In this document: piece by piece, positions 1 through 64,000 of the stretch | How positions within the stretch are numbered: the first letter of the stretch is position 1 | Layout: every line of letters starts with the position of its first letter | Source of the DNA: a virus | Reading direction: 5' to 3' (one strand) | IMG/VR virus record: IMGVR_UViG_3300047552_001097 | Coordinates: 62,001 to 126,000 of that record | Length of the DNA stretch: 64,000 bases | Made by a program: the position numbers and the translations under genes | The notes under the pieces: generated by a model | The model's database searches: none | The model's input: the letters and a program-made list of their open reading frames with translations, nothing else | Told to the model about the DNA's origin: nothing

Positions 1-750
1 ACAGAGGATTACTGCTGGATTACTAATAATAAAGACACTTTAGTTCCATTATCTATTAATCTAATAGGTTTTTTAAGTAAGGTTATAGATAGTAATAGTA
101 GTTTATTTATAGTTAAATACACTTTATTTAACCAAATAGCTATAGATAAGTTCACCTCTATAAGTGATAACTATTATATTCATGGTTCTAGATTAACTCT
201 TTATGCTAATAAAGGAATTAATATAGATTACTCAACAGTTAGATTACCAATATCTAATACTAAGTTATATATAGATATTAATAGAGAATATGAAGTTAAC
301 TATACTAATTGGAATATAAATAAAGAGGGTTCTCTTATTTATAGGTACTTAATTGATGGCAAAGAAGTCCTTTCTATAGATAATAAGAGAAGGTTTAGAG
401 CTGAAATAGAGATAAAACCCTTTGCTATTGTTAAGGAAAATTCTACTTTTAATATAGGTCAGACTAATGGAATTGGTATTTATATATCCAGAACTTATAG
501 TGTAGAGATATATAAACAAGTAGAAGTTATATTAGAAGGTCTTGTATCTAATGCTTATATAAGTAGTAATGAGGGTCAAACCTGGGATGAGATGTTAACT
601 ATAGATAATAAAACCTTTAGTATTGATAATCTCCCCCCTTTAGTTAATATAGAAAGAGGGGATGGAACTATAGAAGTCCTAGAGAGAAATACCATTAAGT
701 TAAAGATAGAGATGACTAATCTTAAAGGTTTCTCTATATATCTATATTAG
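1..750 (+). CDS. Presumed virion structural protein, C-terminal part (5' end outside window)
   Basis: An open frame runs from the first base to a TAG stop at 748-750, giving 249 residues with no start, so the N-terminus lies upstream. The product is rich in Ile, Asn, Tyr and Thr, with alternating polar and hydrophobic residues that suggest beta structure, and it has no Cys cluster or catalytic motif that I recognise. Its place upstream of two tail-fibre genes on the same strand suggests a tail or fibre component. That role is inferred from context only; the reading frame itself is secure. Confidence 0.7.
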   Translation, partial: TEDYCWITNNKDTLVPLSINLIGFLSKVIDSNSSLFIVKYTLFNQIAIDKFTSISDNYYIHGSRLTLYANKGINIDYSTVRLPISNTKLYIDINREYEVNYTNWNINKEGSLIYRYLIDGKEVLSIDNKRRFRAEIEIKPFAIVKENSTFNIGQTNGIGIYISRTYSVEIYKQVEVILEGLVSNAYISSNEGQTWDEMLTIDNKTFSIDNLPPLVNIERGDGTIEVLERNTIKLKIEMTNLKGFSIYLY

Positions 751-788
751 TTTTAATCATAATAGAGTAATAAATAGTAGAAAGTCCT

Positions 789-914
789 ATGAGAATTATA
801 AAGAGTAATAAATCAAGTCCTAGTAATGTAGTCATATATAAGAGTAATTTATATATAGAAGAATTAAAGAAAGAGATAGAAAGATTAAGGCATGATAAAT
901 CTAGTCTAGATTAG
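789..914 (+). CDS. Small hypothetical protein, 41 aa
   Basis: An ATG at 789 opens a 41-codon frame that ends in TAG at 912-914. The second half (roughly residues 24-37) is a charged amphipathic helix of Glu, Lys, Arg and Leu typical of a short coiled coil. It fills the gap between the partial structural gene and the leftward gene at 906-1478, overlapping the end of that gene by 9 bases. No function is recognised. Its size keeps confidence low, although the composition looks protein-like. Confidence 0.4.
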   Translation: MRIIKSNKSSPSNVVIYKSNLYIEELKKEIERLRHDKSSLD

Positions 915-1478
915 GTCTTTACTCGGTCTAAGGATGTATTCTATAACACTTTTTATTCTATTCTTTAGTTTCTTATTTTGTAAAGGTAGATCAGAGACCT
1001 TTTTTAAGTTTATAATCTTATGAACTCTTAAATATTTTTTAGGACTATCTCTATATACATGAGTTTCTATATTGAAGGGTTTAATATAAGATTGAAGAAT
1101 AAAAAGATTTTCTACATTTTTATTCTCAATTTCCATATAATGCTCTTTCTTATTATTTTTATTTTTTATATGTATAATTTGAGATTTACTATCAAAGATT
1201 CCACATATAAACCCTATGTTTCTAATCTTTTCATCTTTAAATTTATAAGTTAAATCACTTAATAAATCTATCTTATAATTAGTCTTTTTTGCAGTAGAAA
1301 TAACTAACTCAAATTCTTGGTCTAAATCTTTTAGAAAGTTTACAAATATGTCTAGAATATCCTTATCTTTTATATTAATAAGATTTTTTACTCTAGTAGC
1401 TATAAAGAAAGCTCCCTCTAACCAACCCATTTTATAATCTAAATGGTTTTCTTCAGTAAGAATAAACTTCTTTCTCAT
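906..1478 (-). CDS. Degenerate LAGLIDADG homing-endonuclease-like protein
   Basis: This 190-residue protein has two segments that fit LAGLIDADG helices: GWLEGAFF at about residues 18-25 and FICGIFDSKS at about 89-98. Each would pack at the domain interface of this DNA-binding fold, and the size fits a single-chain two-motif enzyme. The family normally has an acidic residue at the end of each motif that coordinates the catalytic metal. Here those positions appear to be Ala and Lys, so cleavage activity is doubtful and a DNA-binding or vestigial role is possible. The gene is freestanding, leftward among rightward late genes, and starts at an ATG with ATAAGAA about 20 bases upstream. Confidence 0.7.
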   Translation of the reverse strand: MRKKFILTEENHLDYKMGWLEGAFFIATRVKNLINIKDKDILDIFVNFLKDLDQEFELVISTAKKTNYKIDLLSDLTYKFKDEKIRNIGFICGIFDSKSQIIHIKNKNNKKEHYMEIENKNVENLFILQSYIKPFNIETHVYRDSPKKYLRVHKIINLKKVSDLPLQNKKLKNRIKSVIEYILRPSKDLI

Positions 1479-1570
1479 TATAGTTTTTAATATGTTTCTT
1501 ATTTATTATAACTACCTCTTATTACCTCTATTAATTTATAAAGGTAATATTAATACTAATATTTATTTAT

Positions 1571-3661
1571 ATGAATAAAATAAAGGTAACTGTTCTTAAA
1601 CCTTTCTCCTATATATTTGCTGGAACTACTAAATATATGAGAGAGGGTCAGATAGTGTATTTTGATCTTAATAATAGTTCAGAGTCACAGGAGGCTTCTT
1701 ATGTTACTAGTTCCTCTTTCCCCTATAGAGCTTTTATATCTGTAGAGTTTGTTAACTCTAGTGAGAATTGTGGAGACTCCTCTTCTGGGAGTGGAGGTTC
1801 CACTGGAGGGGGTTCTGGTACAGGTGGAACCGGAGGTAGTGGCTCTGGAGGAACTAATCCTCTAGGTAGATGGTTAGGTGCCTATCCTACTGCTCCTAGT
1901 AATCCTAGTCTTAATGATTTCTATTACAACACTTCTACTGGACAACTTCTATATTGGAATGGTTCTAGTTGGTCTCTCTTTAATTCAGGTACAGTGGGTA
2001 CTGGGGGGGGCTCTAATGGTGGGGGTTCTGGTCAATTACCTCCTATACAGGGAGACCTTTTATTACTACCTAATAATGAGTTACAGATAAGACCAGGAGT
2101 TATATCAGATGCTGATATTAATCCTAATGCTCGTATTAAGTTATCTAAGTTAGAGGTTAATCCTTTAGATAGGATTAATCATACAGGAGTACAGACTAGT
2201 AGTAGTATTGTAGATTTCGATTCTAGAGTAAGGTCTAATAGCTTATCTATGTTTAAACCTGCTACTAGTTCATTATCTATGGGGGGATATAGGATAACCG
2301 ATTTAGATTACCCCTGTGATGCTGATGATGCAGTACCTAGAGCTTATGTAGATGCCAGATTAAATAGTATAGACTTCTGTTCTTTACTTCCAGTTTCATG
2401 TGACCTATCTCTTAATGGTTATAAGATAACTTCATTATCAGAACCCTCTAATAATGAGGATGCTGTTAACTTAGGGTATATGAAGGAATATATAACCAAA
2501 TCTCTAGGATTATATTCTAGTGTTAGATTATTAGCTAATTATTCGCTTAATAGTCCTAGTGGTACTTCCTATGTTATAGATGGTAAACAAGTAAGAATAG
2601 GAGATAGAGTTCTTTTATCCTGTGAAAGTGACCCTAGGATGAATGGAGTCTATATAGTTAGTAATGGTTTATGGTTTAGGTCAGAGGATACAGACTCTAA
2701 TGTAGAAATAGCACCAGGTAGAATATTCTTTGTTACAGATGGTAATCAATTTAATAACTCTGGGTATGTAACTTTCTCTCCAGATAATCCTATAGTTCTA
2801 GGTATATCTCCTATCTATTTTAATAAATTCACTGGTCTATCCCCCTCTAATATTGGTCTGGGTCTTCATCTAGTTAATAATAGATTAGAAGTTAAACCTT
2901 CTATAGGTCATACTATTGTTACTACTAATGGGGTGGAAATAGACCCTACATGGTCAGGTTCCTCTTCTATTTCTATACTAGGTAATATTACTCAGGGAAG
3001 ATGGACAGCTAATCCTATAGAAATAGCTTATGGAGGAACAGGGGCGGGAAATGCTTCTCAAGCTAGGATTAACTTAAGAGCAGCTTCTTCTGGAGTTAAC
3101 TCTGATATTACTGCTATAGAAGGTTTAAGTGTACCCCTTAGTGTAGACCAGGGTGGTACTGGTGGTTGTACTCCAGATGAGGCTAGATTTAATCTACAAG
3201 CTGCTGATTGTATTAATGGAGTATCTACTTGTATAACTCAATTACCTAATCTTGTTGGACCTATTGGTATTCATCAAGGGGGAACTGGAGCTACTAATAG
3301 AGATACAGCTAGATTTAATTTATTAGCAGCTAAGAGTGGAGATAATTATGACATTACATCACTCAATGGATTAACCACTCCTTTGTCTATACTACAAGGA
3401 GGGACAGGTGCTACTACAGCACTTCAAGCTCTTACTAATTTAGGAGGAGTTTCTAATGCAGCTAATATTGGTATTGGTTCTGCTATATTTGCACAGAAGA
3501 ATGGAACAGTATTAGAGTTTAGAAATATAAGAGTTAATCCTGGTATTAGTATTCAGATAGTAGGTAATGATATAGTTCTATCTCCTAACTTAATAGCAGG
3601 GGCTGGTATTCAACTTAGTACAGTAGGTAATGCTATACAAATAGTTAACTTAAATCCTTAA
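1571..3661 (+). CDS. Tail fibre protein with shared N-terminal anchor domain
   Basis: This 696-residue protein looks like a trimeric tail fibre used in receptor binding. The first 60 residues resemble those of the next large gene (3920-7453), which suggests a common virion-attachment domain. A Gly/Ser/Thr-rich flexible linker follows at about 72-100 and again near 140-155. A short module with WNGSSW comes next, and then a segment around residues 175-245 with the fibre signature DRINHTG. The distal part has at least four repeats built around GGTGA and AR(F/I)NL, typical of phage fibre shafts. The upstream region has no Shine-Dalgarno sequence. Which fibre it is, long, side or tip, cannot be told. 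Confidence 0.85.
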   Translation: MNKIKVTVLKPFSYIFAGTTKYMREGQIVYFDLNNSSESQEASYVTSSSFPYRAFISVEFVNSSENCGDSSSGSGGSTGGGSGTGGTGGSGSGGTNPLGRWLGAYPTAPSNPSLNDFYYNTSTGQLLYWNGSSWSLFNSGTVGTGGGSNGGGSGQLPPIQGDLLLLPNNELQIRPGVISDADINPNARIKLSKLEVNPLDRINHTGVQTSSSIVDFDSRVRSNSLSMFKPATSSLSMGGYRITDLDYPCDADDAVPRAYVDARLNSIDFCSLLPVSCDLSLNGYKITSLSEPSNNEDAVNLGYMKEYITKSLGLYSSVRLLANYSLNSPSGTSYVIDGKQVRIGDRVLLSCESDPRMNGVYIVSNGLWFRSEDTDSNVEIAPGRIFFVTDGNQFNNSGYVTFSPDNPIVLGISPIYFNKFTGLSPSNIGLGLHLVNNRLEVKPSIGHTIVTTNGVEIDPTWSGSSSISILGNITQGRWTANPIEIAYGGTGAGNASQARINLRAASSGVNSDITAIEGLSVPLSVDQGGTGGCTPDEARFNLQAADCINGVSTCITQLPNLVGPIGIHQGGTGATNRDTARFNLLAAKSGDNYDITSLNGLTTPLSILQGGTGATTALQALTNLGGVSNAANIGIGSAIFAQKNGTVLEFRNIRVNPGISIQIVGNDIVLSPNLIAGAGIQLSTVGNAIQIVNLNP

Positions 3662-3833
3662 TCTTACTCTTTATATAACAACTATTATTACTACTATATT
3701 TACAGATTCTATCCTTTACTTGCTCCTCTTTCATTTCTTTATTCATACTGGTTACATAAATATCCCTAATTCCATGAATAATCTTAATAGAACAAACAGG
3801 ACAAGATAAACAATCTCCAGGAAAAATAGACAT
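3645..3833 (-). CDS. Small Cys-rich hypothetical protein, 62 aa
   Basis: A 62-codon leftward frame fills most of the gap between two fibre genes and overlaps the 3' end of the first by 17 bases. It has five cysteines, including CLSCPVC at residues 8-14, and a C-terminal pair in CKYSSNNSC, an arrangement that could bind a metal ion. No family is recognised. The overlap and short length leave room for a chance ORF, but otherwise the gap would be unexplained. Confidence 0.45.
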   Translation of the reverse strand: MSIFPGDCLSCPVCSIKIIHGIRDIYVTSMNKEMKEEQVKDRICKYSSNNSCYIKSKIKDLS

Positions 3834-3866
3834 ATCTTTATATGTATGTTTTTATTTATGATAATA

Positions 3867-3888
3867 ATATCCTATTTGATTAGGATAT
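3867..3888. repeat. 8-bp inverted repeat upstream of fibre gene
   Basis: ATATCCTA (3867-3874) and TAGGATAT (3881-3888) form a perfect 8-bp inverted repeat around a 6-base loop. It lies 31 bases before the ATG of the large fibre gene at 3920 and just after the start of the leftward small ORF. It could be an operator, part of a promoter, or a hairpin in the leader. The right arm runs into GATATAAAGAA, which resembles sequence at two other divergent junctions (51949 and 55660). Confidence 0.4.
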
Positions 3889-3919
3889 AAAGAAATTCCA
3901 TAGTACATAAGAATAATAA

Positions 3920-6900
3920 ATGAATACAAGAATAGCAGTTAATATATTAAAACCCTTTAGACATATCTATGGTAATAAAGATGTTCAGATGAAGGAAGGA
4001 CAAGTCTATTACTTAGATATTAGTAAGCCTGATGATAAGAATGAGCTTATATATATGATGGGTGGTAGTTTTCCTTATAGATTCTTTATTTCTATAGATA
4101 TAACTCCAGAGTTACTAGATTTACTTAATGACTCTAAATTTGATGTCTATTCCGTTCCTCCATCAGCTCCAGTTCAAGGTCAAACCTACTTTAATGATGT
4201 AAGTGGTATTCCCTATATCTATAATGGTAGTTCTTGGACGCCTATGACTGGTAGTGGAGGAGGGGGTGGAGGCACACCCACTGTAGTCCCTGCATTATTT
4301 GGAGATGTAACTTCCGATGGTTATAGTAATAATGTACAGATAGTACCAGGGGTTATTACAGATGCTGATATTAGCCCTACAGCAGGTATTCAACTTAGTA
4401 AACTAGCTACTAATCCTTTAGATAGAACTAATCATACAGGTACTCAATTAGCTTCTACTATATCTAATTTTATTCCAACTGTTCAAACAGTTCCAGTTAA
4501 CCAATTAGCTCCTGCTACTGGTAACTTGAATATGAATAACTATAGGATTATTAACCTTGCTAATCCTATATCTGGTTCTGATGCAGCTAATAAACAATAT
4601 GTAGATTCAGCTATAGCTGCTGTAGGGTTCACCTCCCCATTACCTCTTAATAAGGGTGGTACAGGGGTAGCTGCTACTACTGGAGTAGAGGCTCTTAACG
4701 CATTAGAAGGTGTATACTCTGGTAGAAATTTACCTGTTAGTGGCACTCCTCCTCTTAATAGTGGTAGAGTTTTTGCTCAGAAAAGTACAGGTACAGGTTC
4801 TACACCCTCTTATCTAGACTTTAGAAGAATAGTTGTTACAGCTCCATTAAGTATTATAGAGAGTGCTGATGCAATTACTATTGGCTTTACTGCAGGAGGG
4901 GGTACTACTTTAGATATAAACACAGCTTTAAGTGGTTATCCTTTATCTATAGTTAATGGCGGTACGGGTGCTACTACAGCTACTAACGCTAGAGTTAATC
5001 TAGGGGCAGTAGGTAGAGGGGAGAACTCATTAGCACCTAGCACTACAGTAGGTAATGTGTTTAGAGATGTTGTTAATAGTGGTGGAGACATTACTATGAG
5101 ATTTAACTCTCTTAGTGAAGTTCCTCTTGGAGGTATTGATATTAATGAAACAGGTGGGGTCATTCAACTATCTGTTAGACAATCAGACCTCTCCTTAGCT
5201 AATATTGGGGGTTCTATTGACCTTACTAGTAGTCAGGTTACAGGGGTACTACCTATAGCTAAAGGAGGTACTGGGGCTACTACTATTAGTGGTGCTAGAG
5301 ATAATCTTAATGTTGTTTATGATGCCAGACTTATTACTGGGGCTACTGGTCAATCAGTATTATCCACTCCTGCTGTAGTTCAACAAATAGGGGATGGGGG
5401 CATTATTAATATGAAAGGGATTATTGCTGGTAGTAATATTACTATTACCAGTAGTGGTACAGATTTAACCATTAATTCAACTGCCACTTCTACTATCACA
5501 GCAGCTAACCTAGGTACAGGTGATGGTAAACCCTATCATAGTGTTACTGGTACTACTCTTAACTTTAGATCAGTACAAGAAGGAATGGGTATAGATGTTG
5601 TTAATAGCATTAATGATATAGTTGTTAATCTAAGATCTTCATATATTGGTACTACTGGAGCTAGAATAGCTAACTTACCATTAGCAGCTAGCTCTCCTCT
5701 AGAGTTTAGAACCCTTCTTCAGGGAACTGGTATTACTATTACAGAGAACACTAATGACATCACCATTAGTTCTACTGGAGCTTCTACTGTATTTAATGTA
5801 GGTGGGAAGCCTGGACAGGTATATAGAGACCTACTTAATGGGATTCTTAATCTTAGAACTATAGGTGGAGCTACTGGAACTATTAACCAGGATGGTCTCC
5901 TAGTAACAACTGTAGGAGATGAAATTCATATTCAATCTAATATAGTAGATGCTGCTTCATTAGCTACTGGACAACATATCCTAACTAACACCACCCCCAT
6001 TACTACTACTGGTAACACTCTTAACTTTAAAGGTGTACTAGCTGGTAAGGGTGTTTCTCTAGCCTCTTCCACTGGTACTGATGTAGTTATAGATGCTTTA
6101 TTAGCTTCTGTAGGTCCAGGTGTACCCACCCTAGTATCAGCTAGCCCTGCTGTTGGAGCCCCTTATCAATTAAAGACTGTACAAGCAGGTACTGGTATTA
6201 CTGTTACAGATAATGGAACTTCTATTACCATAGCTTCTAGTAGTACAGCTATTACTGGGGATTATGGGTTATTACTAACTGGTTCTGCTATGAAGGTAGA
6301 GGCAGTTAATCTAGGGGGTCAACAAGTTGTATTAGCCAACCCCACTGGTGGTATTAATGACCCAATGAACTTTAAAGGGTTAACAGCAGGTAAAGGGACA
6401 TCCCTAGCTCTATCTACTGGTACAGAGATTATTATAGATACCCTTATAGCTTCTATAGGCTCTGGACAAACTCTATTAGGTACAGCTCCTACTAATGGTC
6501 AGCCCTTTAACTTTAAGTCTCTATTAGCGGGTACTGGTATTACATTAACCCCTGCTGCTGACTCTATTACTATAAGTTCTAGTGCCCCCACTGGAGCTGT
6601 TAATGTAGGTACTGGTCAACAGGTCTATAAAGCTCTTAATGCTGGTGTCCTAGAGTTTAGAACTATTCTAGGGGATTATGGTATTAATGCTACTACTGTA
6701 GGGGATACTGTTAATATTGCTGCTCATGCAGAGAACTTACCTGGTGCTGGTCAATTAGTTCTATCTACTGCTAGTCAGGGTAGTGCTGACCCATTAAGAT
6801 TTAAGAACATTACTCCTGCTCCTACTAACCCAGGTATTAGTGTTACTGCTGATGTAAATAACATCTTCCTCCAAGCTCATGTAAGTGGAGTAGCTCAAGT

Positions 6901-7453
6901 AGGGACTGGTGTATCATTAACTACATCTGTTCTACCTTTAACCCCTGGTTCTATCCTTAATCTAAGAACTGTTCTAGGTGGATATGGTATTAATGCGGCT
7001 CCCTCTACTTCTACTAATGAAGTTCTAATCTCAGCCCATGCAGAGAATATTGGTACTGGTGTAAATGTTTTATCTAATCCTACATCTACTACAGATACGG
7101 ACCCAATGAAGTTTAGAAAGATTTTAGCGGGTCCTTCTGGAAGCATAACAGTAAATGTAGTTACAGATGATATTGTTATTGATTCTACTGGAACTGGTAT
7201 TGGATACTCTACATCTGCTGCTCTTGCTCCTGTAAGTAATTTAGGTATCCATAGATGGACAGTTACTCATAATCTGGGTTTACCCTCACCCTTTACTCAA
7301 TTTACATTCTCAGCTTATGATTCAGTAACTGGAGATTATATAGTAATGGATAATATTACAGGAGTAGATGGTAACACTGCTGTTTTTACTATAGTAACAG
7401 GTGGTGCTTCTCCATCCACAAGCACTCATTTCCGTATTACTAAAGCTCTATAA
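3920..7453 (+). CDS. Large tail fibre protein with GGTGA shaft repeats
   Basis: This 1177-residue protein is a long tail fibre. Residues 1-60 match the N-terminal domain of the fibre at 1571-3661, followed by a similar WNGSSW-like module (NGSSWT, near residue 107), a Gly-rich linker (about 113-119) and the DRTNHTGTQ signature near residue 170. The rest is a long run of repeats rich in Gly, Thr, Val and Ile, including GGTGA units and many copies of a beta-rich unit ending in T(I/V)(T/N)I-like strands, as expected of a beta-helical shaft. The last 80 residues form a distinct beta-rich domain beginning HRWTVTHNLG, likely a tip or trimerisation domain. The nearby paralogue suggests the two fibres share an attachment point or replace each other. 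Confidence 0.88.
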   Translation: MNTRIAVNILKPFRHIYGNKDVQMKEGQVYYLDISKPDDKNELIYMMGGSFPYRFFISIDITPELLDLLNDSKFDVYSVPPSAPVQGQTYFNDVSGIPYIYNGSSWTPMTGSGGGGGGTPTVVPALFGDVTSDGYSNNVQIVPGVITDADISPTAGIQLSKLATNPLDRTNHTGTQLASTISNFIPTVQTVPVNQLAPATGNLNMNNYRIINLANPISGSDAANKQYVDSAIAAVGFTSPLPLNKGGTGVAATTGVEALNALEGVYSGRNLPVSGTPPLNSGRVFAQKSTGTGSTPSYLDFRRIVVTAPLSIIESADAITIGFTAGGGTTLDINTALSGYPLSIVNGGTGATTATNARVNLGAVGRGENSLAPSTTVGNVFRDVVNSGGDITMRFNSLSEVPLGGIDINETGGVIQLSVRQSDLSLANIGGSIDLTSSQVTGVLPIAKGGTGATTISGARDNLNVVYDARLITGATGQSVLSTPAVVQQIGDGGIINMKGIIAGSNITITSSGTDLTINSTATSTITAANLGTGDGKPYHSVTGTTLNFRSVQEGMGIDVVNSINDIVVNLRSSYIGTTGARIANLPLAASSPLEFRTLLQGTGITITENTNDITISSTGASTVFNVGGKPGQVYRDLLNGILNLRTIGGATGTINQDGLLVTTVGDEIHIQSNIVDAASLATGQHILTNTTPITTTGNTLNFKGVLAGKGVSLASSTGTDVVIDALLASVGPGVPTLVSASPAVGAPYQLKTVQAGTGITVTDNGTSITIASSSTAITGDYGLLLTGSAMKVEAVNLGGQQVVLANPTGGINDPMNFKGLTAGKGTSLALSTGTEIIIDTLIASIGSGQTLLGTAPTNGQPFNFKSLLAGTGITLTPAADSITISSSAPTGAVNVGTGQQVYKALNAGVLEFRTILGDYGINATTVGDTVNIAAHAENLPGAGQLVLSTASQGSADPLRFKNITPAPTNPGISVTADVNNIFLQAHVSGVAQVGTGVSLTTSVLPLTPGSILNLRTVLGGYGINAAPSTSTNEVLISAHAENIGTGVNVLSNPTSTTDTDPMKFRKILAGPSGSITVNVVTDDIVIDSTGTGIGYSTSAALAPVSNLGIHRWTVTHNLGLPSPFTQFTFSAYDSVTGDYIVMDNITGVDGNTAVFTIVTGGASPSTSTHFRITKAL

Positions 7454-7462
7454 ATATAAATT

Positions 7463-7684
7463 ATGAAGAAACTAATTGTTGAATTAAGAAATTATGCTGC
7501 TTCCAAAAGTCTTAAGATGGAAGAAGTTGGTTGCTATAGAGTTGATATTGAAGGGGATCATTACTTAGAAGAAGAGTACCTAGCTCTAAAGGCTCTACCT
7601 TCTTCTAAAGAAGTTTCTACCTCTATCCCTTCTATAGGTGAATATCCAGTGGTTCTATATGTTAAATCAGAGGTTAATGACTAA
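7463..7684 (+). CDS. Small hypothetical protein, 73 aa
   Basis: This 73-residue ORF starts 9 bases after the fibre gene and ends just before a hairpin terminator, so it is the last gene of that transcript. It is acidic and charged, with a YLEEEYLAL helix in the middle. Its position directly behind a fibre gene is where small fibre chaperones or assembly proteins often lie, but I see no motif to support that. Function is unknown. Confidence 0.6.
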   Translation: MKKLIVELRNYAASKSLKMEEVGCYRVDIEGDHYLEEEYLALKALPSSKEVSTSIPSIGEYPVVLYVKSEVND

Positions 7685-7708
7685 TCAAATATATGAATAA
7701 TTAACTAT

Positions 7709-7738
7709 AATAAGGGGGTATAAATACACCCCCTTATT
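7709..7738 (+). terminator. Rho-independent-type terminator hairpin
   Basis: An 11-bp stem pairs 7709-7719 with 7728-7738 around an 8-base loop. The core is GGGGG/CCCCC, and a short T-rich stretch follows. It sits 24 bases after the stop of the small gene at 7463 and 4 bases before the ATG at 7742. It is the clearest stop signal in the late region and suggests the downstream genes are transcribed from a separate start or by read-through. Confidence 0.75.
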
Positions 7739-7741
7739 TCT

Positions 7742-8170
7742 ATGAGTTCAACTTTATATATTCAATCTTTTATATCTAAATTAGATAAATCTAAGGATAC
7801 TCTAGAACTTAGACAAGAAGGTTTTAAAGTTAATAAGATATTTAATTATCTGTCTTCTAAACTTAAGGATTCTCTTTCAGAATATAAAATAAAGACCCTG
7901 GCTATCCTTTTACAACATCAGTATGTAGAAGGTTTTACTATGGATGAACTAGTATCTGTAGGTTCCTTAAGAATAGACTTATTTAGTCATAATACTAATG
8001 AAACTATTAGACCTGCTATATGTGCTAATAGTTACCTCTATGATACAGGCTCTGGTAAAGTCTATGATGACCTCTATTCTAAAGGCTTATCTAGTTATCA
8101 AGTTAATTATTTGATATCTTCTAATAAACGCTCATTAACTAAGTTTGTTATAGATTGTTTATCTTTATAG
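7742..8170 (+). CDS. Hypothetical protein, 142 aa
   Basis: The ATG lies 4 bases beyond the preceding hairpin, so a transcript starting here would be nearly leaderless. The 142 residues look mostly helical in the first half (charged helices to about residue 75), followed by a mixed region. No motif, signal peptide or membrane segment is visible and I recognise no family. The 3' end overlaps the leftward ORF at 8107 by 64 bases. Confidence 0.65.
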   Translation: MSSTLYIQSFISKLDKSKDTLELRQEGFKVNKIFNYLSSKLKDSLSEYKIKTLAILLQHQYVEGFTMDELVSVGSLRIDLFSHNTNETIRPAICANSYLYDTGSGKVYDDLYSKGLSSYQVNYLISSNKRSLTKFVIDCLSL

Positions 8171-8445
8171 GTAGATATTTCTTTTAGGTTATAGAGTTTA
8201 AGTATAACTCTATCTCTTATAACTTGATATAACTTATCCTTTATATTTATCTCAGATATAGGGTAAGACTTGTTGTTATATATAATCCTATCTACCTTTA
8301 TATCCTTAACCTGTATATCTTTATAAGGATATCTATAAGTATAAATACTTAAACCTAGATGAATATATATAAGCCATACATCTTGATGATTAGTTAACCA
8401 AGATGGAGGGTTTTTATCTATAGTTATATTAGTAATTTTATTCAT
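8107..8445 (-). CDS. Hypothetical protein, 112 aa (leftward island)
   Basis: This 112-codon leftward frame occupies the 279-base gap between two rightward genes. The product is rich in Ile, Tyr and Lys with a plausible globular pattern, an aromatic patch around residues 15-40 and a charged C-terminal helix. No family is recognised. Its ATG lies only 4 bases from the ATG of the divergent gene at 8450, so any promoter must overlap coding sequence. The overlap with the end of 7742-8170 is a reason for caution. Confidence 0.55.
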   Translation of the reverse strand: MNKITNITIDKNPPSWLTNHQDVWLIYIHLGLSIYTYRYPYKDIQVKDIKVDRIIYNNKSYPISEINIKDKLYQVIRDRVILKLYNLKEISTYKDKQSITNLVNERLLEDIK

Positions 8446-8449
8446 ACAT

Positions 8450-11266
8450 ATGAGTTGTAGATTAGAAAAATCTCAAAAGGAAGAAATACTGAGAATTGTA
8501 TCTGCTATCGTAGGTCCACCTGCTCTTTATAAGGGTAAAAACTATGGTTTAAGTTTACAAGATATTAATTTAAGATTAAGTACATCAAAATCTGATGGAA
8601 ACCCTTTGTCAGATAATGTTATAGAAGATTATCATAAAGGAGTTATAAGATTACTAAAAACAGCATATTCTAATATAATCAAAGATTATAATGCGGGTAA
8701 TACTAAGGATAAAAATACTCTTAAGCCTATAGCTCAATCTTTATTTAATTTATTTAATACAATAACTAATAAAAACTCTTGTAAGGATACTATAGGTCAA
8801 ATAGAGGATTTTAAGGCTATACTGGCTGCTACTACAACTAATACTGGAGCTGCTACTTCTCCTGCACCTACAGCTCCATCTCTACCAAGCTCTACTACTT
8901 CTAATACCTCAACATCTACCGGAGCTACACAGGCCACATCTACAGCTCCTCAACCTACTATATCTCAATGTGCTAACCCATATAAGGATAGATGGGGTGT
9001 TAAGTTTAGATATCTAGATAGTAAGACTGGGGTTACATGTGGAACATCTACTAATACTACATCTACTCTTAAGGAATGGTATCTTACCCTTCTACCAGCT
9101 ATGAGAAGCGTTATGCCTAATAATGGAGGACAGGATGTACCAGGAGCATTACCAGGTCTTCAATTTCAAATAAGAAGTAATATAGCTAAACATAAGATTC
9201 CAGGATTCCAACCTCTTTATCAACATCTAGGGGTAGATTCTATTATCATTACTCTAATAGGTACATTTACTGGGGATGGGGGTTTAGGTTCTACCTATGA
9301 TGTATCTACTAAATCTTCTACTAGTCTAGGTGTTTCATATACACCTTGGGATAGTAGAACTCCAGTTAACCCTATATGGAATGAAATAGTCCCTACTCAT
9401 AATAGAGCTGCTAGAGGTACTGTCACTTTAGATGCTAATGGTAATGTTGTTCCTTTAGCTTCTAGTTCTTATAATGCTACTACTGGAGGAGGAGTTAATG
9501 GAGGAGGTATAGGTATTAATGACAGTATCACTAATGTATCTACAGGAGACCCCAATGTGTTTATGACTAAGGATTTAACTAGAAATGGTATGTGGAATAG
9601 AGATGGTTGTCCTGGTGATTGTGAGCCTTATAATAAGGAATATAATGCTTATTCCTCTAAGGATGGTTCTATTACTATGAATAATCCTAGACAAATACTT
9701 AATAAAGACCAGGATGTATTTGGAGCTTATACATTAAGAGAGCTAGCCGCCTATAATGACTCCTACCATGAGTTTATTTCCTTCTATAAAATGGCTATAC
9801 ATGAAGCTAGAGAACTAGAGATAGAGATTAATCTAAGACGTAATAGTGATGGATTAAACCCCCAGGTTAATAGCTTTCTTCAATATGGTAGAGATGCTGT
9901 AGGTTATCTAAGGAATGATGCAGGTAATCCCTACTTTAAAGGAGTAGTAAAGAATATGAGAGTGTTCCATGCTAGAAGTGATAGAACTTGGTATTCTATG
10001 GAGATAGAGGTGACTGATTATGGTATGGCTGGAGGACAGGCTCTTAATCTTACTAATAGAATAGAAGAACAGGCTAAGAAAGCTATAGTTGCTAGTGTGG
10101 CTGCTGTTAATAAGAGTAGAGCTGAAGCAGGGTCTTTGGGGTTAAAAACATTTGAATTAAGTGTAGACCCTGAATGTTTAAGGAAATTTTTAAAAGAAAA
10201 GTATAATGGACAACTTCCGGCTTATGATTATACAGAAGATAAAAAGTTTGTATATGGTAAATCTTATGTATTATGGTTGTTAGAAATAGGTACTGAAATA
10301 AATTTAATAAGTGAAATAAATAATTCTAGATTGACTATAAAAGCTAATTCTAATCAACCTAGTATAGTTACAACTCCTCTTAATACTAAAGGATACTTTT
10401 TTGATTCTAAAACTGGATGGGGAGCTAAAAATGAAGTTATATTAACTCCCGATTCTTTAATTTTAGAATTACTTAATTATTACAAAGAAGCTCCTAATTT
10501 CCTTACTAAAACAAAACAGGATATTATTAATATTGTTAATAATCCTAATGTAATAATTAATAGTGTAAATCTAGATAAAGTAGAAAAGGAATCCGGGTGT
10601 CCTCCAGCTAATAATAAATCTCCCTCTTCTTCAGAGCCTTCTACTCATATTCCAGCTTGGGGAGATAACACATTTGAAGATTATAATGAAACCACTCCTA
10701 CTGAATCTAGACCAGTAACATCTGCTACTTCTAATCCAGAGACTAAACCCCAGGATAATAAGGATAAAAAAGATGGTTCAACAAGTTCTATTACACCAGA
10801 GGGGCTTCCTATGATTGCTGAAGGAGATGGAGATTACCCTCCATCTGAAAGACCCCTTCCATATAGTAATGATATAAGAAAATGTATTTTTAATGAATTT
10901 ATAAAAGATTCAGGTTGGATTGACTCTAGAACAAGACCTCTTTATCCTATAGGGGCTCTGCTTAGAGAAGGATTAGAAATGGATAAGGGCTATCTTGATT
11001 ATGTTATAAGAACGCTGGATAAATTTCCTCCCTCTGAATATAATCTTGTAAAAAATGTAATAGGAAACGGTAGTTTAACTATTGTTTTAAATGGTGAAGA
11101 TATTTCTAAAGGAGTTTTAATGGAACTTCAAAAAATACATGATTTAAAAGATACTAATAATGAAGAGTCAGAAAGACTAAAGAACTCATTAGTAAATTAT
11201 ATATCAAACCCTTCTATTGTTGTTAGAACTAGAGAATATGAAAAATGGTTATCAAATTGCAGCTAA
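8450..11266 (+). CDS. Putative tail or baseplate structural protein, 938 aa
   Basis: This 938-residue protein is probably structural, by size, late location and composition. A helical N-terminal region (about 1-125) leads into a Thr/Ser/Pro/Ala-rich linker (about 126-170). A beta-rich domain follows, with a segment resembling tail-hub or tube-initiator proteins: a strand ending LIGTFTG near 272, and RVFHARSDRTWYSMEIEV near 505-522. A second Ser/Pro/Lys-rich linker spans about 725-795, and a helical C-terminal region ends the protein. The resemblance to baseplate proteins is a weak impression of pattern rather than a motif match. It could also be a neck or adaptor protein. Confidence 0.6.
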   Translation: MSCRLEKSQKEEILRIVSAIVGPPALYKGKNYGLSLQDINLRLSTSKSDGNPLSDNVIEDYHKGVIRLLKTAYSNIIKDYNAGNTKDKNTLKPIAQSLFNLFNTITNKNSCKDTIGQIEDFKAILAATTTNTGAATSPAPTAPSLPSSTTSNTSTSTGATQATSTAPQPTISQCANPYKDRWGVKFRYLDSKTGVTCGTSTNTTSTLKEWYLTLLPAMRSVMPNNGGQDVPGALPGLQFQIRSNIAKHKIPGFQPLYQHLGVDSIIITLIGTFTGDGGLGSTYDVSTKSSTSLGVSYTPWDSRTPVNPIWNEIVPTHNRAARGTVTLDANGNVVPLASSSYNATTGGGVNGGGIGINDSITNVSTGDPNVFMTKDLTRNGMWNRDGCPGDCEPYNKEYNAYSSKDGSITMNNPRQILNKDQDVFGAYTLRELAAYNDSYHEFISFYKMAIHEARELEIEINLRRNSDGLNPQVNSFLQYGRDAVGYLRNDAGNPYFKGVVKNMRVFHARSDRTWYSMEIEVTDYGMAGGQALNLTNRIEEQAKKAIVASVAAVNKSRAEAGSLGLKTFELSVDPECLRKFLKEKYNGQLPAYDYTEDKKFVYGKSYVLWLLEIGTEINLISEINNSRLTIKANSNQPSIVTTPLNTKGYFFDSKTGWGAKNEVILTPDSLILELLNYYKEAPNFLTKTKQDIINIVNNPNVIINSVNLDKVEKESGCPPANNKSPSSSEPSTHIPAWGDNTFEDYNETTPTESRPVTSATSNPETKPQDNKDKKDGSTSSITPEGLPMIAEGDGDYPPSERPLPYSNDIRKCIFNEFIKDSGWIDSRTRPLYPIGALLREGLEMDKGYLDYVIRTLDKFPPSEYNLVKNVIGNGSLTIVLNGEDISKGVLMELQKIHDLKDTNNEESERLKNSLVNYISNPSIVVRTREYEKWLSNCS

Positions 11267-11582
11267 AAGGAACCCTCCAATATACATTCTTAAAAACCAA
11301 CTATACAAAGAGTCCAACTCTCCTATTTATTCTTATATTCCTATAATTAAATATATAGAATACCCCTCTATTTTTAACTCTAAAGAACAGTATCTTACAC
11401 CTTATGACTATTACTATTACCTTTTTAATCTAGGTACAGACACTAAAAAGACTCTTGAAGATATTAGATATAGAAGGTTCAAGGGTATAGCTGTAGATTT
11501 AGATGCTTTGTATAGGTACTATAAAACTAATGTTAAGGTTAAGGAGAAATACTTTAAACCTATAGTTTATGGTAAGTTATAG
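11238..11582 (+). CDS. Hypothetical protein, 114 aa
   Basis: I choose the ATG at 11238, which overlaps the end of the upstream structural gene by 29 bases; an in-frame TTG at 11217 would add seven residues. The product is rich in Tyr, with a run of five tyrosines in six residues near residue 57, and Lys. No motif is recognised. Close coupling with the large upstream gene suggests a partner in virion assembly. Confidence 0.6.
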   Translation: MKNGYQIAAKRNPPIYILKNQLYKESNSPIYSYIPIIKYIEYPSIFNSKEQYLTPYDYYYYLFNLGTDTKKTLEDIRYRRFKGIAVDLDALYRYYKTNVKVKEKYFKPIVYGKL

Positions 11583-12068
11583 ACTACATAAGTTATATAA
11601 ATACTCCCTTAGAACCTTTAACTTTTCATAATCTTTATCTATTAGATAAGTCTTCTTTATATCTTCTAATACTTTATTAGCTATTAACTTATCTTTAGAT
11701 AATAGAATAAAGTGTCCATTTGTACTTTGTTTAAAGGAATATTCATAATCTATAGGACATTTAGTTATTAGAACTCTATTATCTTTATACTCTAATATGT
11801 CATAGTTATATATTTTAAAGGGTGTAATACAGAGTTCTAGGTCTATATAGTCCTTATTTGGAGATAGAGTTACATAACTTTCATCAGTTCTTATTGCTTC
11901 TATATAGGCTCTAGATTCCATAAAAGGGTATTTAGACTCTAGGATACGTAGGTTATTAATATGAGCAACTACCCTTTTAGCTTCATCTAAATCTCTATAA
12001 CACCCTATTAACTCATTGAAATCTCTTTCTATATAGACAGCATACTGGGTTATTTCTTTATATTCCAT
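11577..12068 (-). CDS. Hypothetical protein, paralogue of the upstream leftward gene (163 aa)
   Basis: I choose the ATG at 12068; the in-frame TTG at 12095 is less likely. The protein matches its upstream neighbour (12058-12588) throughout: QYAVYIE against QYIVYME, then IGCYRDLDEAKRVVAHINN against IGCFNNIDEAKNLIAYING, and similar C-terminal YLIDKDYEKLK and YLLDKDFNRLK segments. The DEAK-containing helix between beta strands suggests a compact alpha/beta fold, but no known family is evident. Its start overlaps the stop of the upstream gene by 11 bases, which suggests translational coupling. The pair forms a leftward island among rightward structural genes. Confidence 0.7.
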   Translation of the reverse strand: MEYKEITQYAVYIERDFNELIGCYRDLDEAKRVVAHINNLRILESKYPFMESRAYIEAIRTDESYVTLSPNKDYIDLELCITPFKIYNYDILEYKDNRVLITKCPIDYEYSFKQSTNGHFILLSKDKLIANKVLEDIKKTYLIDKDYEKLKVLREYLYNLCSL

Positions 12069-12588
12069 CTTTCCTAAAGTTATATAGATAATCAATAAGG
12101 TCTTTTAATCTATTAAAATCTTTATCTAATAGATATTTATCTTCTAGTTCTTCTAACAGCTTCTCAGCTATTGATTTATTTCTAGCTATGATTACAAAGG
12201 GGTAGATCCCTTTATTAGGTTTAATTAAGTATTGAAAGTTAGAAGGTACATTAGCTTCTAGTATAGAAACATTACTCTTTTTAATTTTATAATCCTCTAC
12301 TCTAAAGGATAAAACATATAGTTCTAGGTTTATATATCCCTCTTTATAAGGAATATTAATACATTCAAAGGGGGTATTTATTACATCTAAATAAACAGTA
12401 TAAGTAGAATAAGATAACTTATCATATAAAGTCTGACCATTAATATAAGCAATTAGGTTCTTAGCCTCATCAATATTATTAAAACAGCCTATTATTTCTC
12501 TAGGGTTAGGTTCATTATAGTTATCTCCTGTTCCCTTAGAGTTGTACTCCATATAGACAATATACTGTTCAATTGTTTCATTAGACAT
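12058..12588 (-). CDS. Hypothetical protein, first of a tandem paralogous pair (176 aa)
   Basis: I choose the ATG at 12588; an in-frame GTG at 12603 would add five residues. The 176-residue product aligns along its whole length with the gene that follows it, with about 15 extra residues (including GTGDNYNEPN) between the first strand and the IGCF segment. Conserved features are an N-terminal QY.VY strand, a DEAK helix, a central YINLEL strand and a C-terminal helix. No function is recognised. The tandem arrangement points to a local duplication followed by divergence. Confidence 0.7.
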   Translation of the reverse strand: MSNETIEQYIVYMEYNSKGTGDNYNEPNPREIIGCFNNIDEAKNLIAYINGQTLYDKLSYSTYTVYLDVINTPFECINIPYKEGYINLELYVLSFRVEDYKIKKSNVSILEANVPSNFQYLIKPNKGIYPFVIIARNKSIAEKLLEELEDKYLLDKDFNRLKDLIDYLYNFRKDGI

Positions 12589-12653
12589 AGGATAAAACCC
12601 CACTTATACGTTAGTATTTAGACTATAGAATAAAGATAAAAGAACTATTTAAT

Positions 12654-13982
12654 ATGAGTTTATATGAAGATTATTACTATAACTTAATAGATAAAGTAAA
12701 GGATATAGAAGAAAGACCCATACAGAGTATAAGTTTATTCATTAGTGAAGTTAGATTACAAAGACTGAACCATCCAGACTTCCCTTTTTATTACAAAGAT
12801 ATACCAATAGATAATCTAAAAAGCTCATTAAGTTGGATGGAACTAGTTAGTATAGTTAAGAATGAGAACTTTGAATATCTTAATACTCAATATATAAATG
12901 AACTTTTATATGAAGATAGACAGATAATTGGTAATGAAGGTTTAGTCAATCAAGACAATATTATAGATGAATACTACCTTTATGGCGATAATGATGGGGA
13001 ATATGTTTCTATCTATAACAGTAATACCACCTTCTTTACTAATAAGAATATAAAAGTATGGTGCTTCTGTGATAACACTTCTATATCTCTATCTAATAGA
13101 AGGTATATATATTTACCAGTAAGTGAGAGGATAAGTTCTCATTTATCGTCTATACCTAAATATAAAGAGTGGAATATTTCTAGTGGTTATATAGGATATA
13201 AGGAGCCTAATGACCCTTTTCTTATTATTGGTAGAGTAGAACAGTGGTATAATTGGTATTCCTTAGTAGGGAGTGCTAAGAGTCACCCCTTTAATAAACA
13301 TCTAGAGTTTACTAATAGAGTAACAGAACAGGGTTATGACAAGGAGTTACTTTATGAGTATATAGATAATAAAGGTTTATTAGGTAGAGTGGGTTCTAGA
13401 TATTTATCTATATATAAACCTATAGATTTAAGTGGTCCTATAGGTTTAGCTAGAACATTAATAAAGGACCCTTGCTATGACCAGTATATAGGAGGTATAC
13501 CCTCTAAGGGTTACTACCCATATGACATAGGAGAGTTCACTGGTTATATAACCCAGGAGGATTATTTAGATAAACCCTGTTTCTTATATAAGAAGGGTAT
13601 AAACTCCTGTTTCCTTAGTTTCTCCCCTCCTTCTAACTATATAGACTTTCCATTAGAGACAGGGATATATATACAAGAACAATATTGTAAGGAGAAGGTT
13701 TATATACCAGACCCATCCTCTAGATGCTCATGGGAATTAGTTATACAGGATTTCACCTGTTCTCCCTCTTTGGATAACCAGGACTTAATAGACCAATGTT
13801 TGATACTAGGGAATAACTCTTATATCAATAACCAAATAAGTGGGTTAATGAATGATATAACGTATATAGTAGATGAATTCTTTTATTTCTCTTGTGTAAG
13901 AGATTTATTAAATCTACAGGATACTTTATACTCTGATACAACTTTAATAAACAATAGTTATTATATAAATACTAAAAGATAA
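12654..13982 (+). CDS. Hypothetical structural protein, 442 aa
   Basis: This 442-residue protein starts 65 bases from the divergent leftward gene and ends sharing one base with the next fibre gene, in ATAATG at 13979-13984. It is rich in Tyr, Ser, Ile and Asp, with scattered cysteines and beta-type alternation, and no catalytic motif is visible. Location in the late operon between other virion genes suggests a baseplate or fibre-attachment protein, but this is inference only. Confidence 0.65.
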   Translation: MSLYEDYYYNLIDKVKDIEERPIQSISLFISEVRLQRLNHPDFPFYYKDIPIDNLKSSLSWMELVSIVKNENFEYLNTQYINELLYEDRQIIGNEGLVNQDNIIDEYYLYGDNDGEYVSIYNSNTTFFTNKNIKVWCFCDNTSISLSNRRYIYLPVSERISSHLSSIPKYKEWNISSGYIGYKEPNDPFLIIGRVEQWYNWYSLVGSAKSHPFNKHLEFTNRVTEQGYDKELLYEYIDNKGLLGRVGSRYLSIYKPIDLSGPIGLARTLIKDPCYDQYIGGIPSKGYYPYDIGEFTGYITQEDYLDKPCFLYKKGINSCFLSFSPPSNYIDFPLETGIYIQEQYCKEKVYIPDPSSRCSWELVIQDFTCSPSLDNQDLIDQCLILGNNSYINNQISGLMNDITYIVDEFFYFSCVRDLLNLQDTLYSDTTLINNSYYINTKR

Positions 13983-15832
13983 TGTTTAATTTACAAGTTA
14001 ATAAAGCAGTAGTAGGTTCAGCTAACACTCAGATATATGAGGATCCAGTAGTAGGTAGTAATGGTACTGCCGTTCTTATGAGATATAACCACCTTATAGA
14101 TGATTTAGAACAAGCTCTACAAAGTGTAATACCTATTACTAGAGGAGGATTAATAACTCTAGATATTAACTCTAATCCCTATGAGATTAATAAAGGATTA
14201 GAGTCTTATTGTTTAGTAGTAGATAATGGCACATCTAGTGGTTTATCTTATAGAGAGAGAGTGGACCTTACTTCTAATCAATCTATAGGGGGACTTAAAA
14301 CCTTTACAGGGATTACTACCCTAGCCTCCGGGTTTGTATCTAATGCTACATCCTCTATTAATGGGGGATTAACTATAACCTCCACTCTATCGGCTGGAGC
14401 TACTATTATTAATGGCAATATTAATGTTAAAGGAAGTTCCTTATTAGAGACTAGTGTTACAGTTGGAGGCTTATTAACTACATCTAGTCTACAAGTAACT
14501 AATGTTTCTACATTAAATGGAGGGTTCACTTCTAATGCTAATAGTTTAATTAGTGGAGATTTAATTATAGATAACAATCTAATAGTTGACCAATCTATAA
14601 CTTCTAACTCTCTTATTACTACCTCTATATCTATACCCTCTGTATTTAGTTCCTCTTCCTCTGGTACTACAGTAATAGGTAACTTTACTTCTACCTCTAT
14701 TACTACTGGTAATCTATCAGCCTCTACTACTACTATTACAGGACTTGCATCTATATCTAATAGCCTATCTGTTACTGGTAAGACTACAACTGGTAGTTTA
14801 GAGGTAGATAGTAATGCTTTATTAGAAGGGGTTCTATCAGTAAATGGTAATAGTAACACTAAGGGTATAACTAATATAGGTAATATTACTAATACTGGTA
14901 ATGTTAATATTACTGGTCAACTAATAGTATCTGGTTCTACTACTTTACAAGCTATTACAGGCACTAGTATTAGTGGAACTAATCTTAATATTAGTGCTAC
15001 TGGGTTTATATCTTCTATTGATAGTGATTCCTTAGAATCTAATTCTATATCTACTAATACTCTAACTGCTACTGGTAACTCTAATCTAGAGGATATAGAA
15101 GCTAGTAATATTAATTGCCAATCTATTACTTCCTTAGCTAGTTATATAGGAGTAGCTTCTGGTACTTCTCTATCTCTATCTGGAAATCTATCTACTAACT
15201 CTTTATCAGCCTCTATCACTAATCTAGCTTCTCTAACAGTTACAGGTATATCTAACCTTAATCAATTAAATATAACTAGTAACTTATCTGTTATAGGTAA
15301 TGGTGTAATTAATGATTTAGAGATTAAGGGAGACTGTTTAGTTAAGGGTAGTCAGGTTATAGAGGATGGGTTATTAGTTATAGGTAGTATACAGGGTAGT
15401 AATGTTAGTGGTACTAATACAGGGGATGAGGGTGAAGCTACTCCTATAGAGTTAGGGGTAGTAAGGGTTGATATTAATGAAGTTAATCCTTTAGTTTATA
15501 CAAAGACTACAGTTGATTCTACTTTTATAAGAGTGGATAATAAAGGTCAGATAGATGGAGTAGCTCCCTTAAACTCTTCTTCTAAAGTTCCTTTTATACA
15601 TTTACCTTATATAGTAAGTAGATATACTACTACTTTTAATGAGAGTAATAGAGTGAGTAATAAGGTTTTAATAGAACATTTACTTAATACTAGAACTCCT
15701 GCCTCTATAACTATATGGAATGACCAGTATGAAGTAATGAGTTTACCCATTAGAAGTACAACATTAGACCATATAGAGATAGATATTAGTGTAATTATAA
15801 ATGGAGACTGGACTATTAAAATATTAAATTAG
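13982..15832 (+). CDS. Tail fibre protein with Ser/Thr-rich beta-helical repeats
   Basis: This 616-residue protein has a short N-terminal domain (about 1-90) followed by roughly 380 residues of near-repeats rich in Ser, Thr, Asn, Gly and Leu, with units of about 15-20 residues such as LEVDSNALLEGVLSVNG. These are characteristic of beta-helical fibre shafts. The GTNTGDEG signature near residue 478 is common in phage fibres just before the tip region. The final 130 residues form a distinct C-terminal domain. It lacks the anchor domain of the fibres at 1571 and 3920, so it probably attaches elsewhere in the tail. Confidence 0.82.
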   Translation: MFNLQVNKAVVGSANTQIYEDPVVGSNGTAVLMRYNHLIDDLEQALQSVIPITRGGLITLDINSNPYEINKGLESYCLVVDNGTSSGLSYRERVDLTSNQSIGGLKTFTGITTLASGFVSNATSSINGGLTITSTLSAGATIINGNINVKGSSLLETSVTVGGLLTTSSLQVTNVSTLNGGFTSNANSLISGDLIIDNNLIVDQSITSNSLITTSISIPSVFSSSSSGTTVIGNFTSTSITTGNLSASTTTITGLASISNSLSVTGKTTTGSLEVDSNALLEGVLSVNGNSNTKGITNIGNITNTGNVNITGQLIVSGSTTLQAITGTSISGTNLNISATGFISSIDSDSLESNSISTNTLTATGNSNLEDIEASNINCQSITSLASYIGVASGTSLSLSGNLSTNSLSASITNLASLTVTGISNLNQLNITSNLSVIGNGVINDLEIKGDCLVKGSQVIEDGLLVIGSIQGSNVSGTNTGDEGEATPIELGVVRVDINEVNPLVYTKTTVDSTFIRVDNKGQIDGVAPLNSSSKVPFIHLPYIVSRYTTTFNESNRVSNKVLIEHLLNTRTPASITIWNDQYEVMSLPIRSTTLDHIEIDISVIINGDWTIKILN

Positions 15833-15833
15833 T

Positions 15834-16376
15834 ATGATAACTACAACAAGTAGAGAGATATTAAATCATTTAATAGAGGATTATCTAATAGATAATCTAG
15901 GATGTTTTCTTATATATTTACCAGAATTAGGCATAGATGATACTCCAACTGTGTTGGAGTATGAGAGAAGAAGAGATTTAACTATGAGTGAAGCTATCAA
16001 TTATGAGATAGGTAAATATAGTCTTAATGGTTACTCGAGGTATATATTTAGGAGAGAAGAGATAGATTTAAAGAGGACTAATAGTCTAACAAGTATAACT
16101 ATTAAACCTTTTTTCCAAGCAGTTGGAGATTATATGGAACCTTTTACCCATATATGTTTAGCTAGAGGATTATCTAGTGGAACTATAACTAATGGAAATA
16201 ATAGAGGGAATCCTATAGGTTCACTTATATTAACTAAGCCAGTACCTACTAATATTCTTCCTTCTATACCGGGTAGATTTGATATTCCAACTGGTTCTCT
16301 AGCTTTATATTTAGCCAATGGTACTAGATATGAGACAGATATAAGTCTAGTAATTAGTACAAAGAATATGTTATAG
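15834..16376 (+). CDS. Hypothetical structural protein, 180 aa
   Basis: This gene begins one base after the stop of the fibre gene (TAG, T, ATG) and ends two bases before the next ATG, so it belongs to a tightly packed late operon. The 180-residue product has a helical N-terminal half with many charged residues and a C-terminal half rich in Gly, Pro and Thr with beta alternation. No family is recognised. A small tail or neck component is the most likely role by context. Confidence 0.6.
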   Translation: MITTTSREILNHLIEDYLIDNLGCFLIYLPELGIDDTPTVLEYERRRDLTMSEAINYEIGKYSLNGYSRYIFRREEIDLKRTNSLTSITIKPFFQAVGDYMEPFTHICLARGLSSGTITNGNNRGNPIGSLILTKPVPTNILPSIPGRFDIPTGSLALYLANGTRYETDISLVISTKNML

Positions 16377-16378
16377 AT

Positions 16379-17338
16379 ATGTTAACTAAGAGGCATTTAT
16401 TAGAGTTAAGAAGAAAGTTCTATTATACTTCTAGTGCTTTTGGAGGACCAGAAAATCTAATAGAGATATTGGAAAGAACTAATATAACGGGTATAGAAGT
16501 AGAAAGACAGGTTTATAGAATCTTATCTCATCCAGGAGAAGTAAAGGTTATAAGTCCCTGGGGCTTAGTATTAGATTTAATGAATAGGGATTATACAGGT
16601 ATAAGTAGAAGTGATTCTATATTAATAAAATACCCCTATGGAGTATATAACTCTAGAGGAGAAATCTTATATAAAGTAAAGAATCATAATGGTTACTTTG
16701 GTCTTAGTAGTCTAGATAAAACTCTGGTCCTTCAATCTAAGACAGGGGAGATGTTTTATCTTAGATATAGCTCTATAGAAGGGGAGATGGTAGTTCTACT
16801 TATAGTAAATAATCTGGCTCTGGAGAATGCTTATCCTAATGTTATATCTGATAGAGACTTTATAGAACCTCCTCCTCTTAGAGATGAACAGTCAGGATTT
16901 AATTTTGAGAGACCCGCTATAGAACCTTTTAAAAGATGGATTAGACTTAATACTTCTAGTCTTACTTCTAAATCTAATATTCTAGTTCATCAGTTAATAG
17001 GCTCCCCTACGGTTATACCTTCTATAGAACAACTTATAACCAATACTCAGGTAGTTACAGAGGAGATTTTAATAGATAAGGAAATAATCATTTACTTAAA
17101 GAAGTCTGGATGGTTATGTATGAGACAGGGTAATAACCTTTGTGTATTTGATAATTTAACAGGAGAAGGTGTAGATAGAGTTATAGAAGCTAAGAGAGGA
17201 ATTTATTACATAGCTGTAGGAGATGAGATTAAAACTAGTATTAATATAAGGCAGGAACTGGGTCTTGTTTCTAGAGTACCTGTTAATTTATCTACAGATG
17301 ATTCTATTAGTCTAGTAGGGGGTATAACTTATGCTTAA
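16379..17338 (+). CDS. Hypothetical structural protein, 319 aa
   Basis: This 319-residue protein ends with an 8-base overlap into the terminase gene. It begins with a charged helix, has a central mixed alpha/beta region, a Pro-rich acidic segment near 163-190, and a beta-rich C-terminus. I recognise no motif. Genes just before the large terminase often encode packaging or head-completion proteins, but a tail role is equally possible here. Confidence 0.6.
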   Translation: MLTKRHLLELRRKFYYTSSAFGGPENLIEILERTNITGIEVERQVYRILSHPGEVKVISPWGLVLDLMNRDYTGISRSDSILIKYPYGVYNSRGEILYKVKNHNGYFGLSSLDKTLVLQSKTGEMFYLRYSSIEGEMVVLLIVNNLALENAYPNVISDRDFIEPPPLRDEQSGFNFERPAIEPFKRWIRLNTSSLTSKSNILVHQLIGSPTVIPSIEQLITNTQVVTEEILIDKEIIIYLKKSGWLCMRQGNNLCVFDNLTGEGVDRVIEAKRGIYYIAVGDEIKTSINIRQELGLVSRVPVNLSTDDSISLVGGITYA

Positions 17339-19100
17339 AAGGAATAAAAATAAAGGTAATAATACAAGTAGTTTACTAGCTTCATTAATAAGTGAGGCTA
17401 GTACCTCATTAGAGGCAGATAGCAATCTTTCTATAGTAGAGTTTGCAGAGGATATTTTATTTAATAGTAGAGTAAACTTGTTTCCTCAACAAAGGGCGGT
17501 GTTAAAGATATATAACAATGAGGATATAAATGAAGATGAGGAGAATATATTAAACGAGTGGTTTAATGAAGGTAAGACTACATGGAGGAAGGGTAGGGTA
17601 TATAGTGATTTAGTTCTAGAAGCTGGTAGGGGTTCTGGTAAGAGTGTATTGGCAGCTATTATAGTTCTTTATGAGTTCTATAAGTTAATCTCATTAAAAG
17701 AACCTGCTTTATTCTATGGACTTATACCTAATGACCCTATATCCATATTTGTTATAGCTAAGAGTGGAGACCAAGTAAAAGAGACTTTATATGCAAAGAT
17801 AAAGGGTTATGCTGAACAGAGTGAATACTTTAAAGCTCTAGTAGATAATGAAAAGATAACTATACAAGAAGAGATGATTAGATGTAAGGATAAGAATATA
17901 GCTATATATGCTAAACACACTAACTCCTCCTCTCTAGTAGGTTATACCCTTAAGTGTTTAGTTCTAGATGAAGTGGCTAGATTTGATACTAGATTAGATG
18001 AGTATGGGGACCTTACTTCAGCGGCTGATGATATCTTTTATAACGTAGGTAAGGGTGTAAAGAGATTTGGAGCTAAAGGTAGAAGAGTAGCTATATCTAG
18101 TGCTTGGAGAGTTAATGACCCTATAGAAAGACTTCTTAAAACAGCAGATAAGGACCCAGAGACTATTGGATTTAAATTATGTACTTGGGATATTAATAAA
18201 AGACCAGAGTCTACTAGACAATCTCTTAACTCTGAATATCTAAAGGACCTTACTAGAGCTCAATTAGAGTATGAGGGCATAAGAATAAATAATAAGGGCT
18301 CTTCCTTTATATTAGAGGAACTTATAGATAAATGTACTAAAGGTTTATCTATGATAGATACAAAGGAGATAAATTTAGACATAGGGGATAGAGGTTATGT
18401 AGGACAAAAAGTATTAAGAATAGAAAAAGATAGAGAGACCCCTTGTTTTATTCATATAGATTTTAGTGTTAAGAGGGATGCTACTGGACTAGCTATAGCT
18501 TATCCTTATAAAGTAGATGATAGGTACTTAATTAATGTAGGAGGTTTAATTAAATGGACTCCATATACAGATGATAAAGGAAAGAAAAGGTTAATAAACT
18601 TTAATAATATAGAAGAAGTATTAATGATTCTAGCTCTTAATAGGAATATATTAAAGATGACATTTGACTCTTTTAGTAGTGCTCCAACTATTCAGAAGCT
18701 ATATACATTAGGTATAGACACTCAAGAGGTGTCTGTTTCTAGAAGTAGTCAAGCTGAGTATTTTACTTTATTTAGGGATTTATTAAACCAGGAATTAGTT
18801 ATTCTACCTAAAGATTCAATATACTTTTCATCTTTAAAGTCTGAGTTATTGGGCATTAAGATGAATGAAAATCTGTCTATAAGTCATGGACTACAAGGGA
18901 AAGATATATCAGATGCTGTAGTTAATAGTGTGTTTCAGTGCTATAACTATATAGTTAATTCTGGTTTAACCTTTAACAATACTAATAATATACTAGTTAA
19001 TCCTAGTCTTAACTCTTTTATAAATATAATTAATTCCCCTTATAATATAGGTTCTAGTGTTAATAGATACCGTTCTCTTAAATATAAACGTCTTATTTAA
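17331..19100 (+). CDS. terL: Terminase large subunit (packaging ATPase and nuclease)
   Basis: This 589-residue protein is the DNA-packaging motor. The N-terminal ATPase domain has a Walker A motif, GRGSGKS, at about residues 98-104 and a Walker B motif, CLVLDE, at about 209-214. The C-terminal RNase H-like nuclease domain shows the expected spaced acids: HIDFS near 376, TFDSF near 445 and KDISDAV near 526. Length and order are normal for the family and I see no intein or intron. The start overlaps the previous gene by 8 bases. A small subunit is not obvious next to it; the HTH protein at 33971 is a candidate. Confidence 0.95.
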   Translation: MLKRNKNKGNNTSSLLASLISEASTSLEADSNLSIVEFAEDILFNSRVNLFPQQRAVLKIYNNEDINEDEENILNEWFNEGKTTWRKGRVYSDLVLEAGRGSGKSVLAAIIVLYEFYKLISLKEPALFYGLIPNDPISIFVIAKSGDQVKETLYAKIKGYAEQSEYFKALVDNEKITIQEEMIRCKDKNIAIYAKHTNSSSLVGYTLKCLVLDEVARFDTRLDEYGDLTSAADDIFYNVGKGVKRFGAKGRRVAISSAWRVNDPIERLLKTADKDPETIGFKLCTWDINKRPESTRQSLNSEYLKDLTRAQLEYEGIRINNKGSSFILEELIDKCTKGLSMIDTKEINLDIGDRGYVGQKVLRIEKDRETPCFIHIDFSVKRDATGLAIAYPYKVDDRYLINVGGLIKWTPYTDDKGKKRLINFNNIEEVLMILALNRNILKMTFDSFSSAPTIQKLYTLGIDTQEVSVSRSSQAEYFTLFRDLLNQELVILPKDSIYFSSLKSELLGIKMNENLSISHGLQGKDISDAVVNSVFQCYNYIVNSGLTFNNTNNILVNPSLNSFINIINSPYNIGSSVNRYRSLKYKRLI

Positions 19101-19105
19101 CTTTA

Positions 19106-19795
19106 ATGTTTACTTGCCCAATCCCCAATTGTTACTCTTTAGCCTCTACTCCAGAGTGTATACCTGTAGTTTCTTATATAGATTCATGCTTTTCCTATGA
19201 AGACCCTCCCATATCCTTACCTATATTAGAACCTATTATGTTAGCTCCTAGGTTCTATATAGAGGTTTCTACTAAAGGAGAAGCCTCTTTCATTTATAAG
19301 ATTGATAAGTATGGGTTACTTAGTAATTATATTCAACTGCTTTTAAAACCTAATAAAGAGTATAAAGTTAAGTATTTTCAATGGAAAAAGGTTATATCTA
19401 CTTCTATTAATACAAGTTCATTAACTAAAATTTTAATAAAAGAGGAGATATGGAAGATTCCTTCTTCCTATTTATTGCTCCAAAGTCTTAGTTTAATTAG
19501 AAAAGATGATGATTCTAGTTCATGTATTGATGACTTTGATGTTATAGATAACCCTTTTATTCTTAATCCAACTATTAATATAGAACCTAAGTATAAAGGA
19601 AACCTTATTTATAAGACTCTTAATCTACCTATTTGTACTTATACTAATGAAAGAGTTGTATCTTCTATAGGAATTGGATGGTCTAATGCTCCTAAACCTG
19701 GAACTAAATATTCTATTTCATACTACCAACCACTAGATATTAAACAAGTAATAACTAATACTAATCATATAGATTTAACTAATATATACACCTAA
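19106..19795 (+). CDS. Hypothetical late protein, 229 aa
   Basis: This gene follows the terminase by 5 bases. The 229-residue product has a Cys- and Pro-rich N-terminal 50 residues (CPIPNC and further cysteines) and a beta-rich body. No signal peptide or catalytic motif is recognised. Together with the next two small genes it links the terminase to the giant gene, where head-tail connector or tail-completion proteins might be expected. That assignment is inference. Confidence 0.6.
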   Translation: MFTCPIPNCYSLASTPECIPVVSYIDSCFSYEDPPISLPILEPIMLAPRFYIEVSTKGEASFIYKIDKYGLLSNYIQLLLKPNKEYKVKYFQWKKVISTSINTSSLTKILIKEEIWKIPSSYLLLQSLSLIRKDDDSSSCIDDFDVIDNPFILNPTINIEPKYKGNLIYKTLNLPICTYTNERVVSSIGIGWSNAPKPGTKYSISYYQPLDIKQVITNTNHIDLTNIYT

Positions 19796-19796
19796 T

Positions 19797-20243
19797 ATGA
19801 CTAATCTAACCTTTACAAATAACCAATATGATATTAAAACCTATGCTGTTAGAACTATATTACCTAGTTTAAGTGTATTAGGTAAAGCTATAAAGATGGA
19901 TATAGAGGACTCTAGATTTGTTCTTAAAGGAGTGTTTACTACAGAGTTCATTCTTAATAAAGCTATAATAAGTTACTTTATTCCCTCTAAACCTAGTCCT
20001 TTCTATGCTAATAAACCTGTATGTCTAGTAGGTAATATTACTGGACCAGCCCCAGACTTATATATTCAAGCGGCTAACTCTTCTTTTATAGAAGGGACTA
20101 TAAGTCGTTTAGTATATATAAATGAGTGGTATCAGGGTGTAAATCCTTTTACTCAAGCTAGAAATCCATCTACTGCATTCGACTTTTTTAAACATCTATT
20201 AGCCTCTAACATAGAAGATGTAATTAATTACCCTAATCAATAA
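19797..20243 (+). CDS. Hypothetical late protein, 148 aa
   Basis: This 148-residue protein has no cysteine cluster and only one Cys (in PVCLVGN). Alternating hydrophobic residues suggest a beta-rich fold, as in small tail tube or connector proteins, but there is no identifiable motif. The ATG follows the upstream stop by one base and the operon spacing is tight, so it is almost surely expressed with its neighbours. Confidence 0.6.
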   Translation: MTNLTFTNNQYDIKTYAVRTILPSLSVLGKAIKMDIEDSRFVLKGVFTTEFILNKAIISYFIPSKPSPFYANKPVCLVGNITGPAPDLYIQAANSSFIEGTISRLVYINEWYQGVNPFTQARNPSTAFDFFKHLLASNIEDVINYPNQ

Positions 20244-20247
20244 CTAT

Positions 20248-20790
20248 ATGCCACACCCATGTACTAACTCTTGTTCTCCTAATAATAGATGTAAAGATAG
20301 ACCTCATGCTGGTCTATCTTTTAGACTACATAAGGATGATTCTATTTATACCCCTATCATAGAAGCTAGAACTCTAAGAATAAATCATTTATATGAATGG
20401 GAACTAGAATCTGGTTCTGCCTATGAGTCCTCATTCTTCTCATCTATAAAACTACAATATGACCAGATTCTATCTCCACCAGCTATGCAACCAGCATTTA
20501 ATATAGAACCTCTTATCATATCCTTCCACTCCTCTGACTTCTATAAAGTAGATTTATCTAACGCCTCTTTACCTGAATATATATCTGGTATATATGTTCT
20601 CACTAATGTGGTTATTAAAGAAATAGCTTTAGACCAGGACTGTTGTTGTAATAAGATGAAGGTAATAAAAGCTAGAGGAACGTTTGATTGTGTAACAAAT
20701 ATAGATACAGTACCAGATAAAGATTGTAGGGTTGAGGTATATCCAATACCAGTTCCAGTTAGTATTAAAGAATGTAATAGTTGTGATTAA
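20248..20790 (+). CDS. Cys-rich hypothetical late protein, 180 aa
   Basis: The 180-residue product has eleven cysteines. They cluster at the N-terminus (CTNSCSPNNRC, residues 5-15), at CCC near residues 133-135 and at the C-terminal CNSC. Such spacing could bind metal or form disulphides. The central part is beta-rich. It lies two bases before the giant gene, so it may be a partner of that protein in the virion. No family is recognised. Confidence 0.6.
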   Translation: MPHPCTNSCSPNNRCKDRPHAGLSFRLHKDDSIYTPIIEARTLRINHLYEWELESGSAYESSFFSSIKLQYDQILSPPAMQPAFNIEPLIISFHSSDFYKVDLSNASLPEYISGIYVLTNVVIKEIALDQDCCCNKMKVIKARGTFDCVTNIDTVPDKDCRVEVYPIPVPVSIKECNSCD

Positions 20791-20792
20791 TT

Positions 20793-23700
20793 ATGTCTTC
20801 TTCTTCTCTTGATAGGTCTTTAAATTCTAGATATAATGAGGAGTCTTCTTTATCTAAGGCATTAAGAGACCCTGTTAGTATAGCACTAGCTGGAACTGCC
20901 GCTATGGGTGGTGTATTAGGATCTATTAATTTCTTTAATAAAGTTAGAGATGATTATTATCATCCTTTTACTAGCTTCTTAAGAGATAGATTGAATGCTG
21001 ATATTACACTAGAGGTTCCTTATGACTATTACGATGAACCCTCAGCCTCCCGTTCAGAGAATACAACAAGAAAAACTAATAATCTAACAGAAATAGACCT
21101 TACTCCTACTCCTTCTTCCTCTGGTGATGTACCAGAGACTAATATCTTTATTAGGATAAATAATTGGATGACTGAGAGGAGACAGGAGCGTATGAATCAA
21201 AGATACGGTTCTAGTAATCCCGCACCTAATACTTCTAGCACCCCCTCTAGACCTACATCTAATACTAATACTCCAGCACCTAAACCCTCAATACCTCAGC
21301 CCATAACTCCTCCCCCAACTAATCCCTCTTATTCAATACCAGACCCTTGGCTTGATACTTCAACTAGTAATACTCCCCCTACTAGACCTTCTATTGTTCC
21401 TGCTTCTGTTAATTCCCCATCTACTCCAGTTAATAAAACTGTTCTTCCTTCTAATTCTGGAGTATCTATTAATCCTCCATCTATCTCTAGAGCAGCTCCT
21501 AGTGTACAGGTTAATAATGTTATCCCTAATAAAAGACCGTTAAATCTTAATTCATTACCTCCTTCTAATAAGGTAATGGGTAGTATAGGTATAGCCGCTC
21601 TTAGTTATATAGGGTTAGGGGTTCTATTAAGGGGGCCTGATTATTTATCTTATACCTCTAGTGGGTTTACTAGTTTCCTAGGAGGATTAACTACAAATAA
21701 TCCATATAAGGATGTAATACTACCAGGGGGTCATAGAGTTATTCCTAGTCTATCTAATAGAACTCTTATGAGTAACTCTAGGTCTGATACTTTTATAGAT
21801 GGTTATAAAGTAATGGATATATCCATACCCTCTGGAGCTGACTCTAAGAATAAATCTATAGAGACTAACTACCTTCCAGAGGTACTAGCAGCAACTATAG
21901 GTATATCCTTTGGGGTAGGGGTTGATGTAGGGATGTCTAAGTTATCTAAGAGTATGGCTAATAGGTCTAACACCTTTAGACATGTATTTGATAGAGATAG
22001 AACAGGGACTTTTAGTAAGAACTTCTCTCCTTTACTTTTAGGAGCTATAGCTGGAGCAGCTATATCAGATAACTCTATAGAAGATAAAGTACAGGGCACT
22101 TACCTAGGAGCTATGGGAGGAGGATTTATAGGGTTCCTAGGTATGAAAGAAGAGATAGGTCCCATGCTTAATAAAAGATTAGGTCTAGGTCTAATGGGTG
22201 GGGCTCTAGGTCTATTAATAGGTTCTAAGATAAGTGCTTCTAAAGAATCTAATAAAGTCACTTCTTATAGTATTAACAAAGGAGGAGAGTTAAGAGTTAC
22301 TTATGATAACTTACAGGAGCTAATAAAAGAAGATAAAGCTACATTACCCTATGACTTCTATAAACATCCAGAGGCTAATAAGTTAGTAGAGGCTTATCTA
22401 ATAAGTAATCAAAGGGGTTTTAGAGGTATAGAAGATACAGGTAATTATGCAGATAGACATTTAATTTATCAGGTAAATAAAGATAAGCATGGATATAATA
22501 CTCAAATAGGTAAGTTAAATATTAAGTTGGATATAACTGTTCCTAGTTATTCAAAAGAGGAGGGGTTTATTAGAGTTAGTCAAGAGGAGGTTAGAAAGAA
22601 GTATTCTATTAAGGATACTGATTCTATTGATAGAGCTAATGGTTTATTTAATGCTTATCAGATAGGTTTATTTATACCTTCTATGACCTTCTTTACTATA
22701 GGGACTATAGCAGAGGTTAAGAATAAACCCGGGGTTAAGAAGATAGTAGATTTTATTACTAACTATACAGATAAGGTTAAGTATCTATGGCCAGGAGAAA
22801 GAGCTATAGGTGAGGGTATACAGGAGATAGGGCAGGGGAGTACAGCCTTTCTTACTAGAGGCTATTCTAGAGGACTTAATAGAGGTATAAGGAAACTAGG
22901 GGAGGGCATTAAGTATAAAGTTATAGGTGAATCCCTTAGTTTAGCTAAGAAGACATTTATCTATGCTATACCTGTATCTATAATCTCCTCTATGTTTGGA
23001 AATATAGACAGAGATAATAATCAGAATATAGAGGTCTATAGTAAAGAGGTGTCTCACTATGAAGCTATAGAGACTATAATGCCAAAGGCTACAGGTAATA
23101 AGAATATAGACTCTAGAGTTAATCTTCAGACTTATATGGAGGAGGGTACAGCCTATAAGTTAGGGGATGTTATTATCTATGATTCGGGCACTATAGGCCA
23201 AGGATTAAGGAACTTTCTAGAGACAGCTCCAGATAAATCTGTTAAAGCTCTTTTATATAAGCTAGGACATGAACAGGGGTTACAAGAGGTAATAAGTAGA
23301 AAGGCTGCTATAGGGGGTATAGGTATAAGTGGTGGGGACAATATAGATACCTTTTCCTTTTGGGATGAGATAGGAAAAGGATTTCAAGGAGAGGGGTCAT
23401 GGGCACAGGTTTTTAGTTATCCTTTAAGAGCTAGTAAACATGAATCATTAGGAGCTGGTATAGCTTCAATAACCAGTCCTATAGTAGGAGGGTTGTATAA
23501 CAATCTAGCTACTAACCTAGGCTTTGACCCTATATATAACTATAAGTTTGATAAAGATGTTTACTCTCCATTAGCTCATTCTCTAAATACTCTTACTTAT
23601 GGTGGGTTGGGAGCAGCAATAGGTATAGGGATACATTCATATGTAGGGGGAGCAGGTAGGATACCTATGAGGGGTAAAGGGAGATTCGTAGGAGGGTTAA

Positions 23701-26700
23701 TAGGAGGGCTTATAGGTGTAGCTCTAGGAGCCACTCAACCTACATATATAGACTCTGGATTCTATGATTCCTTAAGTAAACAAACACAGTTATCCTTTGG
23801 GGTATTTAAAGAGAGTAGTGCCCATAAAGCTCTTACTAAAAAAGATTCTTCTATAGGAGACTTAGTATTAGGGGCTGGACTAACTGCTGGACTACCAGCA
23901 TTGGTAGGTGTGGCTCTACCAATGAAAGGGAGAGTTAATAGAGGTATATTCCTAGGGATAGTTGGTTATACCACTGGTATGATTATATCTACTATGACAG
24001 GTAATGGTGTATTACCATCTACCTTACCTATGTCTAGAAGGTTCTTAACCAATGAGTATGACCTTAGTAATCAAACCTTTAGTGTTTTACCAGGGGCTAG
24101 AAGGGGTAGTGGTAAACAACAGTTATCCCATATTCACTCTAAGACCTTATGGAGTAGGGAAGAGGTGTTTATATCTACAGGTAACTTAGATTCTGTATGG
24201 AAGAATATATATGGAGATGAGTCCCAGTTTAATATAGCTGTTAGGGTTAAAGGAGATACAGCTAAGAAGCTAATACCTCAATTAGATATTCTCCATGAGT
24301 TTATGAAGAAAGCTACTCCAGATTCTAACCTTTCTTCTATAGTAGACCAGATACCTGATTTGATACTAGGGGGGCAAGGTTCTAAATCTAATGAGAAGAT
24401 ATTAGAGTTTATTCAATCAGCTAAAGGGGATTTATGGATATCTGCTCCATATCTAGCAGGATTAAGTAGAGATGTAAGACCTTTAGTAGAAGCTATTAAA
24501 GCTCTAGAGGCTAAGGGACAAAATGTTCATCTTATAGCTCAGAACCCTAGAGGAGTGTCTGCTGGGGGCCAACCAGAGATGTCTATAGCTTTACAAAGAG
24601 AGTTATTAGCCTCTGGAATAGATGTATACACCACTCCATATACTAATACCACCCTAACCCATGCTAAGTTATTAGCTGATGATGTAAAGACCTTTATAAC
24701 TAGCCATAACCTATTCTCTGGTAACTCTATGAATAAGGTAGTAGAGGTAGGTATAGTTCTAGAGGGGGAGGAATATGCTAAGGCTACTAAACAGGCAGCC
24801 CTTAGATTTATGATAAAGAATAACTTCTCTAATATTAAAGATAGTCCTCAATTCTCTCCAGAGGTATCTAAAGGATTTAGAGGGGTAGAAAGAGTAAAGG
24901 CCCTAGATATAAACCCTCAGTTTGCTGGTCTATTTGACCACCATTCAGGCTATCTCCTTCTTAACTCTCAAATGGGAGCATCCTTTTTCTACTCTAGAGC
25001 TCTATATAATAATCTCCAACGTCAAGCAGGTTTCTATCATAGGATTATAGATGAAGAGTTTGGTCCAGCTACTAGCTTATTTAAAATAGCTTATCTAGCT
25101 CACATAAATAAGAACACTAATACTCCTTTAAGTACGGACTTATCGTATATCCCCTACTTTGTTAGTCAATATGATAAAGAGTTACAGACTCAGGGGGTAG
25201 GTGGGGTATTTAATGAGTTTGTATCCATGAGGTTAGGGATGGGTAGGATGTATAAAGATGAGTATGGGTTTATAGGTTCTATAGCTGGTTCTATAGGGGC
25301 TATTCTAGATAGAACTTACCTATTCTTCCAGGGAGGTAATATAGTGGGAGTTCATAGTAACTATGATGATGTAGATAACAAGGATATGAAGTATAAGAAT
25401 AGAATGTTTCAAGAGGGGACCTTTGAAGCATTATTTACTTATCTAGCTGTTACTGCTGAATCTGCTGTAGCTTCTATAGCCTTATATATCTCATTAGGAG
25501 AACCTATTAATTTATTAATAGGAGAGGGTTTTAAGACATCTACAGAGAACTTTATTAGAGATGCTATTAAAGAAGAAGATTTCCTATCCCCTTCATCTAG
25601 ACTTAAAAGAGCCTCTAACCTAGGGTTATATGACTCTCAGAGTTCTATACAAGCTAGACTATCTTTATTCTCTTCTATTACATCAGGGGAGGAGTATTTC
25701 TCTGTATCTAACTTTAAGTTAACTCCTTATCATGTAAGCAACTTCTTCCTTAGAGAAAGGTCCTACCATCTACAAAGAGAGGTATTAGAACCCTTCTTAC
25801 TAGAGAAGATAAACCCCTATGAGAGATTTGAAAGGTCTCAACAAGGTTTTAGAGCGGTTATTAATAAGTTTATAGAAGAGATAAGAACCCCTCCAGAGAT
25901 TAGATTAGTAGCTTCAGAATCTAATCTAGAAACTATATCTAAACTAGTAAAACAACAGAAGGAGATAAGTGAACACTTAAGTTCTATAGGGGTTAATAAA
26001 AAGCTAGTAGATGTAATTATTTCAGAGGCTATAGGTTATAAGGAAGTAAGGAGTCAATTAGCCTCTGCTCTAAATCTAGATCCTAATGCCTCCTTAGATG
26101 AAATAGTTAACACTCTTAAAGGATTTAACTCCTCCTCTTATTTAGATGGTGTACTTCCATCTATACAAACTAGAAATAAACTAGGTACTTATACTTATAC
26201 AGAAGAGGGTAAGTTAATATCAGGAGTTAATTTAGAGATAGGTAATGTAGGTGTAGAGAGAGCTACTAGGATAGCAAGAGCTGTACAGGATATATTAGAT
26301 GAGATACCTCTTAATCCTATACATTGGAAGGTCTTTAATAGTAATAGTGTGGCTTCTTTATTAGGAGTAAAGGAAGGGGGTTATCAGAGAGTGGTTAATA
26401 GAACTAACTTTACTGTTATATCTAAGGTAGCTACTATAGGGGATATCCTATCCTTTACAGATTTAACTCAAACTATGTCAGAGATTATGTTTGGTAAAGG
26501 AGGGATATCTGCCTTCATAGCCGCTAATGAAATATATAGTACAGAAATAGATAAGAGTATAGCTAGACATTCAGTAGATAGGATTCATACTATATGGAAT
26601 ATGACAGCAGGAGCTGCTTATAGAGCTTCCTCTAGAGCATGGTCTAGATATAAGTTAGTTATGGGATTACCCTTTCAGACTGGATTAATGAAGGCTAGTG

Positions 26701-29700
26701 AGTCATTAAAGGCTATGGAGTTTAATCTATTTAATAAGATAGGGGATGATGGATTAAGAGGTATAACCTGGGGAGATGATGCAGCTATTATCTCTAAGAG
26801 AATAGAGGATTTAACTAAAGAGGCTAAAGCTATATGGGAACAGTCTATACAGTCTGGTGAGTATGAACGTATATCTAAATATGTATCAAGTCTAGACCAA
26901 AGAGGGTTTATAGCTGAGTATATAGCAGAACAATTACAACCTCATGTGGATCCATTAGCCAGAAGAATTAATTATATAGATGAATCAGTAGTATCTGCAT
27001 TACATCAAGTAGATGAGGTTCATCAGGCTCTATCTAATAACCCTAGAATGGCAGGTACTTTCCTTATGGAGATGCAAGAGCATTTAAGGAAAGAAACTAT
27101 GGATATGTTTGTTACTGCTACTATGAGTGGTTCTAATCTACAGAAACGTCTTATTAAACTTAGACCAGGGGACCCCTATGGTCTAGCCTCTAAGAAGAAG
27201 ATGGCTTCTGTAGCTATGTCTTTATTAGGTATAGGAACTATATTCCTAGAACAACTCTTTACTAATACTCAGGGAGTAAGTATATTTACTCAGGTAGCCA
27301 CAGCTCTTACATTTAGTAGATATAGTGATAAAGAAAGTGGTGTATCTACTACATTTACTAATAGTGCTTTCCTACCTGGTTCTGGTGTATCTAGATATAT
27401 AACTAATATAGGGGTTAATATAGGGGTCCTTGGTCTATCTCATATAATAGGTTCTTCTATATTAAGGGCTCAGGCTCTAGATTACACCTTTGATAATGAC
27501 TTGTTATATAGACATATAGATGAGACTAGGGGAGCTTCTATTAACATAAGACTCAAACATCTAGATGCTAATGGAGATGAGGTAATAGAGCTTGTATCTG
27601 ATTTAATAGATGATTGGAAGACAGAGGGTGTAGAGTCTGGAGCTGACCTTATTAAGAGATTAAAGGGGTTAGTTAATGAGGGTTACTCCCTTCAATACGC
27701 GGTTACTAAAGGAGCTTCCACTAAGTACCTATCAGCTTTTGTAGAAGGTAAATATCTAAAGACTAGGGCTATTAGATTTGTAGGTAATACATGGTTTAAC
27801 ACTGCTGTAACATATGCTGTATTAACAATGGCTATAAAAGGGGTTAAAGGGGGTATAGCTTCTACTCTTAATACTCTTAGAGATACTACTGGAACCATAG
27901 ACCCTATTCTATTTGGAGGTATAGGTATGGGTATTGGAGCTATAAAAGGGGGATTTAGAGGAGGTCTAGCTGGATTAGCTGTAGGGGTATTTAGCTCTTT
28001 TATAATGAATAGTCTAGGGGTTAAACTTCTTAATATTGGAGGTAAAGGAGTTAAAGTAGATAATTTAGAGACTGGTATTTTATCAGAACTATCTAACTTT
28101 AGACATTATGTTATGGCTAATCTAGGAGATGCTAGTAGAGCAGAACTAATGGCAGCTCTATGGTCTAGAAATATGGAGTCTGCCTATTCTATTCTCTATA
28201 AAGAGCCTTCTGGTACAACCTCTAATGTATTAGCTAAACAAATAACCTTTCCAGTATTCCAATTCTTCTTTACTAGTAAGGTAATAGGAGAACAAATAAA
28301 TAATGAAGGGATAATAACCAATCCTGGGCAGATATATTATAGTACAGGGATTCAGGGTCCTCCTATAAGTGGTATATCCTTCTCTTTTGGTCTTCCTTTT
28401 AAGATAGTAAAGGGAAAGGGGGTGTTTGGTACAGGTATTGCCTATAATGAAGAGGCTAATGTTATGGATTATATTCATAGTGTTAGCTACACCTCTTTAT
28501 ATCTAGGAGCTAATAGTCTAGCTCTTGGGACTTTATATAAAGTAAGTAACTCATTAAAGAGTAAATCAGCTATTAAGGAAGTAGGAGTTCTAGAAATGTT
28601 AGCTAAGATGTCTAAGGGTACTGCTCAATTAGTAGATGATGTTTTAATGACTCCCGTAGAGTTTGGATATAGAGTAGTAACCTCTCTAGCTACAGTGGAT
28701 ATTCGTAATGCTTTCTCTGTAGCTTATAAGGAACAAGATAAGGCTGCTCAATTAGGTACTTTAAGAAAACCTGTAGGGGGTATAGGAGCTCTAGCATTAA
28801 AGACTTTACTAGGGTTATATATAGGGGGTCAGATAGGAAGTTTATATCAAGGTATAGTCTCTAAGGATACTATTGAGTATCAAGATAAAGTGTCTTCTGC
28901 TATAGATGTAGGGGCTCTTATAGGTGGGGGTCTAGCAGTTGGTCATCATTTTATATACCCTAAGATATATCCGCATATACAGGGTAAGTTATTTAAATAC
29001 AACTCTTTACCTAGACTCCCTAGATATATACCAGCTCTAGCTATAGGAATAGGAGTAGGCACTCTTATGGCTAATAGTAGCTATGGATTAAGTAGTGGTA
29101 TGGATTTCCATGAGGATGAACTTAGTTTCACTAAATATGCAATTACTGCTGTAGGTTATGGAACAGTATTAGGAACTGTAGCCTATAAGGTGGGTAATAT
29201 AGGATTAACAATGGCAGATACTCTCCAGAAGTATGTAGATTTAGATAGTAGGTTAGAGATGGCTACTGTTAAGAGTACAACTGGTAGTGGGTTAAATAGG
29301 ATGGTTAATAAGGCTAAGAAGTTCTACTACTCCTTATTTATAGATAATGCCCAGAAGGAAGCTCAGATGGTAGTAGATACTATTAAACATAACCAGCAGG
29401 AGATAGATGTTAGATATAACCAAGTAAAGGGGGTAAAGGGAGAAACAGTAGCAGATACTTTACCAGATGGTTATGCTCGTAAAGCTGTAGAACTTATAGA
29501 TAATAATACAGATGTTAAGTTTCTTATTCACTCTAGTGAGAACAAAGAGATTCTTAATAATATTAATAAAGCTAAGGGTTCGTTCTTAGAGTCTAGATTT
29601 CATAAAAGGATATTTCCTCATAGAGTTAAGAGAACAGTAGGTGGGATGATAGCTCTTGGAATAGGATTATCTATATTAATGGGAGGTAATGAGGGTCAGT

Positions 29701-32700
29701 TCTATGATTATATAGAGGGAGCTTCTCCTGATCAATCTAAGGTTAGAGCTTCAATGGGTAAGATGCAGGCTGTATTCAGGTCTTCTCTAGCAGATATATT
29801 TAGGTTAATAACAGGTAGAGATAAGAAGCTAATGAGTCCTAACCAACTTAATAATGTCTTTAGGTCAGCATCTGAGTATACAGGTATAGACTATAAAGTT
29901 CAATATGAGAAGTTATTAAAGACTAGACCAGACCTTATTAATTCTATTAATAGTAGTATTAATGGTTTCTCTCAATTAATGGTATTTGATAGCCCTAATG
30001 CTTTTATATCTATAGGGGTTATAGGAGGAGCATTTAGAAGAAGTGAGTATGGTAACATCTTAACTCCTTATATTCAGATTCAAGGTACAGGGGCTGATAT
30101 AAGTACAGCTTCCTACCAAATGGTCTCTAGGTTCTATTTCAACTCTGTTATAGGTGGAGCTAATAATCTCTACTTTGATATTATGAATGCTGTAAAGATA
30201 AGTAATCAGGCATTAAAAGCTGGTCAACCTATGTCTAAATTTATATCTAGACAGATAGCTATTAACCTTCTTAGTGTTACAGCTAAACAACAACCTCTAC
30301 AGAAGAGGAGGAAGGTCTCTATGTTAAATGAAGAGACTATATCAGCCCTATCTTCTGATAGCCTTCTAGGAGCCATATTAAAACATAGGGTTAATATTAC
30401 TAAGAACCTTAGCTATCAACCACCCCTCTCTTTAGCTACTAGACTTTTATTAAATAATGTAGAGACTAATCCTCAAATAGCTAATCCTGTACTTCTATAT
30501 TTACTTTCTCCTGATACTTTAAAGGAACTAGGTTTAAATATTGACTCTACTGTATTTGAGTTGTTATCTAAGGACCCCTTCTTCTTATTATCTAAGTCCT
30601 TTGTTATTAATGGTATTAACTCTTTTGCTCTTAATAGAGATGCTGTAGGTAATTACCTTAAAGGTATATTCTTCCCAGCTCAGATACCTATGGACCATCA
30701 AGATATATGGAAGGGTGGGGATTCCTCCTATATCTCCTCCTATTATCAACATGAAGGAGACATAGGCTTTGCTATTATGCAGGCTAGTAGAACCAATCCT
30801 ATCCTTCAATTATTAGGTAATTTAACTAGAGGAGTTCCTAGTTCTATTAAGGCCCTAGGAGCTGGAGTCATATTTGCTTCTTTATTAGGGGTTATAACCT
30901 TTAATCTAGGGAGAAAGGGTCTAGCTATAGAAGATAGAGCTTTATATAAGGAGATAAATGAATACTTTCTATCTGGATGGTTTAAACAAAGTAGAGAGGC
31001 AGAGGGGTTTGCATGGACCTTTAGAACCTCTTATCCCTTAGTAGGTAAGAAGGCTAGTCTAAAGGTTAGTGGAGAGAACTATTCTATTATCTATAAGGGG
31101 GCATACCAGTTTGTTATTAATAATAGGATAGGTAATAGTGTAGGTATAAGTAGACTATTAGCTAAAGTACAGGAGGACCTGTATGGAATAATTACTGAAT
31201 CCTTTGGGGCTGAATATGATGATAAAGGGGTGATGACTAAGAAAGGTACTAATCTAGCAGACTGGTTTTTATCTAGTAATAAACAAAAGGAGTTAATCCA
31301 GGCCATTGAGTCTATAGATAAACCTACTAAGGCTGATTCTTTAACCATCACTCATTTAGATGAGAATGGTAACTCTACGGATAAAGTCTTTACAGTAGAA
31401 ACAGATAAACCTATACTAGATAATCTTAATAACCTTAAACACTTTGAGGATTCATTAGGAGAATTAGATGAGGCTCAGTCCGCTCTATTAATTGAGTTTA
31501 GAAGTAAACAGACATCATTATATGAGAAATCACTTAGACCCTCTACTTTAGTAAAGAATATAACAGATGTTTTTATGAAGGATATGGAAGATTTAGTAGA
31601 TAGATACATAGACACCCTTATTGATAATAGGATAAGAGTTAATGAGAACTATCTATTAAATTTACCTCAATTAGATAATGAAACTAAATCTATAAGTGAA
31701 ATATTTGATTCATATCAAGACCCTAATAGTAGATATAAGGGGATAGTTAAATATGTAGATTCCTTTGGAGATGTAACTAGATGGACAGAAGTATCCTTTA
31801 TAACTATACTTAACCCTAATATGGGACTACAGGATATGATGGAAATTAGTTATCTATTAAAGAATAAGGATACAAGACCCGAGGGTTTAACTAGATTAGT
31901 AGCTGGAATGAGTGCAGAACAAAAAGCTCTTTATACTGTAAATATAGATGGGAAGGCTACTGTAGATATCCATAAGGCCCTTAAAGAACAAGCTAGGGTG
32001 GCCATTAGTGATGCTGTGGAGCAGTATATATCCCAGTTCCCAGGGTCAACAGAGGAAGCAAAGAAGGCTCTTCTAAAGCATTTCCAAGGTACTAATCCTA
32101 GACTAGATAATATGACTATAGAAGTTCTAGGGGGTTTAATTGGATTAAAGAAGGATAAAGATGCTTCCTTCTTTTCTTTACTTAGACATCATTGGGCTGG
32201 ATTAGGAACTACACCTACTGCTGATGTAACTAGAGGTCTCTCTACAACTATGAGACGTATGGTTAATTTTATTAGAGGTAAATCTTCTATACCAGATGCT
32301 GATGAGACAGGGGTAGTATCTACTACTAAGACAGACCCTTATCTAATCGGTAAGTCTAATAATAGTCCTATACCTATGGGGATAATGACTGAATCAGGAG
32401 ATGAGGTTATTAATAGAGTTCTAGTAGCTCAAGATATGGCTAGAGCTGATGTAGGATTTGGTAATAAGATAGGTAAGGGCTTTGGTATATTACTAGAGTT
32501 CTTAGGCTTTGGAGTAGATGTAGTAGAGGGTGTATCTACTATGGCCGCCTTCTCTAGATTAGGTCATGCTTATACATCTGAGACATATACAGAAGCTCAG
32601 ATTATGAATGAGGCTATGTACGCTGGTACTACCCTAGTTAACTCTGCTTTATCTATACTTATTCTAGGAGCTGCTTCTTATGCAGCTAATGTATTTGCAG

Positions 32701-33965
32701 CAGGGACTTTAGCTGCTTTTATAGCTCCATTGGTTATTATAGGTGTAGCTTCATTAGCAGGCTTTGCCTTTAATAAATGGGCTCCAGACTCTATTAAGAG
32801 TAAAGTTCATGGAGGGTTTAATAAACTATATGAAGGGGCAGCTAAGATGCTTAAAGGTGGTGGAGATTTCTTTAGAGATAAGTTTGGTAAAAGAGCTGCA
32901 TCAGCATTCTCTCATGCTGTAGGTGGCATAATGATGGGGGGAATGATAGTAGCATCTCTAGGTACTATCTCATCTATCAGTGCTTTAGTAGGGTTAGGTA
33001 CAGCTATATCTATGCCTGCTCTAGGCAGCTTCTTATTAGCAGGGGCAGCTATAGGTGGTGTAACAGCAGCAGCTATAGGGTTTCTTAATCCTGGTTTATT
33101 AGATAAAACTCTAGGTCCTATGGTAGAGTCCTTAAGTAATGTAAGGATAGGTAATGTTCCTTTAGGACGTTTATTTGTTATAAGACCAGACCAGTGGTTA
33201 TATGAGTTTATGAAGACAGGAGACCCTATAACTGGAGTAGATAAATATGGAGCTCCTATTAAAGCTATAACTGCTAATGATTTAATTAAACAAGATTATG
33301 CTGCTCAATTACTAGCTGCTGATGATTATACCGGCTCTAGTGCTGCTTCTTTATTTATCCACCAAGGGATGTATGGAACTTATAACACTAATAACTCAAT
33401 AGATAAATATGGAAAGGTAAGTATAATAAGGCCCCCTTCTATACTTTCTCCCTTTATTCAAAAGGAGATTAAATATAGAGGTCAACTCTTTAATCAATCT
33501 ATTGTAGGTAGATATGTATGGAATACTCTACTAGCTAATAGTTCTAACCAAAGGCATGTAAGAAAGGTTATGGAATCTCCTATACTTAAACCCTCTACTA
33601 ATGCTCTTAAACAAATAAGTATTGATGCAGCTAGACATGCACAAGTAAAACAGTTCCAATCTAAGTCTGTGACCTTATTATCTAAGTCCTTTACTATCAG
33701 AAATATACCTATACTAGCCTCTATAATTGATAAGTTTAATGATGCTAAAGCTAAGTTACAGGCTAAGATAGCTTACGCTAAATTACCCATCAGGGCTATA
33801 TTTAGATTAGATAATATAACAAGTTCTGATAGAGAATATAAAAAGGATTTAAGATTAGCTCCAATGGAAGTAGCAGCTATTGTAGATGGTAATATTATAA
33901 GGAAGGTTACAACCTCTGAATCAGAGATTAAAGAGGAAGTTTTTAATAATATTAATTACAGTTAA
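20793..33965 (+). CDS. Giant virion-type protein (4390 aa) with phospholipase-D-like motif
   Basis: One 13.2-kb frame encodes 4390 residues. It starts with a hydrophobic segment (about 27-50), then a Pro/Ser/Thr/Asn-rich disordered linker (about 110-250). Many Gly/Ala-rich hydrophobic stretches follow along the length; the longest runs are near residues 3950-4000 and 4030-4100. A phospholipase-D-type segment lies near 1210-1320: a strand WISAPY, then HAKLLADD and TSHN, which fit the HxK(x)4D and downstream Asn pattern with slightly altered spacing. Only one such motif is obvious, so dimerisation would be needed for activity. Two roles fit: a tape-measure protein threaded through the tail, or an ejected internal protein that crosses membranes. 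I saw no HExxH or DxDGD motif. The gene itself is certain and its function is not. Confidence 0.8.
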   Translation: MSSSSLDRSLNSRYNEESSLSKALRDPVSIALAGTAAMGGVLGSINFFNKVRDDYYHPFTSFLRDRLNADITLEVPYDYYDEPSASRSENTTRKTNNLTEIDLTPTPSSSGDVPETNIFIRINNWMTERRQERMNQRYGSSNPAPNTSSTPSRPTSNTNTPAPKPSIPQPITPPPTNPSYSIPDPWLDTSTSNTPPTRPSIVPASVNSPSTPVNKTVLPSNSGVSINPPSISRAAPSVQVNNVIPNKRPLNLNSLPPSNKVMGSIGIAALSYIGLGVLLRGPDYLSYTSSGFTSFLGGLTTNNPYKDVILPGGHRVIPSLSNRTLMSNSRSDTFIDGYKVMDISIPSGADSKNKSIETNYLPEVLAATIGISFGVGVDVGMSKLSKSMANRSNTFRHVFDRDRTGTFSKNFSPLLLGAIAGAAISDNSIEDKVQGTYLGAMGGGFIGFLGMKEEIGPMLNKRLGLGLMGGALGLLIGSKISASKESNKVTSYSINKGGELRVTYDNLQELIKEDKATLPYDFYKHPEANKLVEAYLISNQRGFRGIEDTGNYADRHLIYQVNKDKHGYNTQIGKLNIKLDITVPSYSKEEGFIRVSQEEVRKKYSIKDTDSIDRANGLFNAYQIGLFIPSMTFFTIGTIAEVKNKPGVKKIVDFITNYTDKVKYLWPGERAIGEGIQEIGQGSTAFLTRGYSRGLNRGIRKLGEGIKYKVIGESLSLAKKTFIYAIPVSIISSMFGNIDRDNNQNIEVYSKEVSHYEAIETIMPKATGNKNIDSRVNLQTYMEEGTAYKLGDVIIYDSGTIGQGLRNFLETAPDKSVKALLYKLGHEQGLQEVISRKAAIGGIGISGGDNIDTFSFWDEIGKGFQGEGSWAQVFSYPLRASKHESLGAGIASITSPIVGGLYNNLATNLGFDPIYNYKFDKDVYSPLAHSLNTLTYGGLGAAIGIGIHSYVGGAGRIPMRGKGRFVGGLIGGLIGVALGATQPTYIDSGFYDSLSKQTQLSFGVFKESSAHKALTKKDSSIGDLVLGAGLTAGLPALVGVALPMKGRVNRGIFLGIVGYTTGMIISTMTGNGVLPSTLPMSRRFLTNEYDLSNQTFSVLPGARRGSGKQQLSHIHSKTLWSREEVFISTGNLDSVWKNIYGDESQFNIAVRVKGDTAKKLIPQLDILHEFMKKATPDSNLSSIVDQIPDLILGGQGSKSNEKILEFIQSAKGDLWISAPYLAGLSRDVRPLVEAIKALEAKGQNVHLIAQNPRGVSAGGQPEMSIALQRELLASGIDVYTTPYTNTTLTHAKLLADDVKTFITSHNLFSGNSMNKVVEVGIVLEGEEYAKATKQAALRFMIKNNFSNIKDSPQFSPEVSKGFRGVERVKALDINPQFAGLFDHHSGYLLLNSQMGASFFYSRALYNNLQRQAGFYHRIIDEEFGPATSLFKIAYLAHINKNTNTPLSTDLSYIPYFVSQYDKELQTQGVGGVFNEFVSMRLGMGRMYKDEYGFIGSIAGSIGAILDRTYLFFQGGNIVGVHSNYDDVDNKDMKYKNRMFQEGTFEALFTYLAVTAESAVASIALYISLGEPINLLIGEGFKTSTENFIRDAIKEEDFLSPSSRLKRASNLGLYDSQSSIQARLSLFSSITSGEEYFSVSNFKLTPYHVSNFFLRERSYHLQREVLEPFLLEKINPYERFERSQQGFRAVINKFIEEIRTPPEIRLVASESNLETISKLVKQQKEISEHLSSIGVNKKLVDVIISEAIGYKEVRSQLASALNLDPNASLDEIVNTLKGFNSSSYLDGVLPSIQTRNKLGTYTYTEEGKLISGVNLEIGNVGVERATRIARAVQDILDEIPLNPIHWKVFNSNSVASLLGVKEGGYQRVVNRTNFTVISKVATIGDILSFTDLTQTMSEIMFGKGGISAFIAANEIYSTEIDKSIARHSVDRIHTIWNMTAGAAYRASSRAWSRYKLVMGLPFQTGLMKASESLKAMEFNLFNKIGDDGLRGITWGDDAAIISKRIEDLTKEAKAIWEQSIQSGEYERISKYVSSLDQRGFIAEYIAEQLQPHVDPLARRINYIDESVVSALHQVDEVHQALSNNPRMAGTFLMEMQEHLRKETMDMFVTATMSGSNLQKRLIKLRPGDPYGLASKKKMASVAMSLLGIGTIFLEQLFTNTQGVSIFTQVATALTFSRYSDKESGVSTTFTNSAFLPGSGVSRYITNIGVNIGVLGLSHIIGSSILRAQALDYTFDNDLLYRHIDETRGASINIRLKHLDANGDEVIELVSDLIDDWKTEGVESGADLIKRLKGLVNEGYSLQYAVTKGASTKYLSAFVEGKYLKTRAIRFVGNTWFNTAVTYAVLTMAIKGVKGGIASTLNTLRDTTGTIDPILFGGIGMGIGAIKGGFRGGLAGLAVGVFSSFIMNSLGVKLLNIGGKGVKVDNLETGILSELSNFRHYVMANLGDASRAELMAALWSRNMESAYSILYKEPSGTTSNVLAKQITFPVFQFFFTSKVIGEQINNEGIITNPGQIYYSTGIQGPPISGISFSFGLPFKIVKGKGVFGTGIAYNEEANVMDYIHSVSYTSLYLGANSLALGTLYKVSNSLKSKSAIKEVGVLEMLAKMSKGTAQLVDDVLMTPVEFGYRVVTSLATVDIRNAFSVAYKEQDKAAQLGTLRKPVGGIGALALKTLLGLYIGGQIGSLYQGIVSKDTIEYQDKVSSAIDVGALIGGGLAVGHHFIYPKIYPHIQGKLFKYNSLPRLPRYIPALAIGIGVGTLMANSSYGLSSGMDFHEDELSFTKYAITAVGYGTVLGTVAYKVGNIGLTMADTLQKYVDLDSRLEMATVKSTTGSGLNRMVNKAKKFYYSLFIDNAQKEAQMVVDTIKHNQQEIDVRYNQVKGVKGETVADTLPDGYARKAVELIDNNTDVKFLIHSSENKEILNNINKAKGSFLESRFHKRIFPHRVKRTVGGMIALGIGLSILMGGNEGQFYDYIEGASPDQSKVRASMGKMQAVFRSSLADIFRLITGRDKKLMSPNQLNNVFRSASEYTGIDYKVQYEKLLKTRPDLINSINSSINGFSQLMVFDSPNAFISIGVIGGAFRRSEYGNILTPYIQIQGTGADISTASYQMVSRFYFNSVIGGANNLYFDIMNAVKISNQALKAGQPMSKFISRQIAINLLSVTAKQQPLQKRRKVSMLNEETISALSSDSLLGAILKHRVNITKNLSYQPPLSLATRLLLNNVETNPQIANPVLLYLLSPDTLKELGLNIDSTVFELLSKDPFFLLSKSFVINGINSFALNRDAVGNYLKGIFFPAQIPMDHQDIWKGGDSSYISSYYQHEGDIGFAIMQASRTNPILQLLGNLTRGVPSSIKALGAGVIFASLLGVITFNLGRKGLAIEDRALYKEINEYFLSGWFKQSREAEGFAWTFRTSYPLVGKKASLKVSGENYSIIYKGAYQFVINNRIGNSVGISRLLAKVQEDLYGIITESFGAEYDDKGVMTKKGTNLADWFLSSNKQKELIQAIESIDKPTKADSLTITHLDENGNSTDKVFTVETDKPILDNLNNLKHFEDSLGELDEAQSALLIEFRSKQTSLYEKSLRPSTLVKNITDVFMKDMEDLVDRYIDTLIDNRIRVNENYLLNLPQLDNETKSISEIFDSYQDPNSRYKGIVKYVDSFGDVTRWTEVSFITILNPNMGLQDMMEISYLLKNKDTRPEGLTRLVAGMSAEQKALYTVNIDGKATVDIHKALKEQARVAISDAVEQYISQFPGSTEEAKKALLKHFQGTNPRLDNMTIEVLGGLIGLKKDKDASFFSLLRHHWAGLGTTPTADVTRGLSTTMRRMVNFIRGKSSIPDADETGVVSTTKTDPYLIGKSNNSPIPMGIMTESGDEVINRVLVAQDMARADVGFGNKIGKGFGILLEFLGFGVDVVEGVSTMAAFSRLGHAYTSETYTEAQIMNEAMYAGTTLVNSALSILILGAASYAANVFAAGTLAAFIAPLVIIGVASLAGFAFNKWAPDSIKSKVHGGFNKLYEGAAKMLKGGGDFFRDKFGKRAASAFSHAVGGIMMGGMIVASLGTISSISALVGLGTAISMPALGSFLLAGAAIGGVTAAAIGFLNPGLLDKTLGPMVESLSNVRIGNVPLGRLFVIRPDQWLYEFMKTGDPITGVDKYGAPIKAITANDLIKQDYAAQLLAADDYTGSSAASLFIHQGMYGTYNTNNSIDKYGKVSIIRPPSILSPFIQKEIKYRGQLFNQSIVGRYVWNTLLANSSNQRHVRKVMESPILKPSTNALKQISIDAARHAQVKQFQSKSVTLLSKSFTIRNIPILASIIDKFNDAKAKLQAKIAYAKLPIRAIFRLDNITSSDREYKKDLRLAPMEVAAIVDGNIIRKVTTSESEIKEEVFNNINYS

Positions 33966-33970
33966 TTTAT

Positions 33971-34663
33971 ATGAATGAAGAATTAAAAACTCTTTTAATT
34001 GGTTTAAATAAATCAATAGAGAATATAGAAGAGGCTATAGAGTTTAAGAATAGTAAAGAAAGAATCATAGAAGAACTAGAGGTTATGAGAGGTTTAGTAG
34101 AGGTAATAGATAATAATAATTCCTCTATTGTCCCTTTATCTGTATCTAATAAAGTAGACTCTTATAATCTAGGAGCTATGGTAGTTAATATGGCTAATAG
34201 TGGATTTACTCATATGGATATAGCTGAAGAATGCTCTAAGGAATGTGGTGTAGATTTTAATATTAGAGAAGTGAGTGATTGGTTAAATAACTATGTCTCT
34301 CTAAGTAGTAGTAAAAAAAGTAAGGTTCTTAGAGGTTCTGTATTTGATTCTAGAAATAGATTAGAGGAACTATCTTTACTTCTTTATTCTCTATTAGATA
34401 CTATTAATGAAAAGGATGATAGTTTATTTAAATATAATAAGATTACTAAAGAAGAGGTCTACCTACAAGTAATAAAAGAGATAAGACAGCTTACTAAACA
34501 AGCAACAGACCTAATAGAAAAAATAGATGATAGGTCTAGGATACAAGAGTTTCAGAATACAGTTATTGAGTGTTTACAAAGAGAGGCTCCATTAGTAGCT
34601 TCTAAGGTTATTAAGAGTCTAAGAGAACAACAGACTATACAACAACTAGCAGGTCTTAAATAA
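33971..34663 (+). CDS. HTH and coiled-coil protein; small-terminase candidate
   Basis: The 230-residue protein has a charged N-terminal helix region (1-45) and a segment at about 63-106 whose helix-turn-helix pattern (NMANSGFTHMDIAEECS followed by REVSDWLNNY) fits DNA binding. A C-terminal region that looks coiled-coil (110-225) ends the protein. Small terminase subunits share this order of HTH, oligomerisation helices and tail, and often recognise the packaging site. The terminase large subunit is 15 kb away, so this is only an inference. It lies 5 bases after the giant gene in the same operon. Confidence 0.5.
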   Translation: MNEELKTLLIGLNKSIENIEEAIEFKNSKERIIEELEVMRGLVEVIDNNNSSIVPLSVSNKVDSYNLGAMVVNMANSGFTHMDIAEECSKECGVDFNIREVSDWLNNYVSLSSSKKSKVLRGSVFDSRNRLEELSLLLYSLLDTINEKDDSLFKYNKITKEEVYLQVIKEIRQLTKQATDLIEKIDDRSRIQEFQNTVIECLQREAPLVASKVIKSLREQQTIQQLAGLK

Positions 34664-34679
34664 ATTAATATACTTAAAT

Positions 34680-35039
34680 ATGTCAAAAGCTCATAAAGGA
34701 AGAGAAACTGTTTATGTATATCTAGCTCATAATTTTCCTTGGAAAGAAAGTCTAGTTCTAGATGGTGAAGTTTATGTATATGAAGAGGTTCTAGAAGCTA
34801 TATCTAAATTAAAAAGGAATGACCCCCTCTCTCATAAAATACTGGCTTATAGATGGTTGACTACTAGAACTAGAGCAGATATATCTGCTGGCTTATTTAT
34901 GGATAGTTCCACTCTTAAGAGAATGTGGGACTATGCTATTGATATATTAGTTAATTATCTTAGACATAAACATAATAGAGAAGGGAATATAGCCCCTTTA
35001 CTAGAACCTATTGACCTTATATATAAGATTAAGAGCTAA
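34680..35039 (+). CDS. Sigma-region-4-like HTH regulator
   Basis: This 119-residue protein carries a C-terminal segment (about residues 46-90) in which DPLSHKIL, then a short turn, then DSSTLKRMWDYAIDIL fit the layout of sigma-70 region 4 and of RinA/ArpU-type phage late regulators: two helices that recognise DNA, with a following amphipathic helix. Such proteins switch on late genes. It is the last gene of the late operon and overlaps the convergent nuclease gene by 11 bases. It could instead bind DNA during packaging. Confidence 0.6.
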   Translation: MSKAHKGRETVYVYLAHNFPWKESLVLDGEVYVYEEVLEAISKLKRNDPLSHKILAYRWLTTRTRADISAGLFMDSSTLKRMWDYAIDILVNYLRHKHNREGNIAPLLEPIDLIYKIKS

Positions 35040-36093
35040 AGGTAAAAGAGGAACTAATATCTCCCCAACATAACTTTAAATAAGGACAAGGAGCTCCATA
35101 CATTGATAAACAAGGACTATAGGGCTCTGGAGTATGTTTATAAAATAACTCCTGTTCTATTATTTTATGGTTATCAAATAGGCATTTAACTATCTGTTTA
35201 ATATGATTATCTGAAGGAGTCTTTATAACTACTAGATTCCCAGAGCTTAGATTATTTATTCCTATATAACCTACATCCTCTTTATTTAACTTCTTATATG
35301 CCCAGGCATAGGCACATAGTTGTACATTATGATAAACATCCTGTTGAGTAAAGTCCTTACTACTAGTTTTATGGTCTATAATTACTACCTTATTATCCTT
35401 GTCTCTACCTATTAAATCTATATAACCCATAAAATAGATATCTCCTTTTTTTCTATAACTATTAGGTAAGAGTAAAGGATTAACTATTTCATTACCATCT
35501 CTACTAGAGATTGGATACTCTATGGCTTCTATAGTTTTAATAATACTAGGGTGTTTATACCTTTTAACTATTTGATATCCCTCTATATAAGCATCTACTA
35601 TAGTCTTATCTTTTTTAGAGGTAGGAGGAAAACATTGGTCTAATGTATATTTATATGTCTCTAAACCTAAATCTTTATATAACTTCTTCCACTTGGAAGT
35701 TAACTCTGGATGCCTAGTTATATCTCCATTCTGCTTTCTTATAGAGTCCTCTTCATTATATTCAATAGAGGCTTTAATGTATAACTGCTCCACTTCTTCT
35801 AGATAAGAATTTAATAACTCATAGTTATAGTTCTTTAGTTTATAACTATCTAGTACCTCTTTCCCAGTCTGATGGTAATAATCTAAAGGTTTAAACCTCT
35901 TAGAGTATTCACTATAAGCTAACTCTAGACAATTATGTACCAGTGTTCCTACTAAGGCCCCATAACTTATACTCTCCTCTACAACTACTTTTTCTACGTA
36001 TTTCTTCTTATAATATTCCCCACATAGAGATAATGTCTTTAATTTACTTACACTATAATGCTTAAAATCATTAGGTATATTTATCCTATTCAT
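35029..36093 (-). CDS. PD-(D/E)XK nuclease, RecB/Cas4-like, with putative Fe-S cysteines
   Basis: The 354-residue protein matches the RecB/Cas4 nuclease superfamily. A GTLVH segment near 48-53 supplies the first conserved histidine region, GYIDL and IIDHKTSS (about 220-245) provide the metal-binding D and D-x-K, and QLCAYAWAY gives the conserved Gln-helix. One cysteine near the N-terminus (C24) and three near the C-terminus (C328, C336, C342) match the four-cysteine pattern that holds a 4Fe-4S cluster in AddB and Cas4 proteins, although the spacing is wider. A DNA end-processing role in replication or recombination is likely. The start codon lies inside a perfect 20-bp inverted repeat. It is the last gene of the leftward operon. 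Confidence 0.85.
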   Translation of the reverse strand: MNRINIPNDFKHYSVSKLKTLSLCGEYYKKKYVEKVVVEESISYGALVGTLVHNCLELAYSEYSKRFKPLDYYHQTGKEVLDSYKLKNYNYELLNSYLEEVEQLYIKASIEYNEEDSIRKQNGDITRHPELTSKWKKLYKDLGLETYKYTLDQCFPPTSKKDKTIVDAYIEGYQIVKRYKHPSIIKTIEAIEYPISSRDGNEIVNPLLLPNSYRKKGDIYFMGYIDLIGRDKDNKVVIIDHKTSSKDFTQQDVYHNVQLCAYAWAYKKLNKEDVGYIGINNLSSGNLVVIKTPSDNHIKQIVKCLFDNHKIIEQELFYKHTPEPYSPCLSMYGAPCPYLKLCWGDISSSFTFSS

Positions 36094-36148
36094 AATATAA
36101 ATTTATATTTATTATTAATAATATAACAATAAATTTATATTATGAATA
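36087..36148. repeat. Perfect 20-bp inverted repeat with nested palindrome
   Basis: The arms 36087-36106 and 36129-36148 are exact reverse complements around a 22-base spacer that itself contains a perfect 14-base palindrome (36110-36123). The sequence is nearly all A and T, with a single G:C pair per arm. It lies between two leftward genes and includes the start codon of the nuclease gene (36091-36093), so an RNA hairpin could hide that start. As DNA it could be a protein-binding operator or an AT-rich origin element. Confidence 0.75.
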
Positions 36149-36153
36149 TAAGA

Positions 36154-36456
36154 TTAAGGTAGTTCTATAATAAAACCTTTAGGTAATTCTTTTAAACCTA
36201 GTTCCTTAGCTATAGCTTCTTTATCTAGCCATTCATCTAACTCATTAGCATCATTATTTATATGTTTTTTAACTACATCAATAATATCTGGATGAATATA
36301 AAGACCCCACCAATAGGGTACATCCATTAAGTAATCTTCTATAGCTATATATCTATATTCCTTTAGTAGTGTTTTTAAGGTGTTAGTAGCATAGAAGGCA
36401 GTGGCCTGAGCTTCATTTAATAGATAGCCCTGAGAGTAACTAGTAGGTTTAATCAT
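36154..36456 (-). CDS. Hypothetical protein, 100 aa
   Basis: This 100-residue protein starts with a 4-base ATGA overlap to the RuvC-like gene upstream and ends just before the inverted repeat. It is mainly helical, with an acidic C-terminal half and an aromatic PYWWGLY patch near residue 50. No motif is recognised. Tight coupling inside the replication operon suggests a DNA-metabolism accessory role. Confidence 0.6.
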   Translation of the reverse strand: MIKPTSYSQGYLLNEAQATAFYATNTLKTLLKEYRYIAIEDYLMDVPYWWGLYIHPDIIDVVKKHINNDANELDEWLDKEAIAKELGLKELPKGFIIELP

Positions 36457-36932
36457 AAGTTATTCATATACCAAATATACATAGCAATAGAATCAGTTAA
36501 TCCATCAAGTAGTCTCCCTCTCTTAGTAATAATATTAAGATTAGGGAACAATCTTTTACATAAAGAGGCAGCTTTTAGTTTAGTAGATTTATGTTTAGAA
36601 GTTAAACTAGAGAACTCTATACTTATTTCCTCTTTCTTTATAATAGATTGCCATACTTGAGGTCTAACTATAATATAAGGAATAGATAAGGTTTCTAGAA
36701 CTCCAATCCAATATCCATAAGATTTAGCTATATTAAATGTACTTTTAACATGTTGTCCTATCCTACAGCTCTGTTCCTCTAATATAGCTTGTTTTATATT
36801 AAGCTCCTTTATCTTAAGGATTAGACTATTATCTTCAGGGGTAGGTAAGTAGTACATAACTTCTAATTTCTCGGAGTTTCCTAGGCAGATACCCCCTTTA
36901 AGTCCTACATCTATAGTTAATATGTAACTCAT
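36453..36932 (-). CDS. RuvC-like Holliday junction resolvase
   Basis: The 159-residue protein has the RNase H-like RuvC fold signature. The first strand LTIDVG carries D8, the second acidic site is at ILEEQ (E52/E53), and the C-terminal helix carries DGLTDSIAMY (D143, D147). Size and motif order fit bacterial RuvC and phage relatives, which cut four-way DNA junctions left by recombination and replication before packaging. Both flanking genes overlap it by 4 bases (ATGA type), so it is part of a translationally coupled set. Confidence 0.85.
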   Translation of the reverse strand: MSYILTIDVGLKGGICLGNSEKLEVMYYLPTPEDNSLILKIKELNIKQAILEEQSCRIGQHVKSTFNIAKSYGYWIGVLETLSIPYIIVRPQVWQSIIKKEEISIEFSSLTSKHKSTKLKAASLCKRLFPNLNIITKRGRLLDGLTDSIAMYIWYMNNL

Positions 36933-37312
36933 TTCTTAATAAGAGTTTCTATATAAGTGATATCAAAGGTTTCTCTCATTACTTCCTCCCTTTTCTCTTG
37001 TAGTTTCTTTATATTTGATAGAGTTTTACTACTATTAGAGTTAAAAGATGTTTCTGTAATCTTATTAAAGAACTCTTTAATACTCTCATTAGAGTAGCAT
37101 TTGGGTACTTCTTTATCAAAGAATAGGCTTACTACTTTATTTAAATCTATTAAATAATCTTTGAATAGTATAATTTCTTCATATGTTTCTATATCAACTC
37201 TACATAATTTAAGATTAATTAAAAGGATTAAATCTCTTAAAGAGATGTCTTTAATCGTATTAAGAAGCTCTTTACCTTGTTCTCCCAGAAGGAATTGAGA
37301 TGTAGTATTCAT
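36929..37312 (-). CDS. Hypothetical protein, 127 aa
   Basis: This 127-residue, mainly helical protein sits between two genes with 4-base overlaps, and its stop is TGA. The C-terminal region is highly charged with a coiled-coil-like stretch (about 95-127). No family is recognised. It may be an accessory protein of the replication operon. Confidence 0.6.
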   Translation of the reverse strand: MNTTSQFLLGEQGKELLNTIKDISLRDLILLINLKLCRVDIETYEEIILFKDYLIDLNKVVSLFFDKEVPKCYSNESIKEFFNKITETSFNSNSSKTLSNIKKLQEKREEVMRETFDITYIETLIKK

Positions 37313-37761
37313 ACTTGTATAGCTTTAGTTATTGAATAACAGCAGTAAGTCCAGTATCTATATATGAAGTTAGAGTAGTAAGAGTTTATGAAAGATTCAA
37401 AGGTTATTGGTAATATGTTATTTCTATAAGGGAATATCTCTACATTTTGGAAGTAGTAGAGTACAAATTCATGTTTATAGGATAATAACTCTATTTGTTT
37501 TATTAATATATCTTCTAGAGAAGATTTACTTATATGAGAATACTTTAATAATCTAAATCTAATATAAGTATCTTTATCTTCTTTTAATAGACCTATTTCT
37601 TCATAGAACTTCTTATAAGTTTTTCTACTTGGAGTAATACTAGAGCTGTAGAGATTAGGTTTAGGTTTTTTAGTATTACCCCAACAAAGAAGATATGGTT
37701 GAATTAATTTATGAGTAGAAGGTATAAAGTCCCCGTATATAAATATAGGTTCTTCTTTCAT
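37309..37761 (-). CDS. Hypothetical protein, 150 aa
   Basis: This 150-residue protein follows the primase gene by 7 bases and overlaps the next gene by 4. It is rich in Tyr, Ser, Lys and Phe, with a mixed alpha/beta pattern and an aromatic C-terminus with two adjacent cysteines. I see no catalytic motif. Position next to primase suggests a replication role, without direct evidence. Confidence 0.6.
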   Translation of the reverse strand: MKEEPIFIYGDFIPSTHKLIQPYLLCWGNTKKPKPNLYSSSITPSRKTYKKFYEEIGLLKEDKDTYIRFRLLKYSHISKSSLEDILIKQIELLSYKHEFVLYYFQNVEIFPYRNNILPITFESFINSYYSNFIYRYWTYCCYSITKAIQV

Positions 37762-37768
37762 ATAGATA

Positions 37769-39055
37769 TTAGTAATTAAATACCTTTATAACATAATCAA
37801 TTGTAGATAAATCTTTAAGAATAGATATTTGAGAGAATGATTCTTTACCTCTACCTGTTTTAGATATTAGAGTAAGGATAGTTTGATGGTAAGATATATC
37901 CTCCCCATGATTAGATATAAGGTAATCAATAATATCTATAGCTTCTTCATATATTTGATTCTTTATAGTAGAGGGGTCTATATTATTTTTAATACAGTAT
38001 AAAAGAGTGTCATTTATATCTTTACCATATTCTAAGGGTGGGGTCCATATAGATACCTTAGAGTCTATAAGACTTAGTTGTAAATCTATAACTTGAGGAA
38101 TTAGAACTCTCCAACTTTTATATTGATTAGGGAAATACTCATGGTCTGATGGGAACTTATCATTATCCCCAATAACAAGAATATGTTTAAAGTCTTTAAT
38201 CTTAGACGTATGCTTTAGTAGATTGCTAAGACCTAATATACCTACAGAGGGTAAACCCATTTGAGCTAGAGAACAAGTATCGGGAGCCCCCTCAGCTATA
38301 ACTATAGTAGGATGAATAGATTTATAAACATTAAGTTTCTCCTCTAGAAAGAGAAAGGAAGTTATAGGCGGTACTAGAGAACTAAGAGTGGCCTTATACT
38401 TAGAGATTAAATCCTTTTTATCCTCTGGTATAGGTAGAATGTATCTTCCTTGAAGGTGTACAAATCTATTACAGTTATCCTTTATAGGAAAGATGATTCT
38501 ATTAGAGAAGAACTCTCTATCAGTTATAGGATTATATAAACCTTCTCTTTCTAGGTCTATAGATTTAAAACCCCTACTTCTTAATAAAGCTCCATAAGAA
38601 GGAGCATAACCTAATTCCCAATTTCTTATATTTCTTTCAGTAAAGCCTCTTTCTTTTAGATAATTAATAGCTTTATTATTACTATTCCAGAGTTCTTGTT
38701 GATATATATACATAATCTGTTTTAGAAACTCACTTCTTTCGTTTAATCTATTAGAGTGACCTTCATAATCTAAGGAAGATATTAATTCAGATATAGCTTG
38801 AGAAAAAGAACAATTATGAATAATACAGTATATATCTATAACATCTAGAGACTTTCTTTTATCTTTAATATATTTATAAGAAGGACAAGAAGTAGAATAG
38901 CACCATCCATATTGATTATTTATAGTTCTCCATTTCTTTATTTTATTACAAAAAGGACAGGTGGATGTCCCTTCTTTATTTACTTTTATTAAAGAGTCAA
39001 TACTAATATTAGATTTGATTAAATCAACCTTTGTTTGTAGAGAAGTAGATATCAC
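37769..39055 (-). CDS. DnaG-type DNA primase
   Basis: The 428-residue protein is a DnaG-family primase that makes RNA primers for lagging-strand synthesis. Four cysteines (C33, C36, C52, C57) form the N-terminal zinc-binding domain. The RNA-polymerase domain has the characteristic RIIFPI region near 160-170. The Toprim core has IAEGAPD (about 250-257) for the catalytic Glu and VIGDNDK (about 292-298) for the D-x-D pair. No C-terminal helicase domain is visible, so a separate helicase is needed. The start is a GTG, 4 bases after the coiled-coil membrane gene. It belongs to the leftward operon. Confidence 0.92.
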   Translation of the reverse strand: MISTSLQTKVDLIKSNISIDSLIKVNKEGTSTCPFCNKIKKWRTINNQYGWCYSTSCPSYKYIKDKRKSLDVIDIYCIIHNCSFSQAISELISSLDYEGHSNRLNERSEFLKQIMYIYQQELWNSNNKAINYLKERGFTERNIRNWELGYAPSYGALLRSRGFKSIDLEREGLYNPITDREFFSNRIIFPIKDNCNRFVHLQGRYILPIPEDKKDLISKYKATLSSLVPPITSFLFLEEKLNVYKSIHPTIVIAEGAPDTCSLAQMGLPSVGILGLSNLLKHTSKIKDFKHILVIGDNDKFPSDHEYFPNQYKSWRVLIPQVIDLQLSLIDSKVSIWTPPLEYGKDINDTLLYCIKNNIDPSTIKNQIYEEAIDIIDYLISNHGEDISYHQTILTLISKTGRGKESFSQISILKDLSTIDYVIKVFNY

Positions 39056-39058
39056 AGT

Positions 39059-39529
39059 TTATTTACCTTCTTCTATTCTTATAGATGGTATAGGATTATC
39101 TTTTTTTTGTTCAAATAAAAGCTCAAAACCTCCTAATATTGAAGATAAGATCATAATAAATATTACAGAAACATAAAGAGCCACTTCTTTATAATCTGTT
39201 AATAATTTAAATAAAGCTAGTATAACATTAGGTTTATCACTATTATTAATAATAAGGGGTAGGGCTCTTTCTTTGGATTCATTTAAATCTTCTTTAAGAG
39301 AAGTAAGTCTAGTTTCTGTTTTAAAAGTTAGAGTTTCATATTTTCTTTCTAGTTCTATTAAACTATTTTTTAGTTCTTCTTTCTTTTCTATTGAATCCTT
39401 TAGAAATAATTCTATCTCTTGAATTTTTGATTTGAGGGTTTTAATCTCCATAAATAAAACGATAAAACTTATTTCTGGAGTTTTATTCTTTAATAAGTCT
39501 TCTATATTTATGTAATCATCGTTATTCAT
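39059..39529 (-). CDS. Coiled-coil protein with one membrane segment (third gene of signalling cassette)
   Basis: The 156-residue protein has a long heptad-like coiled coil from about residue 26 to 88, rich in Glu, Lys and Leu, then one strong hydrophobic segment at about 115-137 and a short charged tail. It is therefore likely to sit in the inner membrane as an oligomer. Its start overlaps the response-regulator gene by 8 bases, which links it to the two-component cassette. A sensor, anchor or effector role is possible, but no sensory domain is recognisable. Confidence 0.65.
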   Translation of the reverse strand: MNNDDYINIEDLLKNKTPEISFIVLFMEIKTLKSKIQEIELFLKDSIEKKEELKNSLIELERKYETLTFKTETRLTSLKEDLNESKERALPLIINNSDKPNVILALFKLLTDYKEVALYVSVIFIMILSSILGGFELLFEQKKDNPIPSIRIEEGK

Positions 39530-40040
39530 TTTTCCTTATTATAGATTTTATATGGCATTTAAAATCTTTTATAAAGCTGGGTAGTCCTTTAAAAAAAGGA
39601 CTACTACAACCTTTAATAAATTCTAATCTTGCTATACTTTTATTTATAGATTCTTTTAGAATTAATTTATTATTCATTAATGTTTCTTTATTTATATAAT
39701 CTTGACATCCTAATTCTAGACAAATATCTCTATGAATATCATTGTTATATCCCGATACAACTATAATAATAATATCCTTAATCCTCCCTTGTAGAAAGAG
39801 TAATAGATTATATATAACAATTAACGGGTAGGATTCTAAATTATTAGAGTTAGGAGCTATATGAAAATCTTTTATATCTAAGTCTGTAATGATGATATCT
39901 ACTACATTATTATTAAGAATATCTATAGCTCCTCTCAAGGAAGTTGCTGAAAAGAGAGTAAAATCTTTTAGTAAATACTTCTCTATTTCCAGGTCATCTT
40001 CATTATCTTCTATAATTAATACTTTTTTATTCTTTCTCAT
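39522..40040 (-). CDS. Response regulator receiver-domain protein
   Basis: The 172-residue protein is a CheY-like receiver. The acidic pair E11-D12 follows the first strand, the phospho-acceptor is D53 in ITDLD, the switch Ser is S96 in VVSG, and the conserved Lys is K118 in DYINKE. The stretch between D53 and S96 is longer than usual. Beyond about residue 120 only a short helical and basic tail follows, with no recognised DNA-binding domain, so output is probably through protein contacts. It overlaps the kinase-like gene by 4 bases and the membrane gene by 8. Confidence 0.9.
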   Translation of the reverse strand: MRKNKKVLIIEDNEDDLEIEKYLLKDFTLFSATSLRGAIDILNNNVVDIIITDLDIKDFHIAPNSNNLESYPLIVIYNLLLFLQGRIKDIIIIVVSGYNNDIHRDICLELGCQDYINKETLMNNKLILKESINKSIARLEFIKGCSSPFFKGLPSFIKDFKCHIKSIIRKNE

Positions 40041-40663
40041 AAGGTTATTTGAATACTAAACTCCCCTTTTTCATTAATGAAACTTATAGTTCCCTTTATT
40101 ATTTCTACTATAAAACTAACTATATATAGCCCTAGACCTACACCTTCTGTATTTAAATCTTCCTTTTTAAAGGGTTTAGATAGATAAATATTAAAGGATT
40201 TATCTATCTTTTTATTATTACTTTTGTAATCTATATAGAGCTTATCCTTTACTTTATAAGTATTAATACTTATAACAGTAACTTGTTCCTCTTTAAATTT
40301 AAAGCTGTTATCTATTAGTTGTTCTATTAGAAGTTGAAATAATAGATAATCACTTTTAATAATAAAAGAATTAATATTTAATTTATATAGTTGATTATAT
40401 TTATAAAGAGTTTCATTAACAATATCTTTAATATTAAACTCTTTATAAATAACTATGTGTTCTTTTATTTTATTAACAACTTCTAGTTGAGTTATATATC
40501 TTTTTATTCTATTGTTATTAAACTCTATCTTATGAATAAAAGCATCTCTTTCTTCACTGATTATACTTTTATTTCTTAATATATATAAATTATTATTTAT
40601 ATTTCTATATATTTGATTAAGAGTATGAAGAGATAGAAAAGTAAAGTCTGTTGGTTCTATCAT
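40037..40663 (-). CDS. Histidine-kinase-like protein (DHp plus degenerate GHKL ATPase)
   Basis: The 208-residue protein looks like the kinase core of a two-component sensor without a sensor or membrane domain. An N-terminal helical hairpin with a candidate phospho-acceptor His (H13, in SLHTLNQ) spans about 5-70. The ATPase-like domain has an N-box, QLIDNSFKF (N119), and a G2-type loop, GVGLGLYIV (about 174-182). The usual DxGxG G1 box is not found: the matching stretch near 145-153 is YKSNNKKI. It may therefore bind ATP weakly or act as a histidine phosphotransferase. The adjacent receiver gene supports a signalling pair. The start is ATG, 60 bases after the helicase gene, with a hairpin in between. 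Confidence 0.8.
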   Translation of the reverse strand: MIEPTDFTFLSLHTLNQIYRNINNNLYILRNKSIISEERDAFIHKIEFNNNRIKRYITQLEVVNKIKEHIVIYKEFNIKDIVNETLYKYNQLYKLNINSFIIKSDYLLFQLLIEQLIDNSFKFKEEQVTVISINTYKVKDKLYIDYKSNNKKIDKSFNIYLSKPFKKEDLNTEGVGLGLYIVSFIVEIIKGTISFINEKGEFSIQITL

Positions 40664-40680
40664 TGATTTAAATAATAAAT

Positions 40681-40706
40681 TATAGGTAGAGTAGTCTCTA
40701 CCTATA
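40681..40706 (-). terminator. Hairpin between helicase and kinase genes
   Basis: A perfect 11-bp stem pairs 40681-40691 with 40696-40706 around a 4-base loop. In the direction of transcription it lies between the stop of the helicase gene and the ATG of the kinase-like gene, and is followed by an AT-rich stretch. It could end or attenuate transcription, so the signalling cassette may be expressed separately from the genes upstream. Confidence 0.6.
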
Positions 40707-40723
40707 ACATTATAGATATAATA

Positions 40724-41890
40724 TTAAGCCCATTGAGAGTAGATAGGGTCAATATAGTTAGACCTAATAAACTCCTTTTTAGTGCCTACAAATCTAAGGA
40801 GAGATGGACTCTTTACTCTAGATAAGATTACATATAAAGCTCCATGAAGCCTTCTTAAGAAGTAGTCTCCTAGTTTACATTGAAGAGTAGAGTCTAGAGT
40901 AAGACCTTGGCAAGCATGTACTGTAAGAGCATATGCCGGTTTAAGTGGTAGATACTCTACTGAACCTACTATACCTAAAGGAGTTTCATTATAAATAGTT
41001 TTATATTCAATATCTACTTCAGCTCCAATAGATAGTTTCACTTTTACATAATCTTTAGCTAGTTTAATTACAGTCCCTATAGAACCATTAGAGTAACCCT
41101 CCTTTAGATTATTAGTCATAATAATAACCTTACAGTTAGGTTTTAGATATAACTCTTTAGGTATCTTAGAGGAAACAGGAGGAGGATTCCCCTTAGTGTA
41201 ATAAGTATACTTAGTAAATCTTCCTTTAAGTTCTAGTAGTTTCTGATAGTTATAGCTATGGACATCAGCATTCTTAGAAAATATAGTAGTTCCCTCAATA
41301 CTAGAATCTAACTCTTTATGGAAAGCTCCTATCTCCTCTAACCAATCAGCACACTCTGTAGCTTCACCCATTCTTATCTTATTAAGTAGTTCGATAAAAG
41401 TGGGGTCTGATTGTCTATGTACTGTAGATAACTTTTCTATTGTAAATCTAGACCAATTAACACTCTTAAAGGCTGGTAGTACAGGATAATCCTCTTTACC
41501 AGTAACTACTATAGGTAGTTGTAGGAAGTCTCCTACTAGAGTTAGACCCAGGGGTTTATTAGATATATCGTTATTAAAGTTATCTAAAGCCGCTAAGATT
41601 AAATCTAGTTGAATAGCGTTTAGCATAGATACTTCATCTATACAAATACCATCATATCCCTTAGATATATATCTAAGATTTTTATTAATAGCTCCAGTCT
41701 GTACTTTCTTAGATAAATCTTCTACATCAAAGAAACCTAAAATACTATTAATAGTCTTGCCATTACCTAATAAAGCAGCAGAACCTGTAGTAGCAGTTCT
41801 ATATAAACAACTAGGGTTTTCCTCTAGAAGTTTATTTATATGAGTGCTTTTACCACTCCCAGCAGGACCTACTATAACTTTAAATTCCAT
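40724..41890 (-). CDS. PIF1-like (SF1B, Dda/RecD-type) DNA helicase
   Basis: The 388-residue protein has the full helicase motif order. Walker A is GPAGSGKST (residues 8-16), Walker B is GICIDEVSML, motif III is LVGDFLQLP, a VHRQ segment marks motif IV, and the C-terminal motifs include YALTVHACQGLT and YVILSRVK, the usual UvrD/PIF1 motifs V and VI. PIF1/Dda-type helicases move 5' to 3' on single-stranded DNA and act in phage origin firing or recombination. It sits between hairpins at 41920 and 40681. Confidence 0.93.
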   Translation of the reverse strand: MEFKVIVGPAGSGKSTHINKLLEENPSCLYRTATTGSAALLGNGKTINSILGFFDVEDLSKKVQTGAINKNLRYISKGYDGICIDEVSMLNAIQLDLILAALDNFNNDISNKPLGLTLVGDFLQLPIVVTGKEDYPVLPAFKSVNWSRFTIEKLSTVHRQSDPTFIELLNKIRMGEATECADWLEEIGAFHKELDSSIEGTTIFSKNADVHSYNYQKLLELKGRFTKYTYYTKGNPPPVSSKIPKELYLKPNCKVIIMTNNLKEGYSNGSIGTVIKLAKDYVKVKLSIGAEVDIEYKTIYNETPLGIVGSVEYLPLKPAYALTVHACQGLTLDSTLQCKLGDYFLRRLHGALYVILSRVKSPSLLRFVGTKKEFIRSNYIDPIYSQWA

Positions 41891-41919
41891 ATTTAACCTA
41901 TATAAGTTGTAAATAATAG

Positions 41920-41949
41920 TATCCTCCTTCCATTACTAGAAGGAGGATA
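41920..41949 (-). terminator. Hairpin terminator after the SSB-like gene
   Basis: A perfect 11-bp stem pairs 41920-41930 with 41939-41949 around an 8-base loop, with a GC-containing core (TCCTCC against GGAGGA). It lies 13 bases past the stop of the SSB-like gene in the leftward direction and is followed by an AT-rich stretch before the helicase ATG. It fits a Rho-independent terminator, though the T-tract is weak. Confidence 0.7.
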
Positions 41950-41962
41950 TACCTATTAAATG

Positions 41963-43135
41963 TTACCAGTTCTCATCATCTTCTTCTACATATGTAGCAG
42001 TAATGCTACTTTCAATAGAAGTGGGAGTAGATACAGGATATGGAACATTCTTAATCTCTAAATTAGGGATAGAACCTTTCCATAAGGACATAGCCTCCTC
42101 ATATTCTTTATCGTTATGAGATAAACGCTGGTGAATAGCTACAATAGGTTTCATACTAGGAGTATTGTCTTTGTTGTAGTATCTCTTAGCAACTATTTGA
42201 ATAGGAGTCCAAGCTAGATTCATTCTAGGGTCTCCATCCTTAAGAAGATTAGGTTTCTCATCCTTCTCAGTAGGTTCATATCTTAAGGACTTATGGTACT
42301 GAGTAATATTCTGAATACGAAGATTAGATTCTGTATGCCAACCTCTAGATAAACTACTACCAGTTAATCTAATGGCTACAATAAAGGGTTCTACTGTAGA
42401 GCCATCTGCATATTTTAGTTGGCTAACACTTCTATCCTTAACACTAAATTGTTCTACTCCATTAACAGTTTTAGCTACTACGATAGGGATACCAGTTACT
42501 ACCATATATAGAAAACCAGTAACTTCACATTGATGTTGTTTACCCTTTTCATCCACTTCTAAGGATTTACCACTAGTAATACAATCTGCACACATCTGAC
42601 CTCTAGAACCCATAAGACCTAGAGCTTGTACTTCATTAGAGGGTTGATTATAAGTCTTATTCTTAATACTATCCCAGTTATACATAGTATTAAAGGGAAT
42701 CTTAGGGAGAGTATTAATTAAAGTTCCATTATATTCACTAGCTATTACACTACAAATATTATGGAACTTCTTCTCCTCACTGTTATACCACTTAATCCCT
42801 GGTTGAAGTTCAATAAGAAAGGGAGTACCAGTAAATCCAAGGATAGAAATAGGTTCCTCTTCTTTATTATAAAGTTTTACCTCTTTATCTGAACCTTTAG
42901 GAGCTAGAGGGTCATTTAAAGTAAATAGGTCATTTAGAGTAGCTAGTAGAGCCCAGGGTTTATCATCCTTTACTTTCTCAGAGGGATATACGTAAAAGGG
43001 ATAAAGGTTAGAGGTAGAAGATTTAAAATTATCAACTGGTGCTGGGTAATTACTAATATGCTCTCCTAATAGGTCATCTGAGGATGTAGGAATAAAAATT
43101 GAGCTAGAACCATCTTTCTTAATAATGTTAGACAT
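41963..43135 (-). CDS. Putative single-stranded DNA-binding protein
   Basis: I choose the ATG at 43135; the in-frame TTG at 43162 would overlap the upstream gene. The 390-residue protein has a central beta-rich region and a cysteine cluster (QMCADC near 177-182 with a later HQC) that may bind zinc. It ends with the acidic tail EEDDENW, a feature of phage and bacterial SSBs that recruits partner proteins. It lies among replication genes. The acidic tail and context support SSB, but no OB-fold can be demonstrated here, so another replication factor is possible. Confidence 0.55.
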   Translation of the reverse strand: MSNIIKKDGSSSIFIPTSSDDLLGEHISNYPAPVDNFKSSTSNLYPFYVYPSEKVKDDKPWALLATLNDLFTLNDPLAPKGSDKEVKLYNKEEEPISILGFTGTPFLIELQPGIKWYNSEEKKFHNICSVIASEYNGTLINTLPKIPFNTMYNWDSIKNKTYNQPSNEVQALGLMGSRGQMCADCITSGKSLEVDEKGKQHQCEVTGFLYMVVTGIPIVVAKTVNGVEQFSVKDRSVSQLKYADGSTVEPFIVAIRLTGSSLSRGWHTESNLRIQNITQYHKSLRYEPTEKDEKPNLLKDGDPRMNLAWTPIQIVAKRYYNKDNTPSMKPIVAIHQRLSHNDKEYEEAMSLWKGSIPNLEIKNVPYPVSTPTSIESSITATYVEEDDENW

Positions 43136-43145
43136 TAGATTACCT

Positions 43146-43913
43146 CTAAATTGATAAAACAAACTCTAAAGTGGAATTATAATTATTACTCTTGTCTATT
43201 TCTATAGAAGTATCTACTAATAATAAATACTCCTTTAGATTATCTCCATAAGTAATAACCTTGTCTCTAATTAAAGAGAAGACCTGTTGATACTCATCCT
43301 TAATCATTCTATAGATAATAGGAGGATGAATATCTGTACCAATAAACATTAACCATAACTCTTTGTTTGAACTTTCATATAATATCCTTCTCCCTTTCTT
43401 TGAACCCATGTACTTAACATAAGACCTAAGATTACTATTTATACCTTCATATTTAGTTCTTAACTCCTCTTCTGTTAATAAACCCTGTTTCTCTTTATAT
43501 AAAATAGCTAGAACATCTATTTCTAACTTAACCTTACTTGGATAGTTATAGTATCTATCTATAAAATAATCATACGCTTCTGGAGTTAATATTTTTCTTA
43601 ATCTCCCTATCCATTTATTATACTCTTTTAAATCTATTTTTAGAATCTCTATCCAATTCTTTTCTTTTACTAGTTTTTTCCAACCCTTACCTATAGACTC
43701 TAAAAGTATATAAGTATTATTCCCTTTTATATGCTCAATAGAAGTTAAGTCTATAGAACAATACACTATATTTGTTGAGTTAGGAGTACATGTAACTATC
43801 TCTAACTCCCCCTTTGTCTTTATAGCATTATTACTTGTATAACTAAATGAAATCTCTCTACTATTTAAATATTCAATAAGAATATTTGATGAATAGTTAA
43901 CTAGATATATCAT
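43146..43913 (-). CDS. Hypothetical replication protein, possible clamp-loader delta-like subunit
   Basis: The 255-residue protein lies 9 bases after the clamp-loader-like gene and 10 bases before the SSB-like ATG. It is mostly helical in the C-terminal two-thirds, with a short beta region at the N-terminus. The size and place would suit a small clamp-loader subunit such as delta, but I find no Walker or SRC motif, so this is inference from neighbours. No other family is recognised. Confidence 0.45.
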   Translation of the reverse strand: MIYLVNYSSNILIEYLNSREISFSYTSNNAIKTKGELEIVTCTPNSTNIVYCSIDLTSIEHIKGNNTYILLESIGKGWKKLVKEKNWIEILKIDLKEYNKWIGRLRKILTPEAYDYFIDRYYNYPSKVKLEIDVLAILYKEKQGLLTEEELRTKYEGINSNLRSYVKYMGSKKGRRILYESSNKELWLMFIGTDIHPPIIYRMIKDEYQQVFSLIRDKVITYGDNLKEYLLLVDTSIEIDKSNNYNSTLEFVLSI

Positions 43914-43922
43914 TTATTTATA

Positions 43923-45230
43923 TTAGGAGTAATAAAGTTTAAGAGAGGATATAGATTTAATTAGTAAGAAAGGAATATCCTCTTCATTGAGATTAATAGA
44001 TTTCTTATATAAAGACATAGGAGATAAAGGTTCTTTAGATACTTTTTCTAATTGAGTGGCTATATCAGTTATATTCATGGACTCTTCTTTAATATCTTCA
44101 TCCTTAATACAGTCTTCCTTAATATAATCTTTAGAATCTACCTCTTCTATAGTCTCACTCTTTAACTCTATCTCAACTCTTGGAATAGATTCTTCCTTAA
44201 TAGATATAGATTCTTTAAAAGTATCAATAGGTAGAACTGAACATAGAGCTGCCTCTAATGGGTATTTATGCTTACATCCAGACCAATGTATAAGAAGAGA
44301 TAGAAGGGCTCTAGTATATGTAGTGGAAGGTTGTTTTATTAAATCTTGTATAAGCAGGTCACATATAGTTCTATCATTACTAGAGGTTCTCCATTGATTT
44401 ATTAGATTAGTAATTATAGAGTAGTTTCTTTCTTTAAGAGCTATAAAGAGTTCTTTCCTTTTATCCTTAGTAGCTCCCCCTCCCTTTAGTTCATATATAA
44501 GATCTGGAGTTATATCTTTAATAGCGTATTGAGGATATAAGCATTCTAATATACTCCAGGCAACCCTCATTCTATTATTAGAGAACTGAGCTATAGCCTC
44601 TGCACTTTCTGGATTAAGGTCTGGATAACAGGTTAATAATCTATTACATATATCTACATTACTATTAGGGGTAAGATTAATTTCTAGACATCTACTTTTA
44701 AGAGCTTCTAATACTGTTTTATTACTCTCTTCCATAGATACAAGTATCCATGTAGTAGATAAGGGGGCCTGTTCTAATGCTGGAAGTATAAGTCCCTGAG
44801 CGGCTGTAGAAGCATTTTGAAACTCATTAATAATAATTACCTTTCTTCTTATGCCACTTTTAGAGTTATTAAAATAGGGATTACTATAGCTTTCTACTAT
44901 TAGATTATTAATCTTATCTTTAGCTTCTGTAGCATCTGTAACATTATATTCATATATATTTAATCTATCCTTACCTAGACAGACATCACATTCATTACAA
45001 GGATTATAATCATCAGCCTCTCTATTTCTACATAATAGACTTTTACTCCATATATTAACTAAAGAAGTCTTACCAGAGCCAGGGGGACCATCTATCCATA
45101 TTCCTCTAACTGGTAGATTCTTTTGTATCTTATATTGTAGAGTCTTAATATAAATATCATTACCTAGATAGTCTGACCAATTAGAAGGTCTATGTAATTC
45201 AGCTAGAGAGTTGTGTATAGGATTTGACAT
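43923..45230 (-). CDS. Clamp-loader ATPase, DnaX (tau/gamma)-like
   Basis: The 435-residue protein matches the bacterial clamp-loader motor. It begins LAELHRPSNWSDYLG (as in DnaX), Walker A is GPPGSGKTS (residues 48-56), and four cysteines C67, C78, C81 and C84 form the DnaX zinc module. The Walker B region reads IIINEF instead of the usual DExx, so the metal-binding Asp is replaced by Asn. The sensor segment KSRCLEI is intact. A Ser/Glu-rich C-terminal tail follows (about 335-405). It would load the phage DnaN-like clamp encoded at 46865. It overlaps the UDG gene by 32 bases. Confidence 0.88.
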   Translation of the reverse strand: MSNPIHNSLAELHRPSNWSDYLGNDIYIKTLQYKIQKNLPVRGIWIDGPPGSGKTSLVNIWSKSLLCRNREADDYNPCNECDVCLGKDRLNIYEYNVTDATEAKDKINNLIVESYSNPYFNNSKSGIRRKVIIINEFQNASTAAQGLILPALEQAPLSTTWILVSMEESNKTVLEALKSRCLEINLTPNSNVDICNRLLTCYPDLNPESAEAIAQFSNNRMRVAWSILECLYPQYAIKDITPDLIYELKGGGATKDKRKELFIALKERNYSIITNLINQWRTSSNDRTICDLLIQDLIKQPSTTYTRALLSLLIHWSGCKHKYPLEAALCSVLPIDTFKESISIKEESIPRVEIELKSETIEEVDSKDYIKEDCIKDEDIKEESMNITDIATQLEKVSKEPLSPMSLYKKSINLNEEDIPFLLIKSISSLKLYYS

Positions 45231-45930
45231 AGTTTTCTACTAGAGATTTAACTAATAAAAGGTCCTGTATTAAACACCATTTAGGGTCTCCTATAATAGG
45301 TTCTAGTATCTCTCCTGGACCTCTAGGCATAGTAATTCCATCTGTTCTCCTTTTATAAAAAGTCTTGACCTCTCTAACACTATATCTACTACCTTCTATA
45401 AAGTTATTACATACTACTACTGGATGAGACTCATAATACAATATAGTTCTTCTTAAATCCTTTATCTTAGCTTTATCACCAAAGAAGGAGGTTACAGCTT
45501 TAGAACCAGAGAGTAGTATAGGTACATTAGGATTAACTATACTAAGGTCTTTATTAACCCAATCCTTGCAAGCCAATATATGTTTATTAGATATCTCCTT
45601 ATTCTTCCTTTCTTCTTTATCAAAGGGTAAGCATCTAATAACATTTCCCATTAATATATGATGAGTTATTGGTTTATAAGTAATGGGAATGTCACTATCT
45701 TCCATTACTTTATCTATAGTTTCTCTAAAGAATTTACCAGCATTATATATATGAGACTGGGGAGATGGGAATAAAACCTGGTTGTTTCTCTCCTCTTCTT
45801 GTCCTGGATAATCTGAATAAACTACTAAGATAGCCTTAGAAAACTTGTTTAAACAATGGGAGTGTACTGCTTTACCTGTCTGTAAGTTACATTTATTACA
45901 GTCTCTATCGCCATTTGGTGTTCTATACAT
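45199..45930 (-). CDS. Uracil-DNA glycosylase, family 4-like with Fe-S cysteines
   Basis: The 243-residue protein fits Fe-S uracil-DNA glycosylases (family 4/5 type). An N-terminal CNKC pair (C11, C14), plus two later cysteines (RCLP and ACKDW), form a four-cysteine cluster. The segment SDYPGQEE corresponds to the catalytic GEAPG loop, and NVIRCLP matches the NxxxC motif. It would remove uracil from phage DNA. A rare clear Shine-Dalgarno-like AGGAG lies just upstream of its ATG. It precedes the clamp-loader gene with a 32-base overlap. Confidence 0.82.
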   Translation of the reverse strand: MYRTPNGDRDCNKCNLQTGKAVHSHCLNKFSKAILVVYSDYPGQEEERNNQVLFPSPQSHIYNAGKFFRETIDKVMEDSDIPITYKPITHHILMGNVIRCLPFDKEERKNKEISNKHILACKDWVNKDLSIVNPNVPILLSGSKAVTSFFGDKAKIKDLRRTILYYESHPVVVCNNFIEGSRYSVREVKTFYKRRTDGITMPRGPGEILEPIIGDPKWCLIQDLLLVKSLVENYVKSYTQLSS

Positions 45931-45946
45931 ATACTTCTCCTATTAA

Positions 45947-45985
45947 ATAAAAGAGCTATAAGTCTTATTTATATAGCTCTTTTAT
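45947..45985 (-). terminator. Hairpin terminator between dUTPase and UDG genes
   Basis: A perfect 14-bp stem pairs 45947-45960 with 45972-45985 around an 11-base loop. It lies after the stop of the dUTPase gene in the leftward direction and before the UDG ATG, with AGAGCT in the stem core. It is likely a transcription terminator or processing site. Confidence 0.7.
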
Positions 45986-45997
45986 ATCATTTATTAC

Positions 45998-46549
45998 TTA
46001 ATTAGTAGAACCAAATCCACCTCTATTCTCTTTAATATCCCAATCTTCAACTACTTGAACTAAGGGGTTATGTAAAGAATGAATGATTAATTGAGCTACT
46101 CTTTCTCCTTTAAGAATAAATATAGGGGAGTCATAAAGGGATATTAGAGGTAATAGAATCTCATCATTAGGTCCACAATAAGAGTAATCTATAACCCCTA
46201 CATTATTAATAAGTGACACTCCTAGCTTACTAGAGGTACTACTACGAGGATAGATTCCATACCAACAGGGCTCCTCATTCTTAATAATAATCCCAGTTTT
46301 TACTAGATTTAACTTATATTTCTTCCTTTTGATATAGTCTTTACCTACTAATCCTAGAGATTCTAACTGTGGAAGTAACTCTTTATTCTCTAAACTAATA
46401 ATCTTTATATATTCATATTCAAACTTCACATCCTTAAAACTAGGGATAATACAATCTTCTGCTACACAAATATCATATCCACAATCTGTAGGAGAGGATT
46501 TAGATAATTGATTAGAGGGACAATGAGGTAGTTTAAATACTTTAAGCAT
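45998..46549 (-). CDS. dut: dUTPase (deoxyuridine triphosphatase)
   Basis: The 183-residue protein has all main trimeric dUTPase motifs: DCGYDI near residue 22 (motif 1), YPRSSTSSKLG (motif 2), NVGVID plus YCGPNDE (motif 3), GERVAQLI (motif 4) and the C-terminal RGGFGSTN (motif 5) that caps the active site. It hydrolyses dUTP to dUMP and keeps uracil out of DNA. The extra 30 or so residues compared with usual dUTPases are between motifs 1 and 2. It overlaps the small gene upstream by 8 bases. Confidence 0.95.
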   Translation of the reverse strand: MLKVFKLPHCPSNQLSKSSPTDCGYDICVAEDCIIPSFKDVKFEYEYIKIISLENKELLPQLESLGLVGKDYIKRKKYKLNLVKTGIIIKNEEPCWYGIYPRSSTSSKLGVSLINNVGVIDYSYCGPNDEILLPLISLYDSPIFILKGERVAQLIIHSLHNPLVQVVEDWDIKENRGGFGSTN

Positions 46550-46868
46550 CTATATTACTAGGTAAAGAACACATTATAATGGGAATTTGATTTAGATAAC
46601 AATAACTATAAGGAATTATATAATCATAGTTCAGGGGTTTATTTTTTCCTATCCTTAAAATAATAACTAAATCTTTATCTATAAAACTATAATTAAGTTT
46701 TATAGATTTATTTATTATTTTATCTATATCTATAGGATATGAGTTGAATAAACTAGAGCTTATGGTTATATCCTTTTCATTTATCTTAGGATAAGTTCCT
46801 TTTATGATTTCTATAACATCTTTATATTTAACTTTAAGGTGGGAAGGGTAGAATAGACCTACATTCAT
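46542..46868 (-). CDS. Hypothetical protein, 108 aa
   Basis: This 108-residue protein overlaps both neighbours (4 bases with the clamp gene, 8 with dUTPase), so it is coupled in the operon. It has an alternating strand-helix pattern, starts with a hydrophobic MNVGLFYPS strand and ends with a hydrophobic PIIMCSLPS segment. A small nucleotide- or DNA-binding role is possible, but no motif supports this. Confidence 0.55.
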   Translation of the reverse strand: MNVGLFYPSHLKVKYKDVIEIIKGTYPKINEKDITISSSLFNSYPIDIDKIINKSIKLNYSFIDKDLVIILRIGKNKPLNYDYIIPYSYCYLNQIPIIMCSLPSNIDA

Positions 46869-48022
46869 ACTAGATAAAAAGAGGGACTAATTAAACCAGT
46901 TGGGTGTCCGTTGAAATTAATAGAAGGATTAATAACTAACCATATAGATTCTAGAGTATTAATATCTACTTCTGTATTTTCTTCATGGGATACAAGTTTA
47001 AGAGATAAATTATGGTTATTAAGTTTAAGTGTGGATAGAAGTTTAATTAGAAAAGAACTATTTATATCTATATTCTTCCATTGTCCTGTTAGAGATAGAA
47101 GTTGTATAGCTGCTGGTTCAGTGGAATATTTCCCTTTAATATTTAATTCTCCATTAGATAAAGATAGAGATAGAACATCAATAGGAGATAACCCAGTAGA
47201 TTGCCAATCGCATGCAGCTAGTAATTGTTGATATGATATCTGTATCTCTCCTAGTGGTTGTAGGTCCATTAAGTAATTATTAATTTTATATTCACTACTT
47301 AGACTAGGAACAGACCTGAATATAAAGTTAATTCTCTCTGTTACTATTTGAAATATATCAGGATACTGAGATTTATATAAAGAAAAGTGTTCACTATTCT
47401 TTATAAAATCAGCTATATACCTCTTGATAATAACCTCTGTAGAGTTAGAAGGATTGTCATCTAAGTTCTGTGTATATCTAATCATAGAGTTTCCTAATGG
47501 GTCTCTACACATAAATCTAATAGTAGAAGACTCTATATTTATATTAATAAGAGCCTCTTTATTAGAGAAAGAGACAATGTTATTAAATAGAAAGGGGGTC
47601 TCTACATTATCTATAATAATAGGTTCCCAATCTATCTCCTTAGATAAAGGGCTATCTTCAAAGGGAACTCTCTCTTTAGAATATTGATAAGTAGGCTTTT
47701 GGATAGTACCTAATGACAATAAATCAAAGGTAATAGTATCCTTATTCCCAATAATATATAGCTCTACATCATTAGGTAATCTCTTTACTAGTTCGGATAT
47801 ATAGTTAGATTGAACTAATATATGCCCCTCTTCTATACAGCTTCCAGTTAGTTTAAGGATTACATTATGACTATTAGAGTTAACTACTTGTGCAAATATC
47901 CCATCCTTTGTACTCTTAATAGCTATACACAACTCTTCAATACAACTATTCATATCATTAACTAAAGGTAATAGCTTAGCTAAATAGTTCTTTAGTTGAG
48001 TAGATGTTGTTTGAATCTTCAT
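46865..48022 (-). CDS. Sliding clamp, DnaN (beta)-like
   Basis: The 385-residue protein has the length and domain pattern of bacterial beta clamps: three repeated beta-alpha-beta domains of roughly 125 residues. Its N-terminal ATSTQLKNYLAKLLPL-like first helix, a VKRLP segment near 83 and a C-terminal beta sheet region fit. The sequence is divergent from DnaN, so the assignment rests on fold-like pattern and on the clamp-loader gene nearby. It would tether the phage polymerase to DNA. An AGAGG Shine-Dalgarno-like sequence lies upstream of the ATG. Confidence 0.7.
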   Translation of the reverse strand: MKIQTTSTQLKNYLAKLLPLVNDMNSCIEELCIAIKSTKDGIFAQVVNSNSHNVILKLTGSCIEEGHILVQSNYISELVKRLPNDVELYIIGNKDTITFDLLSLGTIQKPTYQYSKERVPFEDSPLSKEIDWEPIIIDNVETPFLFNNIVSFSNKEALININIESSTIRFMCRDPLGNSMIRYTQNLDDNPSNSTEVIIKRYIADFIKNSEHFSLYKSQYPDIFQIVTERINFIFRSVPSLSSEYKINNYLMDLQPLGEIQISYQQLLAACDWQSTGLSPIDVLSLSLSNGELNIKGKYSTEPAAIQLLSLTGQWKNIDINSSFLIKLLSTLKLNNHNLSLKLVSHEENTEVDINTLESIWLVINPSINFNGHPTGLISPSFYLV

Positions 48023-48032
48023 ACTTTACCTC

Positions 48033-48488
48033 TTATAAATACTCTTTTAACTCTTCACTTAATACCGATTCATCTTGCTGAGATTGCTCATATTTAATTA
48101 AAGAGAAGTTCTGTATTATAGATGAACAGTCTAGAATAATAGATAAATGTTTATTAAACTCTTCTATTACTTGTTTACATTTCTTATTTATTTTTTCTAT
48201 ATCTATATAATTAAAATGGGAAATAGCTACTATCTTTATTCTTTCATCTTCTAAATTGAGAGATAGAGTAGCATTACTAGGTCTTAATGTTAATAAAGAT
48301 ATAAGTAATGGGGTGGGAATATTATACTTAAGGTCTATTAATGGTAGTTCAAAGTATGAGTTTTCTTCATTTATATGTATAGATATTACATATTGGTTAT
48401 CTAATAACTTAATAACTTGTTGGTTATTAGAGGATTCTATAGAGAATTTATAGTTATTAAGAGAGGAAATAATAGATTGTAAATCCAT
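48033..48488 (-). CDS. Hypothetical protein, 151 aa
   Basis: The gene lies between the polymerase C-terminal part and the clamp, 8 bases after the former and 10 before the latter. The first half has clamp-like beta alternation, and the second half has a basic helix (KINKKCKQVIEEF) and an acidic tail. It might be a clamp-associated or single-strand-binding accessory protein. No family is recognised. Confidence 0.55.
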   Translation of the reverse strand: MDLQSIISSLNNYKFSIESSNNQQVIKLLDNQYVISIHINEENSYFELPLIDLKYNIPTPLLISLLTLRPSNATLSLNLEDERIKIVAISHFNYIDIEKINKKCKQVIEEFNKHLSIILDCSSIIQNFSLIKYEQSQQDESVLSEELKEYL

Positions 48489-48496
48489 ATTTATAT

Positions 48497-49423
48497 TTAG
48501 TGAATCCAGGATAAACCTATATTAACAGAGGCTTTAGAAGGGAAATCCTCATTAATTAAAGGAGAAAGTAGATAGGATTGAGCTTCCTCCATTAAGGATT
48601 TAATAAGATTAGCTTTATTCTTTACTTCCTCTGGTATAACAATCTTTAATGTATCTTCTTTTTCCCCTTCTATAACATTCATATTAGGTGGGGGTCCTGG
48701 AACTAATAGATTAATCTCATCATGTACACATATAGAAGCTGGAAAGATAATATCTTGTAATCTAGGGTCTTCTTCTATATATTTAAGTCCTAACTTAATC
48801 ATAATATTGCCAGTACCCTGGATAATAGCATTAGGGCCCTTTCTACCTATAGCATTAGCATTAGAAGCTCCCTTAGCATTATCCTCTCCTACAAATATTA
48901 ATCTATTACCTACAGTTCTTATCCTATTAGTAATCTTAGAGGACTCTGAATGATAGTCTAACCACTTCTTTAATCCAGGGAACTTCTTAAAGTAATTATT
49001 AAGAACGACCTCCGCCTCTTCTATAGACATTCCAAAGTCTGATGCAAATCCCTCTGCTCCTTTTCCATATATAGTAGAGAAGTTAATTATCTTACCTAAC
49101 TGTCTATAGTTAATACCATCTAAACCTCCCTTAGCCATCTTAGCTACATTCCAGGGTTCTATACTCTCTAAAGCCTTATTTAATCCAATGGCAGCAACTA
49201 AATGTAAATCAGTATAAGGATTCTCATAACTCATACCAGTATCATCTATTAAATAAGGTCTCTCCCTTTCTTCTTTAAATACATCTAGGAGAGCTGAGCA
49301 TTTATACTCATTAAATACAATAGCTGATACAATCCTTAACTCTTGACCAGAGAAGTCAGCAGATACCCAATAGTAACCCTCTGGAGCTATAAAAGCGTTT
49401 CTTAGATTAACTTTATATTTCAT
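48497..49423 (-). CDS. DNA polymerase I family, C-terminal (palm and fingers) part of a split gene
   Basis: The 308-residue protein carries the catalytic core of a family A polymerase. Motif A is DFSGQELR (residues 23-30), the fingers helix is RQLGKIINFSTIYG (107-120, with the R and K that hold the incoming nucleotide), and motif C is HDE at 234-236. It lacks the exonuclease and the start of the polymerase domain, which are in the gene at 49599-51011. In intact family members the residues just before VNLRNAF are continuous with the NIP segment that ends the first gene. The ATG is 4 bases beyond the stop of the 55-codon ORF. Together the two halves would give a complete enzyme. Confidence 0.93.
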   Translation of the reverse strand: MKYKVNLRNAFIAPEGYYWVSADFSGQELRIVSAIVFNEYKCSALLDVFKEERERPYLIDDTGMSYENPYTDLHLVAAIGLNKALESIEPWNVAKMAKGGLDGINYRQLGKIINFSTIYGKGAEGFASDFGMSIEEAEVVLNNYFKKFPGLKKWLDYHSESSKITNRIRTVGNRLIFVGEDNAKGASNANAIGRKGPNAIIQGTGNIMIKLGLKYIEEDPRLQDIIFPASICVHDEINLLVPGPPPNMNVIEGEKEDTLKIVIPEEVKNKANLIKSLMEEAQSYLLSPLINEDFPSKASVNIGLSWIH

Positions 49424-49427
49424 ATCT

Positions 49428-49595
49428 TTAAATAAAGGGGTTATCTGATAAATAAGGTAAATCAGCTACATTATCTACTATAGAGCTTATTACCATATTT
49501 GTAATCTTAGATTTTAATATATATAACCCCCTTTTATTTGGCATTAAAAATAACTCTACCTTACAATTTTTATCCTCATGTATCTTATATTTCAT
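49428..49595 (-). CDS. Small ORF (55 aa) between the two polymerase halves
   Basis: A 55-codon frame starts at the ATG at 49593-49595 and ends in TAA at 49428-49430, between the two polymerase genes. Its start MKYK matches the start MKYK of the C-terminal polymerase gene. At the DNA level the 11 bases ATGAAATATAA recur exactly 172 bases apart. No motif is present, and it is too small for a homing endonuclease. It may be an assembly factor for the split polymerase or leftover insertion sequence. Confidence 0.55.
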   Translation of the reverse strand: MKYKIHEDKNCKVELFLMPNKRGLYILKSKITNMVISSIVDNVADLPYLSDNPFI

Positions 49596-49598
49596 AAT

Positions 49599-51011
49599 CT
49601 ATCTAGTTTTATTTATAAGTTCTAATGGGATATTAACAATAACAGATTGTCTACCTGATACGGCTAATAGATTAGTTTTATCTTGATTAGATGCTTCATC
49701 TTGAGAGGATGTCATTCTACCGGTACTAGCACCTACTGAGTTAATAGGATAGTGTACAGCCTCTGTATTATCATCTATAGCTGATAGATATTTAGAAGCT
49801 TCTCTTCTTAGAACCTCTTTATTCTTATAGTTAATATATTCTTTAACTAGAAATATAAGTTTGTTTAGTTCTTCCTTACTTTCTAATTCTTTATATCTAT
49901 TAGAGTTATCTAGATCTATATCTATTTCACTAGGTTCTTCCTCTGTATCTATAGATTTCTCTATTTGTTCTAAGTCCTTAAGTAGAGTTTCAATAGAGTT
50001 CTTCTGAGCATTGGTTAGTTTTAAACCTGTTTGCTTTAATTGAATATTAAATAAATCTACTAGTTTCTTACTATTATTAAGAACTGTAGATATCTCATTA
50101 GGTATAACTATTTGTCTTACTAACTTATCTTCTATAAGATTAAGGGAGTATTGAATAGGTAATTTAAGAATCTTACATAGACTAAGAATAGACTTATTAA
50201 TAGAACTTTCACATTCTTTAACAATCCCTTTAAGAATATGAGTGTTCATATAACACCCATTATATTCAGATAGAGATAAGATAGGAACCATCTTTTGGTC
50301 TAATAAGAACACTTCATGCTGATTAAGTTCTATAGATAAATCCTCAAATAGTCTATACCCTTCTATAACAATAGAGTAAAGGGGTTTATTCTTATAAGGG
50401 TTCCAACTACCTTTAGGGGCTCCTACATCTATAGCTGAGTATATAAGCTGTTCTTTAGTTAGATTAGTCTCTTCCCAATTACTAGTTTGCAGAGATTTAT
50501 CTAGGACTAGACCATATCCTCTAGAGTTATTAAAATAGTCCTTAGCTAGAGTATATAGACTAAATCCCTTAGCTCTAGCTGCTTTCCACCCGGTAGATAC
50601 AGCATGAGAACACATAGCTGTTTTAGAGTCCTTTATATTTCTAAATTTAATATTGAAATTAGATAGTAACATCTTATATTCAAAGGAAGCACTATGAGCT
50701 ATTAGAGTTATATCCTGTAGATGTTTATTATAAAGAGTCTCAATAAAGAATAGGCTATTAGATAGACCTATAGATTTAATATCAATAACCCAGGGTATAG
50801 CATTCTCCTCTATGTTTATTTGTAATAGGGCTATAAGAGAGTTATGAGGATTTAGTCCTTTATTCTTCCCTGGTTTATTAGGATTACCATAAGTTTCTGT
50901 GTCTATACAGGCATATCCTTTGTAGGAATTAATAAATGAATCTAGTTCTTTTAATTCATCTATATCCTTAATCAAATAGAAATCTATAATATCCGACTCA
51001 ATTAACTTCAT
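49599..51011 (-). CDS. DNA polymerase I family, N-terminal (3'-5' exonuclease and thumb) part
   Basis: The 470-residue protein has a proofreading exonuclease domain with DTE at 37-39 (motif I), AHSASFE near 105-111 (motif II) and YSAID at 191-195 (motif III, Y and D). The thumb region follows (about 210-420), with a charged helical part, then the start of the palm at TGRMTSS (about 428-434) and NIP near 460. The frame ends with LELINKTR at a TAG. It covers everything upstream of motif A; the rest is encoded at 48497-49423. It would act as the DNA polymerase with its partner. The divergent gene at 51050 is 38 bases away. Confidence 0.93.
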   Translation of the reverse strand: MKLIESDIIDFYLIKDIDELKELDSFINSYKGYACIDTETYGNPNKPGKNKGLNPHNSLIALLQINIEENAIPWVIDIKSIGLSNSLFFIETLYNKHLQDITLIAHSASFEYKMLLSNFNIKFRNIKDSKTAMCSHAVSTGWKAARAKGFSLYTLAKDYFNNSRGYGLVLDKSLQTSNWEETNLTKEQLIYSAIDVGAPKGSWNPYKNKPLYSIVIEGYRLFEDLSIELNQHEVFLLDQKMVPILSLSEYNGCYMNTHILKGIVKECESSINKSILSLCKILKLPIQYSLNLIEDKLVRQIVIPNEISTVLNNSKKLVDLFNIQLKQTGLKLTNAQKNSIETLLKDLEQIEKSIDTEEEPSEIDIDLDNSNRYKELESKEELNKLIFLVKEYINYKNKEVLRREASKYLSAIDDNTEAVHYPINSVGASTGRMTSSQDEASNQDKTNLLAVSGRQSVIVNIPLELINKTR

Positions 51012-51049
51012 ATTTATTAATAATACTAAAGGTAGTAGTAATAAAACTT

Positions 51050-51517
51050 ATGGAAAATGAAATAAGAGGTATAGGATTAAACTCTGCTGGGTTTATGGAA
51101 TTATTATGTGGAGCCTGTGATATTAGATTAATCATAGATATGAAGTGCTGTGAGATTAGATTAATAGTTGGGACTATATGTAGAACAGTTATTGTTTGGT
51201 CTGGAGAGGAGGCTGTTAGAGATATAAATAAACTAACAGTAATATTAAAACAAGCCTTTGCTTTAGGGTGTGTTACTTTAAGTATTATACCTTGTAGTTC
51301 TAGTGTTTGTAGAAATGCTTCTATGGTTCAAGGGGCTGTATCAACTATTGACCCTTTACTTCAAAGTATTAAGACTCAGATATATACTTCTCTTCTTACT
51401 CAACTTAATTCTTTATCTAATTGTTCTTCTGATGACCCTATACCTCCCCCAATCGATCCATCTAACCCTGTTACCATTAATCCTAATATAGGTTCATACA
51501 GGTCTTCCTGTTGTTAA
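51050..51517 (+). CDS. Cys-rich hypothetical protein, 155 aa
   Basis: The 155-residue protein has more than ten cysteines, dispersed in pairs (LLCGAC, KCCE, SSVC), a Pro-rich segment near 130-142 (PIPPPIDPSNP) and a C-terminal CC. Alternating hydrophobic residues in the first half point to beta structure. No family is recognised. It is divergent from the polymerase gene and convergent with the next gene, and the intervening hairpin starts at its stop codon. Confidence 0.6.
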   Translation: MENEIRGIGLNSAGFMELLCGACDIRLIIDMKCCEIRLIVGTICRTVIVWSGEEAVRDINKLTVILKQAFALGCVTLSIIPCSSSVCRNASMVQGAVSTIDPLLQSIKTQIYTSLLTQLNSLSNCSSDDPIPPPIDPSNPVTINPNIGSYRSSCC

Positions 51518-51565
51518 TAAATAAAAAAGAGATAGACTAGTAACCTATCTCTTTTTTATTTATTA
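51515..51565. terminator. Bidirectional terminator between convergent genes
   Basis: A perfect 21-bp stem pairs 51515-51535 with 51545-51565 around a 9-base loop. The inner part contains AAAAAAGAGATAG and its complement, so each strand has a T-run after the GC-containing stem, as needed for a terminator in either direction. Both flanking stop codons (51515-51517 and 51563-51565) are the outer ends of the arms. Confidence 0.85.
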
Positions 51566-51874
51566 TACTGTTTTTACTACTTCTTTATCCTCTACAACGA
51601 ATAGCTGTTCTTTAATAAATTTAATAGCTTCTTTAACTTGCTCCCTTTCTTGTTCTGTTAGTCTAATAGTGGGAATATACCTTTCATTAATAATATCTAA
51701 TTTGGTAGATAATGATTCTTTATCCTCTTTAATCTCTAAAGGACTAAAGTATTCATATAAACTATTTAAGAAAGTAACAACACCCTCATGTGTTGGTCTA
51801 TTAGCCATAAGTTCTTTAAGAACTGTATTTACAAATTCAATATTGGTCTTAATAGTCTCTAATGGTAAACTCAT
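51563..51874 (-). CDS. Hypothetical protein, 103 aa
   Basis: This 103-residue, helix-rich acidic protein with many Glu and Lys residues could form an amphipathic helical bundle. No motif is found. It is alone in its orientation between the terminator at 51515 and a divergent intergenic region at 51875, so it probably has its own promoter. The ATG has ATAAGAA about a dozen bases upstream. Confidence 0.6.
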   Translation of the reverse strand: MSLPLETIKTNIEFVNTVLKELMANRPTHEGVVTFLNSLYEYFSPLEIKEDKESLSTKLDIINERYIPTIRLTEQEREQVKEAIKFIKEQLFVVEDKEVVKTV

Positions 51875-51993
51875 ATATTTATATTTCTTATTAACTATTG
51901 TTTTATTATAATATATTTATTTATATTAATAGATATAAATTACCTATTGATATAAATAAGAAATTATATTATAAATAGTAATAAGAAAAACTA
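51875..51993. promoter_or_regulatory. Divergent promoter region (119 bp)
   Basis: This AT-rich stretch separates the leftward gene at 51563 and the rightward gene at 51994, so it must start transcripts both ways. GATATAAAT occurs twice (51932 and 51949), and ATAAGAA lies near each ATG. The part at 51949-51970, GATATAA followed 8 bases on by TTATAT, resembles 55660-55680 in a similar divergent junction. Exact promoter positions cannot be fixed by eye. Confidence 0.5.
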
Positions 51994-52230
51994 ATGAGAC
52001 CAGACTTAGAGATAGATGTAGAGATTATAGCTAATAATCCTTATAAAGAACCTTTATTAGTTAGTAATGAACATGGATTAAGAGTTTTATTACAACCTGG
52101 AGATTCTATAAGATTCCCTTTTAGATTTAATCCTAAAGAGTATCAAATAACCTCTGTTCTTTGTAAAACAAAGGCAGGTGGAGTATTTATTAAGTGTAAG
52201 AAATTTTATCTAGTATCTATTGATTTTTAA
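51994..52230 (+). CDS. Small hypothetical protein, 78 aa
   Basis: The 78-residue product is beta-rich with short strands and Lys-rich turns. It is the first gene of a rightward cluster that ends with RecA, and the next start follows its stop by one base. I recognise no motif. It resembles small structural or accessory proteins more than enzymes. Confidence 0.55.
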   Translation: MRPDLEIDVEIIANNPYKEPLLVSNEHGLRVLLQPGDSIRFPFRFNPKEYQITSVLCKTKAGGVFIKCKKFYLVSIDF

Positions 52231-52231
52231 T

Positions 52232-52780
52232 ATGTATAGTTCTTTACCTGTTATTAATATTAATGAATCTAATACAACAGAGTCTAATAGTATTAACTTT
52301 AATATTACTAGTCCTACATCCACTCCAGATGAATGTAATTTATTAACTATAGAGTATGGCAATTATATAAATATAGAGGAAAATAATATATGTGGTAATC
52401 CCCATTCTTCTTTAAACAGGTCAGTAGTACCCCCTTCTAGAGTTTCTATATCTAATGGTAAGAGTTCTAGAAATACTTATGATATACCTCCTTGCAAGGT
52501 TAAGGAAATAGACATTTCTTGTTTAGGTATAGAGGAATTACTTATGTTGCAAATAAAAGCTCTATGTGGCTCCTTATCCATTAGTTTTGATTGTAGTACA
52601 TGGATTTCTGGTAAAACATTTTTTATGGATTTAATACCTCCTTTAATTATTAATGGTTGTGAAGGAGACACAAGTAGTCAAGTAGAAAGTAGACCTAAAA
52701 AAGTTTATATGAGAAATAACTCTGTTGATTGTATTAAGGGTAAACCTGTTAAAGTAGAGTTTATAGCTGTAGGTCAATAG
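52232..52780 (+). CDS. Hypothetical protein, 182 aa
   Basis: I choose the ATG at 52232, one base after the upstream stop; a TTG at 52220 would overlap it. The 182-residue protein is rich in Ser, Asn and Ile with several cysteines (CNLL, CGNP, CKVK, CLG and CGS). The C-terminal half has beta alternation. No function is recognised. It precedes the nuclease and RecA genes in the same operon. Confidence 0.55.
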   Translation: MYSSLPVININESNTTESNSINFNITSPTSTPDECNLLTIEYGNYINIEENNICGNPHSSLNRSVVPPSRVSISNGKSSRNTYDIPPCKVKEIDISCLGIEELLMLQIKALCGSLSISFDCSTWISGKTFFMDLIPPLIINGCEGDTSSQVESRPKKVYMRNNSVDCIKGKPVKVEFIAVGQ

Positions 52781-52781
52781 T

Positions 52782-53252
52782 ATGGATAATTGCCCCTTTG
52801 AATATAAATTAAATTGTAGAAATAAAGATATTAAATGTAATAAATGTATAGCTAAGGACTCCTCTAATAAAGACCTTTATTATCTACCTATAGGCTCTCA
52901 CTTAAAGGAACATATTCTTAGTGAACAAATAAAGGAAAAAAAGAAAAAAGATAAAGCTATAGGTAGAAACTATTATAGAAAGGGTAGAAGTAATGAGATT
53001 AAGATTGCTAAAGAAATGGGTGAGTTTAATCCAACATCTAAGAGTAATGATGGTTATATAGATAGTAAGAAAGGGAAGCTGTATTTAGAGATAAAGACTA
53101 GGCTAAATAGTAAAAGAGTCTGGCCTAGTAAAGAGGAGTGGGATAAGTTTAAGACTAAGGGACTAGATATCTTTGTAGTAGATACAGGAAAGGATATTAG
53201 AGTTATACTTAGTAAAGAACTGTTCTTATCTTTATTGGATTTAGATGTATGA
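52782..53252 (+). CDS. PD-(D/E)XK endonuclease with N-terminal zinc-type cysteines
   Basis: The 156-residue protein has four cysteines in its first 22 residues (C4, C12, C19, C22), likely a zinc ribbon. The nuclease core shows E72 in GRSNEIKIAKEMG, then acid in SNDGYID (D90/D94), and YLEIKTR (E103, K105), the order expected of PD-(D/E)XK enzymes such as Hjc-type and Mrr-like endonucleases. It overlaps the recA gene by 4 bases, so DNA recombination is a likely role, perhaps as a junction or end nuclease. Confidence 0.8.
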   Translation: MDNCPFEYKLNCRNKDIKCNKCIAKDSSNKDLYYLPIGSHLKEHILSEQIKEKKKKDKAIGRNYYRKGRSNEIKIAKEMGEFNPTSKSNDGYIDSKKGKLYLEIKTRLNSKRVWPSKEEWDKFKTKGLDIFVVDTGKDIRVILSKELFLSLLDLDV

Positions 53253-54259
53253 CTATTGAAATAGAAAAGTTAGAGCAACTAGATAATCTCTTAAGTAAAA
53301 GTTGTAAAGGCTTATATAAAGGATTTACAAAGTCTAAAGAGGATATTGACTTAACTGTAGTTAAGACAGGTATATTCAGTATTGATTTAAATATAGGAGG
53401 ATGGCCATTAGGTAGGATAGTAGAGATTAGAGGGGCTACTTCTAGTGGTAAGACTAGTTTATCTCTATCTCTTATAGCTAAGTTACAACAGAGGCACTAT
53501 AACTCTTTATGGATTGATGCTGAATCTGTATATACAGATAAGTATGCTAGAGCTTGTGGTGTAGATACTGAGAGATTAGGAGTTTTAAAACCTAATAATA
53601 TGGAAGAGTGTCTAGAGGCTCTTAGGATTGTTACTAAGAGTGGGGCTGTTCATTTTATATGGGTAGATTCTCTAGCTGCTTTAATTCCATCAGAGCAGGA
53701 GGATAAAGATATAACTGGGGGGCAACTAGGTAGAAGAGCCGCATTAATGAGTAAGATTCTTCCAGAGTTATCTAGGAACTGTGGGGCTAGTGAATGCTCT
53801 ATTATTTGGTTAAACCAGGAAAGGGTCGGTAATCTTAGTACATATGGTAATCCTAATGTTGGTACAGGAGGAAAGGCTCTTCCTTATTACTCTAGTCTTA
53901 TAATAGAGACTAGAAAGGGAGCTTATACTGAGGATAAATCTATCAAACTAGGTCATCAATGTCATATTAAGATTACAAAAAGTAAACTTTTATCATGTTT
54001 ACCATTTACAGAGTTTGATTTACCTCTTAAATACTTTGATTCTAATACAGAAGAAGCAGGTATTGATTTTATAGAGGATTTATTTAAGGTAGCAATTCAA
54101 TTAGGAGCTATAAGTAAAGCAGGTTCTTACTTTTCCTTTAAAGATAAGAAAGCTCAGGGGACCTCCTCCTTTATTGAATTAATTAAAAGTGATAATCAAC
54201 TATTTGAATCTATATTTAATACAACTTTAGAATTATATGCCAAGAAAGAAAGAGATTAA
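53249..54259 (+). CDS. RecA-type recombinase
   Basis: The 336-residue protein is a RecA/UvsX recombinase that forms filaments on single-stranded DNA. Walker A is GATSSGKTS (62-70), Walker B is FIWVDSLAAL, the L1 region contains GGQLGRRAALMSK, the L2 region follows with GNPNVGTGGKALPYYSS, and IIWLNQERVG precedes it. Length is close to bacterial RecA. The order fits bacterial RecA rather than archaeal RadA. It is the principal recombination gene here, next to the nuclease, and its end overlaps the next gene by 23 bases. Confidence 0.95.
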   Translation: MTIEIEKLEQLDNLLSKSCKGLYKGFTKSKEDIDLTVVKTGIFSIDLNIGGWPLGRIVEIRGATSSGKTSLSLSLIAKLQQRHYNSLWIDAESVYTDKYARACGVDTERLGVLKPNNMEECLEALRIVTKSGAVHFIWVDSLAALIPSEQEDKDITGGQLGRRAALMSKILPELSRNCGASECSIIWLNQERVGNLSTYGNPNVGTGGKALPYYSSLIIETRKGAYTEDKSIKLGHQCHIKITKSKLLSCLPFTEFDLPLKYFDSNTEEAGIDFIEDLFKVAIQLGAISKAGSYFSFKDKKAQGTSSFIELIKSDNQLFESIFNTTLELYAKKERD

Positions 54260-54545
54260 AAATCTATCAGTACAAGAACTTATAGAAGAGAAACAAAAAG
54301 CTATAGCTGTTTTATCCGAACTAAAACAATGGGCTATATCTACTATTAAAGATATAGAATCTATATCTTACCAACTGGGCTTAAGACCAATGGATAGTAA
54401 CCCTGTTGTTAATAGTTCTTTATCTATCACTAACCCTTCTTTGGCTCCTTTACCTAATAACTCAGACCTACATGATTACTCTCCTATAAATATAACCACT
54501 GAATCTGTACAAATAAAACAAATATCTATAGAAGATTCTTTATAA
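54237..54545 (+). CDS. Hypothetical coiled-coil protein, 102 aa
   Basis: The 102-residue product starts inside the recA gene. A charged coiled-coil-like helix spans about residues 8-47, and the second half is Ser/Asn/Pro-rich and probably disordered. It may be a RecA loading or accessory protein, as small genes next to recA can be, but there is no motif. It ends convergent with the intein-like gene, with a 6-base overlap. Confidence 0.55.
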   Translation: MPRKKEIKNLSVQELIEEKQKAIAVLSELKQWAISTIKDIESISYQLGLRPMDSNPVVNSSLSITNPSLAPLPNNSDLHDYSPINITTESVQIKQISIEDSL

Positions 54546-55655
54546 TGATTTTATATAACTAAGATTAAAATCTAGACCTATATAACTTTGGCTAATATAA
54601 CCTATATCAGATATTCCACTAACTATAGGAGCTCTACAATCATCTTCACTGTAGATTTCTATAGTTTTTATTAATTTAGGGGGAATAGGTATTGTACTAG
54701 GAGGTCTGTAATTAATAGAAAATTTAGATAAACTAAAGGGATTGTCTCTTAGAAAAATATCTAGTTTATAAGAGTTACCTATAGTCTCTATAAAAGCATA
54801 ACCTCCTAGACTTCTAACTAAGAAATATATGTCTTTCATTAACTTTTCACTCTTTACTTTTATACTTATACCACCCCCATTATGAACATTTATATATCCT
54901 CCACTATCTATAATTCCTCTTAATATTTCTAATCTATTATTAAAAGAAGTAAATAAGTAACTTTTATGGATATATCTATAACAAGGATTAGAATATAGTA
55001 AACCTAAATTCTCTAAATCAATGCTTAATTGACTTCTTTTATTTATATTAAATAGACTTCTAAAAGAGTATATTTCTTCCTCTAAAGAACTTGGTTTATC
55101 AATTATAAAATGTTGTCTTTCTCCTACACATCTATTATTCATAGAATTCTTTAGTTCTTCTGTTAGTTTAATTAAAGGTTCCTTCTGTTCTAAGATTCCT
55201 TTAATAGTTATTACTCCTATCCAGTATGGGGGTAAAGAACAAAGATTATTACTTTGTAGTTCAAATGGAAAATCTACAGCTCTTACTTCTAAAGCTCCAT
55301 TAAAAGAAGTTGTATTAATAGAACAAGAGTTATAACAACATACATAATTTAAATCTCTTACATAATAGTCAGACCTTTGTACTACACTTCTTAAGTATTC
55401 AATAGATTTAAGTTCATAATTATTATTAGAGTTATAGATTCTAGTAGGTAATAGATGAGAGTCTGATACTATAAGCTGAGTCCCATCAGAGAATGTTACT
55501 TTATATAAAGGATTAATAGAATTAGAAAACTTAGTTATGCTATATGTGGAAGTTCTATTGTTCTGATATATAAGAACTTTATTACTAATAGCCAAATCAC
55601 TCACTTTATATAAAGAGGAAGGAGTTAATAAAATAGTATCTTTATAAAAACACAT
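54540..55655 (-). CDS. Freestanding intein-like protein (Hint domain with degenerate LAGLIDADG insert)
   Basis: The 371-residue protein looks like an entire intein with no host gene. The ATG is directly followed by Cys2 and CFYKDTILL, like intein block A, then a strand VLIY, and block B is TFSDGTQLIVSDSHLLPT, with the conserved His. Two LAGLIDADG-like segments occupy the middle: YWIGVITIKG near 144-153 and LRGIIDSGGY near 245-255, in which the catalytic acids appear to be Lys and Gly. The C-terminal block is unclear; the protein ends DFNLSYIKSL, without the usual HN plus Cys/Ser/Thr. No extein sequence lies upstream: an in-frame stop precedes the ATG. Confidence 0.72.
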   Translation of the reverse strand: MCFYKDTILLTPSSLYKVSDLAISNKVLIYQNNRTSTYSITKFSNSINPLYKVTFSDGTQLIVSDSHLLPTRIYNSNNNYELKSIEYLRSVVQRSDYYVRDLNYVCCYNSCSINTTSFNGALEVRAVDFPFELQSNNLCSLPPYWIGVITIKGILEQKEPLIKLTEELKNSMNNRCVGERQHFIIDKPSSLEEEIYSFRSLFNINKRSQLSIDLENLGLLYSNPCYRYIHKSYLFTSFNNRLEILRGIIDSGGYINVHNGGGISIKVKSEKLMKDIYFLVRSLGGYAFIETIGNSYKLDIFLRDNPFSLSKFSINYRPPSTIPIPPKLIKTIEIYSEDDCRAPIVSGISDIGYISQSYIGLDFNLSYIKSL

Positions 55656-55716
55656 AATAGATATAAATAAGAATTATATCTAGTATAAGTAAATTAAATT
55701 ATAAGAAAGTAAACAT
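55656..55716. promoter_or_regulatory. Divergent promoter region upstream of second fibre cluster
   Basis: This 61-base AT-rich stretch lies between the leftward intein-like gene and the rightward fibre operon. It has the near-palindrome GATATAA, 7 bases, TTATATC at 55660-55680, whose relatives occur at 51949-51970 (and partly at 3884). ATAAGAAAG lies 10 bases before the ATG at 55717. It likely drives one or both neighbouring genes. Confidence 0.45.
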
Positions 55717-56433
55717 ATGCCTAGACCTTTAAAGGTATCAGAAAAAGGGGCGCCCTTAACCTGTGCTGAGCATGATGAAAACATAAATAGGTTATTAGAT
55801 AGAAGTAACCATACTGGCACTCAATCAGCTAGCACTATACATGATTTAGCTGTATATCTAGCTAACTCCAGTTCCTTATCTGGATTAACCACTCAATTAA
55901 CTAATCTACAAAGTTTAGTCTCTTCTTTACAGGATGATGTACTAGCTCCTGGGGGTCATGTAAATTCTTTAATATCTCAATTACAATCAGCTTACACCTC
56001 GGCTGATAATCTTATTAATAATAGACTTAATAGTTATGAAGCTAGAATCACAGGTCTAGAGACAGGTCATAGTAATCAACAAGGATTAATAGATAATCTT
56101 AATCAAAGAGTTAATACTCTAACTACTGACACAGCCACTAATACTCAGGCTATTGATGCTTTGGATACTCAAGTATCTACTCTATCTTCCTTATTGGGAG
56201 GTAATGATGTCTCTGGAATGATAGGGGATATTTCAGCTATTATGGATATACTTCAACCTGTTATAGATGGAGACTCATTTATAGTTCCATCCCCTCCTAA
56301 TAATAATGATGGTCTTATATTTGGATGGGACTCTACCTCCTCTACTCCTATATGGAGATTCCCTGATAATATTAATGGAGGAGATTTAGTAGACCCAACA
56401 GGTACTGTTAGATTAAACCTAAGTTCTAATTAA
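55717..56433 (+). CDS. Fibre-associated coiled-coil protein, 238 aa
   Basis: The 238-residue protein carries DRSNHTGTQSASTIH at about residues 28-42, the same signature as in the fibres at 1571 and 3920. A long coiled-coil-like region (about 55-160) with alternating hydrophobic residues and many Gln, Asn and Thr follows, then a Gly/Asp-rich C-terminal domain with IFGWDSTS. Such proteins connect fibres or form a trimeric stalk. It is the first gene of the second fibre cluster. Confidence 0.75.
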   Translation: MPRPLKVSEKGAPLTCAEHDENINRLLDRSNHTGTQSASTIHDLAVYLANSSSLSGLTTQLTNLQSLVSSLQDDVLAPGGHVNSLISQLQSAYTSADNLINNRLNSYEARITGLETGHSNQQGLIDNLNQRVNTLTTDTATNTQAIDALDTQVSTLSSLLGGNDVSGMIGDISAIMDILQPVIDGDSFIVPSPPNNNDGLIFGWDSTSSTPIWRFPDNINGGDLVDPTGTVRLNLSSN

Positions 56434-56454
56434 CACTCTTTTATATAAATATAT

Positions 56455-58953
56455 ATGCCAGTTTATTCTTATCAAATGAGACATGGACTACAGGGTGATA
56501 TCCCTGGAATTCCAGCTCTAGACGCTTATGAACCTCTATTCACTACTGATAGTAAACAGCTATGGATTGGTCTACCAGGCGGTAATACGCCTCCTTACAC
56601 AGGAGCTATAGTTCCTAGATTCTATGATGCAGACCTTAATACTTCTAGTGGTACAACTGCAGGACCTACTGACCATCTAGGTAGACCAGCTACTACTAAA
56701 TGGGTACAAGACCTTCTATCAGCTACCTCTACTACACCCCCAGCAGGTATAGCCTGGAGGACTCAACCTAACACCTTTAGTGATGATAATACATTCCAGA
56801 AGTGGCCTACTATAACAGATACTCTATTACCTGTTACTGACTCATCTACTAAGGTTCCTACTACTCAATGGGTTAAGAATGCTATTACAAGTGCTATAGG
56901 TACTGTTGGTAATGTAGCTTATAGAGACCAGAATAATACCTTCTCTTTAATTAATACCTTTAACTCCACAGCTCTATTTAATGGAGCTTCTACTTTTAAT
57001 GGTCCTTTAGTCTCTACTTCTACTGTTGACCTAACTAATGCTATATGGACTAAGGTTAAGACTATACCCACTAGCACTATCCCAGCAGAGGATGCAGCTT
57101 CTACTTTATATGTATGGAACTCCCATACTGATGATTCTAAACTTAAGAAGGCGACTACTCCACCAGCTAGTAGTAATGATACTCATATAGCTACTACTGA
57201 ATGGGTAAGGGCTAATGTATCAGGTTCTAACCTATTAACCTCTAATAACACTTGGACAGGTACTAATACTTATGACAATCTAGTAACCTTTAACCAAGTT
57301 CCTTTATCAGTAGAACCTCCTTTATCAGATAATTCTAATAAAGTACCTACTACCTCCTGGGTAAGAAATACTATTAACTCTTTAGCTACTGGAGGGGCCC
57401 CTGTTCTAACTAAGAGTTTGATTAGTAATGAATATAACACCCTTCTATGGAGTTCTGGAACTGTATCTATAGGTGGAGTTAATTATCCAGTAACTGCTGG
57501 TAGTTATGCCTTTACAGCAGCTTCTACAGCTACTACTACTGGTACTACTTATTATGTAAAAGCTAGTCTATCCGGGGGTACAGTCTCAGTACCAGCTCCT
57601 ACTACCTCTCCTACAATATCAGCTACAGAGGTGTTACTAGGCTCTTTAACCTTAGTAGATGTAACAGCTTCTCCCCCAGTAGCAGGTGGTCCAGTAAGGG
57701 AGATTAATGGAGTTATTAATAGTCCCCCTAACTATGCTAGAAGAGATTTAGATAATGTATTTACAGCAGGTAATACATTTAATGGTACTAATGTACTAGC
57801 AGGACCTACTACAGCTTCTTATTCTATCCCTTCAACTAGTAATGATACAACTGTTCCTACTACAGCCTGGGTTAAATCAGCTCTAAGTAATGTAGGTAAC
57901 TCCTTCTTCCAATTAGATGGTAGTAGTAATTTAGTTCCTATCCCTGGTTCATTCACTGGTTGTGTTGATTTAAGTAGTGTATGTGTGAAAGCTAGGACCC
58001 CTATTGACCCCTCATCTAGTGATGATTCAGTAGCTACTACAGCCTGGGTACAAGCTGTATTATCTAATCAACCAGTTAATCCAGTAGTATCTCTAGTAGG
58101 AACTCCCTCTAGTACCAGCTTCCAAGTTACATGGACTTCTGGTTCTGTTGCTCTACCTTCTGGACTTAATTGTGCTGGAGCTAATTGTGATGCTGGAGCT
58201 GGTCCCGGAGGTACAGATTTATGTAATGTTAGTCCCCCTACTTCACCGGTTACAGTAGCTATGCCTGCTCCTGGTACATCCATTAGAAGGTATTTCTATG
58301 TAGCTTATGGAGATTGTCAGGTTCTTAATGATACAGTGGCACCAGACCCAGATACAGTAGGTAAGGTTATAGCTATAGCTGATGTTAATAATACTAGTCC
58401 CTCTTCTGTAGTAATCACTCCTATACAATCAGGTGGATGGGCTCCTATAGATAGTCCTTTCTTTACTGGCAATCCCCAGGCTCCTACTCCAGCTACAGGA
58501 GATTGTGATAACTCTATAGCTACCACTGAGTTTGTATGTGAGATGGTTAATAATCTATTAACAGCTCCTTGCTCTGGAACTATAACATATCCTGATATTA
58601 TTCAAGTAGGTAATCCCTCTTTACTTATCAATGTAACTAGTGGACAGGTTCCTAAACCCGGAACTAGTGCGGGTAACTGTGTTGTAGTACCATTATCAGC
58701 TCCAGTAGCTGTAGTAGCCAACTCCACTGAGTATTGTTGGATAAGATTCTCTGATTGTAAATTAGTAGCCTCTACTCAACCTCCAGCTTCTAATATTGGT
58801 TTCCTATTAGCAACTGTAGTTACTAATGCTACTAATATTGTTTCTATAACTAAAGCAGCTAATACAGTAGTGGAAACTAAAATATCTACTTGTTATAAGG
58901 TAGGATTTGGTGGGAGACTTATATATGTTCCAGGTCCTAATTGTTGTGTTTAA
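56455..58953 (+). CDS. Tail fibre protein with N-terminal domain resembling Mtd/fibre heads
   Basis: The 832-residue protein starts with a segment (residues 5-45: YQMRHGLQGDIPGI, then EPLFTTDSKQLWIG) that looks like the N-terminal fibre domain of phage tropism determinants. A series of modules follows: TTKWV, TTQWV, TTEWV and TTSWV linkers separated by beta-rich units of about 60-100 residues, and two or more of the beta modules found in the following genes (around 540-690 and 730-830), with fSDCkLVAST-type motifs. It is a modular adhesin for host binding. Confidence 0.82.
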   Translation: MPVYSYQMRHGLQGDIPGIPALDAYEPLFTTDSKQLWIGLPGGNTPPYTGAIVPRFYDADLNTSSGTTAGPTDHLGRPATTKWVQDLLSATSTTPPAGIAWRTQPNTFSDDNTFQKWPTITDTLLPVTDSSTKVPTTQWVKNAITSAIGTVGNVAYRDQNNTFSLINTFNSTALFNGASTFNGPLVSTSTVDLTNAIWTKVKTIPTSTIPAEDAASTLYVWNSHTDDSKLKKATTPPASSNDTHIATTEWVRANVSGSNLLTSNNTWTGTNTYDNLVTFNQVPLSVEPPLSDNSNKVPTTSWVRNTINSLATGGAPVLTKSLISNEYNTLLWSSGTVSIGGVNYPVTAGSYAFTAASTATTTGTTYYVKASLSGGTVSVPAPTTSPTISATEVLLGSLTLVDVTASPPVAGGPVREINGVINSPPNYARRDLDNVFTAGNTFNGTNVLAGPTTASYSIPSTSNDTTVPTTAWVKSALSNVGNSFFQLDGSSNLVPIPGSFTGCVDLSSVCVKARTPIDPSSSDDSVATTAWVQAVLSNQPVNPVVSLVGTPSSTSFQVTWTSGSVALPSGLNCAGANCDAGAGPGGTDLCNVSPPTSPVTVAMPAPGTSIRRYFYVAYGDCQVLNDTVAPDPDTVGKVIAIADVNNTSPSSVVITPIQSGGWAPIDSPFFTGNPQAPTPATGDCDNSIATTEFVCEMVNNLLTAPCSGTITYPDIIQVGNPSLLINVTSGQVPKPGTSAGNCVVVPLSAPVAVVANSTEYCWIRFSDCKLVASTQPPASNIGFLLATVVTNATNIVSITKAANTVVETKISTCYKVGFGGRLIYVPGPNCCV

Positions 58954-59661
58954 TGGTAATAGATATAGTTCTTTTTTTTATTGTAATTTAATATGAGTAA
59001 TTTCCCCTCTCAGGCTCCCCCTAATCAATATAATGCTATAACTGGTGAAACTTATAAGTTTCAATCAGCTACTTTAGAAGCAGACCACCCACCTATTAAT
59101 GATAGTAGTAATAAAGTAGCTACTACTGGATGGATACAGAGCTTAATATCTGGAATTCCAATGTGGCCTACTACTTCAGATGCTACAGGAGGTACTGGTC
59201 TCCTTATTACTGTTAGTGATGGTGTAGTTAATAACTTATCAGGGGGCGCTTGTAATATTTCAGCTTCTGTAGCTCCTATAGCTGTTAATGCTAACTCTCA
59301 GGAGTATGTCTATGTTAGATTTAGTGATTGTCAAATTGTTGTATCCACAACACTTCCAAATCCTTCTATAGGTTATGTTATTTCATTGGTTACTACTAAT
59401 GCTAATAAAATAATAAGTATAATTAATTATTCTTCTATTAATTCATTTGCATCTACTATAAGCCCTATATTTACTGGTAATCCACAGGCTCCTACCCCTC
59501 CTCTCGGAGACTGTGATAACTCTATAGCTACTACAGAGTTTGTATGTCAGGCTATACAAGAATTCACTTCTAGTAGTCCTACTTTTACTGGAGACCCTAA
59601 AGCTCCTACAGCTCCCCCAGGTGATTGTGATAACTCTATAGCTACTACAGAATTTGTATGT
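58460..59661 (+). repeat. Repeated fibre module (three DNA copies across two genes)
   Basis: A stretch of about 80 bases coding for a PxAPTPP-GDCDNSIATTEFVC-like unit occurs at 58460-58539 in one fibre gene, and at 59469-59547 and 59581-59661 in the next. The last two are in tandem. The DNA matches are long and near-identical over GATTGTGATAACTCTATAGC-type cores, which suggests recent duplication or exchange between the genes. Confidence 0.75.
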
Positions 59662-60024
59662 CAAGCTATATCAAACCTCACCAATCAAATCTCTTATCCT
59701 CAGATAATAGATAAAGGGGGATTAAATATAAATGTGACTGCTGGGGAGGTTCCTAAACCAGGGGGTTCTATGTGTAATATTACACCTCTACCCTCGGATT
59801 TAGGTATTAACCCTTCAACTATTGAATACATTTATGTTAGATATAGTGATTGTAGAGTGGTAGCTAGTACATCTCAACCCCTTAATACAGTAGGTTTTAT
59901 TCTAGGGACTATAGCAACAAATGCTACTTCTATTACTCAAATAAGTCAACATGCACCCACTCTCCAATCCTCTTTACTCTCTAAGTTTAAAGTAGGTTTT
60001 GGAGGTAATCTAATAATGATTTAA
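58993..60024 (+). CDS. Tail fibre protein, modular, 343 aa
   Basis: The 343-residue protein has a short head (about 1-60), then a beta module at about 70-150 with YVRFSDCQIVVST, two copies of the ATTEFVCQAI linker, and a second beta module near 235-340 with YVRYSDCRVVAST and a C-terminal KVGFGGNLI. The final 30 residues match the end of the fibre at 56455. It seems to be a shorter version of its neighbour, made of the same units. Its ATG follows a T-rich stretch. Confidence 0.78.
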   Translation: MSNFPSQAPPNQYNAITGETYKFQSATLEADHPPINDSSNKVATTGWIQSLISGIPMWPTTSDATGGTGLLITVSDGVVNNLSGGACNISASVAPIAVNANSQEYVYVRFSDCQIVVSTTLPNPSIGYVISLVTTNANKIISIINYSSINSFASTISPIFTGNPQAPTPPLGDCDNSIATTEFVCQAIQEFTSSSPTFTGDPKAPTAPPGDCDNSIATTEFVCQAISNLTNQISYPQIIDKGGLNINVTAGEVPKPGGSMCNITPLPSDLGINPSTIEYIYVRYSDCRVVASTSQPLNTVGFILGTIATNATSITQISQHAPTLQSSLLSKFKVGFGGNLIMI

Positions 60025-60031
60025 TTACTAT

Positions 60032-61159
60032 ATGAGTAAAGAAATATGGCCTATAGTTGTTCAATCTGGGGATTTAGGCGTTGTATCTACAGAAGGTAGA
60101 TTAAATCCTACTATAGAAGTTCCTTCTAATATCTATCCTCTAGCTCTAAAGGAAGGGACCTCCTCCTCTAATAATATTGAATATTTATATATAAGATTCT
60201 CTGATGGTAAACTTGTAGCTTCTTCCTATGAACCTGATACTAATGCTGGTAAGGTTGTAGCTATAGCTGAGACTGATACTGATTCTATTGTTAGGATTAC
60301 TAGTACAGAACCCTCTTTTGAATTAGAACCAGAAGTAAAGGTCCTGGCCTTATGTGATACTGTATACAATAGACAAGTAGCTACTCAAGGGTGGGTTAGA
60401 AATGAGATAGGCAAGTATATAGATAAGAACACACTATTCCCTCAATTACTAAGTTATGATGGATTATATGATAACCAATTAGCTACTACTGAATGGGTTA
60501 GAAGTGAGATTATTAAGTTCCTGGGTTATACCTTTACTGTAATAATTGATACCCCATCTTCCTTATTTTGGAATGAAGGGGAGGTTATTATTAACAATCA
60601 ACCTTATATAGTACCTCAAGGAACCCACTCCTTTGATTTATCCTATAATGGAACCTACTATATTTATGTAACTCTAGACTCTAATACTGTGTCAGTAGAG
60701 ATAACTTCAGACCCAGAACCATCATTTGTTGGTACTAGAATAGGGACTTTAGTTATTAATTTAGGGGTAATTCATTCCTACCAAACTCATCCTAAAGAGG
60801 TGCAATCCCCCCCAGTTATACCTTTAGGGGACTGTAGTTCTACTAATATGACTACTGAATGGATGATTAATACTTGGTTTAGAATGGCATTTGGTATAGA
60901 ATCTCCTTTAATATCAGTCTCAGATTATAAGACTATTCTTCATTGGAATAATGGTAGAGTTAGATATCAGGCTTATAGTCAACTAATTAATAGTGGTAGT
61001 GCTAATGTAGTTACCTTAGCTGATGGAGTTTATAAACTAGTAAGTAGATTAAATGAAACAAACCTATTCTTAGTATCTAATAAACAATATAATGAAATAG
61101 AACTAGCTTCTATCATTATAGAAAATCAACAATTGAAATCAATTTATCCAATAATATAA
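60032..61159 (+). CDS. Tail fibre protein, modular, 375 aa
   Basis: The 375-residue protein starts directly with a diverged copy of the beta module (YIRFSDGKLVASS near 55-67), followed by VATQGWV and ATTEWV linkers, then a second beta module with YIYVTLDSNTVSVE, another TTEWM linker and a third domain at the end. It is more diverged than the two fibre genes upstream, and lacks the Cys-rich DCDNSI linkers. It probably forms part of the same fibre complex. Confidence 0.75.
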   Translation: MSKEIWPIVVQSGDLGVVSTEGRLNPTIEVPSNIYPLALKEGTSSSNNIEYLYIRFSDGKLVASSYEPDTNAGKVVAIAETDTDSIVRITSTEPSFELEPEVKVLALCDTVYNRQVATQGWVRNEIGKYIDKNTLFPQLLSYDGLYDNQLATTEWVRSEIIKFLGYTFTVIIDTPSSLFWNEGEVIINNQPYIVPQGTHSFDLSYNGTYYIYVTLDSNTVSVEITSDPEPSFVGTRIGTLVINLGVIHSYQTHPKEVQSPPVIPLGDCSSTNMTTEWMINTWFRMAFGIESPLISVSDYKTILHWNNGRVRYQAYSQLINSGSANVVTLADGVYKLVSRLNETNLFLVSNKQYNEIELASIIIENQQLKSIYPII

Positions 61160-61168
61160 TAAATATTT

Positions 61169-63481
61169 ATGCCTTTTCCTATTCCTAATACTGATGAACT
61201 TGATTGGTCTATTCCTTTAAAGAATCATTTAGGACAACTAAATGACCCTGATACTGGGGGTTTTAATGTATGGACTATTACTACTAGACCAACTAATTTA
61301 AGCTCTGATAATGTAAATTACACAGGGTTTAATTCTCAAACTGGTAAATTTGAGAGATGGGATGGAAGTAAATGGGAAGAGTTTTCTACTCTTTCTTCCT
61401 ATCCAGATAATTTATTTAGAACTGGTACAGGTACTGTTACAGTTAATGATTATATAGTTACAGGTACTGGCACTCTCTTTACTACTGAACTAAAACCTGG
61501 GTGTTCTATTGTTATAAATACTCATAAAAGAATAGTAGCTAAAATAAACTCTAATACTGAATTAGAAATAAACCAACCTATTCTTTTTAATACTATAACT
61601 GCTACTTCTACTATTACTACAGATGGAGTAAAAATAACTTCTTCAGCTTTACCTTCTATAACTGTTGGTTCCTTTTTAATTATTAGAAATCAATATGTTC
61701 AACTAATTAGTAAAAATGGAACTACAGGGATTATAAGTCAACCTTTAGTACAGGCTGGGGCTGTTGGAGTAAATCCAATATTAAATGTAGTAAATGAGTC
61801 TTTCTCTTATATTTCTGTTTCTACTAACACCCCCCAAACCTTTAAATATGATTTACCTATTCTTTCTTTAAAAGGAAGTAATACTAGCGTTACTAGTTCA
61901 GATAGAGGTAACTTATCAATTGGTACTCCTTTATCCTCTAATTTATTAGAGATAAACCAACCTATATTTGTAGCAGGAACTGGTACAATAACTTCCCAGC
62001 ATTGTTTATTAAGCGGAGTTGGTACTCAATTTCTTACTCAATTAAATGTAGGAGATACTATCTATACAACTATAAATACTGATGTTCAACCTCTTTATTC
62101 TTCAACTCTTAAATACACTAATAGAGGGGTTGTAACAGCTTCTTCTATAGTAGTTTCTGTTATTAATAATACTTCTTGTATTATATCTAGACCTTTTAAT
62201 GCTCATGTACCCTTAGCCACTTCTAGTTTCTTTATAAAAAAAAGAAATGCTAGTTTTACTATTTGGGACTCTGAAATTGGTTTAAACTCTTCTACAGAGG
62301 AACTTTTACCTATAGGAGAAGACGCCTCTATAGAGGATTTTACTTCTTCTATAAGGGGTAGAACGGCTCTAGTAGAATTAAATAATACTACATACACTCC
62401 CGCTAGAACTTTTTTTATTACAGACTCTAGTAAGGATTTAGGTGAACAAATAAGAGCATATCTATTACTATATCCCTCAGTAAATATTATCCTTCTTAAG
62501 GATACTACTTATACTTGGAATACCCAAGTAACTGTAAGTCAAAGCCAAAGTTTAGTTATTAGAACCCAAGATTATTCTAATGGATGGACTCCTACTAATG
62601 CAGCTACTATTAATATGAATAGAAATAGCACTATGGAGTATGTTCTTGGGGGTTCATATCCAGGAACAAGAAAAGTAGTAAGGAAATTAAATTTAGAAGG
62701 ACCCTGTTATCTACTAGGAGTAAAAATAAATGAGTCCTCTAATGATAGTATGGCTGTGGGATTCTATACTGGAGACAATGCCATTATTAGTATTGGTAAT
62801 GGTGGTAGTTTATTTATTAATGGTTTATCTATTTCCAGTACACAAACTATTATTAATTTCTACTCTAGAAATGAACCAGGGAGTGTTTATATTCTCTGGT
62901 CTACTATTGATAAATCCTTACTAGCTTCTTCTGATATATATGCTGTTGATAGCTATACTGGGTGGAGCGGCTTTAACCTAGGAGGTTCTTATACAGAAGG
63001 TACTTCTTTAAGAATTGGTACAGGATTAGCTGGAGGTACTACTGGAGGTGTCCTATTTAGAGATGCTTCTAATATTATTTATAATAATGTTAGACCTCTT
63101 ATTACTAAAACAGGTTCATTTGGTATAGGAATAACTCCTACACAAAGATTACATGTTAATGGTAATGCTCTTATTAGTGGTACTGTTACTTCTGGTTCTG
63201 ATATTAGATGGAAAGAAAATATTAAGGAGATAAACAGTGCTATAGAAGAAATTAATAAAATTAAGACTTATACTTTTAATTGGAAAGATAAAGAGAATAA
63301 AGGGAAGGAACTACAAGCTGGAGTGATAGCTCAAGAGCTAGAGAATACAGCTTTATCCCATCTAGTTTTAGAAGATAACGAAGGATATAAAAGTGTGTCT
63401 TATACTGGTATAATTGCTTATTTAGTTCAAGCTATTAAGGAACTAAATGAAAAACTAACAAACCTAGAGAATAATAAATAA
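61169..63481 (+). CDS. Tail fibre or tailspike with C-terminal S74 intramolecular chaperone
   Basis: The 770-residue protein is a receptor-binding fibre. The N-terminal part (1-90) includes SGSKWEEFST-like fibre sequence, the middle is beta-rich with repeated TGTGT units, and from about 445-620 it is a beta-helical domain with Gly- and Asn-rich turns. The last 100 residues are the peptidase S74 domain: DIRWKENIKEI (catalytic Ser region SGSDIRWKE), YTFNWKDKE and a C-terminal coiled coil AYLVQAIKELNEKL. The S74 domain folds the trimer and then cuts itself off. It shares one base with the next gene. Confidence 0.9.
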   Translation: MPFPIPNTDELDWSIPLKNHLGQLNDPDTGGFNVWTITTRPTNLSSDNVNYTGFNSQTGKFERWDGSKWEEFSTLSSYPDNLFRTGTGTVTVNDYIVTGTGTLFTTELKPGCSIVINTHKRIVAKINSNTELEINQPILFNTITATSTITTDGVKITSSALPSITVGSFLIIRNQYVQLISKNGTTGIISQPLVQAGAVGVNPILNVVNESFSYISVSTNTPQTFKYDLPILSLKGSNTSVTSSDRGNLSIGTPLSSNLLEINQPIFVAGTGTITSQHCLLSGVGTQFLTQLNVGDTIYTTINTDVQPLYSSTLKYTNRGVVTASSIVVSVINNTSCIISRPFNAHVPLATSSFFIKKRNASFTIWDSEIGLNSSTEELLPIGEDASIEDFTSSIRGRTALVELNNTTYTPARTFFITDSSKDLGEQIRAYLLLYPSVNIILLKDTTYTWNTQVTVSQSQSLVIRTQDYSNGWTPTNAATINMNRNSTMEYVLGGSYPGTRKVVRKLNLEGPCYLLGVKINESSNDSMAVGFYTGDNAIISIGNGGSLFINGLSISSTQTIINFYSRNEPGSVYILWSTIDKSLLASSDIYAVDSYTGWSGFNLGGSYTEGTSLRIGTGLAGGTTGGVLFRDASNIIYNNVRPLITKTGSFGIGITPTQRLHVNGNALISGTVTSGSDIRWKENIKEINSAIEEINKIKTYTFNWKDKENKGKELQAGVIAQELENTALSHLVLEDNEGYKSVSYTGIIAYLVQAIKELNEKLTNLENNK

Positions 63482-63825
63482 TGAAGAAAAATATTAAAGA
63501 TATATCTGAATTTGGTAATATCCTAGAATTTCTTAATTCCTTACAAGTAGAAAGTTTCTTTTATGAAAAGGAAGAAGTAAAGGGTTATACTCCTACTCAT
63601 ATGACTAAGGAACTACAAAATTTAGAAGATAAAAGTTCTAAGTATGTGGAAACTCCTAAAGGAATACAATTACAGATTTCTCCCTCTGAAACTTTGTATC
63701 CAGAACTTATGACTACAGACTTTAATGAGGAACCAACTGTTAGATTAGATTTGATGATACCTCTTCTTCTTCAGGGTATAAAAGAGTTAAATACTAAATT
63801 ATCTACCTTAAATAAAAATGAGTAA
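63481..63825 (+). CDS. Stand-alone S74-like intramolecular-chaperone domain protein
   Basis: The 114-residue protein resembles the C-terminal S74 domain of the gene upstream. It has LEFLNSLQVESFFYEK near the start, aligned with IKTYTFNWKDKE, then TKELQNLE aligned with AQELENT, and ends LIPLLLQGIKELNTKLSTL, aligned with IIAYLVQAIKELNEKLTNL. The SDIRWKE region with the catalytic Ser is missing, so it cannot self-cleave in the known way. It may be a trans-acting chaperone or fibre partner. It overlaps both neighbours by up to 8 bases. Confidence 0.65.
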   Translation: MKKNIKDISEFGNILEFLNSLQVESFFYEKEEVKGYTPTHMTKELQNLEDKSSKYVETPKGIQLQISPSETLYPELMTTDFNEEPTVRLDLMIPLLLQGIKELNTKLSTLNKNE

Positions 63826-64000
63826 ACAAAAATCATCTATAAATGAAATCCTTGAGTTAAACTCTGGTCTATTTTTAAACCCCAATACTTTTCAAATGAT
63901 AGAGAGTGTAAAAGATAGAGACTTGGAAAGTATATTCTCTATAATTGAGAAACCTTCAAACTGGAAGGAGTTATCGTCTAGAGAAAAGGTTATTTATATT
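63818..64000 (+). CDS. Hypothetical protein, N-terminal 61 residues (cut by window end)
   Basis: A frame begins at the ATG at 63818, overlapping the previous gene by 8 bases, and is still open at the last base. The 61 visible residues are charged and helical with a WKELSSREK stretch. No domain can be recognised from this part. Operon position suggests another fibre or fibre-assembly gene. Confidence 0.6.
   Translation, partial: MSKQKSSINEILELNSGLFLNPNTFQMIESVKDRDLESIFSIIEKPSNWKELSSREKVIYI

Follow-up and report, generated by a model that had tools for sequence, protein, structure and literature searches.

Polyvalent proteins are large, multi-domain proteins whose genes adjoin virion genes and which are interpreted as entering the host along with the phage DNA (Iyer et al. 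2017, PMC5512222). Among their domains HExxH peptidases occur most often, and the phage versions of these adjoin virion genes; of the terms for PLD, SNase and GDSL that were looked for, none occurs in the main text of that study (PMC5512222). Phage N4 ejects an RNA polymerase of about 3500 residues, of which there are about four copies per virion (PMC12633501).

Here we analyzed a stretch of 64,000 nucleotides (the window), which corresponds to bases 62001-126000 of a virus record of 171,917 bases. Protein matches indicated that the record is distantly related to the Microcystis phages Ma-LMM01 and MaMV and to the Microcoleus phage My-WqHQDG; the sheath, baseplate, peptidoglycan enzymes, terminase, primase and helicase are about 20-57% identical to those of Ma-LMM01, MaMV and My-WqHQDG, with the gene order largely kept, and Pfam also detects the sheath domain. 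When a phage collection was searched at the nucleotide level, nothing matched. Because the relatives of the record are viruses of bloom-forming cyanobacteria, its host is probably a cyanobacterium. A sub-threshold match to NblA (phycobilisome degradation; genome 171030-171131, minus strand) fits such a host weakly.

The giant gene and its surroundings

The uninterrupted frame of 4390 codons described in an earlier note on this DNA was verified. It begins with ATG, has no internal stop, and its 13,173 bases (genome 82793-95965) make up 20.6% of the window. Homologous frames of 2882-5484 aa in seven other lineages show that the frame is not fortuitous. It is not the largest in the genome, as a frame of 5372 aa outside the window exceeds it. 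The coordinates of the features are summarized in Table 1.

Table 1. Features of the giant gene and its upstream neighbours (window positions; residues are those of the giant protein)
Feature	Position	Strand	Remarks
Terminase large subunit	17331..19100	+	phrog_2, E 1e-15; 48% identity to Ma-LMM01 gp118
Conserved gene of 229 aa, lying between terminase and giant	19106..19795	+	
Two small genes of 148 and 180 aa; no convincing match to a family	19797..20790	+	
Giant protein, 4390 aa	20793..33965	+	ATG start; homologues in other lineages
Pro/Ser/Thr-rich linker (140-260), then hydrophobic segment (261-279)	21210..21629	+	
First glycine-zipper region (~408-480)	22014..22232	+	GxxxGxxxG at 435, 439, 469
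Second glycine-zipper/hydrophobic region (~935-1042)	23595..23918	+	GxxxGxxxG at 963, 967, 971; hydrophobic 1024-1042
PLD module (1101-1345), directly before body	24093..24827	+	PF13091
HKD-like motif 1, H1115-S-K1117 ... T-G-N1131	24135..24185	+	H, K, T, N invariant in four PLD lineages
HKD-like motif 2, H1290-A-K1292 ... T-S-H-N1306	24660..24710	+	H, K, S, H, N invariant in four PLD lineages
Conserved body (~1380-4390)	24930..33965	+	Common to eight lineages
Body block 1, GR[LM]YKDExGxxxSxxGxxGxxLD	24975..25337	+	
Body block 2, VxAxQ...QxF...SxGxQ	28215..28487	+	
Body block 3, YxQxQxxxxDxSTAxY	29976..30437	+	
C-terminal hydrophobic segments (3952-3991, 4042-4083)	32646..33041	+	

The giant gene is the last of a run of genes on the same strand, the terminase gene among them, and its synteny with the terminase is kept in every lineage where this could be checked. 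Relatives of the 229-aa gene occupy the same site in lineages L014, L030, L031 and L053, in My-WqHQDG and in Ma-LMM01 (gp119). In Ma-LMM01 only five genes were classed as late, and the terminase was classed as a middle transcript (PMC5780444), so that the giant gene is at most a putative late gene.

Some other proteins of the phage were also noted. A 770-aa protein (window 61169-63481) with a C-terminal endosialidase chaperone domain (PF13884) is probably a tail spike or fibre. Two neighbours of 696 aa (window 1571-3661) and 1177 aa (window 3920-7453) both correspond to portions of a single large My-WqHQDG protein (L001:571-4929) and possibly represent a duplication; the 1177-aa protein has head-decoration and tail-fibre profile matches. 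An 842-aa tail protein (L006:44-2572, genome ~40044-42572) matches a baseplate family at its N-terminus, and its downstream part resembles, by eye, a peptidoglycan carboxypeptidase and then a beta-lactamase-like domain; its counterpart in My-WqHQDG is annotated as beta-lactamase family.

Among the compositional traits of the giant listed in the earlier note, the Pro/Ser/Thr linker was confirmed (54% P+S+T and 24% P in residues 140-260), and residues 1561-1749 of the L049 homologue align with residues 140-307 in this region (E 2e-5). The hydrophobic N-terminus corresponds to a stretch at residues 28-47, which is present but weak. The description of many Gly/Ala-rich hydrophobic helices was right as to the glycine zippers, which are enriched (13 GxxxGxxxG, against a mean of 3.4 and a maximum of 11 in 200 shuffles), but not as to number: 11 windows of 19 residues exceed the hydropathy threshold, and the shuffled sequences gave a mean of 6.9 and a maximum of 15, so that the count is not beyond composition. 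Many transmembrane helices were accordingly dropped as evidence. The C-terminal hydrophobic segments have counterparts in Ma-LMM01 (2489-2532 and 2585-2603) and L049 (5062-5188). The giant matches phrog_29513 alone in PHROGs, a family of unknown function, and PLDc_2 is the sole domain that Pfam recognizes in it. AlphaFold2 models of residues 740-1745 and 2330-3260 from 10-row alignments had mean pLDDT values of 38.5 and 39.8, and were not taken as evidence.

The conserved body and its exchangeable N-terminal modules

Eight lineages of the giant were gathered by scanning IMG/VR with the conserved body blocks and from the phage collection. Their proteins have 4390 (window), 5484 (L049), 4151 (My-WqHQDG), 3564 (L030/L046), 3209 (L031, identical to L032 in the overlap), 2961 (L014), 2898 (Fukuivirus) and 2882 (L053) aa, and the number of lineages is bounded by the pattern scans, which required conserved blocks. 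A body of about 2400-3150 residues is common to all eight, with the highest conservation in the blocks that contain GR[LM]YKDExG, VxAxQ...QxF and YxQxQxxxxDxSTAxY. Searches of viral contigs with the full giant, or with its PLD stretches alone, found nothing, but the body blocks did find relatives. Two pattern scans of cellular genomes, which reach near relatives only, gave no relatives and hence nothing to suggest that the giant came from a host or prophage. The giant belongs to an uncharacterised family.

A PLD with two HxK motifs precedes the body in the window protein, My-WqHQDG, L049 and L053, and a staphylococcal-type nuclease (SNase; PF00565) precedes it in L014 (E 9e-14), L031 (E 4e-12) and L030 (E 2e-6), all three of which keep the family's R, D, P-E and G-R positions invariant. 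Before the body of the L049 protein there are a GDSL hydrolase (E 5e-23), two HExxH motifs and the PLD; this homologue (L049:2993-19444), the largest member found, has Pro-rich linkers too. Proteins of the Ma-LMM01 type (Fukuivirus) have no recognisable PLD, SNase or other enzyme before the body, so that the family can do without the module. A degenerate PLD in Ma-LMM01 gp120, suggested by motif-like stretches, was rejected: the PLD profile gave E 0.8 in the near-identical L018, and Ma-LMM01 itself was absent from its matches.

L031 and My-WqHQDG are collinear, with 71-78% DNA identity through the terminase gene and up to about codon 24 of the giant gene, where the homology stops; it returns where the body begins. 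Between these points lie 722 bases with the SNase in L031 and 3593 bases with the PLD and hydrophobic segments in My-WqHQDG; at the DNA level this difference is a clean in-frame module exchange. That relatives exchange the enzyme had escaped the earlier note. In a tree of the body, the details of which are unsure because of the long branches of L030 and L053, carriers of PLD and SNase are mixed, and well-supported branches force three changes for PLD and two for SNase. The window phage has a stand-alone SNase gene as well (genome 2642-2926, minus strand), indicating that fused and free SNases both exist in this phage group.

The PLD-like motif that the earlier note had pointed out was recovered by Pfam, with PF13091 (PLDc_2) matching residues 1203-1333 at E 9.7e-10 and 38.8 bits (cut-off 27), and the PLD scored 45.3 bits in the genome-wide search. 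Its two HxK motifs are H1115/K1117 and H1290/K1292; the second has D at 1296/1297, and the first has no acidic residue at the usual distance, but E1123/E1124 instead. The module is 49% identical to that of My-WqHQDG and is the best-conserved part of the giant in this pair. An alignment of the four PLDs (window, My-WqHQDG, L049 and L053) left 24 invariant columns only, which include H15, K17, T29, N31, H190, K192 and S204-H205-N206. The invariance of both HxK motifs in four diverged lineages, together with the conservation of the PLD in the My-WqHQDG pair, argues for a working enzyme.

Predicted delivery, activity and alternatives

On balance we favour, with some confidence, the reading that the virion contains the giant and ejects it into the cyanobacterial host together with the phage DNA, with the body as carrier and the exchangeable N-terminal nuclease acting there. 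Ejection is the best reading because the gene lies at the packaging genes, because its N-terminus is enzymatic and exchangeable, and because polyvalent and ejected proteins provide a parallel. We infer from its length, hydrophobic segments and glycine zippers that the body of ~3000 residues would mediate packing and then entry into, or transfer across, the envelope. The N-terminal enzyme would act in the new host at or soon after entry, and its possible targets are DNA or RNA of the host, of rivals or of plasmids.

The module itself is a two-motif PLD of the Nuc/DrmC kind, most likely a nuclease. Its best NCBIfam match is DISARM DrmC (8e-11, far below the family cut-off, so that it is not a member), and PDB sequence searches with it gave chance matches only. 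Membership in the PLD superfamily, which includes phospholipases, leaves the substrate unsettled, and it is conceivable, if rather unlikely, that the giant is ejected or virion-associated but that its PLD cleaves or alters phospholipids of the membrane at entry, possibly in the manner of the lipase-like GDSL hydrolase upstream of the PLD in L049. Cardiolipin synthase is a weak second match in NCBIfam, glycine-zipper segments lie upstream of the module, and Foldseek ranked PLDs first, the best matches being phospholipases D, but these were not significant (E 0.12) and were obtained with a low-confidence model (mean pLDDT 38.5). A nuclease is favoured because the SNase, itself a nuclease, takes the place of the PLD in relatives, and among PDB structures the L049 PLD comes nearest to the Nuc endonuclease (1byr, E 1.2e-6), then to MitoPLD (mitochondrial cardiolipin hydrolase/Zucchini).

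The position of the gene beside the packaging genes would also suit an internal capsid or assembly protein, or one that stays in the producing cell, with an enzyme that comes into action late, on targets such as the host chromosome or competing DNA. We regard this as improbable, as polyvalent proteins in such settings are read as virion-packed (PMC5512222), and exchangeable modules would be typical of delivered effectors.

The giant is probably not a tape measure, and the comparison with tape measures made in the earlier note was weakened. Tape measures scale with tail length at about 0.15 nm per residue. For the 2899-aa homologue of MaMV-DH01, which served as a proxy for the window phage, this predicts a tail of ~435 nm, against a measured length of 230-260 nm (PMC9927357). 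In addition, the giant gene follows the terminase, far from the sheath and tube genes (the presumed tube gene, adjoining the sheath, is at genome 37016-37831, against 82793-95965 for the giant), the N-terminal region differs by ~950 residues between the close relatives L031 and My-WqHQDG, and a PHROGs search of the giant matched no tape-measure family. That the giant measures an unusually long contractile tail and carries the PLD as a passenger domain is therefore highly doubtful; this alternative retains some weight from the great length and hydrophobic segments of the protein, from tape-measure-related effectors with variable domains in contractile injection systems (PMC13277306), and because no certain tape measure was identified elsewhere in the genome, where the 842-aa protein matches weakly (E 1e-4).

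If the giant is virion-packed, as we favour, it would define a new family of effectors delivered by phages, in which a conserved carrier of ~3000 residues bears a naturally exchangeable N-terminal enzyme, and could help explain how these phages handle host or rival nucleic acids in cyanobacteria rich in defence genes. The cultured members, Ma-LMM01 and the MaMV phages, make virion content, ejection and module activity directly testable.

The earlier note had also likened the giant to the RNA-polymerase-bearing proteins of crAss-like phages. For the 4390-aa giant this likeness fails, as the DxDxD/DxDGD motif of two-barrel (crAss-like) polymerases was looked for and is absent, and the single-subunit polymerase type of N4 is unmatched in Pfam; it fits the phage through a second giant of 5372 aa (L089; genome 6355-22473, minus strand), outside the window, which contains DFDGD. 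We take DFDGD to be the signature of two-barrel RNA polymerases. It is kept in Ma-LMM01 gp080 (3562 aa), in My-WqHQDG and in the relatives from the L014 and L049 phages; searches with the second giant gave no polymerase family or PDB match. Near its N-terminus this protein has a canonical H-P-K-L...G-S-F-N motif, and the Pfam PLD model is below the cut-off (E 0.03; 0.0009 and 0.0007 in relatives). Thus, the window phage probably has two giants with a PLD-like module close to the N-terminus, and the second is a candidate RNA-polymerase-like delivered protein of contractile-tailed phages. If the PLD and polymerase assignments hold, the second giant overtakes the statement that neither tape measures nor crAss-like polymerase proteins have a known PLD domain. 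We tentatively suggest, as a possibility, that these contractile-tailed cyanophages have two giant delivered proteins, one polymerase-like and one a carrier, with PLD-like front modules in several lineages, and that the carrier swaps nucleases, a lipase-like hydrolase and HExxH, as a counterpart of polymorphic-toxin delivery into the newly infected cell.

Comparison with known systems

Ma-LMM01 gp120 and its Fukuivirus homologues (phrog_29513) resemble the window giant in the body and in their site after the terminase and a small gene, but Ma-LMM01 gp120 has 2898 aa and is without recognisable PLD or SNase. The hypothetical protein WOL31340.1 of My-WqHQDG shares the architecture, the hydrophobic segments, the two-motif PLD and the synteny, although identity is ~28-50% and the N-terminal ~100 residues are not alignable by BLAST. 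Like polyvalent proteins, the window giant is very large and lies beside packaging genes, and combined effector domains are clear in L049. It differs from them in that it has one recognised domain, the PLD, where polyvalent proteins by definition combine two or more disparate activities (as the homologue L049 does), and in that its body is a separate family. The giant polymerases of N4 and crAss-like phages likewise have several thousand residues, and that of N4 is ejected, whereas in the window phage the polymerase motif sits on the second giant instead. Sle1-type tape-measure-related effectors (PMC13277306) differ in being cellular and related to tape measures, and Sle1 has its functional domain at the C-terminus; in architecture they are comparable to the window giant in that a conserved carrier is combined with an interchangeable functional domain.
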